From: Peptococcaceae bacterium
GTDB lineage: Bacteria; Bacillota; Desulfitobacteriia; Desulfitobacteriales; Syntrophobotulaceae
DNA length: 62,284 bases
Direction of reading: 5' to 3'
NCBI GenBank assembly: GCA_012517475.1
Contig: JAAYUV010000097.1
Location: forward strand, 1-62,284
The notes beneath the pieces were generated by a model. That model was not told where the DNA came from and did no database searches. It worked only from the letters and a program-made list of their open reading frames with translations. Below are positions 1-62,284 of the stretch, in pieces. A program made the translations under genes and the position numbers. Within the stretch, counting starts at the first letter, position 1, and each line of letters opens with the position of its first letter.

Positions 1-416
1 ATCTTTTGAGTCTATGCCCTTTCAAACATTGACAGAAAAAACCAAATGGTAATATTAGTAATAAATGTAATAATTAGTAACTATTGTTCGTCGTTTAATA
101 TCTATTGACAATGAGCATGGAAATTAATGCAACGCTAATGTAATTTTACATAAAATTAACATCTTGGTTTAAAATTTATTTACTGTTTTGGTCAATGTTT
201 TTGAATAAAATCGGAATTAAACCAACGAAGTTATCGACTTTGGAAGATAATTTTAAATTATCTAATAATTTTATTTAAAAATATCTTTAAACATTCCTGA
301 GTAGAGTTAATAATCTGAAAATTCTTTGGAATTTGAAAGGGGAATATACCTGGATTATAGGAAAGAATTAAAAAAAAGCGTTTGCTCTTATGGAGTAACC
401 ATAGGCAAACGCCTCT
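1..416. other. AT-rich non-coding region at window start
   Basis: No convincing coding frame with a ribosome site is visible here. The stretch is very AT-rich, with runs of A and T, and ends in a hairpin that serves the leftward gene downstream. The end of any gene further left lies outside the window. I see no tRNA, no repeat array and no mobile-element end. Confidence 0.5.
371..412 (-). terminator. Rho-independent terminator of the leftward ATPase gene
   Basis: Arms GCGTTTGC (378-385) and GCAAACGC (405-412) are perfect inverted repeats. A further inner pairing TATGG/CCATA sits between them. On the minus strand the hairpin is followed by a run of seven T (371-377 on the plus strand), the classic intrinsic terminator layout. 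It lies 21 bases past the stop codon of the 433-1164 gene. Confidence 0.85.
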
Positions 417-432
417 TTGCAATTTCAGCGGA

Positions 433-1164
433 TTATAATTTTTCTACCGGTTTTGCCTGGAGATAAAGAGTATCTTCCGAAGAAGGGATATAATAAAAAC
501 CGTCTTTCAGTGAATAATCCATGGCCGATAAGAGTTCCGGCAGGTTCTCACACTTCAGATCCAGTAGTTTGCAAATATTATTGGACCAATTTTCCGGGAA
601 AGGGTTAAGAAGAACAAGATTGATGTCTTTAAACAGCGCTTTCGCTTCGGGAATAACCTTTTTGAGTGAACAAAAGACAGACCAGATCTCTATAGGAGTA
701 TCTTCGCTGTCTTGGCTGGCTGTAATGTAATGAAGCCTATTCAATTGCTCGACAAACTCAGGCAAAGACCAGAACTTGGCCGGAAAATCCACAAAGATTC
801 TTACTTTATTGTCTAATTTTTTCTCATTTTGAATAGCCCATGTAGCCAAACATTCCAGGAAAGTTATGATACGCGGTGCGTACTCGCAGGCACAATAGTA
901 AATTCCAGGTTTTTTGGGTTCTGTTACCCAGGATATATTGGTATTATAAGGATCTACCGTAATAATAGGGTTGCGGGTTGGTTTGTACCAAATTCTTTTT
1001 TCCGAATCGGTGAGGACGATATTGATGGAGTCATCCTCAGCATAATCCTTTTCCTGCAGGATGGACCAGATCAGGCGGGTTTTTCCGGAACCTGCTTCGC
1101 CAATAATAAGATGGCTTCCGGGAAGAAACTTTTCAAAGGGTTTGACAACCTGCTCCATTGGCAT
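433..1164 (-). CDS. P-loop ATPase of unknown function
   Basis: A 243-residue protein with a clear Walker A motif GEAGSGKT at residues 22-29, preceded by a hydrophobic strand (HLII) as in RecA/FtsK-like and TraG/VirD4-like ATPases. The rest matches no family I recognise. There is no signal peptide and no obvious membrane segment. The start has two in-frame ATGs; AAAGGAAG just upstream suits the second one (MEQVV) slightly better. It is transcribed away from gatC and closed by its own terminator, so it is a single-gene unit. The motif shows only nucleotide binding; any role in DNA transfer or motor activity would be a guess. Confidence 0.7.
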   Translation of the reverse strand: MPMEQVVKPFEKFLPGSHLIIGEAGSGKTRLIWSILQEKDYAEDDSINIVLTDSEKRIWYKPTRNPIITVDPYNTNISWVTEPKKPGIYYCACEYAPRIITFLECLATWAIQNEKKLDNKVRIFVDFPAKFWSLPEFVEQLNRLHYITASQDSEDTPIEIWSVFCSLKKVIPEAKALFKDINLVLLNPFPENWSNNICKLLDLKCENLPELLSAMDYSLKDGFYYIPSSEDTLYLQAKPVEKL

Positions 1165-1306
1165 TACTTCCTTTCTGGTTTTAAATTAAATGGAACACGA
1201 GGTATACTATTTAATTCTACATGGACCTCATTTCCCCTTTAAGTTTTTCCATGGTCGTCGAAAACTTTTTGCTTTAGACCTTATTCTGTGCAATTCCTGC
1301 TTTTTG

Positions 1307-1335
1307 TTGCTCCTGTCCTGTATATTTGTTATATT
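1307..1335 (+). promoter_or_regulatory. Sigma-A promoter of the gatCAB operon
   Basis: TTGCTC (1307-1312), a 17-base spacer and TATATT (1330-1335) fit a vegetative promoter. Transcription would start near 1342, about 30 bases before the gatC ATG, with the AAAGGTAGG ribosome site in between. This is a pattern match only. Confidence 0.55.
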
Positions 1336-1373
1336 TATCTATATGTCCAGTATTTGAAAGGTAGGCGTTTCTG

Positions 1374-1658
1374 ATGAAGATTTCCAGGAAAGAAGTTGAA
1401 CATGTAGCCCTTCTGGCCAGATTAAAACTGACTGAGGAGGAAATGAATCAATATACGGAACAGCTGAATTCCATCCTTGAGCATGCAGCCATGCTTGATC
1501 AAATTGACACAGCAGGGGTGTCACCCACAGCCCATGCAGTTCAGCTCTATAACGTACTCCGGGATGATGAGGTTAAACCTTCTATGGATCAGGAAAAAGT
1601 TCTGAAAAATGCGCCTGATGCTGAAGACGGCTTCTTCAGAGTCCCCAGGATTGTTTAA
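1374..1658 (+). CDS. gatC: Asp-tRNA(Asn)/Glu-tRNA(Gln) amidotransferase subunit C
   Basis: A 94-residue protein of the usual GatC length with the family opening (VEHVALLARLKLTEEE) and the conserved tail DAEDGFFRVPRIV. GatC is the small scaffold that wraps GatA and GatB into the cytoplasmic GatCAB complex. That complex converts Glu-tRNA(Gln) or Asp-tRNA(Asn) to the correctly aminoacylated form. The ATG at 1374 follows AAAGGTAGG at a good distance. It is the first gene of gatC-gatA-gatB, 42 bases before gatA, the standard Firmicute order. Confidence 0.95.
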   Translation: MKISRKEVEHVALLARLKLTEEEMNQYTEQLNSILEHAAMLDQIDTAGVSPTAHAVQLYNVLRDDEVKPSMDQEKVLKNAPDAEDGFFRVPRIV

Positions 1659-1700
1659 TGAAATATAATAGCTTTTTGGTGCTGAAAGGAGTATCTGGTT

Positions 1701-3167
1701 ATGGGACTAATCAACAAATCCATTGATGATTTACATACCATGCTTGTTAAGAAAGAAATAAGCAGTACGGAACTCACGAAAGAGTTCCTGACTCATATAA
1801 AAAATACCGAAGCAAAAGTCCGGGCTTTTCTGACCATTACAGAGGAAACTGCCCTGGCCGCAGCAGCAAAGATAGATGAAAAAATCGCAAAGAACGAAAC
1901 GATAGGAATCCTGGAGGGGTTACCCGCTGCGCTCAAGGATAACATGTGCACGGAAGGGATTGCTACAACATGCGGTTCCCGGATTCTTGAGAACTTTGTT
2001 CCCCCTTACGATGCGACCGTTACTGCAAAGCTCAAAGAGGCTGGAGCGGTTCTTGTGGGCAAATTAAACATGGATGAGTTTGCAATGGGATCTTCCACCG
2101 AAAACTCCGGTTTTTTCCCTACCTCCAATCCCTGGGATATGAAGAGAGTTCCCGGAGGATCTTCCGGCGGTTCTGCTGCATCCGTTGCAGCCAGAGAGGT
2201 TCCATTTACACTCGGATCCGACACCGGGGGATCAATTCGTCAGCCAGCCGCTTTCTGCGGGGTAGTGGGATTAAAACCAACTTATGGGGCGGTATCCCGT
2301 TATGGGCTGGTAGCCTTTGCTTCCTCATTGGACCAAATCGGGCCGCTGACCAAGACTGTCAGGGATAATGCTTTGGTTCTCAACGCTGTGGCAGGGCATG
2401 ATCCCAAGGATTCCACTTCTGTACCGTTTAATAAACCAGATTATACCCAATTTTTAGAAAATAATGTAAAAGGTTTAAAAATCGGAGTGCCCAAGGAGTT
2501 TTTTGGACTCGGACTTCAACCGGAAGTTGAAAAGGTCATCCGCAACGGGATTCAAACTCTTCAGGAGCTGGGAGCGGAAGTGGAAGAATGTTCATTGCCG
2601 CATATGGAATATGCCATGCCGACCTATTATATTATTGCTCCGGCAGAATGCAGTTCGAACCTGGCCCGTTATGACGGGGTGCGCTATGGATACAGGGCTG
2701 AAGCCGATGATATGATCGACATGTTTAAAGATACAAGGGCCAAAGGCTTTGGACAGGAAGTCAAACGCAGAATCATGCTGGGAACCTATGCGTTGAGCTC
2801 AGGATATTATGATGCCTATTACCTTAAAGCACAAAAAGTCAGAACCTTGATCAAGCAGGATTTTGACAAAGTTTTTGCCAGGTATGATGTGCTGATTTCC
2901 CCAACCGCGCCTACTCCGGCCTATAAGATCGGCGAGATATCCGATCCGCTTACGATATATATGGGGGATGTCTATACCATTCCGGTAAACCTGGCCGGTC
3001 TGCCGGCTATTTCCCTCCCCGCAGGCTTTGTGAACGGGCTGCCGGTGGGTATGCAGCTGATCGGAAAGCATTTTGATGAAGGGGTATTGTATCGGGCTGC
3101 CTATACTTTTGAACAAAATACCGATTATCATAAAGAAATCCCTGCATTCATCAAGGAGGTGGGTTAA
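1701..3167 (+). CDS. gatA: Asp-tRNA(Asn)/Glu-tRNA(Gln) amidotransferase subunit A
   Basis: A 488-residue amidase-signature protein, full length. It releases ammonia from glutamine for transfer by GatB. The Ser-cisSer-Lys catalytic triad is visible as Lys79 (in AALKDNM), Ser154 (in GGSSGGSAA) and Ser178 (in [11 protein letters not shown]), exactly the GatA spacing. The ATG at 1701 has AAAGGAG upstream. Its stop is followed directly by the gatB start, so the two are translationally linked within the operon. Nothing is missing or frameshifted. Confidence 0.97.
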
Positions 3168-3168
3168 A

Positions 3169-4620
3169 ATGGCATATGATGATAAATATGAAATGGTTTG
3201 CGGAGTAGAAACCCACGTGGAGATGGCTACCAAAACCAAGATTTTCTGCGGCTGCAGCACGGAATTCGGCGGGGAGCAGAATACGCATGTCTGTCCTGTC
3301 TGCCTTGGTCTGCCCGGGGTTTTGCCGGTATTGAACAGGGAAGTTGTCAATCTGGCCATTAAAGCCGGATTGGCATTGAATTGTGAAATTGCGGAGTTTT
3401 CCAAGTTTGACCGAAAGAATTATTACTATCCGGATTTGCCGAAAAATTATCAGACATCACAATATGATCTCCCGATCTGCAAAAATGGCTGGCTGGAGAT
3501 CAGTGTGAATGGGGAGAAGAAGAAAATCGGAATTACCCGAGCGCATATGGAGGAAGATGCCGGCAAGCTGGTGCACAGCGGGGAAACGATTACGACCTCC
3601 AACAGTTCCGGTGTCGATTATAACCGGACCGGGGTTCCGCTGCTTGAAATCGTATCTGAACCGGATATGAGGTCGGTTGATGAAGTCCTGGCTTACCTGG
3701 AAGAACTCGTTCAGATCATGGAATATGCGGGAATATCCGATTGCAAGATGGAACAGGGGTCTGTCCGTTTTGACGTCAATGTTTCACTGCGCTTAAAAGG
3801 AAGCAGTGAGTTTGGAACCAGGACGGAGACCAAAAATTTGAACTCCTTCAACTCAGTCCGCCGCTGCCTGGAATACGAGCTGGAACGCCAGGCTGACATT
3901 CTGGACGAAGGGGGAGCCATTGTACAGGAAACCAGAACATGGGACGAGGGAAAAGGGATGACATTATCCCTCCGTTCCAAAGAAGAAGCCCATGATTACC
4001 GGTACTTCCCGGAGCCGGATCTTATGCCTCTCGTTATTGACAGGAAGTGGGTAGACGAAATCCGGTCCGCTATGCCCGAGCTTCCCGCTGCCAAGAGACA
4101 GCGCCTGCAGTCACTGGGACTTCCGGAGTATGATGCCGGGGTTATTACATCTTTTAAAGCGATGGCCGATTATTTCGACGCGGCGCTGGAAAAATTCGAT
4201 GATGCCAAGACACTGGCTAACTGGGTCATGGGTGATCTCAGCGGCTTATTAAAAGCCAATTCCTGTTCTTTCGAAGATTCTCCGGTTTCACCGGTACAAC
4301 TGGCCGGACTGTTAACCTTGATCAAAAAAGGAGAAATCAGCGGAAAAATCGGCAAGACCGTTATTGAAGAGATTTATAAGACGGGCAAAGATCCTGAGAC
4401 CATTGTCAAAGAGAAAGGACTTGTCCAAATCAGCGATGAAGGTGCTCTGGAGAAAATTATTGATGAAGTGATTGCGGCTAATCCTAAATCGGTCGGTGAT
4501 TATCAAGCAGGTAAAGAAAATGCCATTGGCTTTTTAGTCGGTCAGATTATGAAAGCGACCAAAGGACAGGCCAATCCCGGGCTGGTTAATAAGCTGCTCA
4601 GGGGAAAACTGGCGGAATAA
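3169..4620 (+). CDS. gatB: Asp-tRNA(Asn)/Glu-tRNA(Gln) amidotransferase subunit B
   Basis: A 483-residue protein of normal GatB length. It phosphorylates the mischarged tRNA and transfers ammonia. The N-terminal signature [10 protein letters not shown], the zinc-type cysteines ([16 protein letters not shown]) and the cradle segment [19 protein letters not shown] are present, and the C-terminal YqeY-like tail ends [14 protein letters not shown]. The ATG at 3169 is chosen because AAGGAGGTGGG lies just before it; the reading frame is open further upstream, but only inside gatA. It completes the gatCAB operon. Confidence 0.96.
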
Positions 4621-4635
4621 GAGAGGGTGATAAAA

Positions 4636-5637
4636 TTGGCCCAAAAAGTTACGTTGATCCCTGGGGATGGGATTGGTCCGGAAATCAGTGCCGCTACCGT
4701 TGAAGTGATTAATGCCAGCGGTGCGGATATTGAGTGGGAAGAATATGAGGCCGGTCTTCTGGCTGTTGAAAAATATGGTACACCCCTTCCGGAGCATATT
4801 ATCGAATCCCTTAAGAGAAATAAAGTCGGTCTGAAAGGACCGGTTTCTACCCCTGTAGGGAAAGGTTTCCGCAGTGTAAATGTGGAACTTCGCCTGGCCA
4901 TGAATTTTTATGCCAATGTTCGGCCGCTCAAAAACATGAGACATATAGAATCGAGATACACAGGAATTGACATGGTTTTTGTGCGGGAGAATACGGAAGA
5001 CCTTTATTGCGGGATTGAACATATGGTTGGTAAAGATGCTGCTCAGGGGATTAAAATCATTACCAGGGAAGCATCGGAAAGAATATGCCGTTTTGCTTTC
5101 GAGCTGGCCCGCAAAGAGGGGAGAAAAACCGTTTTGGCAGGCCATAAAGCCAATATTCTGAAGCTTAGCGACGGACTCTTTTTGGAATGTGCCCGGGCAG
5201 TGGCCAAAGAATATCCGGACATCAAGTTTGAGGATAAAATAGTTGATGCTCTTTGTGTGGACCTGGTCAAAACTCCGGAAAGATTTGACGTGATCGTTTT
5301 GCCCAATCTCTATGGGGATATCCTTTCGGATATGGGGGCAGGCCTCATTGGTGGATTAGGAGTCGCCCCGGGAGCGAATATCGGAGATAATGGAGCGTTA
5401 TTTGAAGCGATTCACGGGAGCGCCCCGGATATTGCCGGACAGAATAAAGCCAATCCCCTTGCTATGATCCTTTCCGGTGTAGAAATGCTCAGATATTTGG
5501 GCTTTTCGGAAGAAGCCAACAAGATCATGCAGGCCATTGACACTGTTTTAGCGCAGAAAGAAAAACTTACCCCGGATCTGGGAGGAAACTCGGGAACCAA
5601 GGAGATGGCCCGTTATATTATTGAAGCGATGGGGTAA
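4636..5637 (+). CDS. NAD-dependent isocitrate dehydrogenase family protein
   Basis: About 333 residues of the isocitrate/isopropylmalate dehydrogenase family, which oxidatively decarboxylates a 2-hydroxy acid with NAD(P). The substrate loop reads PVGKGFRSVNVELR and then YANVRP, with RENTEDLYCGIEH further on. These resemble NAD-type isocitrate dehydrogenase more than LeuB. The metal site (NLYGDILSDMGAGLIGGLGVAPGANIG) and the nucleotide segment (EAIHGSAPDIAGQNKANP) are intact. I place the start at TTG 4636 because GAGAGGGTG lies eight bases upstream; a GTG at 4627 in the same frame lacks its own site. It follows gatB by 15 bases and is probably co-transcribed. Homoisocitrate or isopropylmalate activity cannot be excluded. 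Confidence 0.85.
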   Translation: MAQKVTLIPGDGIGPEISAATVEVINASGADIEWEEYEAGLLAVEKYGTPLPEHIIESLKRNKVGLKGPVSTPVGKGFRSVNVELRLAMNFYANVRPLKNMRHIESRYTGIDMVFVRENTEDLYCGIEHMVGKDAAQGIKIITREASERICRFAFELARKEGRKTVLAGHKANILKLSDGLFLECARAVAKEYPDIKFEDKIVDALCVDLVKTPERFDVIVLPNLYGDILSDMGAGLIGGLGVAPGANIGDNGALFEAIHGSAPDIAGQNKANPLAMILSGVEMLRYLGFSEEANKIMQAIDTVLAQKEKLTPDLGGNSGTKEMARYIIEAMG

Positions 5638-5670
5638 CACCGGACGTCCTTAGAGTTACATGAATCATTA

Positions 5671-5740
5671 AGGGGTTGTTGCAAAACTACGCTGTCTATA
5701 CATTACGGAAACTAGTCGTTTTGCAACAGCCCCTTTTTGT
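5671..5740 (+). terminator. Long-stem terminator after the gat-idh operon
   Basis: Arms 5671-5687 and 5718-5734 pair over 17 bases with a single G-T pair, and the right arm runs into TTTTT. The loop is 30 bases. The arm sequence GGGGYTGTTGCAAAAC resembles ends of some Firmicute insertion sequences, so it could be a fossil transposon end reused as a terminator. Downstream, TGCTATACT near 5776-5784 may be an extended -10 element for the next gene, without a good -35. Confidence 0.7.
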
Positions 5741-5858
5741 CATGATTCTATTGACTTACCCTTAGCAGGCACTTTTGCTATACTATATTTGGGATATCAT
5801 GCGCTTTTGTTATATGGGTTATCATGGCTAAAATGAGGAAAAAACGGAGATAGGATAA

Positions 5859-6578
5859 ATGGAAGAAAAAACAGCAGCTAAGCGGAGAGACCATAAAGCA
5901 TTATCCAATCCGAATTGGAATTTTTCGCAGGCTCTTTATCTCATTCTGGTGGTCTATCTGGTTGAATTTTTTCTGGGATGGCTGAAACTTCCCGATAGTT
6001 TAGGAAGCCTCAAAGGCTTTATAAACTATCTGATGACCGGTTTCGGAGAAGGTTTTCTTTTTTTAATAGCTCTTTTAATTTTTTTAAGAATTATGCACAG
6101 ATCGTTTTCAGATCTGGGATTGGTTCACTTCGGTTTTAAAAACTTGATATTTGGAGTTTCCGGAGGGATCTTTCTTTTTATCTTCGTTGGGGTTTTGGGT
6201 AATCTCATCGTAGAATACCTTGGAAATCCTGATCCTCAAAGTTTTGCGCTTGCGGTTTCCGGTGCAAGTTCAATTTGGCAATTTGTTTTGCTTTTAATCC
6301 TGGGCGGGGTGATCGTACCATTAAAGGAAGAGTTGATTTTCAGAGGGCTTGTTTATCCTCCCCTGCGTGCTGTTTATGGCAAGGGGAGCGGCATTTTGAT
6401 CACCGCTTTGTTTTTTGGCGCTATGCATTTTGATTTGATCCGGTTTTTTCCTCTGTTTTTGGGTGGGGTCGTCTTAACCTGGCTTTATGAAAAAACGCAG
6501 AGCCTTTGGCCTTCTGTGATTGCTCACGGAATATGGAATATACTGATGACCATTTTAATGTGGTGGCAGAAAGGGTAG
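5859..6578 (+). CDS. CPBP family intramembrane metalloprotease
   Basis: A 239-residue membrane protein with about six to seven hydrophobic helices and the full CPBP/CAAX-protease motif set. Motif 1 EELIFRG has the glutamate pair at 157-158. Motif 2 is FFGAMHF with His190. Motif 3 is HGIWN with His223. These residues bind the catalytic zinc inside the membrane. Family members process prenylated or bacteriocin-related peptides or act as immunity proteins; the substrate here is unknown. The ATG at 5859 has GGAGATAGG upstream. The stop lies five bases before rlmD, so the two form an operon. Confidence 0.88.
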   Translation: MEEKTAAKRRDHKALSNPNWNFSQALYLILVVYLVEFFLGWLKLPDSLGSLKGFINYLMTGFGEGFLFLIALLIFLRIMHRSFSDLGLVHFGFKNLIFGVSGGIFLFIFVGVLGNLIVEYLGNPDPQSFALAVSGASSIWQFVLLLILGGVIVPLKEELIFRGLVYPPLRAVYGKGSGILITALFFGAMHFDLIRFFPLFLGGVVLTWLYEKTQSLWPSVIAHGIWNILMTILMWWQKG

Positions 6579-6583
6579 AACGG

Positions 6584-7933
6584 ATGGGAAGAAAAAGTGA
6601 ACTGCATATTTCCGGAGACCGTAATGATTCTGACCAGGTGATAGAAATAGTTCGCCTGACATCTGATGGAACCGGGGTAGGCTATCTTGCCGGAAAGACA
6701 ACTTTTGTTCCCGGAATGCTTCCGGGGGAAAAAGGAAAGGTTCGTATCTCGGAAGAGAAAAAAACGTACCAAAGGGCTGAAGTTCTTGAACTGTTGGAAC
6801 ATTCTGCGGAAAGGCAGATTCCGCCCTGCAGCGATTATCACGTTTGCGGAGGCTGTGATCTTCAGCATGCAAATTATGCGTATTCCCTGAAGTGGAAACG
6901 CCAATGGGTAGAAGATGCCCTTACCCGGATCGGAGGATTCCGGGATATCCGGGTCGAGCCGGTTATGGGAATGGAAGATCCCTGGCGTTATAGAAATAAA
7001 GCCCTATTGCATCGGAATGAGGAAGGCCGGTGGGGTTACTATAAAGAGAAAACGAAAGAAGTTGTTGAATTTGAGGATTGCCTGCTCCTCAGCAGGAATA
7101 CCAACGAGCGAATCAGAAAGCTCCGGAAAACGCTGGGGAACCGCTGTCCCGGAATAAAGACAGCGACACTGCGTGAGAGCAACAGGGGCAAGGGGCTTTT
7201 GCTTTTAGAGGGGAATACCAAGGAAAAACAAGAATTGGAATACCTGGTCAGGGAGCTTAAAAAGGAAGAGATTTTTTCTCCCCATATCTGCTCGGTTTCT
7301 ATACCCCAGGGCGGCGAGGAGTTCGAAGGAAGCGGCGCCCAGTATCTGAATGAGCATCTTGATGAACTCAGGTTTCGGGTTTCCCCAAGGGCGTTCCTGC
7401 AGGTGAATGCCGCCCAGACTGAGAAACTGTACGGTCTTGTCCTGGATTGGGCTCAGCTTTCAGGAAGGGAAGAGGTCTGGGATCTCTACTGCGGCATTGG
7501 AACGATTACGCTGATGCTGGCCAAAAGAGCGGGACATGTTATAGGCATAGAAGAAAATCCTTATGCTGTAGAAGATGCCGCTCAGAATGCCAAAGACAAT
7601 AAGATTGCCAATGTTCATTTTCTTCAGGGCAAAGTCGAGGATAGGATAAAAGGAATTTCCCATACCCCGGATCTTGTCGTTACCGACCCTCCCCGGGCCG
7701 GAATGGAGCCGTTGGTTGTGCAGAGACTTCTGGAGGTAAAACCGAGAAGAATGATTTATGTATCGTGCAACCCTGCCACCCTGGCCAGGGACTTAAGGCT
7801 GCTTCTGGCAAACGAGGGAGAAAATGAGGCAGGTAAGGAAAACTACAAAATAGAAAAAGTCCAGCCGGTGGATATGTTTCCGTGGACGGCACATGTGGAG
7901 ACGGTATGTTTGATGTCAAAAGTGAATAAATAG
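6584..7933 (+). CDS. rlmD: 23S rRNA (uracil-5-)-methyltransferase RlmD/RumA
   Basis: A 449-residue protein with a TRAM domain (about residues 18-75) and [4Fe-4S] cysteines Cys82, Cys88 and Cys91 (VCGGC). The Rossmann SAM motif is VWDLYCGIGT, followed by TDPPRAGM and the catalytic Cys395 in YVSCNPATLARDL. It makes m5U in 23S rRNA. I choose ATG 6584 because AAAGGG precedes it; the frame is open upstream but only inside the protease gene. The C-terminus (VDMFPWTAHVETVCLMSKVNK region) matters for this window. Pieces of the same region recur at 62.0-62.1 kb, so the last codons here were probably supplied by the inserted element. Confidence 0.93.
   Translation: MGRKSELHISGDRNDSDQVIEIVRLTSDGTGVGYLAGKTTFVPGMLPGEKGKVRISEEKKTYQRAEVLELLEHSAERQIPPCSDYHVCGGCDLQHANYAYSLKWKRQWVEDALTRIGGFRDIRVEPVMGMEDPWRYRNKALLHRNEEGRWGYYKEKTKEVVEFEDCLLLSRNTNERIRKLRKTLGNRCPGIKTATLRESNRGKGLLLLEGNTKEKQELEYLVRELKKEEIFSPHICSVSIPQGGEEFEGSGAQYLNEHLDELRFRVSPRAFLQVNAAQTEKLYGLVLDWAQLSGREEVWDLYCGIGTITLMLAKRAGHVIGIEENPYAVEDAAQNAKDNKIANVHFLQGKVEDRIKGISHTPDLVVTDPPRAGMEPLVVQRLLEVKPRRMIYVSCNPATLARDLRLLLANEGENEAGKENYKIEKVQPVDMFPWTAHVETVCLMSKVNK
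7868..7900 (+). other. Putative left attachment site (attL) inside rlmD
   Basis: GTGGATATGTTTCCG (7868-7882) recurs exactly at 62057-62071, and CATGTGGA (7892-7899) recurs at 62115-62122 within decayed rlmD 3'-end sequence. Known Firmicute integrative elements of the Tn5252 type use the HVExVVL codons of rumA (rlmD) as their target, which is where CATGTGGA falls. The exact crossover is not visible; serine recombinases need only a two-base core. Confidence 0.6.
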
Positions 7934-7958
7934 GAGGCTGAAAAGCCTGAAAAACAAG

Positions 7959-8031
7959 GGCTTCCAAGCATATCATCCTTTTCGTCGGTCAGCGACAGGG
8001 TGAAGGTTAGCTTGGAAGCCTGGTGTTTTTA
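7959..8031 (+). terminator. Branched hairpin terminator after rlmD
   Basis: GGCTTCCAAGC (7959-7969) pairs perfectly with GCTTGGAAGCC (8010-8020), followed by TGGTGTTTTT. The 40-base interior can itself fold (ATCCTTTTCGTC against GACAGGGTGAAGGT). A small extra hairpin AGGCT-GAAA-AGCCT lies just upstream. It closes the rlmD transcript and is probably element DNA if attL is correctly placed. Confidence 0.65.
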
Positions 8032-8186
8032 TATTAGCGGGAACATATCGGAATTAAGTTATGCGTGTGCAGTTTTATAGGGTATAGGTTGTGGCACTGA
8101 TTTTATTGAAAATAGGTCATTTTAGCGTTTAAGTGAGCGGGATAGATGTAAAAAAGGAATAAAATAATAGCGAATATAAGTGTACA

Positions 8187-8281
8187 TAAAAAATATTTCA
8201 ACTATTTTCCGAAATAGTATTGACAATCATTGTTTGAGGGTGTATTCTATGCACATAAGGCGAACGTAAAAAATATTTCAA
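8187..8281 (+). repeat. 15-bp direct repeats flanking the first R-M promoter
   Basis: TAAAAAATATTTCAA occurs at 8187-8201 and 8267-8281, exactly 80 bases apart, each preceded by a similar AC-rich tetramer. They bracket the promoter at 8220-8248. Paired sites around a promoter suggest operator half-sites or a looping repressor; no binding protein is identified. Confidence 0.5.
8220..8248 (+). promoter_or_regulatory. Strong sigma-A promoter of the half-S/M operon
   Basis: A consensus TTGACA (8220-8225), a 17-base spacer and TATTCT (8243-8248). The transcript would start near 8255 and lead to the AAGGAGG site before ATG 8325. One 15-bp direct repeat lies upstream and the other just after the expected start. 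Confidence 0.7.
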
Positions 8282-8324
8282 TAGAAAAAGTGATATAAGT
8301 TAAGTGTACGCAAGGAGGAAGAAT

Positions 8325-8927
8325 ATGAAAATTGGTAATGCTTCAAAAATCAATGTCTATTCTGGCCAGATAATTTCGAGAGTGGAAGCTAAAGACGAGG
8401 TTGGAGATAATGTGTTAGAAGAAAGAAAGGTGCTTATACCAAAAGCGATTTCAAATGGCCGAGTAAATCATTCTGATTTAGGAATTGTGAAACTAAAAAA
8501 GTCTGTTGATGCCGAACGAATAACAAAGAAGGGTGATGTAGTTCTAAAACTATCTACTCCATATGATGCGGCATATATCGAAGAAGATGATGAAGGATTG
8601 GTTGTTCCCTCCTTTTGCTGCATTATTCGTATAGGGAAAGAAGCTAAAATTAATCCTGAATTCTTAGTTGCCTATCTCAATACATCGTATGCACGAGAGT
8701 TGCTTAAAGCAAAGGTAGCCGGTTCCACAATGCCCATGATTAAAATCAGTGATGTGAAAGACTTTGAGGTACCTGATATTTCGATTACAAAACAGCAAAC
8801 ACTGGGTGAAGCATATTCTCTAAGTTGTCATAAGCAGTCGGTGTTAAAAGATCTCTTATTAAATGAACAGAAAATAATAGAGAATGTATTGATGAATACT
8901 GTAAAGGAGGCGCTCGCGAATGACTAA
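8325..8927 (+). CDS. Half-size Type I restriction specificity (HsdS-like) subunit
   Basis: A 200-residue protein carrying one target-recognition domain followed by a helical spacer (roughly residues 150-195), about half a normal HsdS. The segments GDVVLKLSTPYDAAYI, VVPSFCCIIRI and NPEFLVAYLNTSYARELL are typical of HsdS recognition domains. Half-length S subunits of other systems dimerise to read palindromic sites; that is an inference here. ATG 8325 is preferred because AAGGAGG ends seven bases before it; a GTG at 8304 lacks a site. Its stop overlaps the next gene, a divergent HsdM, by eight bases, so the two are a translationally coupled pair. Confidence 0.75.
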   Translation: MKIGNASKINVYSGQIISRVEAKDEVGDNVLEERKVLIPKAISNGRVNHSDLGIVKLKKSVDAERITKKGDVVLKLSTPYDAAYIEEDDEGLVVPSFCCIIRIGKEAKINPEFLVAYLNTSYARELLKAKVAGSTMPMIKISDVKDFEVPDISITKQQTLGEAYSLSCHKQSVLKDLLLNEQKIIENVLMNTVKEALAND

Positions 8928-10335
8928 TAAAAGTAACGAAATTTTACAGGCTCTTAATTACGTTTACCGTGAGCTTAGCAAGTGGAGCTTAAGAAATGCT
9001 GCTAATGACAATCCCTCTGCGGCTCTCGTATTCTTTAGTTTTTTGAAATATGTGTCTGATAATAAACAAAAACTGAGCCTTGAGTTTGATGAGAAGTTTA
9101 ACTTTGATTTTCTGAGTGTTTTATTTGGCGAACGGCTAAGAAGAAATGATTTAGTAGCGCATATAGCTAACATTGAAAAGCAGCTGGGACATGGATACGG
9201 CATACTTGAAAGTTATGCAAGTAGCATAGATCTAGATAGTTTTGACCGGCAGGACACACAAATTTGGGAAGTGCTTAATTCGGTAGATATGTCTGATTTG
9301 AATGATGAGCACGTGGTTTACGAAGCCTTAGCAAACTATTTTTCAGTTACAGTAAAAAAAGAAATCAGGTTTTCCGGAGAGTGTGTCACAGAGCAAAATC
9401 TCGCTAAACTCATGGCCGCAATTGGTAGTCCTGTTAATGGTTCTGTTTATGACTTTGCCGTTGGCTATGGGATTCTGGCTGCGGAGTGCGCAAAAGGGAA
9501 AGATGTGCATGTACTTGCACAAGACATCGATAGAACCTGTGCCGCGGTAACGATAATGATGTTAACAATGGCTGGTTGTCTAAATTCCACTGTGTTATGC
9601 GGAGATACGATAATAAATCCGTTGACTACCGTTCTGAATAATGAGAGGACTTTTGATTGCGTCATATCTTCTCCGCCGTTTGGGCTTAAACGTTCCGTAA
9701 AAGATGCAAATTTTGAGAGCGGCCAACAGGCTGATGCTTACGAATATGGACTTGAATTTAAGCTAACAGGTGATCTGACTTTTTCGCGCCATTTGATCGC
9801 TTCATTAAGGAAGGACGGCATCGGAGTCATACAAGTGCCAATGGGCGCATTGTTCCGGGGTGGTATGGAAGAAAAGGTTAGAGCCAACATGATAAGAGAT
9901 AACTATATCGACGCAATAATTGAATTACCTGCTGGTATCGTAGCCGCAACAAGTATAAAAACAGCACTTATTGTCTTTAAGAAGGATCGAAAAGAAAAAG
10001 ATATTTATATGCTCGATGCAAGCCGGGAAGCGGCTAAGGATTTTATTGAGAGCAATGGTCGAGCCAGTGTTCGGATTACTGATTATGGAGTTAGAGAAAT
10101 TCAGCGGATGGTGAAATCGCGTGAAGTCATAGAAGGATTATCGACAATCATCACGCAGAAGGAACTGGCTGAAAACAATTATAATCTTAGTGTTGGTGCA
10201 TATTTACAGAAGAGCATTGAACAAGTCGTTATTGAAGAAGATATCGATGCCCTGCGTAAAAACAATACGATGTTGCTTGCAAAATTGCAGCAACTCGACA
10301 AGAAGCTTAACGAAACAATCGAAAGGATTGAATAG
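8920..10335 (+). CDS. Divergent Type I-like N6-adenine DNA methylase subunit
   Basis: A 471-residue HsdM-family protein with a helical N-domain followed by a methylase fold. The SAM-binding motif I is degenerate: DFAVGYGI at residues 178-185 stands where HsdM proteins have DPACGTGG. The catalytic motif IV is SPPF at 251-254 rather than NPPF/Y, still within the accepted (N/D/S)PP(Y/F) pattern. The C-terminus is a predicted coiled coil. ATG 8920 follows AAAGGAGG. It pairs with the half-size S subunit upstream. It may be a weak or target-binding-only methylase; the sequence does not decide. Confidence 0.75.
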   Translation: MTNKSNEILQALNYVYRELSKWSLRNAANDNPSAALVFFSFLKYVSDNKQKLSLEFDEKFNFDFLSVLFGERLRRNDLVAHIANIEKQLGHGYGILESYASSIDLDSFDRQDTQIWEVLNSVDMSDLNDEHVVYEALANYFSVTVKKEIRFSGECVTEQNLAKLMAAIGSPVNGSVYDFAVGYGILAAECAKGKDVHVLAQDIDRTCAAVTIMMLTMAGCLNSTVLCGDTIINPLTTVLNNERTFDCVISSPPFGLKRSVKDANFESGQQADAYEYGLEFKLTGDLTFSRHLIASLRKDGIGVIQVPMGALFRGGMEEKVRANMIRDNYIDAIIELPAGIVAATSIKTALIVFKKDRKEKDIYMLDASREAAKDFIESNGRASVRITDYGVREIQRMVKSREVIEGLSTIITQKELAENNYNLSVGAYLQKSIEQVVIEEDIDALRKNNTMLLAKLQQLDKKLNETIERIE

Positions 10336-10336
10336 G

Positions 10337-10408
10337 ATGAAATACAAACAAGACACATACAGCAATGCTGCTGTTGGATATGCAGAAAATTGTATTAATT
10401 TCATTTAA
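10337..10408 (+). pseudogene. Short or broken ORF between the two R-M operons
   Basis: A 23-codon frame (MKYKQDTYSN...) starts right after the methylase stop. In another frame immediately downstream lies QHEIKDKEDILEKTSKID followed by a stop. Read together these look like one small charged protein broken by a frameshift, but I recognise no family. The gap 10336-10519 holds nothing else I can support. Confidence 0.2.
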
Positions 10409-10519
10409 TCCAACATGAAATCAAAGATAAAGAAGATATTCTTGAGAAAACTAGTAAAATTGATTAATTTTTGTGACGTCAATACAGCTTGTATAAGGGT
10501 TTTAACTATGCACCAGAAA

Positions 10520-10560
10520 ATTACTACTTATAGTTGCAAATTACCACAAATCGTGATAGA
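10520..10560 (+). promoter_or_regulatory. Two tandem operator-like sites at the hsdM-M-S-R promoter
   Basis: Site 1 (10520-10540) reads ATTACTAC-N5-GTTGCAAA and site 2 (10540-10560) reads ATTACCAC-N5-GTGATAGA. Both fit the perfect palindrome ATTACCAC-N5-GTGGTAAT at 19276-19296 in the left half, and in five of eight positions in the right half. Their centres are 20 bases apart, two helical turns. Site 2 fills the spacer of the promoter at 10534-10562, which suggests repression. Confidence 0.55.
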
Positions 10561-10562
10561 AT
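10534..10562 (+). promoter_or_regulatory. Promoter of the main Type I R-M operon
   Basis: TTGCAA (10534-10539), a 17-base spacer and TAGAAT (10557-10562). Transcription would begin near 10569, about 30 bases before the first hsdM start. The spacer holds an ATTACCAC operator-like half-site, so RNA polymerase and the predicted repressor would compete. Confidence 0.55.
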
Positions 10563-10599
10563 AAAAACAGTGTCAGATGACTCGGAAAGAGGTTTTATA

Positions 10600-12084
10600 A
10601 TGATGAGCTTACCACAACTTGAAAGTTGGCTGCTGAATGCAGCAAATATAATAAGAGGACCTGTTGATCCAAGTGATTATAAGGCATATATCTTCCCCTT
10701 GCTATTCTTCAAACGTATTTCTGATGTTTATGAAGAAGAGTATGCACAAGCATTGGAAGAATCTAATGGAGATATTGAGTATGCGGAATTTGAAGAAAAT
10801 CACCGATTTATAATTCCAAAGGGCTGTAGATGGAGTGATCTACAGGCTAAAACCACTAATATTGGTGCCGCTATATCCAGCATTTTTCGTCGTATAGAAC
10901 TTGCTAATAGAAAAACTCTTAGCGGTATCTTTGGTGATGTTGAGTGGAAAAACAAAGATAAGCTTTCGGACGAACGTTTAAAAAATCTTGTTGAACATTT
11001 TTCTCTACATAACTTATCTATAAAGAATGTTGAGCCGGATATGGCAGGCCGCGCTTATGAATACTTAATTAAGCGCTTTGCTGATAAGACAAATAAAAAG
11101 GCGGGGGAATTTTACACACCTCGAAGCATTGTAAAGTTGATGACTTTAATTCTTGACCCATGTGAAGGTGAGTCGGTATATGACCCGGCTTGTGGTACTG
11201 GCGGGATGCTGTTACAGGCACTTGCTCATGTAAAAGATAAAGGTCAGGATATAAGGACACTTGAACTATACGGGCAAGAAAGAAATCTCACCACATCAGC
11301 CATTGCAAGGATGAATCTGATTATTCACGGATTAGAAGATTTCGATATAGAACGCGGCGATACGCTACGTAATCCGATATTTAGAAACAGAAACCAACTT
11401 GCTACTTTTGACTGTGTTATTGCCAATCCGCCTTTTTCTTTAAAAAAATGGGGCTTGGAAGTTTGGGAGCATGATAAATGGAAGCGCAATGAATACGGTA
11501 CCCCTCCTGCTTCATATGGAGATTTTGCATGGGTACAACACATGTTGAAATCAATGGCGCCTGCAACGGGACGTTTGGCTGTTGTTGTTCCGCATGGTGT
11601 ATTGTTTAGAAAAGGTAGCGAGCAAACCATTCGTGAAAAGCTGATAGAAAATGACAAGATCGAAGCAATTATAGGTTTAGCAGATAACCTTTTTTATGGT
11701 ACTAACCTTGCAGCATGTATTCTTATTCTTAAGCATAGGAAGCAGCCGGATCGCCATCGGAAGGTATTGTTTATTGATGCATCAACGATATATAAACCAC
11801 AACGAGCGCAGAACATTTTAGAGGATGAGCATGTTACTCGTATCTTTGAATTATACAATCAATTTAGGGATGTTCCCCATATTGCACGCGTTGTCTCTCA
11901 TGATGAAATCAAGCAAAATGACTGCAATCTAAGTATATCCCTATTTATCAAAAAAGAAGAAACGAAAGCGATACTTACATTAGATGAAGCCATATTAAAT
12001 TTGCGGAATGCTATTAATATGAGCAAAGCTGCTGATGAAGTACTCAATAGGAAATTGGTTGAGATCGGGGTGATAGAGCAATGA
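10600..12084 (+). CDS. hsdM: Type I restriction-modification methylase subunit HsdM (first copy)
   Basis: A 494-residue full-length HsdM. The N-terminal HsdM bundle (DYKAYIFPLLFFKRISDVYEEE) is followed by the target segment AGEFYTPRSIV, SAM motif I DPACGTGG and catalytic motif NPPF. All key residues are intact. It methylates adenine in the site chosen by HsdS and is required for restriction. ATG 10600 (or 10603) follows AAAGAGG; the frame is open further upstream but only across the promoter and operator. Its stop overlaps the next gene by four bases (ATGA), so the two HsdM proteins are made together. It is roughly half identical to that second copy. Confidence 0.9.
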   Translation: MMSLPQLESWLLNAANIIRGPVDPSDYKAYIFPLLFFKRISDVYEEEYAQALEESNGDIEYAEFEENHRFIIPKGCRWSDLQAKTTNIGAAISSIFRRIELANRKTLSGIFGDVEWKNKDKLSDERLKNLVEHFSLHNLSIKNVEPDMAGRAYEYLIKRFADKTNKKAGEFYTPRSIVKLMTLILDPCEGESVYDPACGTGGMLLQALAHVKDKGQDIRTLELYGQERNLTTSAIARMNLIIHGLEDFDIERGDTLRNPIFRNRNQLATFDCVIANPPFSLKKWGLEVWEHDKWKRNEYGTPPASYGDFAWVQHMLKSMAPATGRLAVVVPHGVLFRKGSEQTIREKLIENDKIEAIIGLADNLFYGTNLAACILILKHRKQPDRHRKVLFIDASTIYKPQRAQNILEDEHVTRIFELYNQFRDVPHIARVVSHDEIKQNDCNLSISLFIKKEETKAILTLDEAILNLRNAINMSKAADEVLNRKLVEIGVIEQ

Positions 12085-13577
12085 GCGAAAAAAGACTGAC
12101 ACAAGCTGAATTGGAATCCCATTTAAAAGCCGCAGCTAATCTGCTGCGTGGAGATATTGATGCAGGGGATTATAAGCAATATATTTTCCCATTGCTTTTC
12201 TTTAAGCGTATCTGCGACGTTTATGACGAGGAGTATAATGAAGCAATGAAGGAATCCGATGGGGATGAAGAGTATGCTGCTGAAATATATGAGCACCGCT
12301 TTATAGTTCGTCCTCAGAACCATTGGAATGAGGTGCGTAAAACCACCACAAATGTTGGAGCAAGGATTAATAAAGCACTTCGCGGGATCGAATTCGATAA
12401 TAAGGAAACCCTGACTGGTATTTTTGGTGATGCCAAGTGGACAAATAAAAAACGCTTGTCCGACGAGACTCTAAAGGAACTCATTGAACAGTTCTCTTTG
12501 ATGAAGCTTGACAACACCCACGCGGGACTGGATGAATTGGGAAATGCGTATGAATTTTTGATTAAGTATTTTGCTGATGACAGTGGCCATACTGCTGCGG
12601 AATTTTATACTAATCGAACTGTCATTGATCTTATGACTTCTCTATTGGATATTAAGCCTGGCGAATCTGTGTACGACCCAACTTGCGGAACTGGCGGAAT
12701 GTTGATGGTAACAGCGGCCCGCTTGAAAAAACTTGGAATGGAATATCGGAATTTGCGGCTTTATGGACAAGAGATAAATATAATCACATCTTCTGTGGCA
12801 AGGATGAATATGTACCTCCATGGCATTGAGGATTTTGAGATAGCCCAAGGCGATACATTGTCTAAATCATATTTTAAAGATAAAGATAAACTTAAAACAT
12901 TTGATGTTGTCTTGGCCAATCCGCCGTATTCAATTAAGCAATGGGATAGGGCGTTGTTTGAAAACGATCCTTACAACAGAAACGAATATGGAGTACCGCC
13001 ACAAGGATGTGCTGATTATGCATTCTTTGCCCACATACTCAAGAGCTTAGATAAGAATACTGGTCGCTGTGCAATCCTCTTTCCTCATGGGGTTTTGTTT
13101 AGAGATTCAGAGAAAGAGATTCGTGCAAACATCATTAAGGCTGATAGGATTGAATGTGTTATAGGCTTGGGACCGAATTTGTTTTACAACTCACCAATGG
13201 AAGCCTGTATTGTTATTTGCAGAATGAAAAAACCAGACAAAACTAAAAATCGCATACTATTTATTAATGCGGTTAATGAAGTGAAACGTGAGCAGGCGCA
13301 GAGCTTCTTAGAGCCGGAGCATATTGAACGAATAGATAGAGCATACAAAGCATTTGAGGATATTGACGGTTTTTCAAAGGTAGTGAAAATTGATGAGATT
13401 CGGGATTGGAATCTTTCAATACCGCTTTATGTACGTAGTAACGGGGACACATCGACTGTGAATGACGCTTCTCTATTACAAGAAAAATATCTTGAATGGC
13501 GTCGTCATTCAGAGGGGTTATATCAGAAACTCGATGATCTGCTTGCGAAATTGACCGGTCAGGGGGTGAATCTGTGA
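12081..13577 (+). CDS. hsdM: Type I restriction-modification methylase subunit HsdM (second copy)
   Basis: A 498-residue HsdM paralogue of the preceding gene. It shares the same domain order and has intact motifs: DPTCGTGG at 199-206 and NPPY at 280-283, plus AAEFYTNRTVIDLM. The two copies diverge along their whole length, so this is not a recent duplication. A Type I methylase is normally M2S1 with identical M subunits; two different functional M genes before one hsdS suggest a mixed M-M'-S complex. The start codon overlaps the previous stop, and the end overlaps the GTG of hsdS by four bases. Confidence 0.9.
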   Translation: MSEKRLTQAELESHLKAAANLLRGDIDAGDYKQYIFPLLFFKRICDVYDEEYNEAMKESDGDEEYAAEIYEHRFIVRPQNHWNEVRKTTTNVGARINKALRGIEFDNKETLTGIFGDAKWTNKKRLSDETLKELIEQFSLMKLDNTHAGLDELGNAYEFLIKYFADDSGHTAAEFYTNRTVIDLMTSLLDIKPGESVYDPTCGTGGMLMVTAARLKKLGMEYRNLRLYGQEINIITSSVARMNMYLHGIEDFEIAQGDTLSKSYFKDKDKLKTFDVVLANPPYSIKQWDRALFENDPYNRNEYGVPPQGCADYAFFAHILKSLDKNTGRCAILFPHGVLFRDSEKEIRANIIKADRIECVIGLGPNLFYNSPMEACIVICRMKKPDKTKNRILFINAVNEVKREQAQSFLEPEHIERIDRAYKAFEDIDGFSKVVKIDEIRDWNLSIPLYVRSNGDTSTVNDASLLQEKYLEWRRHSEGLYQKLDDLLAKLTGQGVNL

Positions 13578-14719
13578 AACTTGGTGACGTTGCGCGGGAA
13601 GTTAAAATAACCATTAATAATCCTCTAGAAGAAGGTCTGGAACGTTATGTAGGTTTAGAACATCTCGATCCTCAAGAATTAAAAATTCAGCGCTGGGGTA
13701 ATATTGCCGATGGTGTAACCTTCAACAAAAAGTTTTGTGCAGGCCAGATTTTGTTTGGTCGCCGTCGAGCATATCAGAAGAAAGCCGCAGTAGCAGATTT
13801 TGATGGGATTTGCTCCGGTGATATCACTGTTATAGAAGCAATCGAAGGTGCGATTGTTCCTGAGTTATTACCATATATTATCCAGAGTGATTCATTTTTC
13901 GAGTATGCTGTAAGCGAATCAGCAGGATCTTTGTCTCCAAGAGTTAAATGGAAGCATCTGGCTGAATATGAACTCTCTTTGCCTGATAAGGATACTCAAC
14001 GTAAAATTGCCGAGCTAATGCAGGCATTCGACGAGAGCGTAGAAGCGCATTGCAATACCGTGCTGGCACTGCGTGCTATTTATTCAAGCAGTCGGATTGC
14101 TTTCACTGATTGTACAACCGTAACGATTAAAGATCTTGCTCGCCCTGATACCGATAAGAGTTTTATAGACGGAGATTGGATAGAGGCTGAATATCTATCT
14201 AAAAAAGGTATTAGGTTGATTCAAACAGGCAACATAGGAATCAATGAATTTATTGATAAAAACGACCAAAAATGGATTTCAGAAGCAACTTTTGATTTGC
14301 TACGTTGCACTGAAGTTGAGCCAGGAGACATACTCATATGTAGATTGGCCGACCCTGTTGGTAGAGCATGTGTTATTCCTGATCTTGGCACAAAAATGAT
14401 AACTGCTGTTGACTGTACAATATTAAAGATTGATAAGTCAAAATATGATGCGGACTTCATTGCATATTTACTAAATACCGATGAATGGCTTGCTTTATGT
14501 AAAAGATTCTCACGCGGTTCAACACGTCAGCGAATAACCAGAAGCGCACTAGGTGATTTAACGATTCAGGTACCAAGTATTGATGAGCAAAGAGCATTTG
14601 CAAAGAAGATTGCAATAATAAAGGATGCGTTACTTGCAGAGCAAGCTGCTATCGAGAAAATAAAGGCATTAAAAAAAGAAACTATTACAAAGCTAATTTC
14701 AGGAGGTGATACACAGTGA
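13574..14719 (+). CDS. hsdS: Type I restriction specificity subunit HsdS
   Basis: A 381-residue HsdS with two target-recognition domains. The first spans about residues 1-140 (YVGLEHLDPQELKIQRWG, GQILFGRRRAYQKKAAVADFDGICSGD). The second spans about 180-345 (IQTGNIGINEFID, GDILICRLADPVGRACVI). Each is followed by a helical spacer. It sets the DNA site for methylation and cleavage. The GTG start has GGGGGTG upstream and overlaps hsdM; the end overlaps the hsdR start by four bases. It has about twice the length of the half-S gene at 8325. I see no inverted repeats joining the two S genes that would allow recombinational switching. Confidence 0.9.
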   Translation: MKLGDVAREVKITINNPLEEGLERYVGLEHLDPQELKIQRWGNIADGVTFNKKFCAGQILFGRRRAYQKKAAVADFDGICSGDITVIEAIEGAIVPELLPYIIQSDSFFEYAVSESAGSLSPRVKWKHLAEYELSLPDKDTQRKIAELMQAFDESVEAHCNTVLALRAIYSSSRIAFTDCTTVTIKDLARPDTDKSFIDGDWIEAEYLSKKGIRLIQTGNIGINEFIDKNDQKWISEATFDLLRCTEVEPGDILICRLADPVGRACVIPDLGTKMITAVDCTILKIDKSKYDADFIAYLLNTDEWLALCKRFSRGSTRQRITRSALGDLTIQVPSIDEQRAFAKKIAIIKDALLAEQAAIEKIKALKKETITKLISGGDTQ

Positions 14720-17631
14720 CAATGAACCACAGCGAGCCAAACACCATTGAACCATATGTCATTGAGCAAATCAAAAAAGCTGGATGGACGTATGTTCCGG
14801 CTTCGGGATTGAGCCGGAAGACAGATGAAGTGATCGACGAAAAGCTGCTGAAAGAAGCGCTCATTCGTCTTAATCCCGACATTGCCCGTGAACCGCAAAA
14901 CGCTGACGAGGTTATATTTAAAATTAGGGCTGCTGTGCTAAGTCAGCGCAATGACGGATTAATATCCGCAAACGAAACTCTGATGAAACTGATTCGCGAA
15001 GAACCGTCCTTCCAGTTTGGAGAAGATGGAGATCATGTTTCAATCAAAATCATAGACTTCGATGATCCTGACAAAACAAAGAACAGCTATATTGTTACAA
15101 ACCAATATACTGTTACAAACGGTACCATTGAAAAACGTCCGGATATCGTTATGCTCATTAACGGGATTCCGGTTGTAGTAGGTGAGATAAAAACAGCCTT
15201 CCGTAATGCCGTAACCTGGTTTGACGGAGCTTACGATATCACTGAGGATTACCAGCAAACTATACCGGATTTGTTTGTGCCGAATGTTATTTGTTTTTCT
15301 ACTGAGGGAAAGGCTTATCGCTATGGTGCTGTGGGCACTCCACCCGATAAATGGGCACCGTGGCGTGAGTCCGGTCAAGAAGTTCTTGAAGTAGGGTTAC
15401 GTAATTTAGACGCGCCGATTTTGCAGATGTTAAATACAGAAGCTGTATTGGACATTATGCATTTCTTTACCCTGTTCGCTACAGATGGTCGCGGTCAGAA
15501 GACAAAAATCATTTGTCGGGCACAGCAATTCTATGCAGCAAATAAAATGGTTGACCGTGTGAAACGCTCTACGGCAAAGCAGGGCTTAATCTGGCACTTC
15601 CAAGGGTCAGGCAAATCCTTGTTGATGGCTTTTGTTGCTCTAAAGTTGCGCCAAGATGAGGCTTTGCAAAACCCAACAGTAATCGTTGTCGTTGACAGAA
15701 AGGATCTTGATACGCAGATTACCGGAACTTTCAAAGCGACAGATATCCCCAATATGGAGCAAATAAAGGATAAGGCTCATTTACAGCAGCTTTTGGAAGC
15801 GGGCACTCGCAAAATATTAGTAACCACCATTCAAAAGTTCGCTGATTTCGATGGTATTGTTGACCGTCGTGACAATATTATCATGCTTGTCGATGAAGCT
15901 CACCGAACACAAGAAGGCGATCTTGCAATCAAAATGAGGACAGCACTTCCTAATGCATTCTTGTTTGGACTCACAGGCACACCTATTAATAGGCGTGATA
16001 GAAACACCTTCACAACCTTCGGTGCTCCTGATGATGAGGGAGGGTATCTCGACAAATACTCCATCGAGGATTCTCTTCGTGACAAGACAACGGTCCCGCT
16101 CCATTTTCAACCTCGTCTGGTTGAAATGAGAATTGACCGGGCCATTATCGATGAAGAGTTCGCTAAAATGGCTGACTCTCTCGACGAAGAAAGCATGGAA
16201 GAGCTCTCGAAAAGAGCTGGAAAAATGCCAACGATCGTTAGTTCGTCCGAGCGTATTTATAAAATCGCTGAGGATATTGCCAAGCATTACACAGAGAATG
16301 TTGAACCGAATGGCTTCAAGGCTATGATTGTATGTTATGACCGTCATTGTTGTGCGGAGTATAAGCGGGCTATGGATACTCTCTTTCCTGCTGATGCGAC
16401 CGATATCGTAATGACGACGAGCAAGGGAGATCCGGCTGAATATCAGCAATGGGATCGAAAGAAAGAGGATGAAAGTAAACTACTTGATCGATTCCGTGAT
16501 CCGGATGATCCGCTAAAAATACTTATTGTCACCGCAAAGTTACTCACCGGTTTTGATGCCCCAATCATGCAAGCTATGTATTTGGACAAGCCGATGAAAG
16601 GACATACGCTACTGCAGGCAATTTGCCGTATCAACCGTCCATATCCAAATAAGCACTTCGGACTCATTATCGATTATATCGGTGTATTTGATGAAGTTGC
16701 TAAAGCTCTGGAGTTCGACGAAAAGCAGGTTGAAAAGGTAGCGACCATCCTTGATGAGCTTCGAGATGAGTTTCCAATCGCTCTTGAAAAGTGTATGGAG
16801 TATTTCAAAAATGTTGACCGATCGCTTACTGGTTTTGAGGCACTGATAGCAGCCCAAGATTGCCTTCCGAACAATGAAATCCGCGATAAATTTGCTGTTG
16901 ACTATAACTACCTGGCACAGCTGTGGGAAACATTGTCACCGGATCCGCTTCTTTCAAGATACAAGGACGATTATAAATGGCTGTCACAGATTTATGAGTC
17001 AATTCAGCCATCGGGCGGAGTGGGAAGACTTATATGGCACGCGCTTGGCGCTAAAACCATAGAGATTGTTAATCAGAATGTGCACATTGATGCGATACGG
17101 GATGATCTGGAAACCCTCATATTAGATGAAGAGGTAATAAAAGACCTCCTTGATAATCCCGACGAAACAAAAATTAAGGAGCTCGAAATCAAGATATGCA
17201 CTCGACTTCGTAAGTACAAGAACAATCCAAAATTTAAACAGCTTGGTGAGCGTTTAGAAGAGCTAAAGCAAAAGTACGAAGAAGGCTTCTTTAACAGTCT
17301 GGAATTCCTCAAAGGCTTGCTTGAAATCGCTAAAGATACAGTCGTTGCAGAACGCGATATTGAACCGGAAGATAATCGCAAGCAAGCAAAGGCTGCATTG
17401 ACAGAGTTGTTTGAATCAGCAAAGTCAGAAAAGACGCCGATAGCAATCGAGATGTTGGTTACCGAAATCGATAATGTTGTTAACATAGTTCGGTTTGACA
17501 AATGGCAATGGACTAACGCTGGAACACGCGAAGTCAAAAAAGCCTTAAGAACGGCACTGCGTAAACAGGGATTACACAAAGACAACGAGCTGTTTGATAA
17601 AGCCTATAACTATATCCGCGAATACTACTAA
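14716..17631 (+). CDS. hsdR: Type I restriction endonuclease subunit HsdR
   Basis: A 971-residue translocating nuclease of normal length. The N-terminal PD-(D/E)xK nuclease core is visible as Asp143 (RPDIVML) and E157-I-K159 (VGEIK). The two RecA-like motor domains show Walker A FQGSGKS with Lys300, DEAH at 393-396 (VDEAHRTQEGD), LTGTPI and ICRINRPY. A helical C-terminal domain binds the methylase core. It cleaves unmodified DNA after ATP-driven translocation. The start is GTG 14716 or ATG 14722, overlapping hsdS. The gene is intact, so this system should restrict as well as modify. It closes the operon before a shared terminator. Confidence 0.94.
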   Translation: MTMNHSEPNTIEPYVIEQIKKAGWTYVPASGLSRKTDEVIDEKLLKEALIRLNPDIAREPQNADEVIFKIRAAVLSQRNDGLISANETLMKLIREEPSFQFGEDGDHVSIKIIDFDDPDKTKNSYIVTNQYTVTNGTIEKRPDIVMLINGIPVVVGEIKTAFRNAVTWFDGAYDITEDYQQTIPDLFVPNVICFSTEGKAYRYGAVGTPPDKWAPWRESGQEVLEVGLRNLDAPILQMLNTEAVLDIMHFFTLFATDGRGQKTKIICRAQQFYAANKMVDRVKRSTAKQGLIWHFQGSGKSLLMAFVALKLRQDEALQNPTVIVVVDRKDLDTQITGTFKATDIPNMEQIKDKAHLQQLLEAGTRKILVTTIQKFADFDGIVDRRDNIIMLVDEAHRTQEGDLAIKMRTALPNAFLFGLTGTPINRRDRNTFTTFGAPDDEGGYLDKYSIEDSLRDKTTVPLHFQPRLVEMRIDRAIIDEEFAKMADSLDEESMEELSKRAGKMPTIVSSSERIYKIAEDIAKHYTENVEPNGFKAMIVCYDRHCCAEYKRAMDTLFPADATDIVMTTSKGDPAEYQQWDRKKEDESKLLDRFRDPDDPLKILIVTAKLLTGFDAPIMQAMYLDKPMKGHTLLQAICRINRPYPNKHFGLIIDYIGVFDEVAKALEFDEKQVEKVATILDELRDEFPIALEKCMEYFKNVDRSLTGFEALIAAQDCLPNNEIRDKFAVDYNYLAQLWETLSPDPLLSRYKDDYKWLSQIYESIQPSGGVGRLIWHALGAKTIEIVNQNVHIDAIRDDLETLILDEEVIKDLLDNPDETKIKELEIKICTRLRKYKNNPKFKQLGERLEELKQKYEEGFFNSLEFLKGLLEIAKDTVVAERDIEPEDNRKQAKAALTELFESAKSEKTPIAIEMLVTEIDNVVNIVRFDKWQWTNAGTREVKKALRTALRKQGLHKDNELFDKAYNYIREYY

Positions 17632-17642
17632 TCTAAACAGAA

Positions 17643-17686
17643 AAAGAACGCCGATAGGAAGCGATACTTCTTACTGGCGTTCTTTT
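17643..17686 (+). terminator. Bidirectional terminator between hsdR and the ImmA-like gene
   Basis: AAAGAACGCC (17643-17652) pairs with GGCGTTCTTT (17676-17685). There are A residues before and T residues after, so it works on both strands for the two converging operons. An inner GGAAG/CTTCT pairing extends it. Confidence 0.8.
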
Positions 17687-18665
17687 ATATTTCATCCCGA
17701 TCAAACAGTAAACCGAAACGGGTTTTATATACAGGCCCTCCGCATTGCTCGCAATAGCGTGCATCTTTGTCACCGATGTATCCACAAGGAGTTGTCGGGT
17801 GACTGATAGGTTCGGCAAAGAGATGTGTTCCACATAACTTGCAGAAAAGTGCTTCTTCGGCTATGTGGGCGTTGCCGCAGTTTGGACAATAGGCGTAACG
17901 ACCATCCTTATTGATATCAGGTGTAGGAAGGAACACAGGTAATTCAGGCTCGGGATTCCTTTGAATTCTACTGTGGATTCGTAACGTTGATTCGTCTGCA
18001 CATATTGTCCTGAATTCAAGGAATTTTGTAAACGGAGGAATAATGCTTAACATTGAATCATGCAGTTTTCGCTTATCGTCAATAAGCTCGCGGATTGCCC
18101 GTTCTCGGCTATCTGCTGCCTTTCCTGATAAACCACAGATATCCTGCAATTCGGCAGAAGCATGGCAACCAATGCGGTAAACGATGAATTTTGGAGCTAA
18201 AAGTTCACCGGCAAAAATATGTGCTTCTTGCTCTATCTTATTGTATTCCTCGTCGGACAGCGACCATTTAGTTATCGATACTTTCGAACTGGATAGGTGA
18301 CCTAAAACTATATGACCAAGCTCGTGCGCTACTGTCCAGCGTATGCGTCCATAAGGTTCAACTTGTTCATTTATTACAATTGAATATTTCCCGGTATCCG
18401 GGTCATAAATTGCTAGGCCGTCTTCTCCGTAGATTACGTCATCTATGAGAGATTGACGGTCTATTTTTGTTTCTTCAGACAATTCTTCGATTGTCACTAT
18501 TCTGATTTCAACGTTGTTTGCTTCAGCATAATTGTCAACTAGCTCGAAGATATCAACAGGAAGCCAGTCAACCCCGTATTTTTTAATAAATTCATGCGCA
18601 GCTTCTGTGGCGAAGGCGTAATCAACGCCGCCATCACCTAGTTTCTTACTCCTTTTTGAAGGCAT
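17685..18665 (-). CDS. ImmA/IrrE-family metalloprotease with C-terminal zinc ribbons
   Basis: A 326-residue protein. The zinc metallopeptidase domain (about residues 20-190) has the HELGH motif at 114-118 with a downstream HIFAGELLAP segment, as in ImmA/IrrE (COG2856). A linker is followed by cysteine pairs CPNC, CKLC and CEQC (residues about 255-315), which form zinc-ribbon modules absent from short ImmA proteins. Family members cleave a partner XRE repressor after DNA damage and so switch on a mobile element. It overlaps the upstream XRE gene by 20 bases, the usual paired layout. The ribbons may sense redox state or bind a partner; that part is inference. Confidence 0.88.
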   Translation of the reverse strand: MPSKRSKKLGDGGVDYAFATEAAHEFIKKYGVDWLPVDIFELVDNYAEANNVEIRIVTIEELSEETKIDRQSLIDDVIYGEDGLAIYDPDTGKYSIVINEQVEPYGRIRWTVAHELGHIVLGHLSSSKVSITKWSLSDEEYNKIEQEAHIFAGELLAPKFIVYRIGCHASAELQDICGLSGKAADSRERAIRELIDDKRKLHDSMLSIIPPFTKFLEFRTICADESTLRIHSRIQRNPEPELPVFLPTPDINKDGRYAYCPNCGNAHIAEEALFCKLCGTHLFAEPISHPTTPCGYIGDKDARYCEQCGGPVYKTRFGLLFDRDEI

Positions 18666-19155
18666 CTGGATACAACGACTCCAATACTTTTCGAATTTTG
18701 GTCAGTTCTTCGTCCGGCAGATTTTCTGTTGCACGAAAGATGGCACGCAGATCTGAATTTTGAATCAAATCAATAATTGTCTCCCGTTCTGCATCTCCAC
18801 GAAGAGCTAACTTTACCTTTTTTAATGCTTCTTCACTTACATTGCTTTGATTATCACGATCGCGGCCAGCTGCGCGTAGCTCCACGTCCATGTCTTCTTT
18901 CGCATCAGCGGTAACTGAAAAAGCAATAGCGGCTTTACCAAGTTGTTCATCAATTTGAATTTTCAAAAGTGTATCTAATGGTATGTCAAGAACAGCGGCA
19001 ATTTTTGCTAAGGACTCTGCCGACGGTTCACGCAACCCGTTTTCAACATAATCAATGAAAGACTTAGACATGCCAGTTTTCTCTGCTAATACTCTTGCGG
19101 GTATTTTGTTTTCTTTCCGCAAGTTTTTAATATATTGGCCGAGTTTCTTTCCCAT
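18646..19155 (-). CDS. XRE-family repressor, ImmR-like
   Basis: A 169-residue protein. An N-terminal helix-turn-helix (about residues 6-62: LGQYIKNLRKENKIPARVLAEKTGMSKSFIDYVENG) is followed by a helical C-terminal part (LTKIRKVLESLYPDAF). It is the likely element repressor, cleaved by the co-encoded ImmA-like protease. The ATG has AGGAGGT upstream. It is divergent from the early phage genes, and a perfect palindrome lies at the divergent promoter. Similar half-sites sit on the restriction operon promoter, so it may control both. Confidence 0.88.
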   Translation of the reverse strand: MGKKLGQYIKNLRKENKIPARVLAEKTGMSKSFIDYVENGLREPSAESLAKIAAVLDIPLDTLLKIQIDEQLGKAAIAFSVTADAKEDMDVELRAAGRDRDNQSNVSEEALKKVKLALRGDAERETIIDLIQNSDLRAIFRATENLPDEELTKIRKVLESLYPDAFKKE

Positions 19156-19195
19156 GCGATGACCTCCTATCTCGGAGATACAACTCCTTGTAGTA

Positions 19196-19224
19196 ATAAT
19201 AACATAGTTCCCACTTTAAGTAAA
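19196..19224 (-). promoter_or_regulatory. Leftward promoter of the repressor-protease pair
   Basis: On the minus strand: TTTACT (19219-19224), a 17-base spacer and TATTAT (19196-19201). The RNA start would fall near 19189, about 35 bases before the xre ATG. Confidence 0.6.
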
Positions 19225-19243
19225 GAATATTCGTTAAGAAGAC

Positions 19244-19272
19244 TTGTTTTTAAAATATGTCTGTGCTACAAT
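19244..19272 (+). promoter_or_regulatory. Rightward early phage promoter
   Basis: TTGTTT (19244-19249), a 17-base spacer and TACAAT (19267-19272), with a TGC extension before the -10. The expected RNA start falls inside the palindromic operator directly downstream, so repressor binding would block it. It is divergent from the xre promoter. Confidence 0.65.
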
Positions 19273-19275
19273 GAA

Positions 19276-19296
19276 ATTACCACCAATAGTGGTAAT
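19276..19296 (+). promoter_or_regulatory. Perfect palindromic operator for the XRE repressor
   Basis: ATTACCAC (19276-19283) and GTGGTAAT (19289-19296) are exact inverted repeats with a 5-base spacer. Position, symmetry and its place between divergent phage promoters make it the prime operator candidate for the neighbouring XRE protein. Confidence 0.7.
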
Positions 19297-19339
19297 TAAA
19301 ACTCAGTATTATACTGATTGTGTTAGCGATAACCGTGCG

Positions 19340-19385
19340 TTGCATACCGCTTTCGCAGAAATATATTACCACAAGCAGTAATAAA
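19340..19385 (+). promoter_or_regulatory. Second early promoter with operator half-site
   Basis: TTGCAT (19340-19345), a 16-base spacer and TATATT (19362-19367). The half-site ATTACCAC (19365-19372) overlaps the -10 and continues AA, matching ATTACCACAA at 10540-10549 on the restriction promoter. The right half (GTAATAAA) is only partly symmetric. Confidence 0.45.
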
Positions 19386-19423
19386 AATCAAGTTCTTTAT
19401 GACAGAAAGGAGGTTAAAAGCCT

Positions 19424-19615
19424 ATGAGTAATACAATTCATTTTCCCATCGTCGTGCAGTGTCCATGGTGTGAGAAGGGCGAAACTCTTGCGGACAAGCC
19501 AGCTGACATTAAGATCTCGTGCCAGTGTCCAAGATGCGGTCGCATCTATCATGTAGATTTTTCAACATTGAAAGTTGAAAAGGCAGCGGCAATACGAAGA
19601 AAAAGAGGAGCTTAA
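19424..19615 (+). CDS. Small zinc-ribbon phage protein
   Basis: A 63-residue protein with cysteine pairs CPWC (13/16) and CPRC (35/38) that fit one zinc ribbon, and a basic tail (AAAIRRKRGA). Start ATG 19424 follows GAAAGGAGG. Such small ribbon proteins are common as first genes of Firmicute prophage early operons; their role is unknown. It sits directly behind the repressor-controlled promoters, so it should be among the first genes expressed on induction. Confidence 0.7.
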   Translation: MSNTIHFPIVVQCPWCEKGETLADKPADIKISCQCPRCGRIYHVDFSTLKVEKAAAIRRKRGA

Positions 19616-19683
19616 CGCGAATCTCATGACAACTGAATAGTAGTTACTGACTGAGTCACTTGGGGCTATAAACAGCCACCACT

Positions 19684-19728
19684 AAGGCCGGAGTAGCGCT
19701 GGAAACAGCGGATACTTGCGGCCTTTTT
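19684..19728 (+). terminator. GAAA-capped hairpin with T run
   Basis: AAGGCCG (19684-19690) pairs with CGGCCTT (19719-19725), followed by a run of five T (19724-19728). Inside is CGCTG-GAAA-CAGCG (19697-19710), a perfect tetraloop hairpin. It is probably an early-operon terminator or attenuator, passed only under antitermination or partial readthrough, since the phage replication genes lie beyond it. Confidence 0.65.
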
Positions 19729-19745
19729 CCGTTTCATCAAGCATC

Positions 19746-19797
19746 TTCGATATCTCCTGTTTCCGGCTCTCCGGAAAAACAAAAAGGAGATATCGAA
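19746..19797 (+). promoter_or_regulatory. Hairpin that sequesters the ribosome site of the sigma-like gene
   Basis: TTCGATATCTCCT (19746-19758) is perfectly complementary to AGGAGATATCGAA (19785-19797), which contains the AGGAG ribosome site of the gene starting at 19800. The loop holds a second perfect stem TTTCCGG-CTCT-CCGGAAA (19760-19777). In this fold the ribosome site is fully paired, so translation should be low unless the structure is opened. Confidence 0.7.
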
Positions 19798-19799
19798 CA

Positions 19800-20189
19800 A
19801 TGAAATATGATTACCACTTCAACAAAGAAACCATCACTATCGAAGTTCAAGAGGGCGATTATGACATACTCATCGAGCTTGACCGATTGGAACGCAATGT
19901 CAATCAAAAAGAAACCCGCCGACATGCTTCACTGGACGCATTTAATCTTGACGGGAATCTATTCCCAGCAGACGTGGATGTCGAAGCCGAATGTATCAAA
20001 AACGAGGAATACCAAGTGCTGTATAAAGCCATTGACCAGCTTTTGCCGCAGCAGCAGGAGCTCATCAAAAAAGTTTTTTTCGAGAAGCGCACCATCGTAA
20101 GCATCGCCCGTGAAGAAGGCGTCGGCGAAAGCGCAATACGCGATCGACTAAACCGCATTTATAAAAAACTGAAAGAAAATCTGAAATAG
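19800..20189 (+). CDS. Phage sigma-70-like factor
   Basis: A 129-residue protein. The C-terminal half carries a sigma region 4 helix-turn-helix (LLPQQQELIKKVFFEKRTIVSIAREEGVGE..., then AIRDRLNRIYKKLK). The N-terminal half matches nothing I know and is acidic. Proteins of this type in Firmicute prophages probably direct or modulate transcription of phage genes. ATG 19800 has AGGAG ten bases upstream, buried in a strong hairpin. The frame stays open to 19716, but only across that hairpin. A conserved leader element begins at its stop codon. Confidence 0.8.
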   Translation: MKYDYHFNKETITIEVQEGDYDILIELDRLERNVNQKETRRHASLDAFNLDGNLFPADVDVEAECIKNEEYQVLYKAIDQLLPQQQELIKKVFFEKRTIVSIAREEGVGESAIRDRLNRIYKKLKENLK

Positions 20190-20259
20190 ACCCTGCGGAT
20201 TCGCTTCTGCCGTGAGCTACCTATGGAGAGAACAACAACACCGCTCTCCAGAAAAGAGG
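20189..20259 (+). promoter_or_regulatory. Conserved structured leader motif, copy A
   Basis: GACCCTGCG (20189-20197), then TGAGCTACCTATG (20213-20225), then a hairpin TGGAGAG (20224-20230)/CTCTCCA (20244-20250) followed by GAAAAGAGG. The same blocks with the same 24-base spacing occur at 51366-51402, where the hairpin arms differ but still pair. This points to a selected RNA structure just upstream of a ribosome site. Confidence 0.55.
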
Positions 20260-20267
20260 TAAGAGCG

Positions 20268-20474
20268 ATGAAGCATGAGCTAAAAATCAGCATCCGTAGG
20301 GCACCGTTTGAAGGTAGCGTTGTTAAAAATCAGACGGTCACCCTACGGGAGCGGCTTCTGAAGCGAATGTTTGGCGAAAAGCACAGGGTGATGGTAATCG
20401 TCCCCGGCGATAGCGTTGAGCGTGTATCGATTTCAGAGCTGCCGGAGGAGGGTAACGAAGATGAACGAGCGTGA
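20268..20474 (+). CDS. Small phage protein of unknown function
   Basis: A 68-residue protein (MKHELKISIRRAPFEG...) with a basic middle (RERLLKRMFGEKHR). Start ATG 20268 follows AGAGGTAAG; an ATG at 20223 in the same frame lies inside the leader hairpin and is less likely. It overlaps the start of the split helicase gene by 14 bases, which marks it as part of the same operon. I recognise no domain. Confidence 0.55.
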   Translation: MKHELKISIRRAPFEGSVVKNQTVTLRERLLKRMFGEKHRVMVIVPGDSVERVSISELPEEGNEDERA

Positions 20475-20658
20475 CCCCACTCCGAAAATCCCAATGACTA
20501 TTAAGGCGAAAGCCTACCGCCATCAAATAGAGGCCTTCAATTTCGTTTGTAAGTGTTTTGGCCTCTTTGCGGAGGGAGGTGCTTCCGATGCCAAAGGTCG
20601 AGGTGACCTGCCGGATTTGCGGCAAGCCTTTCCTAAAGCCGGAAACCCAAGTCCGTGA
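20461..20658 (+). pseudogene. N-terminal fragment of an interrupted SNF2 helicase
   Basis: Starts ATG 20461 behind GGAGGAGGG. Residues 12-36 (MTIKAKAYRHQIEAFNFVCKCFGLF) are the Q-motif-like opening of phage SNF2 helicases. Right after Phe36 (base 20568) the helicase similarity stops, and the ribosome site and coding region of an HNH endonuclease gene begin. The frame runs on to 20658 within the HNH gene as unrelated residues. The helicase similarity resumes at 21013. The interruption therefore splits one gene by insertion of another. Confidence 0.7.
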
Positions 20659-21007
20659 AAACAATTTCTGCTGTGTAGAGCATTTTCGTCAGTGGAATTC
20701 GAAGCGCATGTCGGAATACAACAGCAGCACCAATCCCATGAACCAACCCGGCGGCGTAATGGAAGCACGTATCAAACGCAGTCATGCTATGCGGGGTACT
20801 GGTGAAGGCAAAGCTTATAGAAAATTACTGGGAAAGCATGAACACCGCAGGATTGCTGAAGCGATACTTGGCAGGCCGCTTAAAGAAGGCGAGGTTGTCC
20901 ATCACCTCGACGGGAACAAGCTGAACAATGATCCAGCAAACCTTGAAATTTTACCCTCACAAGCAGAACATGCAAGGATTCATTTTTCAAAGAAGAAAGC
21001 GAGGTGA
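20588..21007 (+). CDS. HNH homing-type endonuclease inserted in the helicase gene
   Basis: A 139-residue protein. The N-terminal zinc-finger-like part has CRICGKPF and CCVEH. The C-terminal HNH nuclease has HHLDGNKLNNDPANLEIL, in which the His pair and both Asn residues are visible. ATG 20588 follows GGAGGGAGGT. It sits between codons of the SNF2 helicase (after GLF, before SKGCGAALLMEMG), with no intron core seen, so it looks like a free-standing or 'intronless' homing gene. Its stop overlaps the next in-frame ATG of the helicase. Confidence 0.85.
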   Translation: MPKVEVTCRICGKPFLKPETQVRENNFCCVEHFRQWNSKRMSEYNSSTNPMNQPGGVMEARIKRSHAMRGTGEGKAYRKLLGKHEHRRIAEAILGRPLKEGEVVHHLDGNKLNNDPANLEILPSQAEHARIHFSKKKAR

Positions 21008-21070
21008 TGCATATGAACATTTCCAAAGGCTGTGGAGCTGCACTCCTGATGGAAATGGGTTAACTAAGGC
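21007..21070 (+). other. Helicase middle segment ending in a 10-base insert within Walker A
   Basis: From ATG 21007 or 21013 the frame reads MNISKGCGAALLMEMG and then meets TAA at 21061. The next ten bases, TAACTAAGGC, are extra. Removing them restores MEMG-TGKS-LTAIAV, a perfect Walker A, in the frame of the downstream helicase. The codon before the stop is GGT (21058-21060). The last codon of the insert is GGC (21068-21070); both are read by the same glycine tRNA. Simple +1 or -1 slips fail because stops or a wrong frame follow. Confidence 0.6.
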
Positions 21071-21097
21071 ACAGGAAAAAGCCTTACAGCCATCGCT

Positions 21098-22363
21098 GTG
21101 GCGGGAGCGCTGTATGACGAAAATCGCATACGCCGCGTTCTGATTGTCGCACCGCTATCCATCTTAGGTGTCTGGCAGGAGGAATTCTCCAAGTTTGCGG
21201 CCTTTGACTATAACCTTGCGGTGCTGACCGGCTCCGGTGCAAAGAAAATCGATACCTTAAGACACCTGAATGGCGATGCGCTTCAGGTCGCGGTTATCAA
21301 CTATGAATCAGCGTGGCGGCTGGAAAAGGAGATTGCTGCGTGGCATCCGGAACTGATCATTGCGGATGAAGGGCACAAGATCAAAACCCATAACATAGCG
21401 GCAAGTAAAGCCATGCACCGACTTGGGGCCGGAGCGCGGTACCGGCTGTTATTAACTGGCACGCCGGTGACCAACAAAGCCATCGATGTGTTCAGCCAAT
21501 ACAAGTTTTTAAATCCTGCAATATTCGGTCAAAGCTTCTATGCCTTCCGGAATCGGTATTTTAACATGGTTGGTTACGGTAACCATACACCGGTACTTAA
21601 AAAGTCGATGGAGCGGGAACTGACCGAGCGGATGCATTCCATTGCATATCGTGCCACAAAAGCAGAGTGTCTCGATTTGCCGGATACAACAGATATCGTT
21701 CGCAAGGTCGAGCTGGAGCCGCATGCGATGCGTCTTTATCGAAATCTTGTCAAGGACAGCTATGCGGAGCTTTCAAAGGGCGAGGTTACGATTACCAACG
21801 TTCTGACGAAGCTGTTAAGGCTATCCCAACTAACCGGCGGTTTTTTAGGCAGTGATGAGAGCGCATCGACTGAACAAGTCAGTACGGCCAAGCTGGAGGT
21901 GCTGGAGGATATTATCGATTCAGCTTTGGAAGAAAACCAGAAGCTGGTTATTATTGCGCGCTTTGTGCCGGAGTTAAACGCCATTTGCAGGCTGCTGGAT
22001 AAAAAGGGTGTGCGTCACTCGCTCATCATGGGCGGCGTGAAGAACCGCGACGAACAGGTATCACAATTTCAAAATGATCCCAATGTTCCTGTATTCGTTG
22101 GGCAGATCGCAACGGCGGGTCTTGGCATCACACTTACGGCGGCCAGCACCATGGTGTTTTATTCGCTGGATTATTCCATGAGCAACTTTGAGCAGACAAA
22201 AGCCCGGATTCACCGAGCAGGCCAGCGAATGCCCTGCACCTACATTTATTTAACAGCCACCGGAACAGTAGATGAGAAGGTCTTAAAAGCACTGAAGAAC
22301 AAGGCTAATCTTGCAAAAATGCTGGTGGACGATTACAGAACGGGACTGAATCCATTCCAATAA
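21098..22363 (+). CDS. SNF2-family helicase, main body without its Walker A
   Basis: A 421-residue open frame (more if reached by bypassing from upstream) holding SNF2 motifs Ia to VI: VLIVAPLSILGVW, DEGH (IIADEGHKIK), LLTGTPVTN, then VIIARF, MGGV, QIATAGLGITLTAASTMVFYSLDYS and QTKARIHRAGQ. Phage proteins of this type accompany replication and recombination genes. The first usable start (GTG 21098) lies after the Walker A lysine, so a protein begun here could not bind ATP normally. The long intact frame argues that the region is still under selection or only recently broken. Confidence 0.8.
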   Translation: MAGALYDENRIRRVLIVAPLSILGVWQEEFSKFAAFDYNLAVLTGSGAKKIDTLRHLNGDALQVAVINYESAWRLEKEIAAWHPELIIADEGHKIKTHNIAASKAMHRLGAGARYRLLLTGTPVTNKAIDVFSQYKFLNPAIFGQSFYAFRNRYFNMVGYGNHTPVLKKSMERELTERMHSIAYRATKAECLDLPDTTDIVRKVELEPHAMRLYRNLVKDSYAELSKGEVTITNVLTKLLRLSQLTGGFLGSDESASTEQVSTAKLEVLEDIIDSALEENQKLVIIARFVPELNAICRLLDKKGVRHSLIMGGVKNRDEQVSQFQNDPNVPVFVGQIATAGLGITLTAASTMVFYSLDYSMSNFEQTKARIHRAGQRMPCTYIYLTATGTVDEKVLKALKNKANLAKMLVDDYRTGLNPFQ

Positions 22364-22379
22364 GAGAGAGGAGATACCT

Positions 22380-22802
22380 ATGTACGATTCAGAGAAAATG
22401 TTTGAACTTGCAGATCGCCTGAAAGAACTGCGAGACACGAAAAAGGAGCTTGAGCAGCAGCTAAAGTCAATTAATACCGAGCTTGACGAAGTGGACTTTA
22501 GCTTGGCAACAGCCATGCTGGAATCAGAAACACAAAACTTTACCCGCTCCGGCGTTATGTTTTGCCTAACCAACACAACCCGCGCATCTGCTGCAGCGGA
22601 CCGCAAAGATGAGCTTTTTGCAGCCTTGCGCGCTGAAGGTTTTGGCGGGCTGATCTATGAGACCGTTAATGCCATTTCACTATCTGCTTTCGTAAAAGAG
22701 CAGATCGCGGAAAACAACGATACCCTTCCGGACTGGCTAAACGGGCTGGTAAATGTATTTGAAAAAACCACTGTGGGCGTCCGCAAGGCGACCCGTAAAT
22801 AA
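22380..22802 (+). CDS. Phage protein with N-terminal coiled coil
   Basis: A 140-residue protein. Residues about 5-45 (LADRLKELRDTKKELEQQLKSINTELDEV) form a strong coiled coil, and the rest is mixed helix and strand. ATG 22380 follows GAGAGGAG. It sits between the helicase and a cysteine-containing protein in the replication operon; such small coiled-coil proteins are regular neighbours there, but their role is not known to me. Confidence 0.6.
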   Translation: MYDSEKMFELADRLKELRDTKKELEQQLKSINTELDEVDFSLATAMLESETQNFTRSGVMFCLTNTTRASAAADRKDELFAALRAEGFGGLIYETVNAISLSAFVKEQIAENNDTLPDWLNGLVNVFEKTTVGVRKATRK

Positions 22803-22822
22803 GAAAGCGAGGAAAAAAGACT

Positions 22823-23578
22823 ATGAAAAACAACGAGCTTACCACAAATAACAGCACCTTTTTGAAGTTGAAGGACTTTGATTTATCTATTGCACTTTCC
22901 GATGAGCTGGCAGGCCTTACCGGAAGCTTTGAACGCATCAAAATCCCTGCCGCAGGCAGTACGGTCTTTGAAATCCCCAGTGAAGATCCGAACAACCCCG
23001 AAGCGGTCGCGGTCAAGGAATTTTCAGCAGTGATCCTTTATCATCACCCGCTCTATGCCTACTACAAAAACAAATACACCGGCGGCTCTAATCCTCCCGA
23101 TTGTGGTTCCTTTGACGGCATCACCGGTGAGGGAGACCCGGGCGGCAACTGTAACACCTGTCCATATAACCAGTTTGGCTCCGGTGAAGGCAGCGGAAAA
23201 GCCTGCAAGAATCGTCGCCGCATTTATCTGCTGCGTGAGGGCGAAATCTTCCCGATGCTGTTGTCACTCCCAACCGGTTCCTTGAAGGACTTTACCCGTT
23301 ACCTGATGCGCCTGCTTTCCAAAGGTAAGAAGTCCAATGCGGTGGTTACGCGCTTTACATTGAAAAAAGCCACAAATTCAAGTGGCATTGCCTTTTCACA
23401 GGCACAGTTCACCGTGGATCGCAACCTGACACCTGAGGAGTATGCCTTGGTAAATGTGCTATCCGAGCAGGTCAAAGCCTTTAGTACCCGTGTTGGTTAT
23501 GATGCGGAGCCTTCTGGCGATGGTCTGACACAAAATGTCGATCCCAAAACCGGAGAGGTTATAGAGCCTCTCGTCTAA
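22823..23578 (+). CDS. Phage replication-region protein with a four-cysteine module
   Basis: A 251-residue protein. The central part has four cysteines in C-x17-C-x2-C-x14-C spacing (from CGSFDGITGEG to ACKNRRR), likely to bind zinc or an iron-sulphur group. Flanking segments are strand-rich, and the tail is acidic and flexible. Position directly before the DNA polymerase suggests a DNA-binding role such as a single-strand binding protein, but this is inference. ATG 22823 has a GCGAGGA site. Confidence 0.55.
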   Translation: MKNNELTTNNSTFLKLKDFDLSIALSDELAGLTGSFERIKIPAAGSTVFEIPSEDPNNPEAVAVKEFSAVILYHHPLYAYYKNKYTGGSNPPDCGSFDGITGEGDPGGNCNTCPYNQFGSGEGSGKACKNRRRIYLLREGEIFPMLLSLPTGSLKDFTRYLMRLLSKGKKSNAVVTRFTLKKATNSSGIAFSQAQFTVDRNLTPEEYALVNVLSEQVKAFSTRVGYDAEPSGDGLTQNVDPKTGEVIEPLV

Positions 23579-23585
23579 CATAAAA

Positions 23586-23628
23586 GCTGCAGGTCGGGCG
23601 GGTACTTTTCCGCTCGGCCTCCTGCAGC
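23586..23628 (+). promoter_or_regulatory. Strong hairpin just upstream of the DNA polymerase ribosome site
   Basis: GCTGCAGG (23586-23593) pairs perfectly with CCTGCAGC (23621-23628). Inside, CGGGCGG (23595-23601) pairs with CCGCTCG (23610-23616) with one G-T. No T run follows, so it is not a normal terminator. It ends four bases before TAGGAG and may stabilise or process the mRNA, or tune polymerase synthesis. Confidence 0.5.
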
Positions 23629-23642
23629 AGATAGGAGCCAAT

Positions 23643-25568
23643 ATGGAATATAAATGCATAACAAGGCTGGACGAGATTGCTGCCTATTTGGAAGGTGCTA
23701 AGCTCATAGCCTTTGACTTTGAAACCTCACCAACAGAAAAGTATCGACAAGATGAGCGCGCGGCTTTGGATGCACATAAAGCCCAGATCACCGGCATGAG
23801 CTTTTCAGTAGCGGAGGGTAGTGCCGTATATGTGCCCTTGACTCATAAGGTGGGTAAAAATGCGGAAAATCCTGATGTCATTCTTCAATATTTAAAAAAA
23901 ACGTTATTTGAAAACACCCAAGTAACGAAGGTCGCTCATAACCTTGCATTTGAAGCCATGTTTTTATATGCCCAAGGCATCGTACTCCAGGCCCCATGCT
24001 ACGATACTATTGCCGCTGCACAATTGACACTGAAATCGAAGTGGGAATTTCGTGGTCTTTCCGACAGCGGTCTGAAATTACTGGCCACCTCCCTTTTCGG
24101 TGCAGAGATGCCGGATTTTCAAACGGTAACCAGCGGCCGCCACTTTGACGAACTGGATCCGCAGGAGCAGGAGACAATCCGCTATGCTTGTGCCGACTCG
24201 GATTATACGCTGCGACTGTATCATCGCTTTAATGGCTGGTTTGATCGCTTCCTCCCTTCGCATCGATATATAGCAGAAAAGATTGAAGCGCCGACAGCGG
24301 TTTACTGCGGCATCATGAAATATAACGGGATCCCAATGGACAAGGCTACCATGCTCAAAAAGCAGGCTAAAGCGGAGGAACAGCTGTCAAGGATGAAAAC
24401 CGAAATTGATGCTATAACTGGAGGCATTCATATTGGAGCCAATGCTAGCACCTCCGCCTTTAAACAGTATCTATATAAAGACCTCGGATTACCGGTATTA
24501 AAAACAACGGAGAAATATCAGGAGGCTGCCGATGATCAAGCGCTGATTATGCTTCGCGACTGGTGCCAAGAGAACAAACCGGAGCTGGTACGTTTGTTTG
24601 ATTTAATTCAAGAGTACCGCAAATGGGGCAAGCTCAAAAGCACCTACATCGACGGCTATTTGCAGCACATTAATACTGCCACCGGTAGAATACATCCGGA
24701 CTTAATGCCGCTGGGAACCGAAACCGGACGCTTTGCAGCAAGAAATCCAAACCTTCAAAATTGCCCCAGGAAGGACAATGACCCAGTAGGCGTGCGAAGC
24801 TTTATTGTTGCACCGGAGGGTAAGGTGATTCTTTCTCTGGACTTCTCCCAGATCGAGCTTCGTGTGGGTGCATTTTACTGCAGGGATGAAAAGATGCTGA
24901 AAACCTACCGCACCGGCGGAGATATCCATGCGCAGACCACCTCGGTCATTTATAACATTCCGTTTGCTGAGGCAGTAGATAAAAATGCGAAAGGCTATAA
25001 GGAACGGCGCACCATCGCAAAAAACTGTAACTTCGGAGTATTTTATGGTTTGTTTGCCAATGGGCTGCAGCGCACCCTTCAGTTCAAGGCCGGACTTCAT
25101 ACAACAAAAGAAGAATGTGAGACCATCATCAATAACCTCAAGGCCGGATATCCCGGCTTAGCAAAATGGCAAAACGAGACGAAAACAAGCGCTGCCAATA
25201 CCTGCTACACCGAAACATGGCTCGGCAGACGAAGGTATCTCATCAGCATGCTTTCTGAGGATTGGGGTAAGCGCTCCTTTGCACAGCGTTGTGCACTCAA
25301 TACCCCGATTCAAGGCACAGCGGCAGATATTTTGAAGCTGGTCTGTGGTCGCGTTATCGCCGGACTTCCCGAAAGACCATGGCTGAAGCCGCTCTTACAG
25401 ATCCACGACGAGTTGGTATTTGAGATGCCAAACGATAAGGTGGATGAGGCAGTGAGATTTATCAAGTCTTGTATGGAAGCAAAGCCCTTCCCTGAGTTTG
25501 ATGTACCGATTGTCGCAGAAGCAGCGGTCGGCGATAGCTTTGGCAACTTAAAGGAACTGGAGGTGTAG
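23643..25568 (+). CDS. Phage family A DNA polymerase
   Basis: A 641-residue protein. The N-terminal 3'-5' exonuclease domain shows the D-x-E pair in IAFDFETS (Asp25, Glu27) and later exonuclease motifs (AHNLAFEAMFL, YACADSDYTLRLYH). The C-terminal polymerase domain has motif A LSLDFSQIELR, motif B RRTIAKNCNFGVFYG and motif C LQIHDELVFE. There is no 5' nuclease domain, as is usual for phage enzymes. It replicates the phage genome. ATG 23643 follows TAGGAG. The gene is intact and three bases from the next one. Confidence 0.95.
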   Translation: MEYKCITRLDEIAAYLEGAKLIAFDFETSPTEKYRQDERAALDAHKAQITGMSFSVAEGSAVYVPLTHKVGKNAENPDVILQYLKKTLFENTQVTKVAHNLAFEAMFLYAQGIVLQAPCYDTIAAAQLTLKSKWEFRGLSDSGLKLLATSLFGAEMPDFQTVTSGRHFDELDPQEQETIRYACADSDYTLRLYHRFNGWFDRFLPSHRYIAEKIEAPTAVYCGIMKYNGIPMDKATMLKKQAKAEEQLSRMKTEIDAITGGIHIGANASTSAFKQYLYKDLGLPVLKTTEKYQEAADDQALIMLRDWCQENKPELVRLFDLIQEYRKWGKLKSTYIDGYLQHINTATGRIHPDLMPLGTETGRFAARNPNLQNCPRKDNDPVGVRSFIVAPEGKVILSLDFSQIELRVGAFYCRDEKMLKTYRTGGDIHAQTTSVIYNIPFAEAVDKNAKGYKERRTIAKNCNFGVFYGLFANGLQRTLQFKAGLHTTKEECETIINNLKAGYPGLAKWQNETKTSAANTCYTETWLGRRRYLISMLSEDWGKRSFAQRCALNTPIQGTAADILKLVCGRVIAGLPERPWLKPLLQIHDELVFEMPNDKVDEAVRFIKSCMEAKPFPEFDVPIVAEAAVGDSFGNLKELEV

Positions 25569-25570
25569 CG

Positions 25571-26017
25571 ATGAGCATTAACAAATTCAATGCTGAGGGA
25601 TATTACGATCCCACAGCCTATGAAGCGTTAACCAATATCGAGCACGAAGCAAAGAAGCAGCCATTTCGACCGCTGGTGTTTATCTGCTCTCCCTATGCAG
25701 GGGACATTGAGAGAAATACCACGAACGCTCGCCGCTACAGCCGATTTGCGGTACAGGAAAACTACATACCCCTTGCACCGCATCTTCTGTTTCCTCAGTT
25801 TCTTGATGATACCAATCGTAAAGAACGTGACCTCGGTTTGTTCTTCGGCATGGTTCTGATGAGCAAGTGTACGCAGGTGTGGGTGTTCGGTGATGTAATC
25901 ACTGCGGGCATGGCAGTGGAAATCGAAAAAGCAAAGCGCCGAAAGCTGGTGCTTCGTTACTTTGATACGGATTGCAAGGAGGTGTCAGCCGATGAGTTAT
26001 CCAAAGGAGCTTACTGA
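25571..26017 (+). CDS. DUF4406-like, deoxyribosyltransferase-fold phage protein
   Basis: A 148-residue protein with the pattern VFICSPYAGDIERN, FAVQENYIPLAPHLLFPQF and WVFGDVITAGMAVEIEKA. These are the loops seen in nucleoside 2-deoxyribosyltransferase-like proteins. It probably handles nucleotides or a base-modified precursor for phage replication; the substrate is not evident. It overlaps the next gene by 26 bases and belongs to the replication operon. Confidence 0.65.
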   Translation: MSINKFNAEGYYDPTAYEALTNIEHEAKKQPFRPLVFICSPYAGDIERNTTNARRYSRFAVQENYIPLAPHLLFPQFLDDTNRKERDLGLFFGMVLMSKCTQVWVFGDVITAGMAVEIEKAKRRKLVLRYFDTDCKEVSADELSKGAY

Positions 26018-28538
26018 GCGAAAGCAGTGGATCTGTTGGCGCTTGGTTCCGGATAAAACAGGTGGTAAGGATAAAAAGGTGCCCTTCAATCCTACCACCG
26101 GCAAGACGGCATCTTCCAACAAGCCGGATACCTGGACAGACTATGTAACAGCCGCCGACGCACTGGAGCGCTATGGCTATACGGGACTGGGATTCGTTTT
26201 TACAGAGGACGATGAGTTCATTGGAGTAGACATCGACCACTGCTGTGACACGGATATTGGGACATTTAATGAGATCGCAACAGCCATACTTGCCAAGCAG
26301 CCGACCTATGCAGAATACTCGCCATCGGGCAAGGGTGTACATCTGTTATTCAAAGGCACCATGCCCGAAGGTGGCAATAAAAATACCACCACCGGCGTGG
26401 AGATGTATGGCAGTCTGCGCTACTTCACCATGACAGGACAGAAGCTCCCTAATGCGCCCGATGAAATCGCAGCTGACAATGGCACGCTAAGCTGGATTCA
26501 TGAAACCTATATCCGGCCGAAAAAGAAACATAAGAAAAAGAGCAAAGCAAAAAGCAAGTCAAAAACGATCTCCCTTACCGACGAGGAGCTGCTGGAAAGG
26601 GCTCTGGAGTCAGGTGACGGCGAAGCCTTCTCCCTACTATGGGAAGGGAAATGGCAGGACAGCTTTGCAAGCCAGTCGGAGGCGGATTTATCCCTTTGCT
26701 GTAAGCTTGCCTTCTGGTCCGGAAAAGACAAAGAGCAAATGGACAGGCTTTTTCGGCGGTCCGCTATGTACCGGGACAAATGGGATGAAAAGCATCATGC
26801 CAGCGGTGCTACGTATGGCGAGGAAACGCTGAACAAGGCAATCGAAGCGACGGAAACCACCTACAGCCCCGGTGGTGACGCGGTTATTTTCGAATATGAT
26901 GGCCGGTATTTCCGCTCCAAGGGTGAAAACATCTACCCCATTACCAACTTTCTATTTCAGCCGGTCGAGATGATCGTGGCAGAGGAGGAAACACAGCTCA
27001 CTGCGGATCTTCTTACCATACGCGGTGAAACCTTTCGTTTGACCTTTATGACCACTGACTTTGCCAATCAGCAGAAGTTTAAAAGCATACTCAATCGTCG
27101 AACCATAGCCCTTGGCTACTTTGGCTCGGATGGCGATCTGGAGCTGCTCAAAGGCTATATTTCCGAGCTGGATTGGCCTACGAAAACAGGAGTTAAGGCG
27201 GTGGGAATCTATAGGCACGAAAAACGTCTGGTCTTTGTTGCTACGGAGGGTGCAGTGGAGGCGGGAGAGGTTCAGGTTCCAGACTTGGTACAGCTTGAAA
27301 AATACAAAAGTATTGATACGGAAATCCTCAAATCCGACCTGCTGAAAAAGGAGCAGCTTCAAAAGCTCGGCGAGTGGCTCATATCATATAACGAGCCTGC
27401 CAAAACAGTGTCAGTGCTTGCGTGGATGGCAGGGTGTTTTATCAAAGAGCATTTAAGGCATAACAATGTCAAGTTTCCGCACCTGATGCTGATCGGCGAA
27501 GCTGGCAGCGGTAAAAGCAATACATTAGAGCGCGTGATTCTGCCTGTATTTTCAAGGACAAAGGTCATTGCAGCAGGCCAGACGACCGCCTTTACCCTGA
27601 TGAAGGACTCGGCTTCTTCAAACCTGATACCCCAGGCACTGGATGAGTTCAAGCCTTCCAAGCTCGATAAATACAAGCTGGATGCGCTGTATAACCATTT
27701 TCGTAACAGCTATGACGGCCATGAAGGCATACGTGGTCGTGCGGATCAAACCACCGTCAGCTATGAGCTTTTGGCACCGCTGGTTGTCGCCGGTGAGGAA
27801 TCGGCAGATGAAGCAGCGGTCAGGGAGCGAAGCATAGAGCTGCTGTTTTCCAAGAAGGATCTAAGGCCAGCGGAATATCGCGCAAACTTCGCAAGACTGT
27901 GCGCAAAGCCTGAGCTTCTTGGAAGCTTCGGACGAAGTCTTCTGGAGATGGCATTACAAGCAAGCTTTTCCGAGGTGCAAAAATGGTATGAGGAAGGCCT
28001 CGAAAGCTTTGCAAAGGAGCTACCTACCAGAGTAATCAATAATCTGGCTTGCTGCTACGTAGGACTATGTCTCATTGAAAAGTTGTGTATTTCTATCGGC
28101 TTATCTTGGCAGGAGGTGTTTCCGTATAACCGGGAAACCTGTCGAAAGTATCTGGAGTATGCGGCCAAAGAATATCTGCTGGATGGCAATACCAGCAATA
28201 AAAGTGTCGTTGAGCAGACGCTGGAGATCATGTCCCGCATGGGGCTGGATCCAAAAAGTGAGTACTCAATCTGCGAGGACGGTAAGGTGCTGGCCCTTTG
28301 GCTTAATCACGTGTATGACCGTTACACCAAATATCGTAAGGATTATGCCATTGTTGGAGAAACCTTGACCTACGCACAGTTTAAGAAACAACTGCAGCAC
28401 TGCGAATTCTTTCTGGAAAGCAATGTTCAAAAGCGACTGGGTACAGAAAACCGCAAGGTATGGACGCTGGATTACACGCTGCTTAAGGAACGATGCGATG
28501 TCAGCGGCTTTGAAATCACAGAAATTGAACCTTTATAA
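25992..28538 (+). CDS. Phage primase-helicase
   Basis: An 848-residue protein. The N-terminal primase-polymerase domain (about residues 1-165) carries FIGVDIDHC with the metal-binding D-x-D and the later GKGVHLLFKG loop. A charged linker (KKKHKKKSKAKSKSKT) follows. The C-terminal half is an AAA-type helicase with Walker A IGEAGSGKSNT and a Walker B-like ALDEFKPSK. Together they would unwind and prime phage DNA. ATG 25992 follows AAGGAGGTG; the frame is open upstream only inside the preceding gene. An iteron-like region follows immediately. Confidence 0.85.
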   Translation: MSYPKELTERKQWICWRLVPDKTGGKDKKVPFNPTTGKTASSNKPDTWTDYVTAADALERYGYTGLGFVFTEDDEFIGVDIDHCCDTDIGTFNEIATAILAKQPTYAEYSPSGKGVHLLFKGTMPEGGNKNTTTGVEMYGSLRYFTMTGQKLPNAPDEIAADNGTLSWIHETYIRPKKKHKKKSKAKSKSKTISLTDEELLERALESGDGEAFSLLWEGKWQDSFASQSEADLSLCCKLAFWSGKDKEQMDRLFRRSAMYRDKWDEKHHASGATYGEETLNKAIEATETTYSPGGDAVIFEYDGRYFRSKGENIYPITNFLFQPVEMIVAEEETQLTADLLTIRGETFRLTFMTTDFANQQKFKSILNRRTIALGYFGSDGDLELLKGYISELDWPTKTGVKAVGIYRHEKRLVFVATEGAVEAGEVQVPDLVQLEKYKSIDTEILKSDLLKKEQLQKLGEWLISYNEPAKTVSVLAWMAGCFIKEHLRHNNVKFPHLMLIGEAGSGKSNTLERVILPVFSRTKVIAAGQTTAFTLMKDSASSNLIPQALDEFKPSKLDKYKLDALYNHFRNSYDGHEGIRGRADQTTVSYELLAPLVVAGEESADEAAVRERSIELLFSKKDLRPAEYRANFARLCAKPELLGSFGRSLLEMALQASFSEVQKWYEEGLESFAKELPTRVINNLACCYVGLCLIEKLCISIGLSWQEVFPYNRETCRKYLEYAAKEYLLDGNTSNKSVVEQTLEIMSRMGLDPKSEYSICEDGKVLALWLNHVYDRYTKYRKDYAIVGETLTYAQFKKQLQHCEFFLESNVQKRLGTENRKVWTLDYTLLKERCDVSGFEITEIEPL

Positions 28539-28541
28539 TTT

Positions 28542-28677
28542 GTAACTTGTAACCTCATAACCTAAAAAATTAGAGCTACGCAGGAAACGAGATTTTTTTC
28601 TTATCGCGTGCGCGCGTGTGTATACACGTAAAAATATGTAGACCTATAAATTTGGTAGTTACAAGGTTACAAGTTAC
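28542..28677 (+). other. Candidate prophage replication origin with iterons
   Basis: GTAACTTGTAACC (28542-28554) and GGTTACAAGTTAC (28665-28677) are perfect 13-base inverted repeats 110 bases apart. The right side adds a third GTTACAAG unit (28658-28665). Between them lie an AT-rich run and an alternating purine-pyrimidine tract near 28607-28630. It lies directly after the primase-helicase gene, as phage origins often do. A purely regulatory role is possible. Confidence 0.45.
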
Positions 28678-28693
28678 AGGAAGGAGAAAACGG

Positions 28694-28996
28694 ATGTCGG
28701 AAAAGGATATCACAAATTTGATACTTCGCTTTTTAAAAACTGTGCCAAACTGTTTTTGTTGGAAAGAGCATGGCGGGCTCTATGGTACATCAGGGATTCC
28801 AGACATCGTTGCCTGCATTAATGGCCGGTTCTATGCATTCGAGGTAAAGACAGAGGCCGGGAAGGTAACAAAGCTGCAGAGAGCAACAATCAAGAAAATC
28901 CTAGCTGCTGGTGGTACGGCTGTGGTCGTGCGCACAGTTGATGAGGTGCGGGCAGTACTGAAGCAATCGGGGCTTGCCCTCCGCAATGAACAATGA
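28694..28996 (+). CDS. VRR-NUC domain nuclease
   Basis: A 100-residue protein with the minimal PD-(D/E)xK layout of VRR-NUC proteins: GGLYGTSGIPDIVAC (Asp), then FYAFEVKTEAGKVTKLQ (E-x-K plus the conserved Gln). Stand-alone enzymes of this kind cut branched DNA or mismatches and are regular members of phage replication modules. ATG 28694 follows AAGGAG. It is transcribed from across the iteron region. Confidence 0.88.
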   Translation: MSEKDITNLILRFLKTVPNCFCWKEHGGLYGTSGIPDIVACINGRFYAFEVKTEAGKVTKLQRATIKKILAAGGTAVVVRTVDEVRAVLKQSGLALRNEQ

Positions 28997-29104
28997 ATTA
29001 GAATATACTGCAGAAGCTGCATTTAAGATATAAGAGCTATGCATACACGAGCACACTGCTGCAATGCCTCACTGTGAAATTTAAATTTTACGGAGGTAAA
29101 GCGT

Positions 29105-29359
29105 ATGCATCAGAATCAAACAACAATTGATAACTACCACACAGAGGATGAATATACAAAACTGGCAAACGCCATTATCCTGCAAGCGGTCAAGGATTAT
29201 CGAGATGCTTTAAGAAGGCTGGCAAAGCATCCATATAACAACATGGCACTATCAGAAAAACAGGAAGTAGAGAGGTTTTTCCGTTCGGACTGGTTTGAAG
29301 TGCTGACCAGTATCGATCCGGAAATGCTGATTCGAAAGCTGAATGCGGAGGTGGCATGA
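29105..29359 (+). CDS. Small phage protein preceding the late regulator
   Basis: An 84-residue helical protein (QAVKDYRDALRRLAKHPYNNMALSEKQEVERFF) often found just before ArpU/RinA-type regulators in Firmicute prophages. ATG 29105 has ACGGAGG. It overlaps the next gene by four bases. The 100 bases before it contain no gene. Function unknown. Confidence 0.6.
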   Translation: MHQNQTTIDNYHTEDEYTKLANAIILQAVKDYRDALRRLAKHPYNNMALSEKQEVERFFRSDWFEVLTSIDPEMLIRKLNAEVA

Positions 29360-29775
29360 TGAACGCAAAAAATTATCTTGGGCAAGCGTTTCGGCTGGAT
29401 CAGCGGATCAACAGTAAACTGGAGCAAGTAGCTTCTCTTAATGAGCTGGCCACCAAAGCAACCCACACGCTGACAGGTATGCCTAGGAATCCCAATCGCG
29501 CTACGTCAACGATGGCGGATTCGGTTGCTAAAATCATCGACATGCAAGCTGAGATCGACCGAGACATTGATCGGCTTATTGATTTGAAACGAGAAATCAT
29601 AGACATCATCAAAGCGGTGGACAATACGGAATGTCAGACGCTTTTGGAACTGCGCTACCTGTGTTTTAAATCTTGGGAGCAAATCGCGGTGGACATGGGA
29701 TATAATGTGCGTCATGTCTATCGTATGCATGACTTAGCCGTCTCTTTGATTAAGGTTCCTGAAACGAGTCAGTAA
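29356..29775 (+). CDS. Phage late-transcription regulator, DUF1492/ArpU-like
   Basis: A 139-residue protein. The N-terminal half is a long coiled coil (MQAEIDRDIDRLIDLKREIIDIIKAV). The C-terminal half is a sigma-region-4-like helix-turn-helix (LLELRYLCFKSWEQIAVDMGYNVRHVYRMHDLAV). Proteins of this class activate late phage genes (packaging and structure) in Gram-positive phages. Its place just before the packaging genes fits. It starts by overlap with the preceding gene. Confidence 0.8.
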   Translation: MMNAKNYLGQAFRLDQRINSKLEQVASLNELATKATHTLTGMPRNPNRATSTMADSVAKIIDMQAEIDRDIDRLIDLKREIIDIIKAVDNTECQTLLELRYLCFKSWEQIAVDMGYNVRHVYRMHDLAVSLIKVPETSQ

Positions 29776-29837
29776 ATGTCACTGTTTGTCACTATAGCCT
29801 GCGTGTTATCATTACAATAGAAAAATAGCATGAAGAG

Positions 29838-29872
29838 AAGCCTTCGTGGGAGCAATCCTGCGGAGGCTTTTG
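29838..29872 (+). terminator. Terminator-like hairpin after the late regulator
   Basis: AAGCCTTCG (29838-29846) pairs with CGGAGGCTT (29861-29869) with one G-T pair, followed by TTTG. It separates the early operon from the packaging genes. Confidence 0.55.
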
Positions 29873-29896
29873 TATTTCCTGAAATGAGGTGACAAA

Positions 29897-30253
29897 GTGC
29901 CAAGGAAACCAAAGCGTGCATGCCAACAACCCGGCTGTCCAAATCTGACCGATGGTCTTTATTGTGAACAGCATCAGCGGGAGGCCAACGCTCGCTATAA
30001 CAAATATGAACGCGATCCGGAAAGCAACAAGCGCTACGGCCGTAAATGGAAACGCATACGAGACCGCTACATCAAAGCTCACCCCTTATGTGAGGAATGT
30101 AAGAAGCATGGCAAGTTAGTGCCTGCTGAAGAGGTGCATCACATCCTACCTCTTTCGCGCGGCGGTTCCAATGCAACGGACAATCTGATGTCGCTGTGTA
30201 AGTCCTGTCACTCATCCATTACCGTTCGAGACGGTGACCGGTGGGGGCGGTAA
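29897..30253 (+). CDS. Packaging-associated HNH endonuclease
   Basis: A 118-residue protein. The N-terminal cysteines (CQQPGCPNL, YCEQH) and the HNH core are clear (CEEC, EVHHILPLSRGGSNATDNLMSLCKSCH), with zinc cysteine pairs on either side. HNH proteins encoded just before the terminase genes are required for cos cleavage and packaging in HK97-type phages. The GTG start has GAGGTGA. It differs in sequence and role from the inserted HNH gene at 20588. Confidence 0.88.
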   Translation: MPRKPKRACQQPGCPNLTDGLYCEQHQREANARYNKYERDPESNKRYGRKWKRIRDRYIKAHPLCEECKKHGKLVPAEEVHHILPLSRGGSNATDNLMSLCKSCHSSITVRDGDRWGR

Positions 30254-30350
30254 AATCTCCAAAACTTTTTCAGATGGACAGCGGCGCGGGGCTTCGCGCG
30301 TGAAATCGCGGTTTCAAGAGGGGTATATGCCCCGTAATTTTAGGAAAGGT
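30254..30350 (+). other. Candidate cos/packaging region
   Basis: About 100 non-coding bases between the HNH and TerS genes are dense in short hairpins: GCGCGGGGCTTCGCGC, TGAAA-TCGCGG-TTTCA and GGGG-TATATG-CCCC. In HK97-type phages with this gene order the cohesive-end site lies here. The cut positions cannot be read from the sequence alone. Confidence 0.4.
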
Positions 30351-30361
30351 AGGTGAAGCCT

Positions 30362-30907
30362 ATGGCAAACGGACATGGTGGAGCGCGCCCCGGCTCGGGA
30401 CAAAAGAAGAAAGCCTTGACCGATAAACTCAAAGAAGGCAACCCAGGCCATCGTAAATTAACAGTAGTTGAATTTACAGATACCGCTGACTTAAGTGGCA
30501 TGACGATGCCCGAGCCACGAGAATATCTATCTGCACTGCAGAAAAACGGTAAGCAGCTCATGGCCGTAGACATCTTTCAAAAGACCTGGACATGGCTCAA
30601 TGAACGCGGCTGTGCCGTGCATATCCCGACACAGCTTTTGGAGCAGTATGCCATGAGTGTTTCCCGTTGGATCCAGTGCGAGGAATGTATCACTGAATTT
30701 GGTTTTTTGGCAAAGCATCCGACCACCGGTAATGCAATTCCCTCACCCTATGTGGCAATGAGTCAAAACTTTATGAAGCAGGCAAACAATCTATGGTTTC
30801 AGATTTACCAGACGGTAAAAGAAAATTGCACCACTGATTACCGGGGCGCGAATCCGCATGATGACGTGATGGAAAGACTTCTGGCAGCTCGGCGCGGCGG
30901 TAAATAA
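30362..30907 (+). CDS. Phage terminase small subunit, P27 family
   Basis: A 181-residue protein with the P27 opening ANGHGGARPGSGQKKKALTDKLKEGNPGHR and a helical body that ends TTDYRGANPHDDVMERLLAARRG. It recognises the packaging site and brings DNA to TerL. ATG 30362 follows GGTAGGTG; a GTG at 30353 in the same frame is a possible alternative. TerS and TerL are separated here by a five-gene block with SAM synthetase and methyltransferases. Confidence 0.88.
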   Translation: MANGHGGARPGSGQKKKALTDKLKEGNPGHRKLTVVEFTDTADLSGMTMPEPREYLSALQKNGKQLMAVDIFQKTWTWLNERGCAVHIPTQLLEQYAMSVSRWIQCEECITEFGFLAKHPTTGNAIPSPYVAMSQNFMKQANNLWFQIYQTVKENCTTDYRGANPHDDVMERLLAARRGGK

Positions 30908-30927
30908 CAAGGATTGGAGAGATGAAA

Positions 30928-32091
30928 ATGAAACAATATTTAACGGCAGAAAGTGTCTGCATGGGACATCCGGATAAGTTATGCGATTTGATAGCAGACA
31001 GTATCCTTGATGCTTGCCTTCGTAAAGACCGCTCCTCTCGAGTGGCGTGTGAGGTCATGGCTACCAAAGGCAAAATTATCGTGGCGGGCGAGATCACCTG
31101 CAGCGGTAAGGTGGATATTCGCTTCGTGGTGAAAAGGATTCTGCGGGACGTGGGCTACAATCCAAACAAATTTTTAATTCTCGTCTTTGTCCATAAACAA
31201 AGCACAGATATTGCAACTGGTGTAGATAAGGCGCTGGAAGCTCGAAGCGGTGATACCAGTTGGTATGGATCCATCGGTGCCGGGGATCAAGGCACTGTGT
31301 ACGGTTACGCCACAAACGAAACGCAGGAAATGCTGCCATTACCGGTCGTTTTGGCCCACAGGATTACACGCCGCTTAGACTCGGTGCGCAAAGAGGGTCT
31401 GATCAAAGGCTTGCTGCCGGACGGAAAAGCTCAGGTGACAATTGAGTATGAAAACGGCGAAGCAAAGCGCGTGAAGACAATTATTGTTTCTGCTCAGCAT
31501 ATTGCAGACAAATCGACAAAGGATTTGCGAGAGGATATTATTCGTTGGGTGTTATGGAACGCCTTTGAGAAGTTCCCCTTTGATAATGATACAGAAATCC
31601 TTGTGAACCCTTCTGGCCGTTTTGTGGAGGGCGGGCCTTCAGCAGACACAGGGCTTACCGGAAGGAAGCTCATGGTTGACACCTATGGTGGCCTTGCTCC
31701 TCATGGTGGCGGAGCATTCTCCGGAAAGGATCCAACTAAGGTTGATCGCAGCGGCGCATATATGGCTCGCTACATCGCCAAGCACATCGTTTGGAGTGAT
31801 TATGCGAAGTGTTGTGTGGTCAGTATTTCTTATGCCATTGGCAAGGCGGATCCAGTTGCCTTTGAAGTAGACACACTGGGAACGGGCACTGTACCCGATG
31901 CCGTTTTACGCGAAGCCGCACTCAAGGTATTTAATTTAAGACCGGCAGCAATGATTGAAAAGCTAAACCTTCGAAACACCATTTATGCGGATACCGCGAC
32001 CTATGGTCATTTTGGAAAATGGCAGGGCTCGTGGGAGGATGTCAATCAATACAAGGATTATAGAGAGGCGGTGACAGCGCTTGTTGATTGA
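30928..32091 (+). CDS. metK: Prophage-encoded S-adenosylmethionine synthetase
   Basis: About 387 residues, the full MetK length. It makes SAM from ATP and methionine. The signature motifs are all present: catalytic His in ESVCMGHPDKLCD, the ATP loop GSIGAGDQGTVYGYA and the phosphate loop PHGGGAFSGKDPTKVDRSGAY. The sequence is phage-like and surrounded by packaging genes, so it is not the housekeeping copy. Start ATG 30928 has GGAGAG at the right distance; ATG 30922 is too close. Two DNA methyltransferases follow directly, the first overlapping its end, which suggests it feeds them SAM. Confidence 0.93.
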   Translation: MKQYLTAESVCMGHPDKLCDLIADSILDACLRKDRSSRVACEVMATKGKIIVAGEITCSGKVDIRFVVKRILRDVGYNPNKFLILVFVHKQSTDIATGVDKALEARSGDTSWYGSIGAGDQGTVYGYATNETQEMLPLPVVLAHRITRRLDSVRKEGLIKGLLPDGKAQVTIEYENGEAKRVKTIIVSAQHIADKSTKDLREDIIRWVLWNAFEKFPFDNDTEILVNPSGRFVEGGPSADTGLTGRKLMVDTYGGLAPHGGGAFSGKDPTKVDRSGAYMARYIAKHIVWSDYAKCCVVSISYAIGKADPVAFEVDTLGTGTVPDAVLREAALKVFNLRPAAMIEKLNLRNTIYADTATYGHFGKWQGSWEDVNQYKDYREAVTALVD

Positions 32092-33379
32092 AAAAATACC
32101 AGTAGCGAAGCTGAATCCGGCTACATATAATCCCCGAAAGGATCTAAAGCCCGGAGATAAAGAGTACGAAAAGCTAAAGCGTTCCATTTCCGAGTTTGGT
32201 TATGTGGAGCCTGTGATCTGGAATAAGCAGACCGGCAATGTGGTCGGCGGCCATCAAAGGCTTAAAGTATTATCTGATCTCGGTCAGACGGAAATTGACT
32301 GCGTGGTAGTCGAGCTGGATGATACACGTGAAAAAGCGCTGAACCTGGCTTTGAATAAAATTCAAGGTGACTGGGATGAGACAAAGCTGGCCGCGATTAT
32401 GGCAGAGTTTGATGCAACCAGCTTTGATGTATCAATCACCGGCTTTGATGCCGACGAGGTAGATGTGCTCTTAAACAAGTTTTACTCAAAAGAAGCGGTA
32501 CAAGACGACTTCGATGTCGATAAAGAAAAAGATGCCATCGAAGCCGTCGGTGAAACCCGAACGAAACCCGGAGACATTTGGCTATTGGGTAATCATCGCT
32601 TGCTTTGTGGCGATAGCACCAGCGAGCAGGACTTTTCCCGTCTGATGGACGGGGCTCATGCAGCATGTGCTGTGACCTCACCTCCCTATGGTGTGGGCAA
32701 GGAATATGAGAAAGCGGGTATCGAGCCTTGGTTTGACACCATGCGACCTGCAATCAAGAACATCTGTAAGCACTCGGACATTATCTGTTGGAACATTGGT
32801 GATTTATTTGCGACAGGAACGCAGTTCATTGAGCCAACGGAAATGTACAGCATCGGAATGTTCAATGACAATGGTTTTCGTCCAATTTGGATTCGCATTT
32901 GGAAAAAGCAAGGCATGAACTTCGGCAATGCTCCCTATCATCTGGTGACCAATAAGCCGGTGCAGCAGTACGAATATGTGACAGCCTTTGCCGGACAAGA
33001 GACAGAGGAATACAACGATCAGGAATATGCTTGGGTATCTGCCTTTGCCGGACACAGTTATAAATTTGTAAAGCGACTTACCAAAGAGGAACGAAAAAAG
33101 TGGGGCTATGCCGGTATCTGGGAGATTGCTACGGTACGCGCCAACAAAGAACATCCTGCCATGTTTCCGGTGGAGCTGCCTTGGCGGTGCATTAAGATGC
33201 ACTCGGACAGAGGCGGGATTGTATTGGAACCCTTCGGCGGCTGTGGTACAACCCTCATTGCCTGCGAGCAAACCGAACGCCGCTGTTATGCGATGGAGAT
33301 CTCTCCGGTGTACTGCGATTTAATCGTCAAGCGGTGGGAAACCTTTACGGGTGAAACTGCCTTAAAACTGGAGGTATAG
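32084..33379 (+). CDS. ParB-domain DNA methyltransferase, TSPPY type
   Basis: About 431 residues. The N-terminal ParB/Srx-like domain (residues about 1-100) has NPRKDLKPGD and VVGGHQRLKVL. A beta-class methyltransferase with catalytic VTSPPYGVG and the SAM loop EPFGGCGTTLIACEQTERRCYAMEIS follows. TSPPY is typical of N4-cytosine methylases, though N6-adenine cannot be excluded. No partner nuclease is present, so it is probably a solitary phage methylase that protects phage DNA. The start is TTG 32084 (or 32081), overlapping metK, with AGAGAGGCGG upstream. Confidence 0.88.
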   Translation: MIEKIPVAKLNPATYNPRKDLKPGDKEYEKLKRSISEFGYVEPVIWNKQTGNVVGGHQRLKVLSDLGQTEIDCVVVELDDTREKALNLALNKIQGDWDETKLAAIMAEFDATSFDVSITGFDADEVDVLLNKFYSKEAVQDDFDVDKEKDAIEAVGETRTKPGDIWLLGNHRLLCGDSTSEQDFSRLMDGAHAACAVTSPPYGVGKEYEKAGIEPWFDTMRPAIKNICKHSDIICWNIGDLFATGTQFIEPTEMYSIGMFNDNGFRPIWIRIWKKQGMNFGNAPYHLVTNKPVQQYEYVTAFAGQETEEYNDQEYAWVSAFAGHSYKFVKRLTKEERKKWGYAGIWEIATVRANKEHPAMFPVELPWRCIKMHSDRGGIVLEPFGGCGTTLIACEQTERRCYAMEISPVYCDLIVKRWETFTGETALKLEV

Positions 33380-33380
33380 C

Positions 33381-34622
33381 ATGGAAAACACAATGGTTAT
33401 AAAGCGCATTCCAGCCGGGCAGCTTAAAGCAGCAAAGTATAATCCGAGAAAGGATTTAAAGCCTGGGGATTCTGAATACGAAAAGCTCAAACGATCCATT
33501 CAGACCTTCGGGTATGTCGAGCCGATTCTTTGGAATCAAAGGACGGGCAATATAATCGGAGGTCACCAACGTTACAAAGTCTTGCTTGATTTAGGACATA
33601 CGGAAATTGACTGTGTTGTCGTAGACATGGACTTGGCAGATGAAAAGGCGCTCAATGTTGCGCTGAACAAGGTTTCCGGTGACTGGGACATTCCCCTTTT
33701 GACCGAGCTGTTAAAAGATATCAATGCCAGCGGCTTTGATGTATCGCTGACCGGTTTTGATGCTGCGGAGATGGATTCACTGTTTCGGGATAGCGTAATT
33801 GCAGGCGTCAAAGAAGACAGTTTTGATGAGCCTTTACCGGAAACGCCGATTTCCCGCCAAGGAGATATCTGGCTGCTGGGAAGACACAAGCTCATCTGCG
33901 GAGATAGCACAAAGCCCGACACATATACAGCCCTGATGGACGACCAACAGGCCAACCTTGTAGTGACTGATCCGCCATATAACGTGGCTTATGAAGGTAC
34001 TGCCGGTACCATCCAGAACGACAACATGGACAGCGCCAAGTTCCACGCATTTTTACTGTCAGCTTTTCGCTGTATGTATGAGAAGCTTGTAGACGGTGGA
34101 AGTATTTATGTATTCCACGCAGATCGGGAAACCGTCAACTTTCGAACCGCCTTTACCGAGGCGGGTTTTTTCTGCCATCAGACCTGTATCTGGATAAAGA
34201 ATGTGCCGGTGCTTGGCCGCTGCGTTTATCAGTATAACCACGAACCGGTGCTTATGGGCTGGAAACCGACAGCAGGACATCAGTGGTATGCAGATCGAAA
34301 GCAGCGCACCACCTGGAATTTCGACCGGCCGTCAAAGAGTAAATTTCATCCGACTATGAAACCGGTAGCTTTGGTTGCTTATCCGATCGTTAACAGCAGC
34401 GTATCCAATAGCATTGTGCTGGACCCCTTCGGCGGCAGTGGTAGCACGCTCATTGCCTGTGAGCAGACAGAACGGATTTGTCACACGATCGAGCTTGACG
34501 AAAAATACGTCGATGTGATTGTAAAGCGGTATCTGGAGTTTAAAGGCACGGATGCAGAGGTTACCCTCTTGCGTGGCGGCGAAAAAATGAGCTATGAAAA
34601 AGCGCAGAATACAGTCAAATAA
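33381..34622 (+). CDS. ParB-domain DNA methyltransferase, DPPY type
   Basis: A 413-residue paralogue of the preceding gene, with the same ParB-like N-domain (NPRKDLKPGDSEYEKLKRSI, IIGGHQRYKVL) but catalytic motif VTDPPYNVAYEG, typical of N6-adenine methylases. The SAM loop reads DPFGGSGSTLIACEQTERICHTIELD. The shared N-half and different catalytic half point to duplication followed by exchange or divergence of the methylase domain. ATG 33381 follows GGAGG. The pair probably modifies two different phage sequences. Confidence 0.9.
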   Translation: MENTMVIKRIPAGQLKAAKYNPRKDLKPGDSEYEKLKRSIQTFGYVEPILWNQRTGNIIGGHQRYKVLLDLGHTEIDCVVVDMDLADEKALNVALNKVSGDWDIPLLTELLKDINASGFDVSLTGFDAAEMDSLFRDSVIAGVKEDSFDEPLPETPISRQGDIWLLGRHKLICGDSTKPDTYTALMDDQQANLVVTDPPYNVAYEGTAGTIQNDNMDSAKFHAFLLSAFRCMYEKLVDGGSIYVFHADRETVNFRTAFTEAGFFCHQTCIWIKNVPVLGRCVYQYNHEPVLMGWKPTAGHQWYADRKQRTTWNFDRPSKSKFHPTMKPVALVAYPIVNSSVSNSIVLDPFGGSGSTLIACEQTERICHTIELDEKYVDVIVKRYLEFKGTDAEVTLLRGGEKMSYEKAQNTVK

Positions 34623-34686
34623 GTCTTGCTATATCACAGCTTTCGAGCGATATATGTACCTACCAAAAATGAAAGGTGGTACGAAT

Positions 34687-35340
34687 ATGGAAATCAATTA
34701 TAACGTTACCAGTGAGGAGCGAAAGGCTCTGATTCAGGCTCTTGGCGAGCTGTTGGAGGTAAAACCTAAATATCTTGGCGCGCCCTCCTTTTCTTATGAG
34801 CTTGGAGACATCAGCGTCGATAAACAAGGGACCGTTCTTTTTAAAGAAGATGCCAGCCAAGAAGACGTGGATAGAATCCTGGACGGTTTGCTGGAGCGCG
34901 GTTTTGAATGTGTTGTTCCGGATAGCTTTGTCATCGAGCTGCCTCGAGAAGGCATCAGCGATTTGGCAATCGAGAACCTCAAGCAAATTGTCGAAGGCAA
35001 AGCAGAGCTGATCAAAAAGGCGCTGGGGGCTGATGCTCTTGAGATTACGGTTACAGAAGACAAGATCGGCTTTCCATGGTTTAAGTGCTTACCTGCTCCA
35101 GAAGAACTCAGCGCCTATGCACGTTTTGTTGGGCATTTGGTATTGATGGCCAAAACACTCCAACGAGTCAACACAACAACAAAGACAGTGGAAAATGAAA
35201 AATATGCTTTTCGATGCTTTCTGCTTCGTTTGGGCTTTATCGGTGAAGAGTATAAGAAAACGCGCAAAGTGCTGCTAAAGAACTTAAGTGGCAGTTCGGC
35301 ATTTAAGTCCGGCGCAAAGGATAAGGAGGTGTCCGAATGA
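34687..35340 (+). CDS. Phage protein of unknown function
   Basis: A 217-residue protein (MEINYNVTSEERKALIQALGELL...) regularly found in this packaging-region position of Firmicute prophages, where it is sometimes labelled virulence-related. The middle is acidic, and the C-terminal part is basic and helical. ATG 34687 follows GAAAGGTGG; an upstream extension of the frame lacks a site. It overlaps the next gene by four bases. No domain function is evident. Confidence 0.6.
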   Translation: MEINYNVTSEERKALIQALGELLEVKPKYLGAPSFSYELGDISVDKQGTVLFKEDASQEDVDRILDGLLERGFECVVPDSFVIELPREGISDLAIENLKQIVEGKAELIKKALGADALEITVTEDKIGFPWFKCLPAPEELSAYARFVGHLVLMAKTLQRVNTTTKTVENEKYAFRCFLLRLGFIGEEYKKTRKVLLKNLSGSSAFKSGAKDKEVSE

Positions 35341-35564
35341 AGCAAATCCATCCTGGAATGCTGAAGCAGCTTCGTGATTACTATAAGCCGGGCACCCGCG
35401 TCATGCTTGTGCGCATGGACGACCCATATAGCAAGCTGCAGCCCGGCGATAGTGGTACCGTTTCTTTTATTGACGATACCGGAACTGTATTTGTGAATTG
35501 GGATAGTGGCAGTTCCTTAGGCGTAGTTTTTGGCATTGATGAGATCCGAAAAATTGAAGAATAG
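35337..35564 (+). CDS. DUF4314 small phage protein
   Basis: A 75-residue beta-rich protein with the DUF4314 pattern (PGTRVMLVRMDDPYSKLQPGDSGTVSFIDDTGTVFVNWDSG), likely an SH3-like barrel. These genes stand before TerL in many Firmicute prophages; function unknown. Start overlaps the previous stop, with AAGGAGGTG upstream. Confidence 0.75.
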   Translation: MKQIHPGMLKQLRDYYKPGTRVMLVRMDDPYSKLQPGDSGTVSFIDDTGTVFVNWDSGSSLGVVFGIDEIRKIEE

Positions 35565-35700
35565 AGCACTATAAACTACACAATTCCAAGACGTAATAAC
35601 TGTGTATTTATGCACTTTATGTAGCCGAATTGCCTTGCTACGCAAGGTTTATTCTGACCGGCAAAGACGAATAATTATCCGGGCAAACCGGCACACACAA

Positions 35701-35727
35701 AGGAGCTCCACTGAGGGTTCCTTTTTT
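35701..35727 (+). terminator. Terminator-like hairpin before TerL
   Basis: AGGAGCTC (35701-35708) can pair, with gaps, to GAGGGTTCCT, followed by TTTTTT. The rest of 35565-35753 has no gene that I can support. It may reduce readthrough into the terminase-capsid operon. Confidence 0.45.
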
Positions 35728-35753
35728 CATGTCTATTTTTGTGGAAGGAGGCG

Positions 35754-37361
35754 GTGACAATAAGAAAACTAAAGAAATACACTCCAACTCGTTTTATGGC
35801 GAAGGATTCAGTTTACAGTAAAGCCGCCGCCGACTATGCAGTCGCATTTATTCAAGCACTGCGTCATACCAGCGGTATATGGGATGGCCAGCCTTTTGAA
35901 CTTATAGATTGGCAAGAACGGATTATCCGTGATGTGTTTGGTGTTCTCAAACCGAACGGGTATCGACAGTTCAACACAGCCTTTATTGAAATACCAAAGA
36001 AGAATGGAAAGTCCGAGCTTGCTGCAGCAGTCGCCTTACTGTTGACCTGTGGTGATGGCGAGCAGCGTGCCAAGGTATACAGCTGTGCTTCTGATAAAAA
36101 TCAAGCGAAGATAGTATTTGAGGTAGCTGTGGCAATGGTGCGTAAATCACCGGCGTTAAGTAAGCGCGTGAAAATACTTGAATCTACAAAGACGCTAATA
36201 TTTACACCAACTGAGAGTACTTATCAGGTGCTTTCAGCCGACGTAGCGAATAAGCATGGTTTCAATACACATGGCGTCATTTTTGATGAGCTGCACACGC
36301 AGCCCAACAGAAAGCTATTTGATGTTATGACCAAGGGCAGCGGAGATGCTCGGATGCAACCACTGTATTTTCTGATTACCACAGCGGGAGACAATACGAA
36401 TTCTATCTGCTACGAGGTGCATCAAAAGGCACAGGATATTCTTTCTGGACGTAAGACGGATCCGACCTTTTATCCGGTGATTTACGGTATCGAAGAGACA
36501 GATGACTGGACGGATCCAAAAGTATGGAAAAAAGCAAATCCCTCTCTTGGAATTACAATCGGTATAGATAAAGTGAAAGCGGCTTGTGAAAGTGCAAAGC
36601 AAAACCCAGCAGAAGAAAACAGCTTCAGGCAGCTTCGCCTTAATCAATGGGTAAAGCAGGCTGTGCGCTGGATGCCTATGGATAAATGGGACAAATGCGC
36701 CTTTGCTGTTGATCAAAGTAGCCTCAAGGGACGTGTTTGTTATGGTGGCCTCGATCTTTCCTCTTCAACGGATATCAGCGCTTTTGTGCTGGTGTTCCCC
36801 CCGATTGATGAGGATGACAAATACATTATCCTGCCATACTTTTGGATACCAGAAGAAAACCTCGAATTGCGCGTCCGGCGTGATCACGTGAATTATGATT
36901 TGTGGGAGAAACAAGGTTTTCTTCAAACCACCGAAGGCAATGTCGTTCACTATGGCTTTATTGAGGCCTGCATTGAGCGTCTAGGTTTAGAGTATAACAT
37001 ACGTGAAATTGCCTTTGATCGCTGGGGTGCTGTTCAGATGGTGCAAAACCTTGAAGGTATGGGATTCACTGTCGTTCCCTTTGGGCAAGGCTTCAAGGAT
37101 ATGTCGCCTCCAACGAAGGAACTAATGAAGCTGACACTGGAGCAGAAAATCGCACATGGCGGGCATCCAGTACTTCGGTGGATGATGGACAACATTTTTA
37201 TTCGAACAGACCCTGCAGGCAATATCAAGCCCGATAAGGAAAAATCGACGGAGCGTATCGATGGTGCGGTTGCGACCATCATGGCTCTGGATCGAGCAAT
37301 ACGTTGTGGTAATGATACGAGCGCTTCGGTTTATGACCAGCGCGGCTTGCTTGTATTTTAA
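35754..37361 (+). CDS. Phage terminase large subunit
   Basis: About 535 residues. The N-terminal ATPase has the atypical Walker A of this family (IPKKNGKSELAAA) and Walker B VIFDELHTQPNRKLFDVM. The C-terminal RNase H-like nuclease shows GGLDLSSSTDISAF with the first catalytic Asp, and later FDRWGAVQM. It packages DNA into the prohead and cuts it. The start is placed at GTG 35754 (MTIRKLKK...); AAGGAGG lies very close, so TTG 35739 is an alternative. HK97-like phage module. Confidence 0.93.
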   Translation: MTIRKLKKYTPTRFMAKDSVYSKAAADYAVAFIQALRHTSGIWDGQPFELIDWQERIIRDVFGVLKPNGYRQFNTAFIEIPKKNGKSELAAAVALLLTCGDGEQRAKVYSCASDKNQAKIVFEVAVAMVRKSPALSKRVKILESTKTLIFTPTESTYQVLSADVANKHGFNTHGVIFDELHTQPNRKLFDVMTKGSGDARMQPLYFLITTAGDNTNSICYEVHQKAQDILSGRKTDPTFYPVIYGIEETDDWTDPKVWKKANPSLGITIGIDKVKAACESAKQNPAEENSFRQLRLNQWVKQAVRWMPMDKWDKCAFAVDQSSLKGRVCYGGLDLSSSTDISAFVLVFPPIDEDDKYIILPYFWIPEENLELRVRRDHVNYDLWEKQGFLQTTEGNVVHYGFIEACIERLGLEYNIREIAFDRWGAVQMVQNLEGMGFTVVPFGQGFKDMSPPTKELMKLTLEQKIAHGGHPVLRWMMDNIFIRTDPAGNIKPDKEKSTERIDGAVATIMALDRAIRCGNDTSASVYDQRGLLVF

Positions 37362-37379
37362 TTAAGGAGAGTGATGTCT

Positions 37380-38636
37380 ATGGGAATACTACAGGGAATA
37401 TTTAAGGCACGCGACAAGCCTAAGGACGTTCTTGGCGGCAGCCGCTACAGCTTCTTTTTCGGAAGCACTACTGCGGGAAAACCTGTCAACGAGCATACAG
37501 CTATGCAGATGACAGCGGTTTACTCCTGCGTAAGAATACTATCCGAGACGCTGGCTGGGCTACCGCTCCATGTGTACCGCTACAACGATTTAGGCGGAAA
37601 AGAGAAACACCTCGCTCACCCATTGTATAAGCTACTCCATGATGAACCAAACCCTGAGATGACTTCTTTTGCATTTCGAGAAACGCTGATGAGTCATCTT
37701 TTGTTGTGGGGAAATGCATACGCACAGATTATCCGGAATGCACGAGGCGAGGTCGTTGCACTTTATCCACTGATGCCAAACAAAATGACGGTCGATCGCG
37801 ATTCAGCAGGTCGGCTTTTTTATTTGTATCAGCGAAGCTCAGAGGATAATCCCTCCCTTGGAAAGGACAGTCATGTCTACCTTGCTCCGCCCGATGTACT
37901 GCATATCCCTGGCCTGGGTTTTGACGGGCTGGTCGGCTACTCACCTATTGCAATGGCAAAAAATGCTGTGGGACTTGCTATTGCCACCGAGGAATACGGT
38001 GCAAAGTTCTTCGCCAACGGGGCCGCACCTGGCGGCGTGCTGGAGCACCCGGGTACCATCAAGGACCCGCAGAAGATTAAGGAATCGTGGAATGCTGCCT
38101 ACCAAGGAAGTGGAAATGCGCACAGGGTAGCTGTACTTGAGGAAGGCATGAAATATCAGACTATAGGTATCTCACCCGAACAAGCGCAGTTTCTGGAAAC
38201 TCGGAAGTTTCAGATTAACGAGATTGCCCGCATATTTAGAGTTCCACCACATATGCTTGCAGATCTCGAAAAGAGCAGCTTCTCAAACATCGAACAACAG
38301 TCACTGGAGTTCGTAAAGTACACGCTTGATCCGTGGGTGGTGCGCTGGGAGCAGTCCATGTGCCGCGCCCTGCTTATGGAAAGTGAAAAGCTGAAGGTGT
38401 TCATTAAGTTCAACGTGGACGGACTGCTTCGCGGTGACTATGTAAGCCGCATGAACGGCTATGCCACAGCACGTCAGAACGGTTGGATGAGCGCTAATGA
38501 TATTCGGGAACTTGAAAACCTCGACCGAATCCCGGCGGAGCTTGGCGGTGATCTCTATCTCATCAATGGAGCGATGACTAAGTTGCAGGACGCAGGAGCG
38601 TTCGCAAATATACAAGAAACGGAGGAAACAGAATGA
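37380..38636 (+). CDS. Phage portal protein, HK97 family
   Basis: About 418 residues with portal signatures: AVYSCVRILSETLAGLPLHVYR, PDVLHIPGLGFDGLVGYSPI and FGVPPHMLADLEKSSFSNIEQQSLEFV-type text (IFRVPPHML...). It forms the dodecameric ring through which DNA enters. ATG 37380 is chosen because AAGGAGA lies nine bases upstream. The stop overlaps the protease start by four bases. Confidence 0.93.
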   Translation: MGILQGIFKARDKPKDVLGGSRYSFFFGSTTAGKPVNEHTAMQMTAVYSCVRILSETLAGLPLHVYRYNDLGGKEKHLAHPLYKLLHDEPNPEMTSFAFRETLMSHLLLWGNAYAQIIRNARGEVVALYPLMPNKMTVDRDSAGRLFYLYQRSSEDNPSLGKDSHVYLAPPDVLHIPGLGFDGLVGYSPIAMAKNAVGLAIATEEYGAKFFANGAAPGGVLEHPGTIKDPQKIKESWNAAYQGSGNAHRVAVLEEGMKYQTIGISPEQAQFLETRKFQINEIARIFRVPPHMLADLEKSSFSNIEQQSLEFVKYTLDPWVVRWEQSMCRALLMESEKLKVFIKFNVDGLLRGDYVSRMNGYATARQNGWMSANDIRELENLDRIPAELGGDLYLINGAMTKLQDAGAFANIQETEETE

Positions 38637-39355
38637 AGAAATTCTGGAACTGGGCGCGGGATGAAGACCCCGGCGTCCGAACACTTTACCTTGACGGCGT
38701 TATTGCCGAAGAGTCGTGGTTTGATGATGATGTCACCCCAAAGGCATTCAAAGCGGAGCTTACCGCCGGCGAGGGTGACATTGTTATTTGGCTCAACTCT
38801 CCCGGCGGTGACTGTGTGGCAGCAAGCCAGATATATTCCATGCTCATGGATTACAAAGGCAAGGTCACCGTCAAGATCGACGGCATCGCCGCATCGGCCG
38901 CTTCTGTAATTGCAATGGCAGGAACAACCGTATTAATGGCTCCGACAGCACTTATGATGATTCACAATCCGCTGACCGTAGCGATTGGAGACAGCGAGGA
39001 AATGCAGAAAGCCATTGCTATGCTTTCGGAGGTCAAGGAAAGCATCATCAATGCCTACGAGATCAAAACAGGTCAGTCGAGAACAAAACTTTCCCACCTT
39101 ATGGATGCGGAAACATGGCTCAATGCAAACAAAGCCATCGAGCTTGGTTTCGCAGACGGCATTCTGGAAGACGAAAAGAAACGGATACAGACTGATGACA
39201 TTACTTATGCTTTCAGCCGCAAGGCTGTCACAAACTCATTACTGGACAAGGTAAAGCCTAAAATACCCAAGCAGAAAACAGGTATACCCGTTGATGTTGC
39301 TAAAGCCACTCCTGTGGATTGGCTTCTAAAGCGGCTTTCTTTAATTCAACACTAA
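38633..39355 (+). CDS. ClpP-like head maturation protease
   Basis: A 240-residue S14-type serine protease. Catalytic Ser88 lies in GIAASAAS and His111 in MMIHNP, with the oxyanion segment LNSPGGD. It cleaves scaffold sequences of the capsid during head assembly. It overlaps portal and lies just before the capsid gene, the HK97 order. The C-terminal tail is longer than the protease core and may act as a scaffold-like extension. Confidence 0.92.
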   Translation: MKKFWNWARDEDPGVRTLYLDGVIAEESWFDDDVTPKAFKAELTAGEGDIVIWLNSPGGDCVAASQIYSMLMDYKGKVTVKIDGIAASAASVIAMAGTTVLMAPTALMMIHNPLTVAIGDSEEMQKAIAMLSEVKESIINAYEIKTGQSRTKLSHLMDAETWLNANKAIELGFADGILEDEKKRIQTDDITYAFSRKAVTNSLLDKVKPKIPKQKTGIPVDVAKATPVDWLLKRLSLIQH

Positions 39356-39375
39356 TTTTTAGGAGGAAAAATACT

Positions 39376-40584
39376 ATGAACAAAATTCTTGAACTGCGTG
39401 AGAAGCGCGCGAAAGCATGGGAAGCGGCCAAGGCTTTCCTCGATACCAAGCGCGGTGCGGACGGGCTGGTTTCCCCTGAAGATACCGCAACTTACGAAAA
39501 AATGGAAGCTGACGTGGTCGCTCTCGGGAAGGAAATCGACCGCCTTGAAAAGCAGGAGGCCCTTGATCGCGAGCTTTCTAAGCCCTTAAACGCACCCCTT
39601 ACGGGCAAACCGGCTGTTCAGGGCATGGATACCAAGACTGGCAGAGCATCCGATGAATACCGAAAAGCATTCTGGAATGCTATGCGTACACGTGCCGGTG
39701 AGGGCCTTGACCCCATCGTTAGAAACGCACTGCAGATCGGTACTGATACCGAGGGCGGATATCTTGTCCCGGATGAGTTTGAACGCACCCTTGTGGAAGC
39801 TCTCGAGGACGAGAACATTTTCCGTAGACTGGCCAATGTCATCACAACCTCTTCTGGCGACCGTAAAATTCCGGTTGTGGCGTCTAAGGGTACAGCCTCT
39901 TGGATTGATGAAGAGGGCGCAATCCCCGAAAGTGATGACAGCTTCGGGCAGGTATCCATCAGTGCGTATAAGCTTGGGACCATGATCAAGGTTTCCGAGG
40001 AGTTGCTGAACGACAGCGTATTCAACCTCGAAACCTACATTTCAAAAGAGTTTGCCAGACGCATCGGAAACAAAGAAGAGGAAGCATTCTTTACAGGTAA
40101 CGGTTCAGGTAAACCTAGCGGTATCCTTGCGGCTACTGGTGGTGCACAACTTGGTGTGACTACGGCGAGTGCAACAGCGATCACCATTGATGAGGTGCTT
40201 GATTTGTTCTACTCGCTGAAAGCACCCTACCGCAATAAGGCTGTGTTCGTCATGAACGATGCCACTGTCAAAGCGATCCGGAAGCTGAAGGACGGACAAG
40301 GGCAGTACATCTGGCAGCCTTCTTTGCAGGCCGGAACCCCTGACACCATCCTGAACCGACCGTTGTACACTTCGGCATATGTGCCCGCCATAGCTGCAAC
40401 CGCTAAGACCATAGTATTCGGGGATTTCAGCTACTATTGGGTAGCCGACCGTCAGGGACGTGTATTCAAGCGACTAAATGAGCTTTATGCCGCAACCGGT
40501 CAGGTAGGCTTTGTCGCTACCCAGCGTGTCGACGGAAAACTGATTCTGCCGGAGGCAATCAAAGTGCTCCAGCAGAAGGCATAA
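39376..40584 (+). CDS. Major capsid protein, HK97 fold
   Basis: About 402 residues. An N-terminal helical, charged delta domain (about residues 1-100) is probably removed by the preceding protease. The HK97-fold body follows (TEGGYLVPDEFERTLVEAL, SSGDRKIPVV, FTGNGSGKPSGIL). It builds the icosahedral shell. ATG 39376 follows GGAGGAAAAA. Confidence 0.95.
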   Translation: MNKILELREKRAKAWEAAKAFLDTKRGADGLVSPEDTATYEKMEADVVALGKEIDRLEKQEALDRELSKPLNAPLTGKPAVQGMDTKTGRASDEYRKAFWNAMRTRAGEGLDPIVRNALQIGTDTEGGYLVPDEFERTLVEALEDENIFRRLANVITTSSGDRKIPVVASKGTASWIDEEGAIPESDDSFGQVSISAYKLGTMIKVSEELLNDSVFNLETYISKEFARRIGNKEEEAFFTGNGSGKPSGILAATGGAQLGVTTASATAITIDEVLDLFYSLKAPYRNKAVFVMNDATVKAIRKLKDGQGQYIWQPSLQAGTPDTILNRPLYTSAYVPAIAATAKTIVFGDFSYYWVADRQGRVFKRLNELYAATGQVGFVATQRVDGKLILPEAIKVLQQKA

Positions 40585-40596
40585 CGGAGGTGCACT

Positions 40597-40824
40597 ATGA
40601 GCTATAACGCAAAGAACTACACCGAACAAGGCGGTGAAAAAACCGTCATTGGCGGCACACTTGAAATCAAAGAGGGAGCCTTGGTAACGGGGATTCCATC
40701 TCAGTTTACACCGGCTGCAAACCAGTCAGACTCAACCGCTACAACCATTGCTGGACTTGTTGTTGATTTCAATGCGCTGCTTGCAAAGCTAAAAGCTGCT
40801 GGGCTTATGGCGGCAGACAGTTAG
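40597..40824 (+). CDS. Head fibre/decoration protein
   Basis: A 75-residue protein (GGEKTVIGGTLEIKEGALVTG..., then TIAGLVVDFNALLAKLKAAGLM) matching the short head fibre type found after capsid genes in Firmicute siphophages. The ATG follows ACGGAGG. It would sit on the outside of the capsid. Confidence 0.7.
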   Translation: MSYNAKNYTEQGGEKTVIGGTLEIKEGALVTGIPSQFTPAANQSDSTATTIAGLVVDFNALLAKLKAAGLMAADS

Positions 40825-40848
40825 GAATAAGGAAAGGATGGTGACGGT

Positions 40849-41157
40849 ATGACACTGCTTGAAAAGGTCAAGGCTAACCTCATCCTTGAGCACTCGGCGG
40901 ACGATGGACTCCTGCAGCTGTACATCACCGCCGCTGTCAGGTATGCCGAGAGCTATCAGCACTTGACTGAAAACTTCTACGCTGATAACCCGATGCCGCC
41001 AACAACTGAACAAGCCGTAATTATGCTGTCGTCCCATTTTTATGAATCAAGGGACGGCAGCACAGGCGGCTTTTTTGCCGACAATGTGCAGGCCGGACAG
41101 CAGGTGTGGAATACGGTCAATCTTCTTTTAAGGCTTGATCGGGATTGGAAGGTGTAA
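40849..41157 (+). CDS. Head-tail connector, gp6-like
   Basis: A 102-residue helical protein of the phage connector family (LLQLYITAAVRYAESYQH, PPTTEQAVIMLSSHFYESRDGS). It binds below the portal ring. The position after capsid and before the head-closure gene is canonical. Confidence 0.82.
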   Translation: MTLLEKVKANLILEHSADDGLLQLYITAAVRYAESYQHLTENFYADNPMPPTTEQAVIMLSSHFYESRDGSTGGFFADNVQAGQQVWNTVNLLLRLDRDWKV

Positions 41158-41190
41158 ATATGAGTTTTCTTGTAGAGAGGGGTGGTGTGT

Positions 41191-41517
41191 GTGAGTATTG
41201 GTGAAATGAGACATCGCATCACTATCCAAAGGATAACACCAACGATCAATGAAAACGGTTTTGAAAGTGAAATCTCTCAGGATTTCAAAACTGTATGTGC
41301 ATCAGTGAAAAAGCTTCATGGTAAAGAATACTTTGCTGCTAAAGCTGTCCAGGCAGAAAATACAGTGAAATTTACCATTCGATACATTGCTGGAATTGAT
41401 CAGACTATGAAAATTCTGTTTCAAGGGAAAGCCTACAACATTACCTCCATTGACAACATCAAATATAAGAAGCGATATATCGAGATTCAAGCCATGGAGG
41501 TGGTGACAGATGGCTAA
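41191..41517 (+). CDS. Head closure/adaptor protein
   Basis: About 108 residues (GEMRHRITIQRITPTINENGF..., then YFAAKAVQAENTVKFTIRYIAGI), the beta-barrel head-tail joining family related to SPP1 gp16. Several GTGs precede; GTG 41191 is best spaced from GAGAGGGG. It seals the DNA-filled head. The stop overlaps the next start. Confidence 0.82.
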   Translation: MSIGEMRHRITIQRITPTINENGFESEISQDFKTVCASVKKLHGKEYFAAKAVQAENTVKFTIRYIAGIDQTMKILFQGKAYNITSIDNIKYKKRYIEIQAMEVVTDG

Positions 41518-41908
41518 GATTACTTTGGAAGGTATGCAGGAGCTGATAGACAAGGTTAACAAGCTCGGTAACAAAGGGACAGAGATTAAAAAGAAGGCGT
41601 TAGATAAAGCCGGAGCCATGGTTAAAAGCAGCATGGAAGAGAAAGCACCGAGATCTGAGCTTACGAAAAGACACCTGGCAGACAACATCAAGGTGTCTGA
41701 GATTGAAAGCGAGAACGGCGTTGACTTTATTAAGATTGGACCAAACAAGGGAGATAATTCAGAGTTCTACTATTCAAAATTTACTGAATGGGGAACCTCG
41801 AAGATTCCTGCACAGCATTGGGCTGAAAACTCGGTATTGGAGAACAAGAAAAAAATCAATGAGGTAATCAAAGAGGAAATGGAAAGGGGGCTTGGTAAGC
41901 TTGATTAA
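41510..41908 (+). CDS. HK97 gp10-like tail-joining protein
   Basis: A 132-residue protein (LEGMQELIDKVNKLGNKGTEIKKKALDKAGAMVKSSM, then WGTSKIPAQHWAENSV), the usual gp10 family pattern. It links the tail tube to the head. It overlaps the following gene by about eight bases. Confidence 0.82.
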   Translation: MAKITLEGMQELIDKVNKLGNKGTEIKKKALDKAGAMVKSSMEEKAPRSELTKRHLADNIKVSEIESENGVDFIKIGPNKGDNSEFYYSKFTEWGTSKIPAQHWAENSVLENKKKINEVIKEEMERGLGKLD

Positions 41909-42233
41909 TAAACTGGTCATCGATACATTGAAGCCCCTTGGCGTTCCAGTAGGATTTCAAAAGTACTCCGGCCAAGAATCAACCTACATTACCTTTCATG
42001 AATATCTTCAAACTGGTGAAGAATTTGAGGAAGATGAGGAAGCCTTCACCGGGCATTATCTTCAAGTGGATATCTGGTCAAAAACAGACTACACCACATT
42101 GGGCGGCAATGTAAAAACTCTGCTTATTTCAGCGGGCTTAAAAAGACTGGATGAAGCGGATTTTTATGAACCGGATACTGGCCTCTATCATAAGGGGCTC
42201 AAATTTTACTTTTTAGAATCAAAGGAGGTTTAA
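41901..42233 (+). CDS. Tail completion protein, DUF3168-like
   Basis: About 110 residues (IDTLKPLGVPVGFQKYSGQESTYITFHEY..., then YLQVDIWSKTDYTTLGGNVKTLL), the tail terminator-type family that caps the tail tube. TTG 41901 is preferred because GGGGG lies ten bases upstream; TTG 41892 is too close to it. It stands immediately before the tail tube gene. Confidence 0.78.
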   Translation: MINKLVIDTLKPLGVPVGFQKYSGQESTYITFHEYLQTGEEFEEDEEAFTGHYLQVDIWSKTDYTTLGGNVKTLLISAGLKRLDEADFYEPDTGLYHKGLKFYFLESKEV

Positions 42234-42236
42234 CAT

Positions 42237-42809
42237 ATGGCAAGACAAATCGGATTAAGGGACATCCACATTGCTTTATTGACAGACGATGACGAAACTG
42301 GTGCAACCTATGCAACGCCTACAAAACTTGAGAGGGCGGTCAGTGCAAAGCTCTCGCCAAAAGTGAACTCAGAAAACATTTATTCAGACGATACTGTGGA
42401 GGATGTAATCGCAGCTTTCGACAGCGTTGATGTGGAGATTGAGCTCAACCAGCTGTCGCTTACAAGCAGGGCTACCTTGCAGGGAGCGAAGGTGGTCAAG
42501 GGCGTTCTCATTGAAAGCAAGGAAGATATTGCGCCGATACTGGCACTTGGCTTCAAGTCCAAGAAGCATAATGGAAAGTATCGCTATGTGTGGCTGCTCA
42601 AAGGCAAGTTCGAACTGGCAACAGACGAGTACGACACCGAAGCGGAAAAGCCGCAGCCAAAGAGTGCAAAGCTCAAGGGGACGTTCTTTTCCAGGGATTA
42701 TGATGGTAACTTTAGATTTATCGCTGATGAAGATGAAGTAGGTATTGATCCAACCATTATTTCAGGCTGGTTTACAGCAGTACCGGCAGAACCAGTACCT
42801 GCGCCGTAA
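42237..42809 (+). CDS. Major tail tube protein, phi13 type
   Basis: A 190-residue protein with the phi13-type tail pattern (IGLRDIHIALLTDDD, VNSENIYSDDTVEDVIAAFDSVDVEIELNQLS, KGKFELATDEYDT). It polymerises into the tail tube of a long non-contractile tail. The C-terminus ends in a Pro-rich strip. ATG 42237 follows AAAGGAGG. Confidence 0.9.
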   Translation: MARQIGLRDIHIALLTDDDETGATYATPTKLERAVSAKLSPKVNSENIYSDDTVEDVIAAFDSVDVEIELNQLSLTSRATLQGAKVVKGVLIESKEDIAPILALGFKSKKHNGKYRYVWLLKGKFELATDEYDTEAEKPQPKSAKLKGTFFSRDYDGNFRFIADEDEVGIDPTIISGWFTAVPAEPVPAP

Positions 42810-42825
42810 GAAGGAGTGATGATAC

Positions 42826-43161
42826 GTGAAGGCAGCTGAGCTGAAACACAAGGGCATTAAATTTAAACTTGGAGATAAAGAATACGAATTGAAGCTTAAT
42901 ATGAACACCTTCTGCGAATTGGAGGAGGTTTACGGAGATTTAAATACCGCCTTTGATGATTTGCAGAATATGAAGCTAAAGGCAGTCAGAGCACTTATCT
43001 ATGCAGCAGTAAAAGCAGAGGACGAAAGTGTTTCTTTAAAAGCTATAGGCGAGCAGTTGGGCTTGAATGATTTGGAAAGACTCGGAACAGCCATCAACGA
43101 AGCGCTTACTAAAGCAATGCCGGAGGTGGAGGAAAACCTGGGGGAAACGAAAGCCACTTAA
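42826..43161 (+). CDS. Tail assembly chaperone, short form (gpG-like)
   Basis: A 111-residue acidic helical protein (FKLGDKEYELKLNMNTFCELEEVYGDL...). GTG 42826 follows AAGGAG. As in lambda G/GT, a -1 frameshift near its end would add the 66-residue extension encoded at 43143-43343. The short and long forms guide tube protein onto the tape measure. Confidence 0.82.
   Translation: MKAAELKHKGIKFKLGDKEYELKLNMNTFCELEEVYGDLNTAFDDLQNMKLKAVRALIYAAVKAEDESVSLKAIGEQLGLNDLERLGTAINEALTKAMPEVEENLGETKAT
43140..43147 (+). promoter_or_regulatory. -1 frameshift slippery site of the tail chaperone
   Basis: A run GGGGGAAA is read as CTG GGG GAA A in the zero frame. A slip of one base back at GGG keeps Gly-GGG pairing and moves the ribosome into the frame of the downstream extension, six codons before the zero-frame stop at 43159. 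The exact slip codon is inferred. Confidence 0.55.
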
Positions 43162-43343
43162 GTTCTGGAACATGGGACTGGGAGTGGCTTTTCTATTTAG
43201 GAACGAACCTTCTACAAATGAGTGAGGAGCAGTTCTGGCGCAGTACCCCGAAAAAGCTGCAGGCATTGTTTAAGGTGTACAAGACAGTCAATGGGATCGA
43301 GGACCAGTCTGACTTTGCAACAATTGACAACATTCTGTTTTAG
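43143..43343 (+). CDS. Tail assembly chaperone frameshift extension (gpT-like)
   Basis: The -1 frame reads ...SGTWDWEWLFYLGTNLLQMSEEQFWRSTPKKLQALFKVYKTVNG and ends at TAG 43341. It has no good start or ribosome site of its own and overlaps the chaperone end, so it is made only as a fusion. It is followed directly by the tape measure gene, the universal siphophage order. Confidence 0.75.
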   Translation, partial: GNESHLSSGTWDWEWLFYLGTNLLQMSEEQFWRSTPKKLQALFKVYKTVNGIEDQSDFATIDNILF

Positions 43344-43357
43344 GGGAGGTGAGATGA

Positions 43358-45655
43358 ATGGCAAACGGCAATAACACAGTAGTGGCCAGAGTTGGACTTG
43401 ATGACAGCGGTTTTCAGGAAGGTGTCAGCAAGATCCAAAGAAGCTTGAAGGTAGTGCAGAGTGAATTCGCGGCGGCAAGTTCAAAGCTTGTAGACTATGG
43501 AAAGTCGACTGAGGGACTGAAGCTGAAGGCTGACAGCTTGAACCGACAGATGGAGCTACAGAAGGAAAAGGTAGCAGCACTGGCAAGAAGCTATCAGGAG
43601 AGTGTCGAGAAAAAAGGCGCTGATGCCAAGGCCACCGAGAACCTGAAGATTAAGCTGAACTATGCAAACGCAGAGCTTAGCAAAATGCAGCAGGAGCTTA
43701 AAGCAACAACGGAGGAACTGAAACTTAAGAGTTCAGCCTGGCATAAGCTCTCCGAAAGCATGGATAAAGCCGGACAGAAAATGAAGGCAGTGGGTGACAA
43801 GATATCCTCTGTCGGAAAGAAACTGTCTACAGCGGTGACACTTCCCTTAGTCGGAATAGGGACTGCGGCTACCAAGATGGCTATGGATGCAGTGGAATCT
43901 GAGAACCTTTTCGAAGTTGCAATGGGCGGTGTGGCTGATGATGCAAGAAAATGGTCTGAAGAAACCTCCAAGGCTCTTGGACTTAATGCCTATAATGTCA
44001 GAAACAATATGGCCACCTATAATGCCATGCTCACCTCTATGGGACTTGCAACAGATGAGTCCTTGAAAATGTCCGAAGGGCTGACTCGGTTATCCTATGA
44101 CATGGCATCCTTCTATAACCTAAAGCCGGAAGAAGCCTTCGAGAAATTAAAGTCGGGTATCTCAGGAGAAGCTGAACCGCTCAAGGCACTGGGTATTCTG
44201 GTCAACGATACGACTATCAAAACCTATGCATATACCCATGGCATTGCCAAGCAGGGGCAAGAACTGACCGAGGCTCAAAAAGTCCAGGCTCGTTACGGCG
44301 CCATTATGGAGGCAACGAAGAATGCCCAGGGAGACCTTGCCAGAACCATGGATTCTCCAACCAACAAACTAAGGATTATGAAGGAGCAGGCCCAGCAGAT
44401 AGGGATTCAATTTGGACAGATCTTGATTCCGATACTCGAGAAGCTGATTGCTGTCATAAAGCCTTTGATGGACAGATTCCAGGGACTTTCCAAGGAACAG
44501 CAGGAACTGATTGTAAAAATCGCTCTTGTAGCAGCTACTGTTGGACCGGTTGTCATGGTTATCGGAAAAGTTGTGTCGGTAGTTGGTACCATGTCATCTG
44601 CCTTTGGAGCCATATCCGGTGCAATGGCAGCAGCAGGAGGGGCATCAGGTGCAGTAGGCGCTGCAATTGCGGCGATAACCGGGCCTGTTGGCATTGCAAT
44701 TGCTGCGGTGGCAGCATTTATTGCCATTTTCGTACTGCTTTTTAAGAATAATGAAAACTTTAGAAACAGTGTTATTACGGTATGGAATCAGATCAAGGCG
44801 ATTATGGCCGGCGTGTTCGAGGCGATAAAGACCTTGATTCAAGCTTTCGTACAAGTCGCAGGAGCCATCTGGCAGAAATATGGAGCAGATATCATCGCTG
44901 TCATTTCGGTGGCCTTCAATGTTATAGCATCGGTAGTAGCGACTACACTGAATGCGATAAAAAACATTATTCAGATCGTGACCAGCCTTATCAAGGGCGA
45001 TTGGCAAGGCGTTTGGGAAGGCATAAAGAATCTGACTCAGAATTTGTGGAACGGAATCCAGAGCGTTATTAGCGGGGTGCTGAACCTTATAAAAGGAATC
45101 ATCTCGGTAGAAACCGGAATTGTGAAGAATACCATCACAGGGGCATGGAATGCAGTAAAATCAGTGACCTTAAGCATATGGCAGGGGATCAAGACCGCAA
45201 TTGAAACTCCGATCAATGCAGCCAGAAACACAGTTAAGGCCACGATTGACGCTATCGTAGGATTCTTTAGGAATCTTAAGATCCCTGAAATCAAGATTCC
45301 GCAGATCAAGCTGCCCCACTTCGCGCTTACAGGCAAATTCAGCCTAAGCCCGCCACAAGTGCCGAAGCTTTCAGTCAACTGGTACTCGACTGGCGGAATT
45401 TTCTCAAGCCCAAGTGTTATCGGTATTGGTGAAGCCGGTACTGAGGCGGTTGTTCCCGTAGAAAAGCTTGACGAGATTATGGCTAAGGCGCTTCAGAAAA
45501 TTGGGGTAGGAACTCAAGCCAAGACAGCTGGGACAGGAATTCAGAGCGGCAATGTGACAAACAACTATGACATTACAATAAATAATCCGAAGTCGGAAGC
45601 AGCCTCTGACAGCACTCGGAGAGTTCTTCTCAGACAATCCTATGGCTTGGGTTAA
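43358..45655 (+). CDS. Tail tape measure protein
   Basis: A 765-residue protein. A long N-terminal coiled coil (about residues 20-140) and the conserved TMP core (FEVAMGGVADDARKWSEETSKALGLN, SGISGEAEPLKALGILVND) are followed by hydrophobic Ala/Gly-rich helices (about 400-470) and further amphipathic helices, then a C-terminal GIGEAGTEAVVPVEKLDEIM. It sets tail length and may aid DNA entry. The modest length implies a tail of roughly 100 nm. ATG 43358 follows GGGGAGGTGAG. Confidence 0.92.
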   Translation: MANGNNTVVARVGLDDSGFQEGVSKIQRSLKVVQSEFAAASSKLVDYGKSTEGLKLKADSLNRQMELQKEKVAALARSYQESVEKKGADAKATENLKIKLNYANAELSKMQQELKATTEELKLKSSAWHKLSESMDKAGQKMKAVGDKISSVGKKLSTAVTLPLVGIGTAATKMAMDAVESENLFEVAMGGVADDARKWSEETSKALGLNAYNVRNNMATYNAMLTSMGLATDESLKMSEGLTRLSYDMASFYNLKPEEAFEKLKSGISGEAEPLKALGILVNDTTIKTYAYTHGIAKQGQELTEAQKVQARYGAIMEATKNAQGDLARTMDSPTNKLRIMKEQAQQIGIQFGQILIPILEKLIAVIKPLMDRFQGLSKEQQELIVKIALVAATVGPVVMVIGKVVSVVGTMSSAFGAISGAMAAAGGASGAVGAAIAAITGPVGIAIAAVAAFIAIFVLLFKNNENFRNSVITVWNQIKAIMAGVFEAIKTLIQAFVQVAGAIWQKYGADIIAVISVAFNVIASVVATTLNAIKNIIQIVTSLIKGDWQGVWEGIKNLTQNLWNGIQSVISGVLNLIKGIISVETGIVKNTITGAWNAVKSVTLSIWQGIKTAIETPINAARNTVKATIDAIVGFFRNLKIPEIKIPQIKLPHFALTGKFSLSPPQVPKLSVNWYSTGGIFSSPSVIGIGEAGTEAVVPVEKLDEIMAKALQKIGVGTQAKTAGTGIQSGNVTNNYDITINNPKSEAASDSTRRVLLRQSYGLG

Positions 45656-45673
45656 AGGGAGGTGAAGCAAGAT

Positions 45674-46483
45674 TTGAAAGGGCAAACATGGCAGTTTAAT
45701 GGCGTTAGTCTAAACACCAAGGCATGGTCCGTGATAGATGTTCCAGAAGGAATAGGCACACCGGGACTTAGAGGCAGCAACCTACAAGTGCCGTTCCAAA
45801 ACGGCAAGCGCTGGATTAAGAAGCGCTATGATGAAAGAATCGTTATGCTACCAATGTGGGTTAGAGGGCTTGACCCTTTGACAGGAAAACTGCCGAGCGG
45901 CAAAAGCGAAAATGAAGCCTTGTATGACAACATCGACTACTTGAGCGGCGTGTTCGGCAAACGCGGCCAGTTTGTGCTGAAAAGAGTCCTTCCGGACGGG
46001 ACTGAAAGAGAGGCAATAGCCGAAGTTTATAGGCCTGTCAGCTTTGGAAAGACCCAGGCTGGATACGCCAAGTTCGCAGTGGAGTTCCTGCTTTCAGATC
46101 CCTTCTTCTATGCTTCCCAAACGGCTATTGAAACACAGAACATAACTTCGACAACCCAGGAATGGAGCCACAATAATCCGGGGAATGCCCCGGTTACAGA
46201 TGCAATCATAATCCTGACCGGGCCGATGGAATCCCCAAAGTTTGAGTGCCTGGACAGCAATGTGTGGCTTCAGTACCAGGGAAGCATCGGATCGGGAGAA
46301 AGCGTGGTCATAAACACAGGTGATTTCAAGTGTACAAAGGGCAGCACCAACATGCTCTCCGCCATCAGGCATGGGGGCGATGCATACTGGCTTGTGCTTG
46401 AAGCGGGATACAATCAATTGAGATTAATAAACGGAGTGTCGGGCGGTAGCATCAAGCTGGAATATTACCCGGCATTTTTTTAG
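45674..46483 (+). CDS. Distal tail protein (Dit-like)
   Basis: About 269 residues. The N-terminal part (WQFNGVSLNTKAWSVIDVPEGIGTPGLRGSNLQVPFQNG) and the body (YRPVSFGKTQAGYAKFAVEFLLSDPFFYAS) match the siphovirus distal tail family, with a galectin-like C-terminal domain. It forms the hub between tail tube and tail tip. TTG 45674 fits AAAGGGAGG best; GTG 45662 overlaps that site. Confidence 0.82.
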   Translation: MKGQTWQFNGVSLNTKAWSVIDVPEGIGTPGLRGSNLQVPFQNGKRWIKKRYDERIVMLPMWVRGLDPLTGKLPSGKSENEALYDNIDYLSGVFGKRGQFVLKRVLPDGTEREAIAEVYRPVSFGKTQAGYAKFAVEFLLSDPFFYASQTAIETQNITSTTQEWSHNNPGNAPVTDAIIILTGPMESPKFECLDSNVWLQYQGSIGSGESVVINTGDFKCTKGSTNMLSAIRHGGDAYWLVLEAGYNQLRLINGVSGGSIKLEYYPAFF

Positions 46484-46495
46484 GAGGTGGAAACG

Positions 46496-47365
46496 ATGTA
46501 CGCAGAAGTTGCGGAACACAGGATGCCATATGATATAGATGGAACAGAAGTAGGTTTTAGGAGCATGTCTGATATTGGCTCCATTGAGCAAATTATTGGA
46601 AACGGCATGGCGTCTTGGCTTGACAGTACTGCCAAGGGCAATTTAAACAAAGAAAACCGCTCTCAATCCTGGAAGGTAGGCGATTATAGGCTGGGCGCAG
46701 CATTCTGGTTTTTCTTTCCCGAACTTAGGGAGGTCAATAAAGTCGCATTTCATTGGGGCTCAACAACAGGAGGCTCCTTTGTCAATCATACGATACAGGG
46801 ATCGGCCGATACAACAAATGGAGTGGATGGTACCTGGGAAACAGGCGTTTATACAATACCGGCAGCCAACACAGACATGGACCATTGGAGAAACAAGATA
46901 TTCACCCTTTCCTTTTCTGGACCGGTCAAGGCTATCCGGATAGGATTCCGTGAATCTTCTCCACAGTTTGAAGACGTGTACCTATGTGGCATCCATCTTT
47001 ATGGGAGAAAAGCAGCTGGTGAGCAACAGGATGATGTTGCTCTAACTGATGCATCCGGAGTCGAGCTGACTTCGCTTATAGACTTTGGAGACCAACCGGA
47101 AGGAACTACGGAAATACAAAGTTTTAAAATCAAAAATACAAGCAGTTCTAGGATTGCAAACAATGTAAACATCCAGCTCAACCATGCAGACTTTACGATT
47201 TCATTCAGCCAGGACGGACCGTGGCAGAGTGTTCTTGATATTTCGTCAATAGGGCCTGGTTCGCTATCCAGCACAATATTTGTACGAAACCTGCTCGGGC
47301 CGCCGCTTTTGGCGCTAGGACCGAAGGCAGCTAGGGCAATTGTTACGGTTGGCAGCTGGACGTAA
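46496..47365 (+). CDS. Tail tip accessory protein with jelly-roll-like half
   Basis: About 289 residues. The N-terminal half (AAFWFFFPELREVNKVAFHWG..., then IQGSADTTNGVDGTWETGVY) resembles a discoidin-type carbohydrate-binding jelly roll. The C-terminal half is an Ig-like beta domain (LIDFGDQPEGTTEIQSFKIKNTSSSRIANNVNIQLNHADF). It lies between Dit and the large tail protein, so it is probably a baseplate or receptor-binding component. ATG 46496 follows TAGGAGGTGG. The family is not certain. Confidence 0.6.
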   Translation: MYAEVAEHRMPYDIDGTEVGFRSMSDIGSIEQIIGNGMASWLDSTAKGNLNKENRSQSWKVGDYRLGAAFWFFFPELREVNKVAFHWGSTTGGSFVNHTIQGSADTTNGVDGTWETGVYTIPAANTDMDHWRNKIFTLSFSGPVKAIRIGFRESSPQFEDVYLCGIHLYGRKAAGEQQDDVALTDASGVELTSLIDFGDQPEGTTEIQSFKIKNTSSSRIANNVNIQLNHADFTISFSQDGPWQSVLDISSIGPGSLSSTIFVRNLLGPPLLALGPKAARAIVTVGSWT

Positions 47366-47378
47366 CGGGGGTGAGTAG

Positions 47379-50138
47379 ATGGGCCTTCCAAGCATAAATC
47401 TCGTCAGCCCTGCCAATCAGGCAAGCTTGTCAGTGACAATGAGCGCTTTTGATGCAACCTATAGTGATAATATTAACCAGCTGGTTGCATCATCAGTTAT
47501 CTTCGAGATTGATACAGTCAACACTTTTGACAGCTTAAATAAGAAAACTAGCACTTTTTCAAATGTTGCCCACAACACCACCTGCCGCATGGTTGCGATG
47601 TTATCAAACGGGACATGGTATTGGCGGGTAACCGCAACCAATGCGAGCGGGACTAAGGTTTCTCAGATCCAAACGCTCACAGTAAGCCAAGTGCTGAAAA
47701 GGGCGTTTTCGTTTTATGAGAATGTCGCCAAGCTTGATGTCTGGTTGAACAAGAGAATTCTGGCTGTTTACGAGAACGTGGCAAAGCTGAATCTCTGGAC
47801 TAAGAAGAGGACAGAGGCTTTCTATGAAAACGTGGCAAAGGCGAATATCTGGACAGACCAAAGGGCGCTTTATGATTATGAAAACATAACCAGTGACCCT
47901 CCGTTCCCTTTTATCGAAAGGCTATCCACTACCAGGGCATCTGAAGGAACGGTTGTAACGATTTATGGTAATGGTTTTGGGGCCAAGGCTGAAGTTGATC
48001 CGTTGAACGCAGATAGATCGGTAAGGGGCTATGGGGGATTTGTATACCTGGGGAATCAGCTGTGTAACGTTATTTCCTGGAGCTGGGATAAGATCGTATT
48101 TCAAATCCCGCAGGAAGCCGAAAGTGGAGCGGTCAAGGTTGCCCTTACAGTACCAGATCCGCCAGGTGTGAGATACAGCAATGTGATAGGTATGGAGGTT
48201 TATGATGCAGAGCCTGCCGATGACATAGGCATTGAACTTTTTGTCTGCGACAAAAACAATCCGAACAGTATACTTTGCCAGCTCGATGGGGCGAAGAATA
48301 AATCATTTCAGGTTCTGCTGAATAATCCCGGCAGCGGCAAGTTTTCCATCAGCAGGTATGATGACAAGGGCGGCAGCAGGAACTATGTGTCTGACCAGAA
48401 CTTCATTCTTTGCAGGCTGGATGGAATTGATATATTCAAGTGGATAATTGAAGCAAGAAGGCCTTCCTATGTGGATGACAGCGAGCAGCAGATGATCGAG
48501 GTAAGCGGAAGAGGGGTTCTCTCCCTTCTTGATCGGGCAGTGGTATATCCAGAAGGTATGCCCCACCCTGCCACTCTGGAAAGAACATTTACGGATGCGC
48601 ATGGCGGCGCGATTTTAAGACAACTTTTGCTGGAAGCCCAGCAAAGAGGGTGTTTGGCAGGAGTATCAATTGACTGGACTACAGATGCAGATACACTGGG
48701 CAACCCTTTTGAGGATAAAACAACCCTTACATTTCATGCAGGAACTCCCCTGTCGCAGGTTGCAGCAAAGCTCAGCGAAGGGATGGGATTGTTCGATATT
48801 GAGATGACTCCAACCTTGCATCTAAAGCTGTACAAGGTTAAGGGCACAGATAAGTACGACACAGTGAAATACAGGCCCGGTCAAGCGATTATCAAGCACC
48901 AGAACCAAAGCGACAGCGCAAATATGACGAATGCGCTTCTTGTTGAGGGTGAAAATGGCAGTCTGATTGAAACAGCGCACCCTACAAGCCAGATGGACTG
49001 GGGTAGGCGTGAAGGATATCTTCAGGCAAGGAACATCCCAAACGACTGGGCAAAACTCCAGGACTATGGACAATTATTCCTAAGAAATGCGGCGCAGGTG
49101 AGCTGGGGCATTCAGGGTACTGTTATTAAGTTTACGGACTCAGAGGGAAATAAGCTAAAGCCCTTTGAAACCTTTATGATGGGAGATTGGATTGGCTGGT
49201 ACATTTCTCCGGAAGGAAGCGACACCGAAGGCTTCGACGGAAAGGTCAGGGTCAAGGGGATCACCTGCGAGGAAGATGAAGCAGGGGCTTTGAACTACAC
49301 CCTTGAACTGAACAATATCATGCTGGAGCATGAGATCCGCATGAACCAGTTGGTCGAGAGGATGTCCATGTTCACCCAAAACAGCGCGCTTTCCACACCG
49401 GCTACCGAAAGCCCGGCGGGGATCAGCCATAACCACACCCACTCCATGCTGCTTGGGCTGAACTCCGATGACCACCCTCAATATTACAACGAAGCAAGGC
49501 ATGCGGCGGACTTGCATACAGGAATAGCGAGGGTAGCTGGTATTAAAAAGGCTGGATCAAATGAAATGACTGGAATGATTACTCTCGCAGCCGGAAACAA
49601 CATTTCTATTGCTCAGGATGATGCAAATAAGACCTTTACGATTGCGGCAAGCGCTACAATAGCAAGTAGTCAGTGGTTTCAATTCTGGACAGGAAATCCA
49701 AGCAAAACAACCACTACCCAAATGACAAAAGGTGTATATTTAGCGCCTGAGGCAGATATCACTGTTAAAGGAATTTCGGCTTTGATTGATGATATAGGGA
49801 AAGACATAAAACTTGCTATTTATGAGTTATCCTCAGCAAATATTCAGCTCGGCGGTGCCGTAGCGGAATCATCCAATATTACGATGACCGGCAAAAAGAA
49901 TTATATTGCTAAGCTGTCCTCCCCTGTGACATTAAAGGCAGGACATTTCTATGCATTAGCAGCTGTTTTGCAAAGTGGGACAACCCTTGGAGCATGCTCA
50001 AGTACGTATGCCAAGGATACTATCCTAACAGGAGTCAATGGATATCTGCGACTTGCAGGAATCCCTGCAAATGGAGCGACTTGGGAAGTTTCAATTGGAA
50101 CATCGCCATATGCTTTTGGAATCCTAATAGAGGTATAA
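47379..50138 (+). CDS. Large tail tip/tail-associated protein with 18-residue repeats
   Basis: A 919-residue protein in sections. An N-terminal fibronectin/Ig-like domain comes first. Then about residues 105-170 carry three and a half 18-residue repeats built on (F/V)YENVAKLxxWxxKRxxA. An IPT/TIG-type domain follows (SEGTVVTIYGNGFGAKAEVD). Next is the siphophage tail-tip hub (about 280-660), then a collagen-free fibre tail with HNHTHSMLLGL, DDHPQY and YNEARHAADLHTG, and a terminal beta domain. It probably contacts the host surface. ATG 47379 follows GGGGGTGAG. Confidence 0.8.
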   Translation: MGLPSINLVSPANQASLSVTMSAFDATYSDNINQLVASSVIFEIDTVNTFDSLNKKTSTFSNVAHNTTCRMVAMLSNGTWYWRVTATNASGTKVSQIQTLTVSQVLKRAFSFYENVAKLDVWLNKRILAVYENVAKLNLWTKKRTEAFYENVAKANIWTDQRALYDYENITSDPPFPFIERLSTTRASEGTVVTIYGNGFGAKAEVDPLNADRSVRGYGGFVYLGNQLCNVISWSWDKIVFQIPQEAESGAVKVALTVPDPPGVRYSNVIGMEVYDAEPADDIGIELFVCDKNNPNSILCQLDGAKNKSFQVLLNNPGSGKFSISRYDDKGGSRNYVSDQNFILCRLDGIDIFKWIIEARRPSYVDDSEQQMIEVSGRGVLSLLDRAVVYPEGMPHPATLERTFTDAHGGAILRQLLLEAQQRGCLAGVSIDWTTDADTLGNPFEDKTTLTFHAGTPLSQVAAKLSEGMGLFDIEMTPTLHLKLYKVKGTDKYDTVKYRPGQAIIKHQNQSDSANMTNALLVEGENGSLIETAHPTSQMDWGRREGYLQARNIPNDWAKLQDYGQLFLRNAAQVSWGIQGTVIKFTDSEGNKLKPFETFMMGDWIGWYISPEGSDTEGFDGKVRVKGITCEEDEAGALNYTLELNNIMLEHEIRMNQLVERMSMFTQNSALSTPATESPAGISHNHTHSMLLGLNSDDHPQYYNEARHAADLHTGIARVAGIKKAGSNEMTGMITLAAGNNISIAQDDANKTFTIAASATIASSQWFQFWTGNPSKTTTTQMTKGVYLAPEADITVKGISALIDDIGKDIKLAIYELSSANIQLGGAVAESSNITMTGKKNYIAKLSSPVTLKAGHFYALAAVLQSGTTLGACSSTYAKDTILTGVNGYLRLAGIPANGATWEVSIGTSPYAFGILIEV
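47700..47894 (+). repeat. Coding tandem repeats, 54-base period
   Basis: Three full copies and a partial fourth of an 18-codon unit. Each begins TAYGARAAYGT and encodes YENVAK; the third base of many codons varies between copies, so they have been kept at the protein level rather than recently duplicated. They lie within the large tail protein. Confidence 0.7.
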
Positions 50139-50158
50139 TCAAATAATTTAATTCCTTT

Positions 50159-50177
50159 GAGCCTACGGGCTCTTTTT
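50159..50177 (+). terminator. Terminator after the tail gene
   Basis: GAGCC-TACG-GGCTC followed by TTTTT, 20 bases after the tail gene stop. Short but well-formed; lysis genes follow. Confidence 0.75.
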
Positions 50178-50203
50178 CATTTTAAGTAAGGAGGAATTGG
50201 CCT

Positions 50204-50608
50204 ATGAAAGACATTGTTAACACGATTCAGATTGTCATTGCCGCGGTAGGCGGTTATATTGGGTATTTCCTGGGAGGCTGGGACGGATTTCTTTATGCTT
50301 TGGTAGCGTTTGTCGTTATCGACTACCTGACGGGAATTATGGTGGCAATCATAGAAAAACGCCTTTCAAGCGAAGTGGGCTTTAGGGGCATCTTCAAGAA
50401 GGTGCTAATTTTTTCACTGGTGGCGGTAGGCCACATTATCGATTCGCAGCTAATCCAAACAGGCAGTGCTATTCGTACCGCTGTCATCTTCTTTTATTTA
50501 TCGAACGAAGGAATCAGCATCATAGAGAATACGGCTAAAATTGGGCTCCCTATTCCCGAAAAACTAAAAACAGTCTTAGAGCAGCTGGATAAGGAGGACG
50601 CCAAATGA
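50204..50608 (+). CDS. Phage holin, phi LC3/toxin-secretion type
   Basis: A 134-residue membrane protein with about four hydrophobic segments (IVIAAVGGYIGYFLGGWDGFLYALVAFVVIDYLTGIMVAII; VLIFSLVAVGHII; TAVIFFYLSNEGISIIE) and a charged C-terminal tail (LKTVLEQLDKEDAK). It would permeabilise the cytoplasmic membrane at lysis. ATG 50204 follows AAGGAGGA. It overlaps the amidase gene by four bases. Confidence 0.88.
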   Translation: MKDIVNTIQIVIAAVGGYIGYFLGGWDGFLYALVAFVVIDYLTGIMVAIIEKRLSSEVGFRGIFKKVLIFSLVAVGHIIDSQLIQTGSAIRTAVIFFYLSNEGISIIENTAKIGLPIPEKLKTVLEQLDKEDAK

Positions 50609-51303
50609 ATTTGCATAAACTTATTCTGACCAACAACGCCTGCTACAAAGCAGGCAAAACCATCACACCAAAAGGCATCATGGTGCACTCAACCGGAGCT
50701 AATAACCCCAATCTAAAACGCTACGTTGGGCCGGATGACGGATTGCTCGGCAAGAACCAGTATGACAACCACTGGAACCAGGATAAACCAGACGGCCAGC
50801 AGGTTTGCGTTCACGCTTTCATTGGAAAGCTGGCAGATGGCAAGATTGCCACTTACCAGACTCTTCCTTGGAATCATCGGGGCTGGCACGCCGGAGGCTC
50901 GGCAAACGACACACATATCGGCTTTGAAATCTGCGAGGATGGTTTGACCGATGCTTTCTATTTTAATAAGGTTTATACTGAGGCTGTGGAACTCTGCGTG
51001 TATCTTTGCAAACTCCATGGTTTGACAGAAAAGGATATCATCGGACACTATGAAGGCCATCAAAAAGGTATTGCTTCCAATCATGGTGACCCCAAGATTT
51101 GGTTTGCTAAGCATGGCAAAAGCATGGACAACTTTCGTGCAGCTGTTAAGGCGAGTTTGACCGTTGTCATGAAACCTACAGAAACAGAACCGCAAAAATA
51201 TTATCGAGTTCAGGTCGGCGCTTTTTCCTTAAAGACTAATGCTGAGAATATGCTGAAAGAACTAAAAGCTGCTGGGTTTGATGGTTATATCAAATACAAT
51301 TAA
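50605..51303 (+). CDS. Phage endolysin, N-acetylmuramoyl-L-alanine amidase
   Basis: A 232-residue protein. The N-terminal amidase_2 zinc domain shows GIMVHSTG (His28), WHAGG, HIGFEICED and GHYEGHQKGIASNHGDP. The C-terminal segment (YYRVQVGAFSLKTNAENMLKELKAAGFDGYIKYN) is an SPOR-type peptidoglycan-binding domain. It cuts the cell wall after the holin opens the membrane. No signal peptide, as expected for a holin-dependent endolysin. Confidence 0.93.
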   Translation: MNLHKLILTNNACYKAGKTITPKGIMVHSTGANNPNLKRYVGPDDGLLGKNQYDNHWNQDKPDGQQVCVHAFIGKLADGKIATYQTLPWNHRGWHAGGSANDTHIGFEICEDGLTDAFYFNKVYTEAVELCVYLCKLHGLTEKDIIGHYEGHQKGIASNHGDPKIWFAKHGKSMDNFRAAVKASLTVVMKPTETEPQKYYRVQVGAFSLKTNAENMLKELKAAGFDGYIKYN

Positions 51304-51320
51304 ATATCTGCTTGCCTTAT

Positions 51321-51362
51321 CCCACGAGAACAGCTTTTGTTTGTTTTCGTGGGACTTTTTAT
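51321..51362 (+). terminator. Terminator of the lysis operon
   Basis: CCCACGA (51321-51327) pairs with TCGTGGG (51347-51353). An inner GAACA/TGTTT pairing extends it, and seven or so T follow. It separates the late operon from the recombinase module. Confidence 0.8.
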
Positions 51363-51365
51363 TTT

Positions 51366-51433
51366 GACCCTGCGAATTTGCTGTTCTCATGAGCTACCTA
51401 TGAAGGCTCCAATAAAAGCCTTCAGAAAGGGAG
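51366..51433 (+). promoter_or_regulatory. Conserved structured leader motif, copy B
   Basis: GACCCTGCG (51366-51374), TGAGCTACCTATG (51390-51402) and hairpin TGAAGGCT (51401-51408)/AGCCTTCA (51417-51424), then GAAAGGGAG. Relative to copy A at 20189, about 30 of 37 leading bases match and the spacing is identical. The hairpin arms differ on both sides but remain paired. It leads to the SHOCT-protein and recombinase genes. Confidence 0.55.
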
Positions 51434-51441
51434 TGAATCAA

Positions 51442-51705
51442 TTGAACGAACAGCATAAAGAAGAAAGCAGCTTAAATTCAATGAGGCTGGCCACCGGTAC
51501 GGAAGAGGTGATTCCGTTTTCTCCACATGTGAAGTTAACCGACGAGCAACTTCTAAACGAGATTGATTATTGGCGATCGACAAAGCTTCTAAAAAATTTG
51601 CTTCAAGAAGGCTTTATTTCTGATTTCGAATTTAACAAAATTGACGCTTTAAATCGCGAAGCTTTCTCGCCGATTTTAGCACAGCTTATGCCCAGTAATC
51701 CTTGA
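51442..51705 (+). CDS. SHOCT-like protein preceding the recombinases
   Basis: An 87-residue protein whose C-terminal half has a short SHOCT-type helical hairpin (LLQEGFISDFEFNKIDALNREAFSPILAQL) after a basic-acidic linker. TTG 51442 follows AAAGGGAGTG. Small proteins of this kind regularly precede large serine recombinases in Clostridia prophages; a role as a recombination directionality or regulatory factor is possible but unproven. Confidence 0.65.
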   Translation: MNEQHKEESSLNSMRLATGTEEVIPFSPHVKLTDEQLLNEIDYWRSTKLLKNLLQEGFISDFEFNKIDALNREAFSPILAQLMPSNP

Positions 51706-51755
51706 TATATCGGATGTTCAGAGGTAATATGTCTCACCCCAAGGAGGTGAAAATA

Positions 51756-53318
51756 GTGAGAAAGGTGACAAAAATTGTAGGAAATAATGCGCTTATAAAC
51801 ATGCAGCCGAAACTTAGGGTAGCAGCATACTGCCGTGTATCCACAGCCAGTGATGAGCAGCTTATCAGCCTTGAGGCACAAAAGGCCCATTATGAAAATT
51901 ACATCCGTTCCAATGACGAATGGGAGTATGTGGGTCTTTATTATGACGAAGGAATCACGGGTACAAAAAAGGATGTCCGTGCCGGACTTCTTTCTATGAT
52001 TGCTGATTGTGAGGACGGCAAGATAGAGTTCATCATTACCAAGTCTATCAGCCGATTTGCGAGAAATACTACAGACTGCTTGGAGATGGTTCGCAAACTG
52101 ATCGGCCTTGGGGTTCATATTTATTTTGAGAAAGAAAACATCAATACGGGGACAATGGAAAGCGAGTTGATGCTCTCTATTTTAAGCGGACTTGCAGAAA
52201 GCGAATCGATTTCCATTTCAGAAAATACGAAGTGGGCCATTCAAAGACGATTTCAAAACGGAACCTTTAAAATTTCCTATCCACCCTATGGCTATCAAAA
52301 CATGGATGGTCAAATGATAGTAATTCCTAAGCAGGCTGAAATTGTAAAGTATATTTTTGCAGAAGTGTTATCGGGTAAAGGTACACAGAAAGTTGCAAAT
52401 GATCTTAATCAAAAGGGTATCCCTTCAAAAAAAGGTGGCCGTTGGACGGCTACTACCATTCGAGGAATTTTGACTAATGAAAAATATACTGGTGATGTAC
52501 TTTTGCAAAAGACCTATACTGACAGCCATTTTAACAGGCACACCAATTACGGTGAGAAAAATATGTACTTAGTAGAAAACCATCATGAGGCAATTATTAG
52601 CCATGAAGATTTTGAAGCTGTAGATGTCGTTCTCAATCAGAGAGCAAAGGAAAAAGGCATCGAAAAGCGCAACAGTAAATATCAAAACCGATATTCCTTT
52701 TCTGGCAAAATTATTTGCTCGGAATGTGGCAGTACCTTTAAAAGACGAATTCATTCATCTGGAAGAAAATATGTTGCTTGGTGCTGTAGTAAGCATATAG
52801 GCAATATAACGGAATGTTCTATGCAGTTCATTCGAGATGAAGATATAAAGACTGCTTTTGTTACGATGATGAATAAACTCATTTACGGTCAGAAGTTCAT
52901 ATTAAGACCACTTTTGAATGGGTTACGTAACCAGAATAATGTAGCGAGTTTTCGTAGAATTGAAGAGTTGGAAACTAAGATTGAAAACAACATGGAGCAG
53001 AGCAAGATGCTGACGGGTTTAATGGCCAAAGGATATCTGAAACCTGCTCTGTTTAATAAAGAAAAGAATTCATTGGAAGCAGAAAGAGAAAGTCTTCTTG
53101 CTGAAAAGGATCAACTTACTCACTCTGTAAACGGCAATTTTGCAAAAATGGAGGAAGTTGATCGTCTGCTCAAGTTTGCTACTAAGACCAAAACGCTCAC
53201 AGCCTATGAGGATGAGCTGTTTGAAAATTACGTGGAGAAGATTATTGTCTTTTCAAGGGAGGAAATTGGATTTGAATTAAAGTGTGGAATCACATTGAAG
53301 GAAAGGTTGGTGAATTAG
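51756..53318 (+). CDS. Large serine recombinase, first of three
   Basis: About 520 residues. The resolvase catalytic domain has the nucleophile in YCRVSTASDEQ, with SRFARNTTD further on. Then come the recombinase domain (GTQKVANDLNQKGIPSKKGGRW), the zinc domain (CSECGSTF ... CCSKH) and a C-terminal coiled coil. It should carry out site-specific integration of the element. GTG 51756 follows AAGGAGGTG; the frame is open upstream without a site. It is directly followed by a catalytic-domain-less partner. Confidence 0.92.
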   Translation: MRKVTKIVGNNALINMQPKLRVAAYCRVSTASDEQLISLEAQKAHYENYIRSNDEWEYVGLYYDEGITGTKKDVRAGLLSMIADCEDGKIEFIITKSISRFARNTTDCLEMVRKLIGLGVHIYFEKENINTGTMESELMLSILSGLAESESISISENTKWAIQRRFQNGTFKISYPPYGYQNMDGQMIVIPKQAEIVKYIFAEVLSGKGTQKVANDLNQKGIPSKKGGRWTATTIRGILTNEKYTGDVLLQKTYTDSHFNRHTNYGEKNMYLVENHHEAIISHEDFEAVDVVLNQRAKEKGIEKRNSKYQNRYSFSGKIICSECGSTFKRRIHSSGRKYVAWCCSKHIGNITECSMQFIRDEDIKTAFVTMMNKLIYGQKFILRPLLNGLRNQNNVASFRRIEELETKIENNMEQSKMLTGLMAKGYLKPALFNKEKNSLEAERESLLAEKDQLTHSVNGNFAKMEEVDRLLKFATKTKTLTAYEDELFENYVEKIIVFSREEIGFELKCGITLKERLVN

Positions 53319-53732
53319 ATGGGTCACATGCCCTATGGATATAGAATTGAAAACGGTAAGGCTGCTGTAGATGATATAGCAGCAGAGCAGGTAAAAGAAT
53401 TATTTTCAGGATACTTGGCAGGACTTTCCTTGAAGGATGCTGCTAAAAAAGCTGGGATAGACTGCTACCATGCCACAGTAAGTAAGATGTTACAGAATAA
53501 GCACTACCTTGGCGATGAATTCTACCCTCCAATTATTGATGAGGAGACATTTGAAAAAGCAAGTTTAGAAAAACAAAAACGAGCAGAAAAGCTCGGAAGG
53601 ATATGGGAACCTAAAGATGTGCCGGAAACGGATTATTCTGTAAAGTTCAAAGCAAAACCTCTGGTGCAAAAATATGACGACCCATACAAGCAGGCGGAAT
53701 ATGCCTACAGTTTAATAGAAAGTGAGGTGTAA
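53319..53732 (+). CDS. Recombinase-domain protein lacking the catalytic domain
   Basis: A 137-residue protein that begins with the GHMPYGYRIENGK segment normally found after the catalytic domain of serine recombinases. It continues with a recombinase domain (LSLKDAAKKAGIDCYHATVSKMLQNKHYLGDEFYPPIIDEETFEKA) and stops. No catalytic serine region is present. It starts at the base after the first recombinase stop. The same three-gene layout is known in other Firmicute elements, so it is probably a true DNA-binding accessory, not a fragment. Confidence 0.8.
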   Translation: MGHMPYGYRIENGKAAVDDIAAEQVKELFSGYLAGLSLKDAAKKAGIDCYHATVSKMLQNKHYLGDEFYPPIIDEETFEKASLEKQKRAEKLGRIWEPKDVPETDYSVKFKAKPLVQKYDDPYKQAEYAYSLIESEV

Positions 53733-53735
53733 CAA

Positions 53736-55307
53736 GTGGCGGTAAGTAGGAATGTAACAGTGATTCCGGCAATTAAACGGGTTGGAAATAATAAAAATAG
53801 TGAAAGCAAACCCAAAATACGAGTGGCTGCTTATTGTCGTGTTTCAACGGATAGTGAGGAGCAGGCTTCAAGTTATGAAATTCAGATTGAGCATTATACA
53901 AACTATATTAAGAAGAACAAGGAATGGGAATTGGCAGGTATTTTTGCGGATGACGGCATCACAGGCACAAATACCAAGAAGCGTGATGAATTCAACCGTA
54001 TGATTGAAGCGTGTATGGCAGGAAATATTGATATGATCATCACAAAATCCATCAGCCGATTTGCCAGAAACACGTTGGACTGCCTTAAGTACATCCGTCA
54101 GTTAAAGGATAAAAACATTGCTGTGTTCTTCGAGAAAGAGAATATCAACACCATGGATTCTAAGGGTGAAGTCCTGCTGACCATTATGGCATCCCTTGCC
54201 CAACAGGAAAGCCAATCCTTAAGCCAGAACGTTAAGCTAGGTATTCAGTATCGCTATCAGCAAGGTGAAGTTCAGGTCAACCACAAGCGTTTCCTTGGAT
54301 ACACCAAGGATGAAAACAAGCAACTAGTGATTGACCCAGAGGGTGCTGAGGTTGTTAAACGGATTTACAGGGAGTACCTTGAGGGGGCGAGCCTTTTACA
54401 GATAGCAAGAGGACTAGAAGCAGACGGTATACTTACGGCGGCAGGCAAAGCCAAATGGAGACCGGAAACACTGAAAAAGATACTGCAGAATGAAAAGTAC
54501 ATCGGTGATGCCCTTCTACAAAAAACATATACGGTTGATTTCCTTTCTAAAAAGCGAGTCAAGAATAACGGCATCGTTCCCCAGTATTATGTGGAAAACA
54601 GCCATGAACCTATCATTCCCCGTGACCTTTTTATGCAGGTTCAAGAAGAGATGGTTCGAAGAGCGAATCTTCGTGGCGGTAAAGGCGGTAAAAAGCGGGT
54701 CTATAGCAGCAAGTATGCTTTATCGAGTATTGTTTACTGCGGACAGTGCGGCGATATTTACCGACGGGTACACTGGAATAACCGAGGTTACAAGTCTATT
54801 GTTTGGAGATGCGTCAGCCGTTTGGAGGAAAAAGGGTCTGAATGCACTGCCCCTACCATAAACGAGGAAACATTACAGACAGCAGTTGTTAAGGCTATTA
54901 ACGAACTTTTGGCTACCAAAGAACCCTTCCTCTCAACGCTACAGAAAAACATAGCTACTGTACTTAATGAAGAAAATGATAATGCAACAGATGATATTGA
55001 TAGCAAATTGGAAGAATTACAACAACAGCTTCTTATACAAGCAAAGTCCAAGAATGACTATGAAGATGTGGCTGATGAAATTTACCGCCTTCGGGAAATG
55101 AAGAAAAATTCACTGGTTGAAAATGCAGAGCGAGAAGGAAAAAGGCAACGAATCGCTGAAATGACTGATTTCTTGAATGAACAATCCTACGAGTTGGAGG
55201 AATATGATGAGCAGTTAGTAAGGCGGCTTATTGAAAAAGTAACGATATATGAAGATAAGCTCACCGTTGAATTCAAGTCTGGGATTGAGATTGACGAAGA
55301 GATATAG
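53736..55307 (+). CDS. Large serine recombinase, third of the module
   Basis: A 523-residue protein. The catalytic domain has [18 protein letters not shown] and [12 protein letters not shown]. It continues with a recombinase domain ([49 protein letters not shown]), a zinc ribbon ([11 protein letters not shown]) and a coiled coil. It is related to but clearly distinct from the first recombinase, suggesting that the two catalytic enzymes act as a heteromeric integrase with the small middle protein. GTG 53736 has GTGAGGTG. The element's terminator follows. Confidence 0.92.
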
Positions 55308-55314
55308 AATATTA

Positions 55315-55351
55315 ACCGCCAATTAAGGGCTATCACCATTTGGCGGTTTTT
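55315..55351 (+). terminator. Terminator of the recombinase operon
   Basis: ACCGCCAA (55315-55322) pairs with TTGGCGGT (55340-55347), followed by TTTT. It insulates the recombinases from the resistance operon that starts 25 bases later. Confidence 0.8.
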
Positions 55352-55374
55352 AATGGATTTTTTTAATTTAAAAG

Positions 55375-55403
55375 TTGCTTAAAATGACTTATTGTGTTAA
55401 AAT
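55375..55403 (+). promoter_or_regulatory. Promoter of the mef-msr(D) operon
   Basis: TTGCTT (55375-55380), a 17-base spacer and TAAAAT (55398-55403) with a TGT extension. The RNA would start about 35 bases before the MTASMRLR leader peptide. Confidence 0.65.
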
Positions 55404-55443
55404 ATATGATGATCCAAATAAGAATTTAGGAGGAACCGAAACT

Positions 55444-55470
55444 ATGACAGCCTCAATGCGTTTAAGATAA
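55444..55470 (+). CDS. Macrolide-sensing leader peptide MTASMRLR
   Basis: ATG 55444 encodes MTASMRLR and stops, preceded by GGAGGA. This is the exact leader peptide described upstream of mef genes in streptococcal Mega-type elements. There a macrolide-bound ribosome stalls on it and relieves transcription attenuation. Only eight residues long, but its identity and place leave little doubt. Confidence 0.88.
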   Translation: MTASMRLR

Positions 55471-55480
55471 GCTGGCAATA

Positions 55481-55517
55481 AAAAAAGCAGAATCTATCCC
55501 CGATGATAGGCTTTTTT
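55481..55517 (+). terminator. Attenuator terminator of the mef leader
   Basis: AAAAAAGC (55481-55488) and CTATC (55494-55498) pair with GATAG (55505-55509) and GCTTTTTT (55510-55517). It lies eleven bases behind the leader peptide stop, so ribosome stalling on the leader can affect its folding. Confidence 0.75.
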
Positions 55518-55631
55518 GTTGTGCTTATTTATACGATATTGAGCATTCATTAGTTACGGTGAGGATATAGGTTATTAAACTATACCTTTATTTAACTATG
55601 TCTTTAATATGAATGTTTCCAAATTGTATGT

Positions 55632-55675
55632 ATGCAGACCAAAAGCCACATTGTGGATTTAGGCCTGCATTTTTT
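55632..55675 (+). terminator. Second hairpin terminator before mef
   Basis: ATGCAG (55632-55637) pairs with CTGCAT (55665-55670). An inner CCACA-TT-GTGG stem lies between them, followed by TTTTT. It lies 60 bases before the mef ribosome site and may add to the attenuation. Confidence 0.6.
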
Positions 55676-55737
55676 ATTGCCTAGAATGCTATTCAAAATA
55701 GAAATTCAAGCAAAATAATATGCAGGAGATAATATAA

Positions 55738-56964
55738 ATGGAAAAATACAACAATTGGAAACTTAAGTTTTATACAATATGGGCAGGGCAAGCAGTATCA
55801 TTAATCACTAGTGCCATCCTGCAAATGGCGATTATTTTTTACCTTACAGAAAAAACTGGATCTGCGATGGTCTTGTCTATGGCTTCACTAGTAGGTTTTT
55901 TACCCTATGCGGTCTTTGGACCTGCAATTGGTGTGCTAGTGGATCGTCATGATAGGAAGAAGATAATGATTGGTGCTGATTTAATTATCGCAGCAGCTGG
56001 TGCAGTGCTTGCTATTGTTGCATTCTATATGGAGCTACCTGTCTGGATGGTTATGATAGTATTGTTTATCCGTAGCATTGGAACAGCTTTTCATACCCCA
56101 GCACTCAATTCGGTTACACCACTTTTAGTACCAGAAGAGCAGCTAACGAAATGCGCAGGCTATAGTCAGTCTTTGCAGTCTATAAGCTATATTGTTAGTC
56201 CGGCAGTTGCAGCACTCTTATACTCCGTTTGGGATTTAAATGCTATTATTGCCATCGACGTATTGGGTGCTGTGATTGCATCTATTACGGTAGCAATTGT
56301 ACGTATACCTAAGCTGGGTGATCGAGTGCAAAGTTTGGAACCAAATTTCATAAGAGAAATGAAAGAAGGAATTGTCGTTCTGAGACAAAACAAAGGATTG
56401 TTTGCCTTATTACTCTTAGGAACACTATATACTTTTGTTTATATGCCAATTAATGCACTATTTCCTTTAATAAGCATGGATTACTTTAATGGAACACCTG
56501 TGCATATTTCTATTACGGAAATTTCCTTTGCATCTGGAATGTTAGCAGGAGGCTTATTGTTAGGAAGATTAGGGAGCTTCGAAAAGCGTGTATTACTAAT
56601 AACAAGTTCTTTTTTTATAATGGGGGCCAGTTTAGCCGTTTCGGGAATACTTCCTCCAAATGGATTTGTAATATTTGTAGTTTGCTGTGCAATAATGGGG
56701 CTTTCGGTGCCTTTTTATAGCGGTGTGCAAACAGCTCTTTTTCAGGAGAAAATTAAGCCTGAATATTTAGGACGTGTATTTTCTTTGACCGGAAGTATCA
56801 TGTCACTTGCTATGCCAATTGGGTTAATTCTATCTGGGTTCTTTGCTGATAGAATCGGTGTAAATCATTGGTTTTTACTATCAGGTGTTTTAATTATTGG
56901 CATTGCCATAGCTTGCCCCATGATAACTGAGGTTAGAAAATTAGATTTAAAACAAAATTCATAG
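55738..56964 (+). CDS. mef: Mef-type macrolide efflux MFS transporter
   Basis: A 408-residue major facilitator protein with 12 predicted membrane helices. From memory it is very close to streptococcal Mef(A)/(E): it shares MEKYNNWK at the start, GPAIGVLVDRHDRKKIMIGADLIIAAAG and YSQSLQSISYIVSPAVAALLYSVWDLN, with scattered substitutions. It pumps 14- and 15-membered macrolides out of the cell, in partnership with Msr(D). ATG 55738 follows GCAGGAG. Its base composition is AT-richer than the prophage, which fits separate origin. Regulation is by the leader peptide upstream. Confidence 0.93.
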   Translation: MEKYNNWKLKFYTIWAGQAVSLITSAILQMAIIFYLTEKTGSAMVLSMASLVGFLPYAVFGPAIGVLVDRHDRKKIMIGADLIIAAAGAVLAIVAFYMELPVWMVMIVLFIRSIGTAFHTPALNSVTPLLVPEEQLTKCAGYSQSLQSISYIVSPAVAALLYSVWDLNAIIAIDVLGAVIASITVAIVRIPKLGDRVQSLEPNFIREMKEGIVVLRQNKGLFALLLLGTLYTFVYMPINALFPLISMDYFNGTPVHISITEISFASGMLAGGLLLGRLGSFEKRVLLITSSFFIMGASLAVSGILPPNGFVIFVVCCAIMGLSVPFYSGVQTALFQEKIKPEYLGRVFSLTGSIMSLAMPIGLILSGFFADRIGVNHWFLLSGVLIIGIAIACPMITEVRKLDLKQNS

Positions 56965-56978
56965 GAGGGACCATATTT

Positions 56979-56999
56979 ATGTATTTAATTTTCATGTAA
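56979..56999 (+). CDS. Macrolide-sensing leader peptide MYLIFM
   Basis: ATG 56979 encodes MYLIFM and stops, preceded by TAGGAGGGA. It is identical to the msr(D) leader peptide known from streptococci, where macrolide-dependent stalling induces msr(D). Its presence gives msr(D) a second, separate control point in the operon. Confidence 0.88.
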   Translation: MYLIFM

Positions 57000-57015
57000 T
57001 TCTTCCTGCTAAAAT

Positions 57016-57033
57016 CGCAGGGTTTTCCCTGCG
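57016..57033 (+). terminator. Attenuator hairpin of msr(D)
   Basis: CGCAGGG-TTTT-CCCTGCG, a perfect 7-base stem 17 bases after the MYLIFM stop. No long T run follows, so alternative pairing with downstream GCGATTATAG or Rho-type action may be involved. Confidence 0.65.
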
Positions 57034-57077
57034 TACAAGCAAAAGAAAACATGCGATTATAGACAGGAGGAAATGTT

Positions 57078-58541
57078 ATGGAATTGATATTAAAAGCAAA
57101 AGACATTCGTGTGGAATTCAAAGGACGCGACGTTTTAGATATAAATGAATTAGAAGTATATGATTATGACCGTATTGGTTTAGTAGGAGCAAATGGTGCT
57201 GGAAAAAGCACTTTACTCAGGGTACTTTTAGGAGAATTAACTCCCCCAGGATGTAAAATGAATCGTCTGGGTGAACTTGCCTATATTCCCCAGTTGGACG
57301 AAGTAACTTTGCAGGTGGAAAAAGATTTTGCACTTGTAGGCAAGCTCGGTGTTGAGCAATTAGATATACAGACCATGAGCGGTGGTGAAGAAACAAGGCT
57401 TAAAATAGCACAGGCCTTATCGGCACAGGTTCATGGTATTTTAGCGGATGAACCTACGAGCCATTTAGACCGTGAAGGAATTGATTTTCTAATTGGACAG
57501 CTAAAATATTTTACAGGTGCACTGTTAGTTATTAGCCATGACCGCTATTTTCTTGATGAAATAGTAGATAAAATATGGGAACTGAAAGATGGCAAAATCA
57601 CTGAGTATTGGGGAAACTATTCTGATTATCTTCGTCAGAAAGAGGAAGAACGCAAGAGCCAAGCTGCAGAATACGAACAATTTATTGCGGAACGTGCCCG
57701 ATTGGAAAGGGCTGCGGAGGAAAAGCGAAAACAGGCTCGTAAAATAGAACAGAAGGCGAAAGGTGCTTCAAAGAAAAAAAGTACTGAAGGCGGAGGGCGT
57801 TTAGCTCATCAAAAATCAATAGGAAGTAAGGAAAAAAAGATGCATAATGCCGCTAAATCCCTAGAGCACAGGATTGCAGCCTTAGGAAATGTAGAAGCTC
57901 CGGAAGACATTCGCAGAATTCGTTTCAGGCAAAGTAAAGCATTGGAGCTCCATAATCCATACCCTATAGTCGGTACGGAAATTAATAAAATATTTGGGGA
58001 TAAGGCACTGTTTGAAAATGCATCTTTTCAAATTCCTCTAGGAGCAAAAGTGGCGTTAACTGGTGGTAATGGAACCGGAAAAACAACTTTAATCCAAATG
58101 ATCTTAAACCATGAAGAAGGAATTTCTATTTCACCTAAGGCAAAAATAGGTTACTTTGCACAGAATGGTTACAAGTACAACAGTAATCAGAATGTCATGG
58201 AGTTTATGCAGGAGGATTGTGATTACAATATATCAGAAATTCGTTCAGTGCTAGCATCTATGGGGTTCAAACAGAACGATATTGGAAAAAGCTTATCTGT
58301 TTTAAGCGGTGGAGAAATTATAAAATTGTTGCTAGCTAAAATGCTCATGGGTAGATATAACATCCTACTAATGGATGAACCCAGTAACTTCCTTGACATA
58401 CCAAGTTTAGAGGCTTTGGAAATACTAATGAAGGAGTATGCCGGAACTATCGTGTTTATCACCCACGATAAACGCTTACTCGAAAATGTAGCTGATGTAG
58501 TTTATGAAATTAGAGATAAGAAAATAAATCTGAAACATTAA
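57078..58541 (+). CDS. msr(D): ABC-F ribosome protection protein Msr(D)
   Basis: A 487-residue protein with two ABC domains and no membrane part. Walker [10 protein letters not shown] and signature MSGGEE in the first domain; [10 protein letters not shown] and VLSGGE in the second. The charged interdomain linker (about residues 185-260) reaches toward the peptidyl transferase centre. It matches, from memory, streptococcal Msr(D)/Mel nearly throughout. It displaces macrolides and ketolides from the ribosome, working with Mef. ATG 57078 follows AGGAGGA. Confidence 0.94.
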
Positions 58542-58551
58542 ATTTAAGGTA

Positions 58552-58586
58552 GTCGCTGGTCAGTATAGTCTGTTCTGGCTGGCGGC
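58552..58586 (+). terminator. Hairpin after msr(D)
   Basis: Twelve positions (58552-58563 with 58575-58586) pair fully when G-T pairs are allowed, with an 11-base loop. There is no T run, so it is a weak or imperfect terminator. Confidence 0.4.
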
Positions 58587-58658
58587 TCCATTGTTAAAAA
58601 GTATAAAGACTTTTTTCTAAAAATATTATTCGTTGAGAATGAGATTGGAGGGTTTATA

Positions 58659-59192
58659 TTGTTTATACGAGTAGTTCCGTACGACCCCTTTTGGGAAGTA
58701 GAGTATGAAAATGAATCACAGAAGATAAAGAATATATTGAAGGATATATTGGTGGAGGTTTACCATATTGGCAGTACAGCAGTCAAAGGGTTAGCCGCTA
58801 AATCAATCATTGATATAATGCCCGTAGTGACAAATATTAGTTTGGTTGATAAGCATAACAAAGAATTTGTAGCGATTGGTTATGAGTGTATGGGTGAGTT
58901 TGGTATTGAAGGACGTAGATATTTCCGCAAAGGCGGCGATAACAGGACACACCAGATTCATATTTTTGAGCAAAGCAATCACAAAGATATTAATAGGCAT
59001 ATAGCAGTAAGGGACTTTCTGCGTACACATCCAGACATCGCTTTAGAGTATGGTGAATTAAAGATGGAGCTGGTTTATCGATTCTCGGAGGATATTGAAG
59101 GCTACTGCACTGGTAAGGATGCATTTGTAAAGCAACTAGAAAAGGATGCTTTGCTATGGTATCAAAATAATGAATCATATAAAACACGATAG
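58659..59192 (+). CDS. GrpB family nucleotidyltransferase-like protein
   Basis: A 177-residue protein with the GrpB pattern: VEVYHIGSTAVKGLAAKSIIDIMP, then RRYFRKGGDNRTHQIHIFE and DFLRTHPDIALEYGELK. These proteins have a nucleotidyltransferase fold (GS motif and Asp) and are often found among resistance genes in Gram-positives; their substrate is unsettled. TTG 58659 follows GGAGGG. It lies between msr(D) and the acetyltransferase. Confidence 0.82.
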   Translation: MFIRVVPYDPFWEVEYENESQKIKNILKDILVEVYHIGSTAVKGLAAKSIIDIMPVVTNISLVDKHNKEFVAIGYECMGEFGIEGRRYFRKGGDNRTHQIHIFEQSNHKDINRHIAVRDFLRTHPDIALEYGELKMELVYRFSEDIEGYCTGKDAFVKQLEKDALLWYQNNESYKTR

Positions 59193-59227
59193 AAAACATA
59201 TAAAAGTATGAAAGAGAGGTGTATCCT

Positions 59228-59869
59228 ATGATAGGACCAGATAAGAAAAAACTATATCCAAATGAAAACATAAAAACTGTTTGTTATTTAAGTAACCTAC
59301 CGAAAAGACCTAATGTTGAGATTGGAGATTACACCTACTATAGTGATCATAAAAATTCACCAGAGAAATTTTATGATAATATAGAGCATCATTATGAGTT
59401 TCTTGGAGATAAACTGATAATAGGCAAGTTCTGCGCAATAGCAGAGGGTGTGAAGTTTATTATGAATGGTGCAAATCATAGAATGGATGGAATCACAACC
59501 TATCCCTTTAATATCTTTGGATGTGGATGGGAAAAGGTTACTCCTACAATAGAACAACTTCCTTTTAAGGGAGATACTGTGATTGGTAATGATGTCTGGA
59601 TTGGTCAAAATGTAACCATTATGCCAGGTGTTATAATTGGTGATGGTGCGGTTATTGCCGCTAATTCAACAGTAGTGAAAAGTGTTGAACCCTATTCAAT
59701 ATATGGTGGGAATCCAGCTAAGTTTATCAAAAAACGCTTTAGTGACGAAAAGATTGAATTCTTACTAAAGCTAGAGTGGTGGAACTGGAGCGAAGAGGAA
59801 ATATTTGATAATCTTGAAAATCTAACATCCGAAGCAGGGTTAGAGCAATTAATGAATAAACAAATGTAA
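59228..59869 (+). CDS. Vat-like streptogramin A O-acetyltransferase
   Basis: A 213-residue left-handed beta-helix acetyltransferase with hexapeptide repeats (IGNDVWIGQNVTIMPGVIIGDGAVIAANSTVV). The catalytic His is at 84 in NGANHRMDG, and the segment TYPFNIFGCGWEK fits the xenobiotic acetyltransferase group. Overall length and the KLYP opening are closer to Vat proteins than to CatB chloramphenicol acetyltransferases. It would acetylate streptogramin A from acetyl-CoA. ATG 59228 follows GAGAGG. It is not one of the common clinical variants as far as I can recall, so substrate range is uncertain. Confidence 0.8.
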   Translation: MIGPDKKKLYPNENIKTVCYLSNLPKRPNVEIGDYTYYSDHKNSPEKFYDNIEHHYEFLGDKLIIGKFCAIAEGVKFIMNGANHRMDGITTYPFNIFGCGWEKVTPTIEQLPFKGDTVIGNDVWIGQNVTIMPGVIIGDGAVIAANSTVVKSVEPYSIYGGNPAKFIKKRFSDEKIEFLLKLEWWNWSEEEIFDNLENLTSEAGLEQLMNKQM

Positions 59870-59973
59870 ACTAAAGGGTTTCCCGAATAAGGTGAGTCGA
59901 CTACATTGTACACAGATTGTCGGATGGGTAAATGCATCCTCTGATAATATTGATGATGAAAGGAGGTTGTTTG

Positions 59974-60852
59974 ATGGATTCTTTAAGAAGTATGAATAAT
60001 GCATTGGCATATATTGAAGAGCACTTAACAGAGGAAATTGATTATAGTGAAGTATCTAAAATCGCTTATTGTTCAGAGTATCATTTCAAGCGGATGTTTT
60101 CTTTTTTAGCAGGCATAAGTTTATCAGAATATATTCGGAGAAGAAGACTGACGTTGGCTGCACTTGATCTGAAAGATAGGGATTTGAGAATAATTGATGT
60201 AGCCGTCAAATATGGCTATAATTCGGCTGATTCATTTTCCCGTGCTTTTCATTCCCTGCATGGCATTCTCCCTTCTGAGGCAAGGAGTGAGAATACACAA
60301 TTAAAAGCTTATCCTCGAATGACCTTTCAATTATCAATTAAAGGAGGATGCGAAATGAACTATCGTATTGTTGAGAAAGGACCTTTTAAGTTAGTAGGAT
60401 TTAAGAAGAGAGTTCCAATTATTTTTAAAGGTGTCAATCCAGAGATTGCAAAAATGACTGAACTTTTAACCACGGATGTTATTAAACAATTAAAAGCAAT
60501 TTCAAATGTAGAACCAACAGGTATTATTAGTGCTTCCACTAATTTCTCGGAAGGAAGAATGGAAGAAAGAGGAGAACTAGATCATTACATCGGTGTAGCA
60601 ACTTCAAGTGATGAAACAGCAGAATTTGATGTATTAAAAATTGATGCTAGTACTTGGGTTGTATTTGAATCGATTGGACCATTCCCGGAAACACTTCAAA
60701 ATGTGTGGGGTAGGATATATTCAGAGTGGTTTCCATCATCAGGATACGAGGCGGTTGAAGGTCCTGAAATTTTATGGAGTGAGAGTCCAGACACTGGGAA
60801 TCCTAAGTATAGAAGCGAAATTTGGATTCCAGTAAAGAAAAAAGACTATTAA
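59974..60852 (+). CDS. AraC-type regulator with GyrI-like effector domain
   Basis: A 292-residue protein. The N-terminal AraC double helix-turn-helix (about residues 5-105: [33 protein letters not shown], then [31 protein letters not shown]) is followed by a GyrI/Rob-type ligand-binding domain from about 128 ([19 protein letters not shown] to the end). Such regulators respond to drugs or other small lipophilic molecules. ATG 59974 follows AAAGGAGG. Its target may be the neighbouring resistance genes, but no operator is evident. Confidence 0.88.
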
Positions 60853-60862
60853 TTACATCAAT

Positions 60863-60907
60863 GTTTACGAAAAGGGCGCTCCTATTAAGAGTGCCCTTTT
60901 CGTAAAC
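60863..60907. terminator. Long palindrome/terminator hairpin after the AraC gene
   Basis: Positions 60863-60881 pair with 60889-60907 over 19 bases with one G-T; the loop is only 7 bases. The T run lies inside the right arm rather than after it. It may act as a bidirectional terminator or be the relic of an insertion-element end. The rest of 60908-61240 has no confident gene. Confidence 0.55.
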
Positions 60908-61086
60908 GGTACGATTGGTGAATGTTTGGCGTAGCTAATTTCGGGTTGTGCTAGGCACCCCCGAAACAATAAAAGCTTAACTTCACTGATAATATACTCT
61001 TCCTCACTTTAATTATAACATATACAAAATTGCAAATATAGACTGTTCGTTCTGAATTTCAACTGCTATACTTCGATAGTATATTA

Positions 61087-61212
61087 GTGAGATTTGTTGG
61101 GGGATTTGGGATAGTGATTATTTTGGTCTGCTTCATTAATCGACGAATTGGCAAAAGGCAAGCCAATGGAGAAGATCTTGAGCAGTTGAAGTTCTGGATA
61201 TACTCATCATAA
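61087..61212 (+). pseudogene. Possible membrane peptide remnant
   Basis: A 41-codon frame (start GTG, no ribosome site) with a hydrophobic stretch GIVIILVCF followed by a basic-acidic tail (RRIGKRQANGEDLEQLKFWIYSS). It looks like the end of a small membrane protein whose beginning is lost. I recognise no family. Confidence 0.25.
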
Positions 61213-61240
61213 CATTCAATTAATTTGGAGGTAAGATTAG

Positions 61241-61990
61241 ATGAATAAAAAATTTGATCCAAATAACGTTATTATTAAAATCTGCATGAGTGGGATGGGA
61301 TTGGAGGACTGTGGAAACAGTGAGGGTGCGATTGCGATGTTTCATAAAGCATGGCACGAAGCAACGGATGACTATGAAAGATTTATCGCAGCTTATCATT
61401 TAGCTCGTATACAAGAAAATATTACAGATAAATTAAAATGGATGGAAACATCCTTACAGTGTGCACAAAATATAGATGATGATAACGTTAAGAGTGCTTA
61501 CTCCACGTTGTATATAAACATTGCCAACTGTTATGAGGAGTTGGGTGATTCTGAACAGGCAACTAGAAATTATGAATTGGCCAAATCATATAATGGTGCA
61601 CTAACAGATAAAGGCCCATTTTACCATGGGACAAAGGCAGATTTGAAAGTTGGTGATTTTCTGATAGCGGGTGGAAATTCAAATTACAAACCTGGGCTTA
61701 AAATGAACCATATTTATTTCACTGCTAATGTCAATGGGGCAGGTCTTGCAGCAGCATTAGCAAAAGGAAAAGGAAGAGAACGCGTTTATATAGTAGAACC
61801 TACAGGTGAATTTGAAAACGACCCAAATGTTACTGACAAAAAGTTCCCTGGTAACTTAACGCGTTCTTATCGCTCACAAGAACCTTTAAAAATTATTGGT
61901 GAAGAAACAGAGTGGACGAAACCGACAGCTACTAAGCGACGAGAATGGCATGAAAATTTAGCTAAAAACAAAGGCGATATTATTAACTAA
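61241..61990 (+). CDS. arr: Rifamycin ADP-ribosyltransferase (Arr) with N-terminal helical domain
   Basis: A 249-residue protein. Residues about 125-240 are a complete Arr domain: GPFYHGTKADLKVGD with catalytic-core His129, NHIYFTANVNGAGLAAALAKG, RVYIVEPTGEFENDPNVTDKKFPGN and RSYRSQEPLKIIGE. It transfers ADP-ribose from NAD to rifamycins. Residues about 20-118 form a TPR-like helical array (AIAMFHKAWHEATDDYERFIAAYHLARIQ; YSTLYINIANCYEELGDSEQATRNYELAKSY) not present in the usual 140-residue Arr enzymes. ATG 61241 follows TGGAGGT. It is the last resistance gene before the right end. Confidence 0.88.
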   Translation: MNKKFDPNNVIIKICMSGMGLEDCGNSEGAIAMFHKAWHEATDDYERFIAAYHLARIQENITDKLKWMETSLQCAQNIDDDNVKSAYSTLYINIANCYEELGDSEQATRNYELAKSYNGALTDKGPFYHGTKADLKVGDFLIAGGNSNYKPGLKMNHIYFTANVNGAGLAAALAKGKGRERVYIVEPTGEFENDPNVTDKKFPGNLTRSYRSQEPLKIIGEETEWTKPTATKRREWHENLAKNKGDIIN

Positions 61991-62017
61991 ACACATTTAA
62001 TGGTGTGATAGTTGAAG

Positions 62018-62122
62018 GTCGATATGTTCCCGCCTACCGATAGTGCCAAAAACGTAGTGGATATGTTTCCGAGAACGGATACGCTCAAATGACATTCATT
62101 CTGTCCTCTCGAGCCATGTGGA
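62018..62122 (+). other. Putative right attachment site (attR) region
   Basis: Holds GTGGATATGTTTCCG (62057-62071), identical to rlmD 7868-7882. An imperfect copy lies 39 bases earlier (62018-62032), and CATGTGGA (62115-62122) matches rlmD 7892-7899. Between these blocks are 43 bases, compared with 9 in rlmD, so the site is not a clean duplication. Confidence 0.55.
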
Positions 62123-62201
62123 AGCCATAGTCCTGTTGCAAGGAGCGGAAACCTTGATGAATAGCGGGTTTGAGGGATTATTGGAAGAAAAAATGCTTTT
62201 G

Positions 62202-62231
62202 CGTGAGAGGATGCTTTCACGTCTTTTCTTT
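62202..62231 (+). terminator. Terminator downstream of the rlmD remnant
   Basis: CGTGA (62202-62206) pairs with TCACG (62217-62221), flanked by further weak pairs and followed by TCTTTTCTTTTG. It plausibly is the original chromosomal terminator of rlmD. The final bases to 62284 contain no gene. Confidence 0.5.
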
Positions 62232-62284
62232 TGTAAAATATAAATGGGATTTCCTATTTTAAATAGATGACTAAAGAAGGCAAA

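What the first reader, a model, noticed from the sequence alone, without database searches (positions are those of the whole stretch)
20461..22363. SNF2 helicase split by an HNH gene, with a 10-base insert in Walker A that could be skipped by ribosome hopping
The helicase N-terminus ends at 20568, an HNH gene fills 20588-21007, and the helicase resumes at 21013. It then meets GGT TAA: the bases TAACTAAGGC (21061-21070) interrupt Walker A between MEMG and TGKS. The take-off codon GGT is followed at once by a stop. The insert ends in GGC, read by the same tRNA-Gly, and a hop from GGT to GGC gives exactly MEMGTGKS in the downstream frame. A plain +1 slip hits TAA at 21065, and a -1 slip enters a non-helicase frame. 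Phage T4 gene 60 has the same logic (matched Gly codons, stop after take-off, adjacent homing endonuclease mobA). A 10-base gap is far shorter than T4's 50, and a dead gene is the simpler alternative. The insert may also destroy the HNH cutting site.
Basis: partly seen in the sequence, partly recalled or inferred. Interest (0 to 1): 0.8.

Follow-up and report, generated by a model that had tools for sequence, protein, structure and literature searches.

The report
Ribosome-hopping cassette in phage helicase genes
A short insert that begins with a stop codon interrupts the ATP-binding motif of a prophage helicase gene; similar inserts recur in dozens of related phage genes that are still under selection and mostly carry a matching RNA hairpin, so ribosomes very probably hop over it.

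Summary
It is not a private accident. Among 117 matches to a pattern allowing any insert of 1-31 nt, 69 loci (window included) have the helicase downstream; all inserts are 4-10 nt and 67 of 69 begin with a stop codon directly after the take-off codon. In 30 of 32 distinct combinations the landing codon matches the take-off codon at two or three positions. Downstream frames are open in 45 of 48 testable rows; dN/dS is low. Insert and intact genes alternate on the tree (19 changes). Most insert-bearing genes have an mRNA stem before the take-off codon: helix of at least 8 bp in 39 of 45 against 2 of 44 intact rows; covariation support is modest. A distant second helicase family has a six-base version. 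Best reading: programmed ribosomal bypassing of the T4 gene 60 type, but short, recurrent and often beside an HNH endonuclease. No protein evidence exists.

The parts
20461..20658 (+). ORF with the helicase N-part (helicase-like up to about 20580), then out of register; separate short product
   Evidence: N-part found at about the same place in relatives by tblastn
20588..21007 (+). HNH endonuclease gene (HNH_3), inserted between helicase N-part and the rest
   Evidence: Pfam PF13392 E 5.1e-12; PHROG HNH families
21001..21006 (+). GAGGTG, Shine-Dalgarno-like, 6 nt before ATG 21013
   Evidence: sequence (motif judged by eye)
21013..21063 (+). first half of the hop gene: ATG, 16 codons ending LLMEMG, stop TAA
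21018..21025 (+). 5' arm of upstream stem (CAUUUCCA)
   Evidence: MFE fold of 21005-21090; helix scans
21050..21057 (+). 3' arm of upstream stem (UGGAAAUG), ends immediately before the take-off codon
21058..21060 (+). take-off codon GGT (Gly)
   Evidence: comparison
21061..21070 (+). 10-nt insert, begins with stop TAA, ends with landing codon GGC (21068-21070)
21071..22363 (+). second half: TGKS and the rest of the SNF2-type helicase, 430 codons open
   Evidence: PHROG 62 DNA helicase E 1.1e-117

Best explanation
The site is a natural programmed ribosomal bypass (stop-hop) element. A ribosome starts at 21013 and reads to GGT 21058-21060. With UAA in the A site the peptidyl-tRNA-Gly lets go. 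The stem 21018-21025/21050-21057, melted by the ribosome's passage, refolds behind it and favours forward sliding by 10 nt. The tRNA pairs again at GGC 21068-21070, and translation goes on at ACA, giving one continuous Walker A motif. The insert probably began as a change that protects the conserved Walker A DNA from the adjacent HNH homing endonuclease or its relatives, and only inserts that ribosomes can hop have lasted. Shown by comparison: recurrence, stop at the first position, matched landing codons, selection on both halves, the stem in most copies, partial association with HNH. Inferred: the hop itself, the role of the stem, protection against HNH cleavage.
For: Inserts of 4, 5, 6, 7, 8, 9 and 10 nt at one site, 67 of 69 loci starting with a stop; a hop explains all lengths at once. 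Landing codon equals take-off at 3 positions in 9, at 2 in 21, at 1 in 2 of 32 distinct combinations. dN/dS 0.028-0.26 between insert-bearing rows against 0.041-0.127 between intact rows where synonymous change is not saturated (32 of 56 and 12 of 49 rows, groups chosen by me). Codons between insert and first possible start: pS 0.64, pN 0.18 in 10 rows found without the insert pattern. Upstream 80-nt fold z -1.57 (n=55) against -0.02 (n=49), p 5e-11. Arm-to-arm duplex energy -11.0 (n=45) against -7.7 (n=44), p 4e-9. Helix of 8 bp or more in 39 of 45 against 2 of 44 rows; of 16 independent pairs on the tree 11.2 on average go the same way, none the other way, 4.8 do not differ, p about 0.001. 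Covariation score in 9 ATG-kind rows 0.222 against shuffled 0.102, 0 of 500. The stem lies 3 nt further upstream in the ATG kind, as the take-off codon does. Second helicase family with GGT TAA GGA: two members 80% alike, pS 0.82, pN 0.14.
Against: No protein, ribosome-profiling or reporter data. One insert (L182, L198) has no stop. Six of 45 insert-bearing rows lack the stem by the strict rule. The covariation test used 9 of 12 ATG-kind rows (the three left out lack the stem in that register), and its two measures that are least misled by kinship are not significant: pairs changed on both sides 3 against 1.6, reached by 74 of 500 shuffles; further pair types 5 against 4.4, 230 of 500. The GGN kind was aligned but its arms were misaligned in several rows, so no covariation count was made. 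Three of 48 testable insert-bearing downstream frames are broken (L196, L198, L240) against 1 of 44 intact. Two landings match the take-off at one position only (CGC, AGC after GGT). A 4-nt Shine-Dalgarno match before the first downstream start is commoner in insert rows (11 of 53 against 2 of 47). In the second family some intact relatives seem by eye able to form a similar hairpin, and its in-frame insert could be plain readthrough. In the window the product would still lack the N-part. The scan pattern demands conserved flanks, so decayed copies are under-counted.
Confidence: 0.8

Rival explanations
1. Dead gene: the insert is a random inactivating indel and the helicase is decaying.
For: Stop and frameshift in an essential motif; HNH split as well; three of 48 testable insert-bearing rows have further breaks.
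Against: Low dN/dS with the insert present, 45 of 48 frames open, the same insert TAGCCATA kept in L021, L093 and L152, which differ at pS 0.69-0.79 but pN 0.10-0.16, only lengths 4-10, stop in first place in 67 of 69.
Confidence: 0.07
2. Split helicase: the two parts are made as separate polypeptides (second part started downstream of the insert) and assemble, as reported for split NrdA of phage Aeh1.
For: Helicase N-part is already split off by HNH; the review PMC2988022 (passages) reports functional split enzymes. A 4-nt Shine-Dalgarno match precedes the first downstream start in 11 of 53 insert-bearing rows against 2 of 47 intact rows.
Against: In 53 of 56 insert rows a start (ATG/GTG/TTG) was found within 50 codons, always 4 or more codons after the T of TGK, so the lysine would be lost; yet the codons before the first possible start are under purifying selection. 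Start positions differ between rows; 42 of 53 rows have no such Shine-Dalgarno match. Does not explain matched landing codons or the stem.
Confidence: 0.06
3. Stop readthrough or ordinary +1/-1 frameshifting instead of hopping.
For: 6- and 9-nt inserts are in frame.
Against: 4, 5, 7, 8 and 10-nt inserts cannot be read through in frame, and slips would add residues to the P-loop; the window's downstream frame is closed by TAA at 21065.
Confidence: 0.05
4. Stop and re-initiation at the landing codon.
For: In ATG-kind inserts the landing codons are CTG, TTG, ATA or ACG, which resemble weak start codons.
Against: Landing codons of GGN-kind inserts (GGN, AGC, CGC, TGC) are not start codons; the protein would lack LLMEMG, which is conserved (pN 0.07 over the seven codons before take-off).
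Confidence: 0.04
5. The insert is removed from DNA or mRNA before translation (micro-excision or splicing).
For: None found; it would also give a continuous protein.
Against: No Rfam family up to E 1 in 20400-21400; inserts are 4-10 nt, and I recall no machinery of that kind.
Confidence: 0.02

Closest known systems
Phage T4 gene 60 programmed translational bypassing, with mobA
   Same: Gly take-off codon, stop directly after it, matched landing codon, mRNA stem upstream that can fold behind the ribosome, nearby HNH endonuclease, gene of a DNA-metabolism enzyme (PMC5009743, PMC11194080, PMC3014915: passages).
   Different: Gap 4-10 nt instead of 50; recurrent in many lineages; also an ATG take-off kind; landing often matches at two of three positions; only 16 codons before the hop in the window; a KKYK-like peptide signal was not looked for.
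Synthetic stop-hops in E. coli (Weiss et al. 1987)
   Same: Matched codons flanking a stop, a few nt skipped, one amino acid (described in PMC5009743, section read; the 1987 paper was not read).
   Different: Those were constructs; here natural genes under selection. The same review says of in-frame stop hopping that no occurrences are known (passage).
Mitochondrial bypassing elements of Magnusiomyces capitatus
   Same: Short blocks of inserted nucleotides in coding frames; two-out-of-three pairing at landing (PMC5009743).
   Different: Yeast mitochondrion, many genes; here phage genes, one motif, linked in part to HNH.
[quoted passage not shown]
   Same: Phage gene, bypassing proposed (PMC5009743, passage).
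   Different: Other gene and another proposed cause (UUA codon); I compared no sequence.
Split genes with free-standing homing endonucleases (mobE/nrdA of Aeh1, mobA/topoisomerase of T4)
   Same: HNH gene splits a phage gene (PMC2988022, passages).
   Different: Here a second change, the hop insert, lies a few dozen nt downstream in the Walker A motif.

Membership tests
Programmed translational bypassing (gene 60 type) | Coding gap with a stop right after the take-off codon | tested here: met
   Window and 31 of 32 distinct combinations
Programmed translational bypassing (gene 60 type) | Landing codon matching the take-off codon | tested here: met
   30 of 32 at two or three positions, 9 exact; window GGT to GGC
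Programmed translational bypassing (gene 60 type) | Gene is functional although interrupted | tested here: met
   By selection only:
Programmed translational bypassing (gene 60 type) | mRNA stem at the take-off site | tested here: met
   39 of 45 rows against 2 of 44 intact; covariation modest; stimulation itself not tested
Programmed translational bypassing (gene 60 type) | Nascent-peptide signal | not tested
   No search made; the window has only 16 codons before the hop
Programmed translational bypassing (gene 60 type) | Gap of about 50 nt | tested here: not met
   Gaps of 4-10 nt; so a variant, not a copy, of gene 60
Programmed translational bypassing (gene 60 type) | Fused protein demonstrated | not testable with these tools
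   Needs mass spectrometry or a reporter
HNH homing cassette with protective insert (mobA/gene 60 model) | HNH gene next to the interrupted site more often than next to intact sites | tested here: inconclusive
HNH homing cassette with protective insert (mobA/gene 60 model) | Endonuclease cuts intact but not insert-bearing DNA | not testable with these tools
   Needs purified enzyme
Phage SNF2-type helicase | SNF2 and Helicase_C domains | tested here: met
Group I intron or other known RNA element | Match to an Rfam model | tested here: not met
   0 matches up to E 1 in 20400-21400

The most novel reading that the evidence does not exclude
A widespread class of natural short stop-hops exists in phage helicase genes: at least 32 distinct forms, gained or lost many times, in two distantly related helicase families, driven by a stem that refolds behind the ribosome and spread or selected through HNH endonucleases that target Walker A DNA.
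Probability: 0.7. Interest if true: 0.95.

Novelty: new variant of a known kind. Interest (0 to 1): 0.92.

Why it matters
A 2016 review says short-distance counterparts of T4 gene 60 have long been presumed and that no natural in-frame stop hop is known, while naming a few suspected bypass cases (PMC5009743); a 2020 paper says bypassing has so far been observed only in coliphage T4 (PMC7576135, passage). This would give dozens of natural examples with a built-in series of gap lengths (4-10 nt), take-off codons (ATG, GGN), stops and stem positions, so that the rules of hopping could be tested by comparing natural variants. It would also let the mobA/gene 60 idea, an endonuclease with a hop insert that protects its target, be tested repeatedly. 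Ordinary gene finding would be expected to call such genes broken.

Tried and rejected
Distant blastn of 20200-22400 in phage records: no match. tblastn in phage records: 2487 records, all under 60% identity; the two best phages, THSA-485A and FP_Epona, have an uninterrupted annotated helicase. DNA search in 198 related genomes: 7 matched, the window included; the others are weak matches, of which L005 proved to carry an insert and L002, L003 and L006 are intact. Class-level pattern search: 1 of 82 genomes, the window itself; phylum sample: 5 of 398, the window included. The intact-control scan also hit its limit, so the share of interrupted genes cannot be read from it. Downstream RNA structure: no stronger folding in insert-bearing rows, rather the reverse (z 0.28 against -0.36 from 12 nt on). 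A hairpin special to the insert in the second family: not established. The 80 HNH loci were scanned for a similar break in other P-loop genes: besides the two helicase families only one unconvincing candidate, L415. A scan for a six-base in-frame form gave 10 stretches, 6 in two-part helicases (one of the main family, five of the second, four of these from contigs already seen), 4 without open frames. The GGN-kind alignment was not used for pair counts because several arms were misaligned. In one search three ATG-kind rows were scored on overlapping arms; the stricter is used for the counts. Independent downstream initiation, readthrough, re-initiation and splicing were considered and ranked below, as above.

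Rows dropped before counts: from 69 insert loci 13 near-copies (56 rows left); from 135 intact matches with helicase similarity 77 under 50% identity and 9 near-copies (49 rows left). The tree used 90 of the 105 rows, those with at least 360 residues.

Full report
What is there. The window looks like a prophage with neighbouring chromosomal genes: terminase 35739-37361, portal 37371-38636, integrase 53736-55307, DNA polymerase A after the helicase, other genes. The helicase gene is in three pieces: N-part in ORF 20461-20658, HNH gene 20588-21007, then ATG 21013 to LLMEMG and TAA at 21061, the 10-base insert 21061-21070, and 430 open codons from 21071. The region has one DNA match in its genome and ARAGORN finds no tRNA gene in the window.

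Recurrence. A homology scan with the second half alone, which does not look at the insert, gave 27 viral loci; 26 are close (70-89%). Ten of these 26 (L008, L009, L010, L015, L016, L021, L022, L025, L030, L032) have an insert in Walker A, and each begins with a stop codon. An unbiased pattern (MEM, then any 4-34 nt, then TGK and loosely conserved codons, that is an insert of 1-31 nt) matched 29 viral and 76 genome stretches. Over all 244 loci then held there were 117 matches, 69 of them with the helicase downstream. The other 48 had no helicase similarity downstream; L060, for example, ends 27 nt after the motif and cannot be judged. The 69 include the window, near-copies and second fetches of one contig; 56 rows remain after removing these. 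All 69 insert lengths lie between 4 and 10. First codon: stop in 67 of 69; the exceptions are L182 and L198 (ATG|CCACG). Hosts include isolates and one complete genome: Lachnospiraceae CE91-St56, Merdimmobilis hominis, Ruminiclostridium papyrosolvens, Acetivibrio straminisolvens, Thermoanaerobacterium butyriciformans, Tepidanaerobacter, Clostridium prolinivorans and others. Sequencing error is therefore not an explanation for the family.

Hop geometry. There are two kinds. In the GGN kind the stop follows the Walker A glycine codon; in the ATG kind the insert follows the Met codon before it. Of 32 distinct combinations of take-off, insert and landing, 9 landings equal the take-off, 21 agree at two positions and 2 at one; by chance two or more agree in 10 of 64. 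L196 (GGA, landing GGA) and L199 (GGT, landing GGT), from one assembly, differ at both codons together, but L196 is a broken copy. The two sides of a fresh insert could also be alike because of how it arose, so this alone does not prove a hop.

The gene is alive. Between rows that carry an insert, dN/dS (Nei-Gojobori) is 0.028-0.26, between intact rows 0.041-0.127, where synonymous change is not saturated (32 of 56 insert rows and 12 of 49 intact rows, groups chosen by me from the tree). Window against L008, both with inserts: pS 0.71, pN 0.063. TAGCCATA is kept in L021, L093 and L152 at pS 0.69-0.79 and pN 0.10-0.16. Downstream frames are open in 45 of 48 testable insert rows and 43 of 44 intact rows; 8 and 5 rows were too short to test. 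In the window and nine of the ten insert loci (L010, with a protein identical to L009, left out), the codons between the insert and the first possible in-frame start have pS 0.64 and pN 0.18, and the seven codons before the take-off 0.70 and 0.07. So both sides appear translated and selected as protein, and the TGK lysine lies before the first start that could rescue the second half.

History. On a tree of 90 second-half proteins insert and intact alternate: 19 changes at least, 16 forced by well-supported branches, 0 of 500 shuffles as low. The bootstrap had not fully settled. Gains and losses cannot be told apart by this.

The stem. Folding of the 80 nt before the take-off is stronger in insert rows (mean z -1.57, n=55) than in intact rows (-0.02, n=49; p 5e-11), while downstream folding is not. 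The window alone is unremarkable by energy (z -1.75, 8 of 200 shuffles fold as well). The common feature is a stem: an arm about 40-49 nt before the end of the take-off codon (CATTTCC in many, codons Ile-Ser) pairs with the MEM codons. In the window it is 21018-21025 with 21050-21057. In the ATG kind the stem lies 3 nt further upstream, so that in both kinds the common form ends right before the take-off codon; some stems run into it. A helix of 8 bp or more is present in 39 of 45 insert rows and 2 of 44 intact rows; of 16 phylogenetically independent pairs the helix goes with the insert in 11.2 on average, does not differ in 4.8, never goes against it (p about 0.001). The six insert rows without it are L182, L185, L214, L219, L225 and L232. 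In nine of the twelve ATG-kind rows (L185, L225 and L232 left out) three pairs change on both sides, U-A to C-G at the Glu wobble base among them; covariation 0.222 against 0.102 in shuffles, 0 of 500 as high, and slid partners reach at most 0.167; but the number of pairs changed on both sides (74 of 500 shuffles) and of pair types (230 of 500) is not significant. The two HNH-bearing intact loci L013 and L017 do not reach 8 bp. The 2024 study of gene 60 describes a 5' stem-loop that folds behind the ribosome (PMC11194080, passages), which is the role I infer here.

HNH. In the homology-found set of 26 the link is weak: of five HNH-bearing loci three have an insert, of the other 21 seven. Where HNH is present the N-part lies about 456-507 nt upstream of MEM. 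A scan with the HNH protein kept 80 loci, 8 with a helicase hit in the locus: four with TAGC, L371 intact, L382 a remote hit without this motif, and L373 and L374. These two carry a helicase only 31% identical, with HNH upstream and GGT TAA GGA before its TGK; L372 and L375, cut by contig ends, have the same junction. Eight relatives of that helicase without an HNH hit, L460-L467, are intact. A further member, L495, has the same six bases without an HNH hit, 80% identical to L374 with pS 0.82 and pN 0.14. L447 has MDMG with GGT TAA GGC. L455, from the phylum sample, has GGT TAG GT.

Conclusion. Comparative evidence strongly favours translational joining over a dead gene, and hopping over readthrough or frameshifting, because gaps of seven lengths in all frames share one geometry. 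The act of hopping, its yield and the protection from HNH are inferred. The nearest known system is T4 gene 60 with mobA; this differs in gap length, number, the ATG kind and partial landing matches. I saw no report of such elements in the listings of eight searches of the open PMC library (long result lists were shown only in part); papers outside that library were not searched. One paper there suggests bypassing or readthrough for a Bacillus methanolicus gene without a test (PMC7092467, passage).

Noticed in passing
L182 (3532-3588 -) and L198: Insert CCACG after ATG, without a stop codon, with frame shift; L198 is also broken further on. The only insert type seen that does not begin with a stop.
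   Followed up: partly
L374 3521, L495 (reverse strand 4621), L447 (reverse strand 1604): Six-nt in-frame GGT TAA GGN junctions: L374 and L495 in a distant helicase family (L374 31% identical to the window's), L447 in a MDMG variant; L374 has HNH upstream, L495 gave no HNH hit.
   Followed up: partly
L176, L181, L184, L190, L191, L195, L201 and other, mostly Lachnospiraceae, loci: The pattern with an 11-nt gap matches repeatedly without helicase similarity downstream; presumably another conserved gene.
   Followed up: no
L015, L025, L032, L175: Insert present, no HNH hit, but the helicase N-part is out of frame with the MEM part; may be remnants after loss of an HNH gene.
   Followed up: partly
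L240, L196: Insert-bearing helicases with further breaks in the second half; decay or sequence errors.
   Followed up: no
window 30922-32091: S-adenosylmethionine synthetase gene among the phage genes, near a DNA methyltransferase gene at 33381-34622.
   Followed up: no
window 12081-17631: Type I restriction-modification genes (HsdM, HsdS, HsdR) upstream of the phage replication genes.
   Followed up: no
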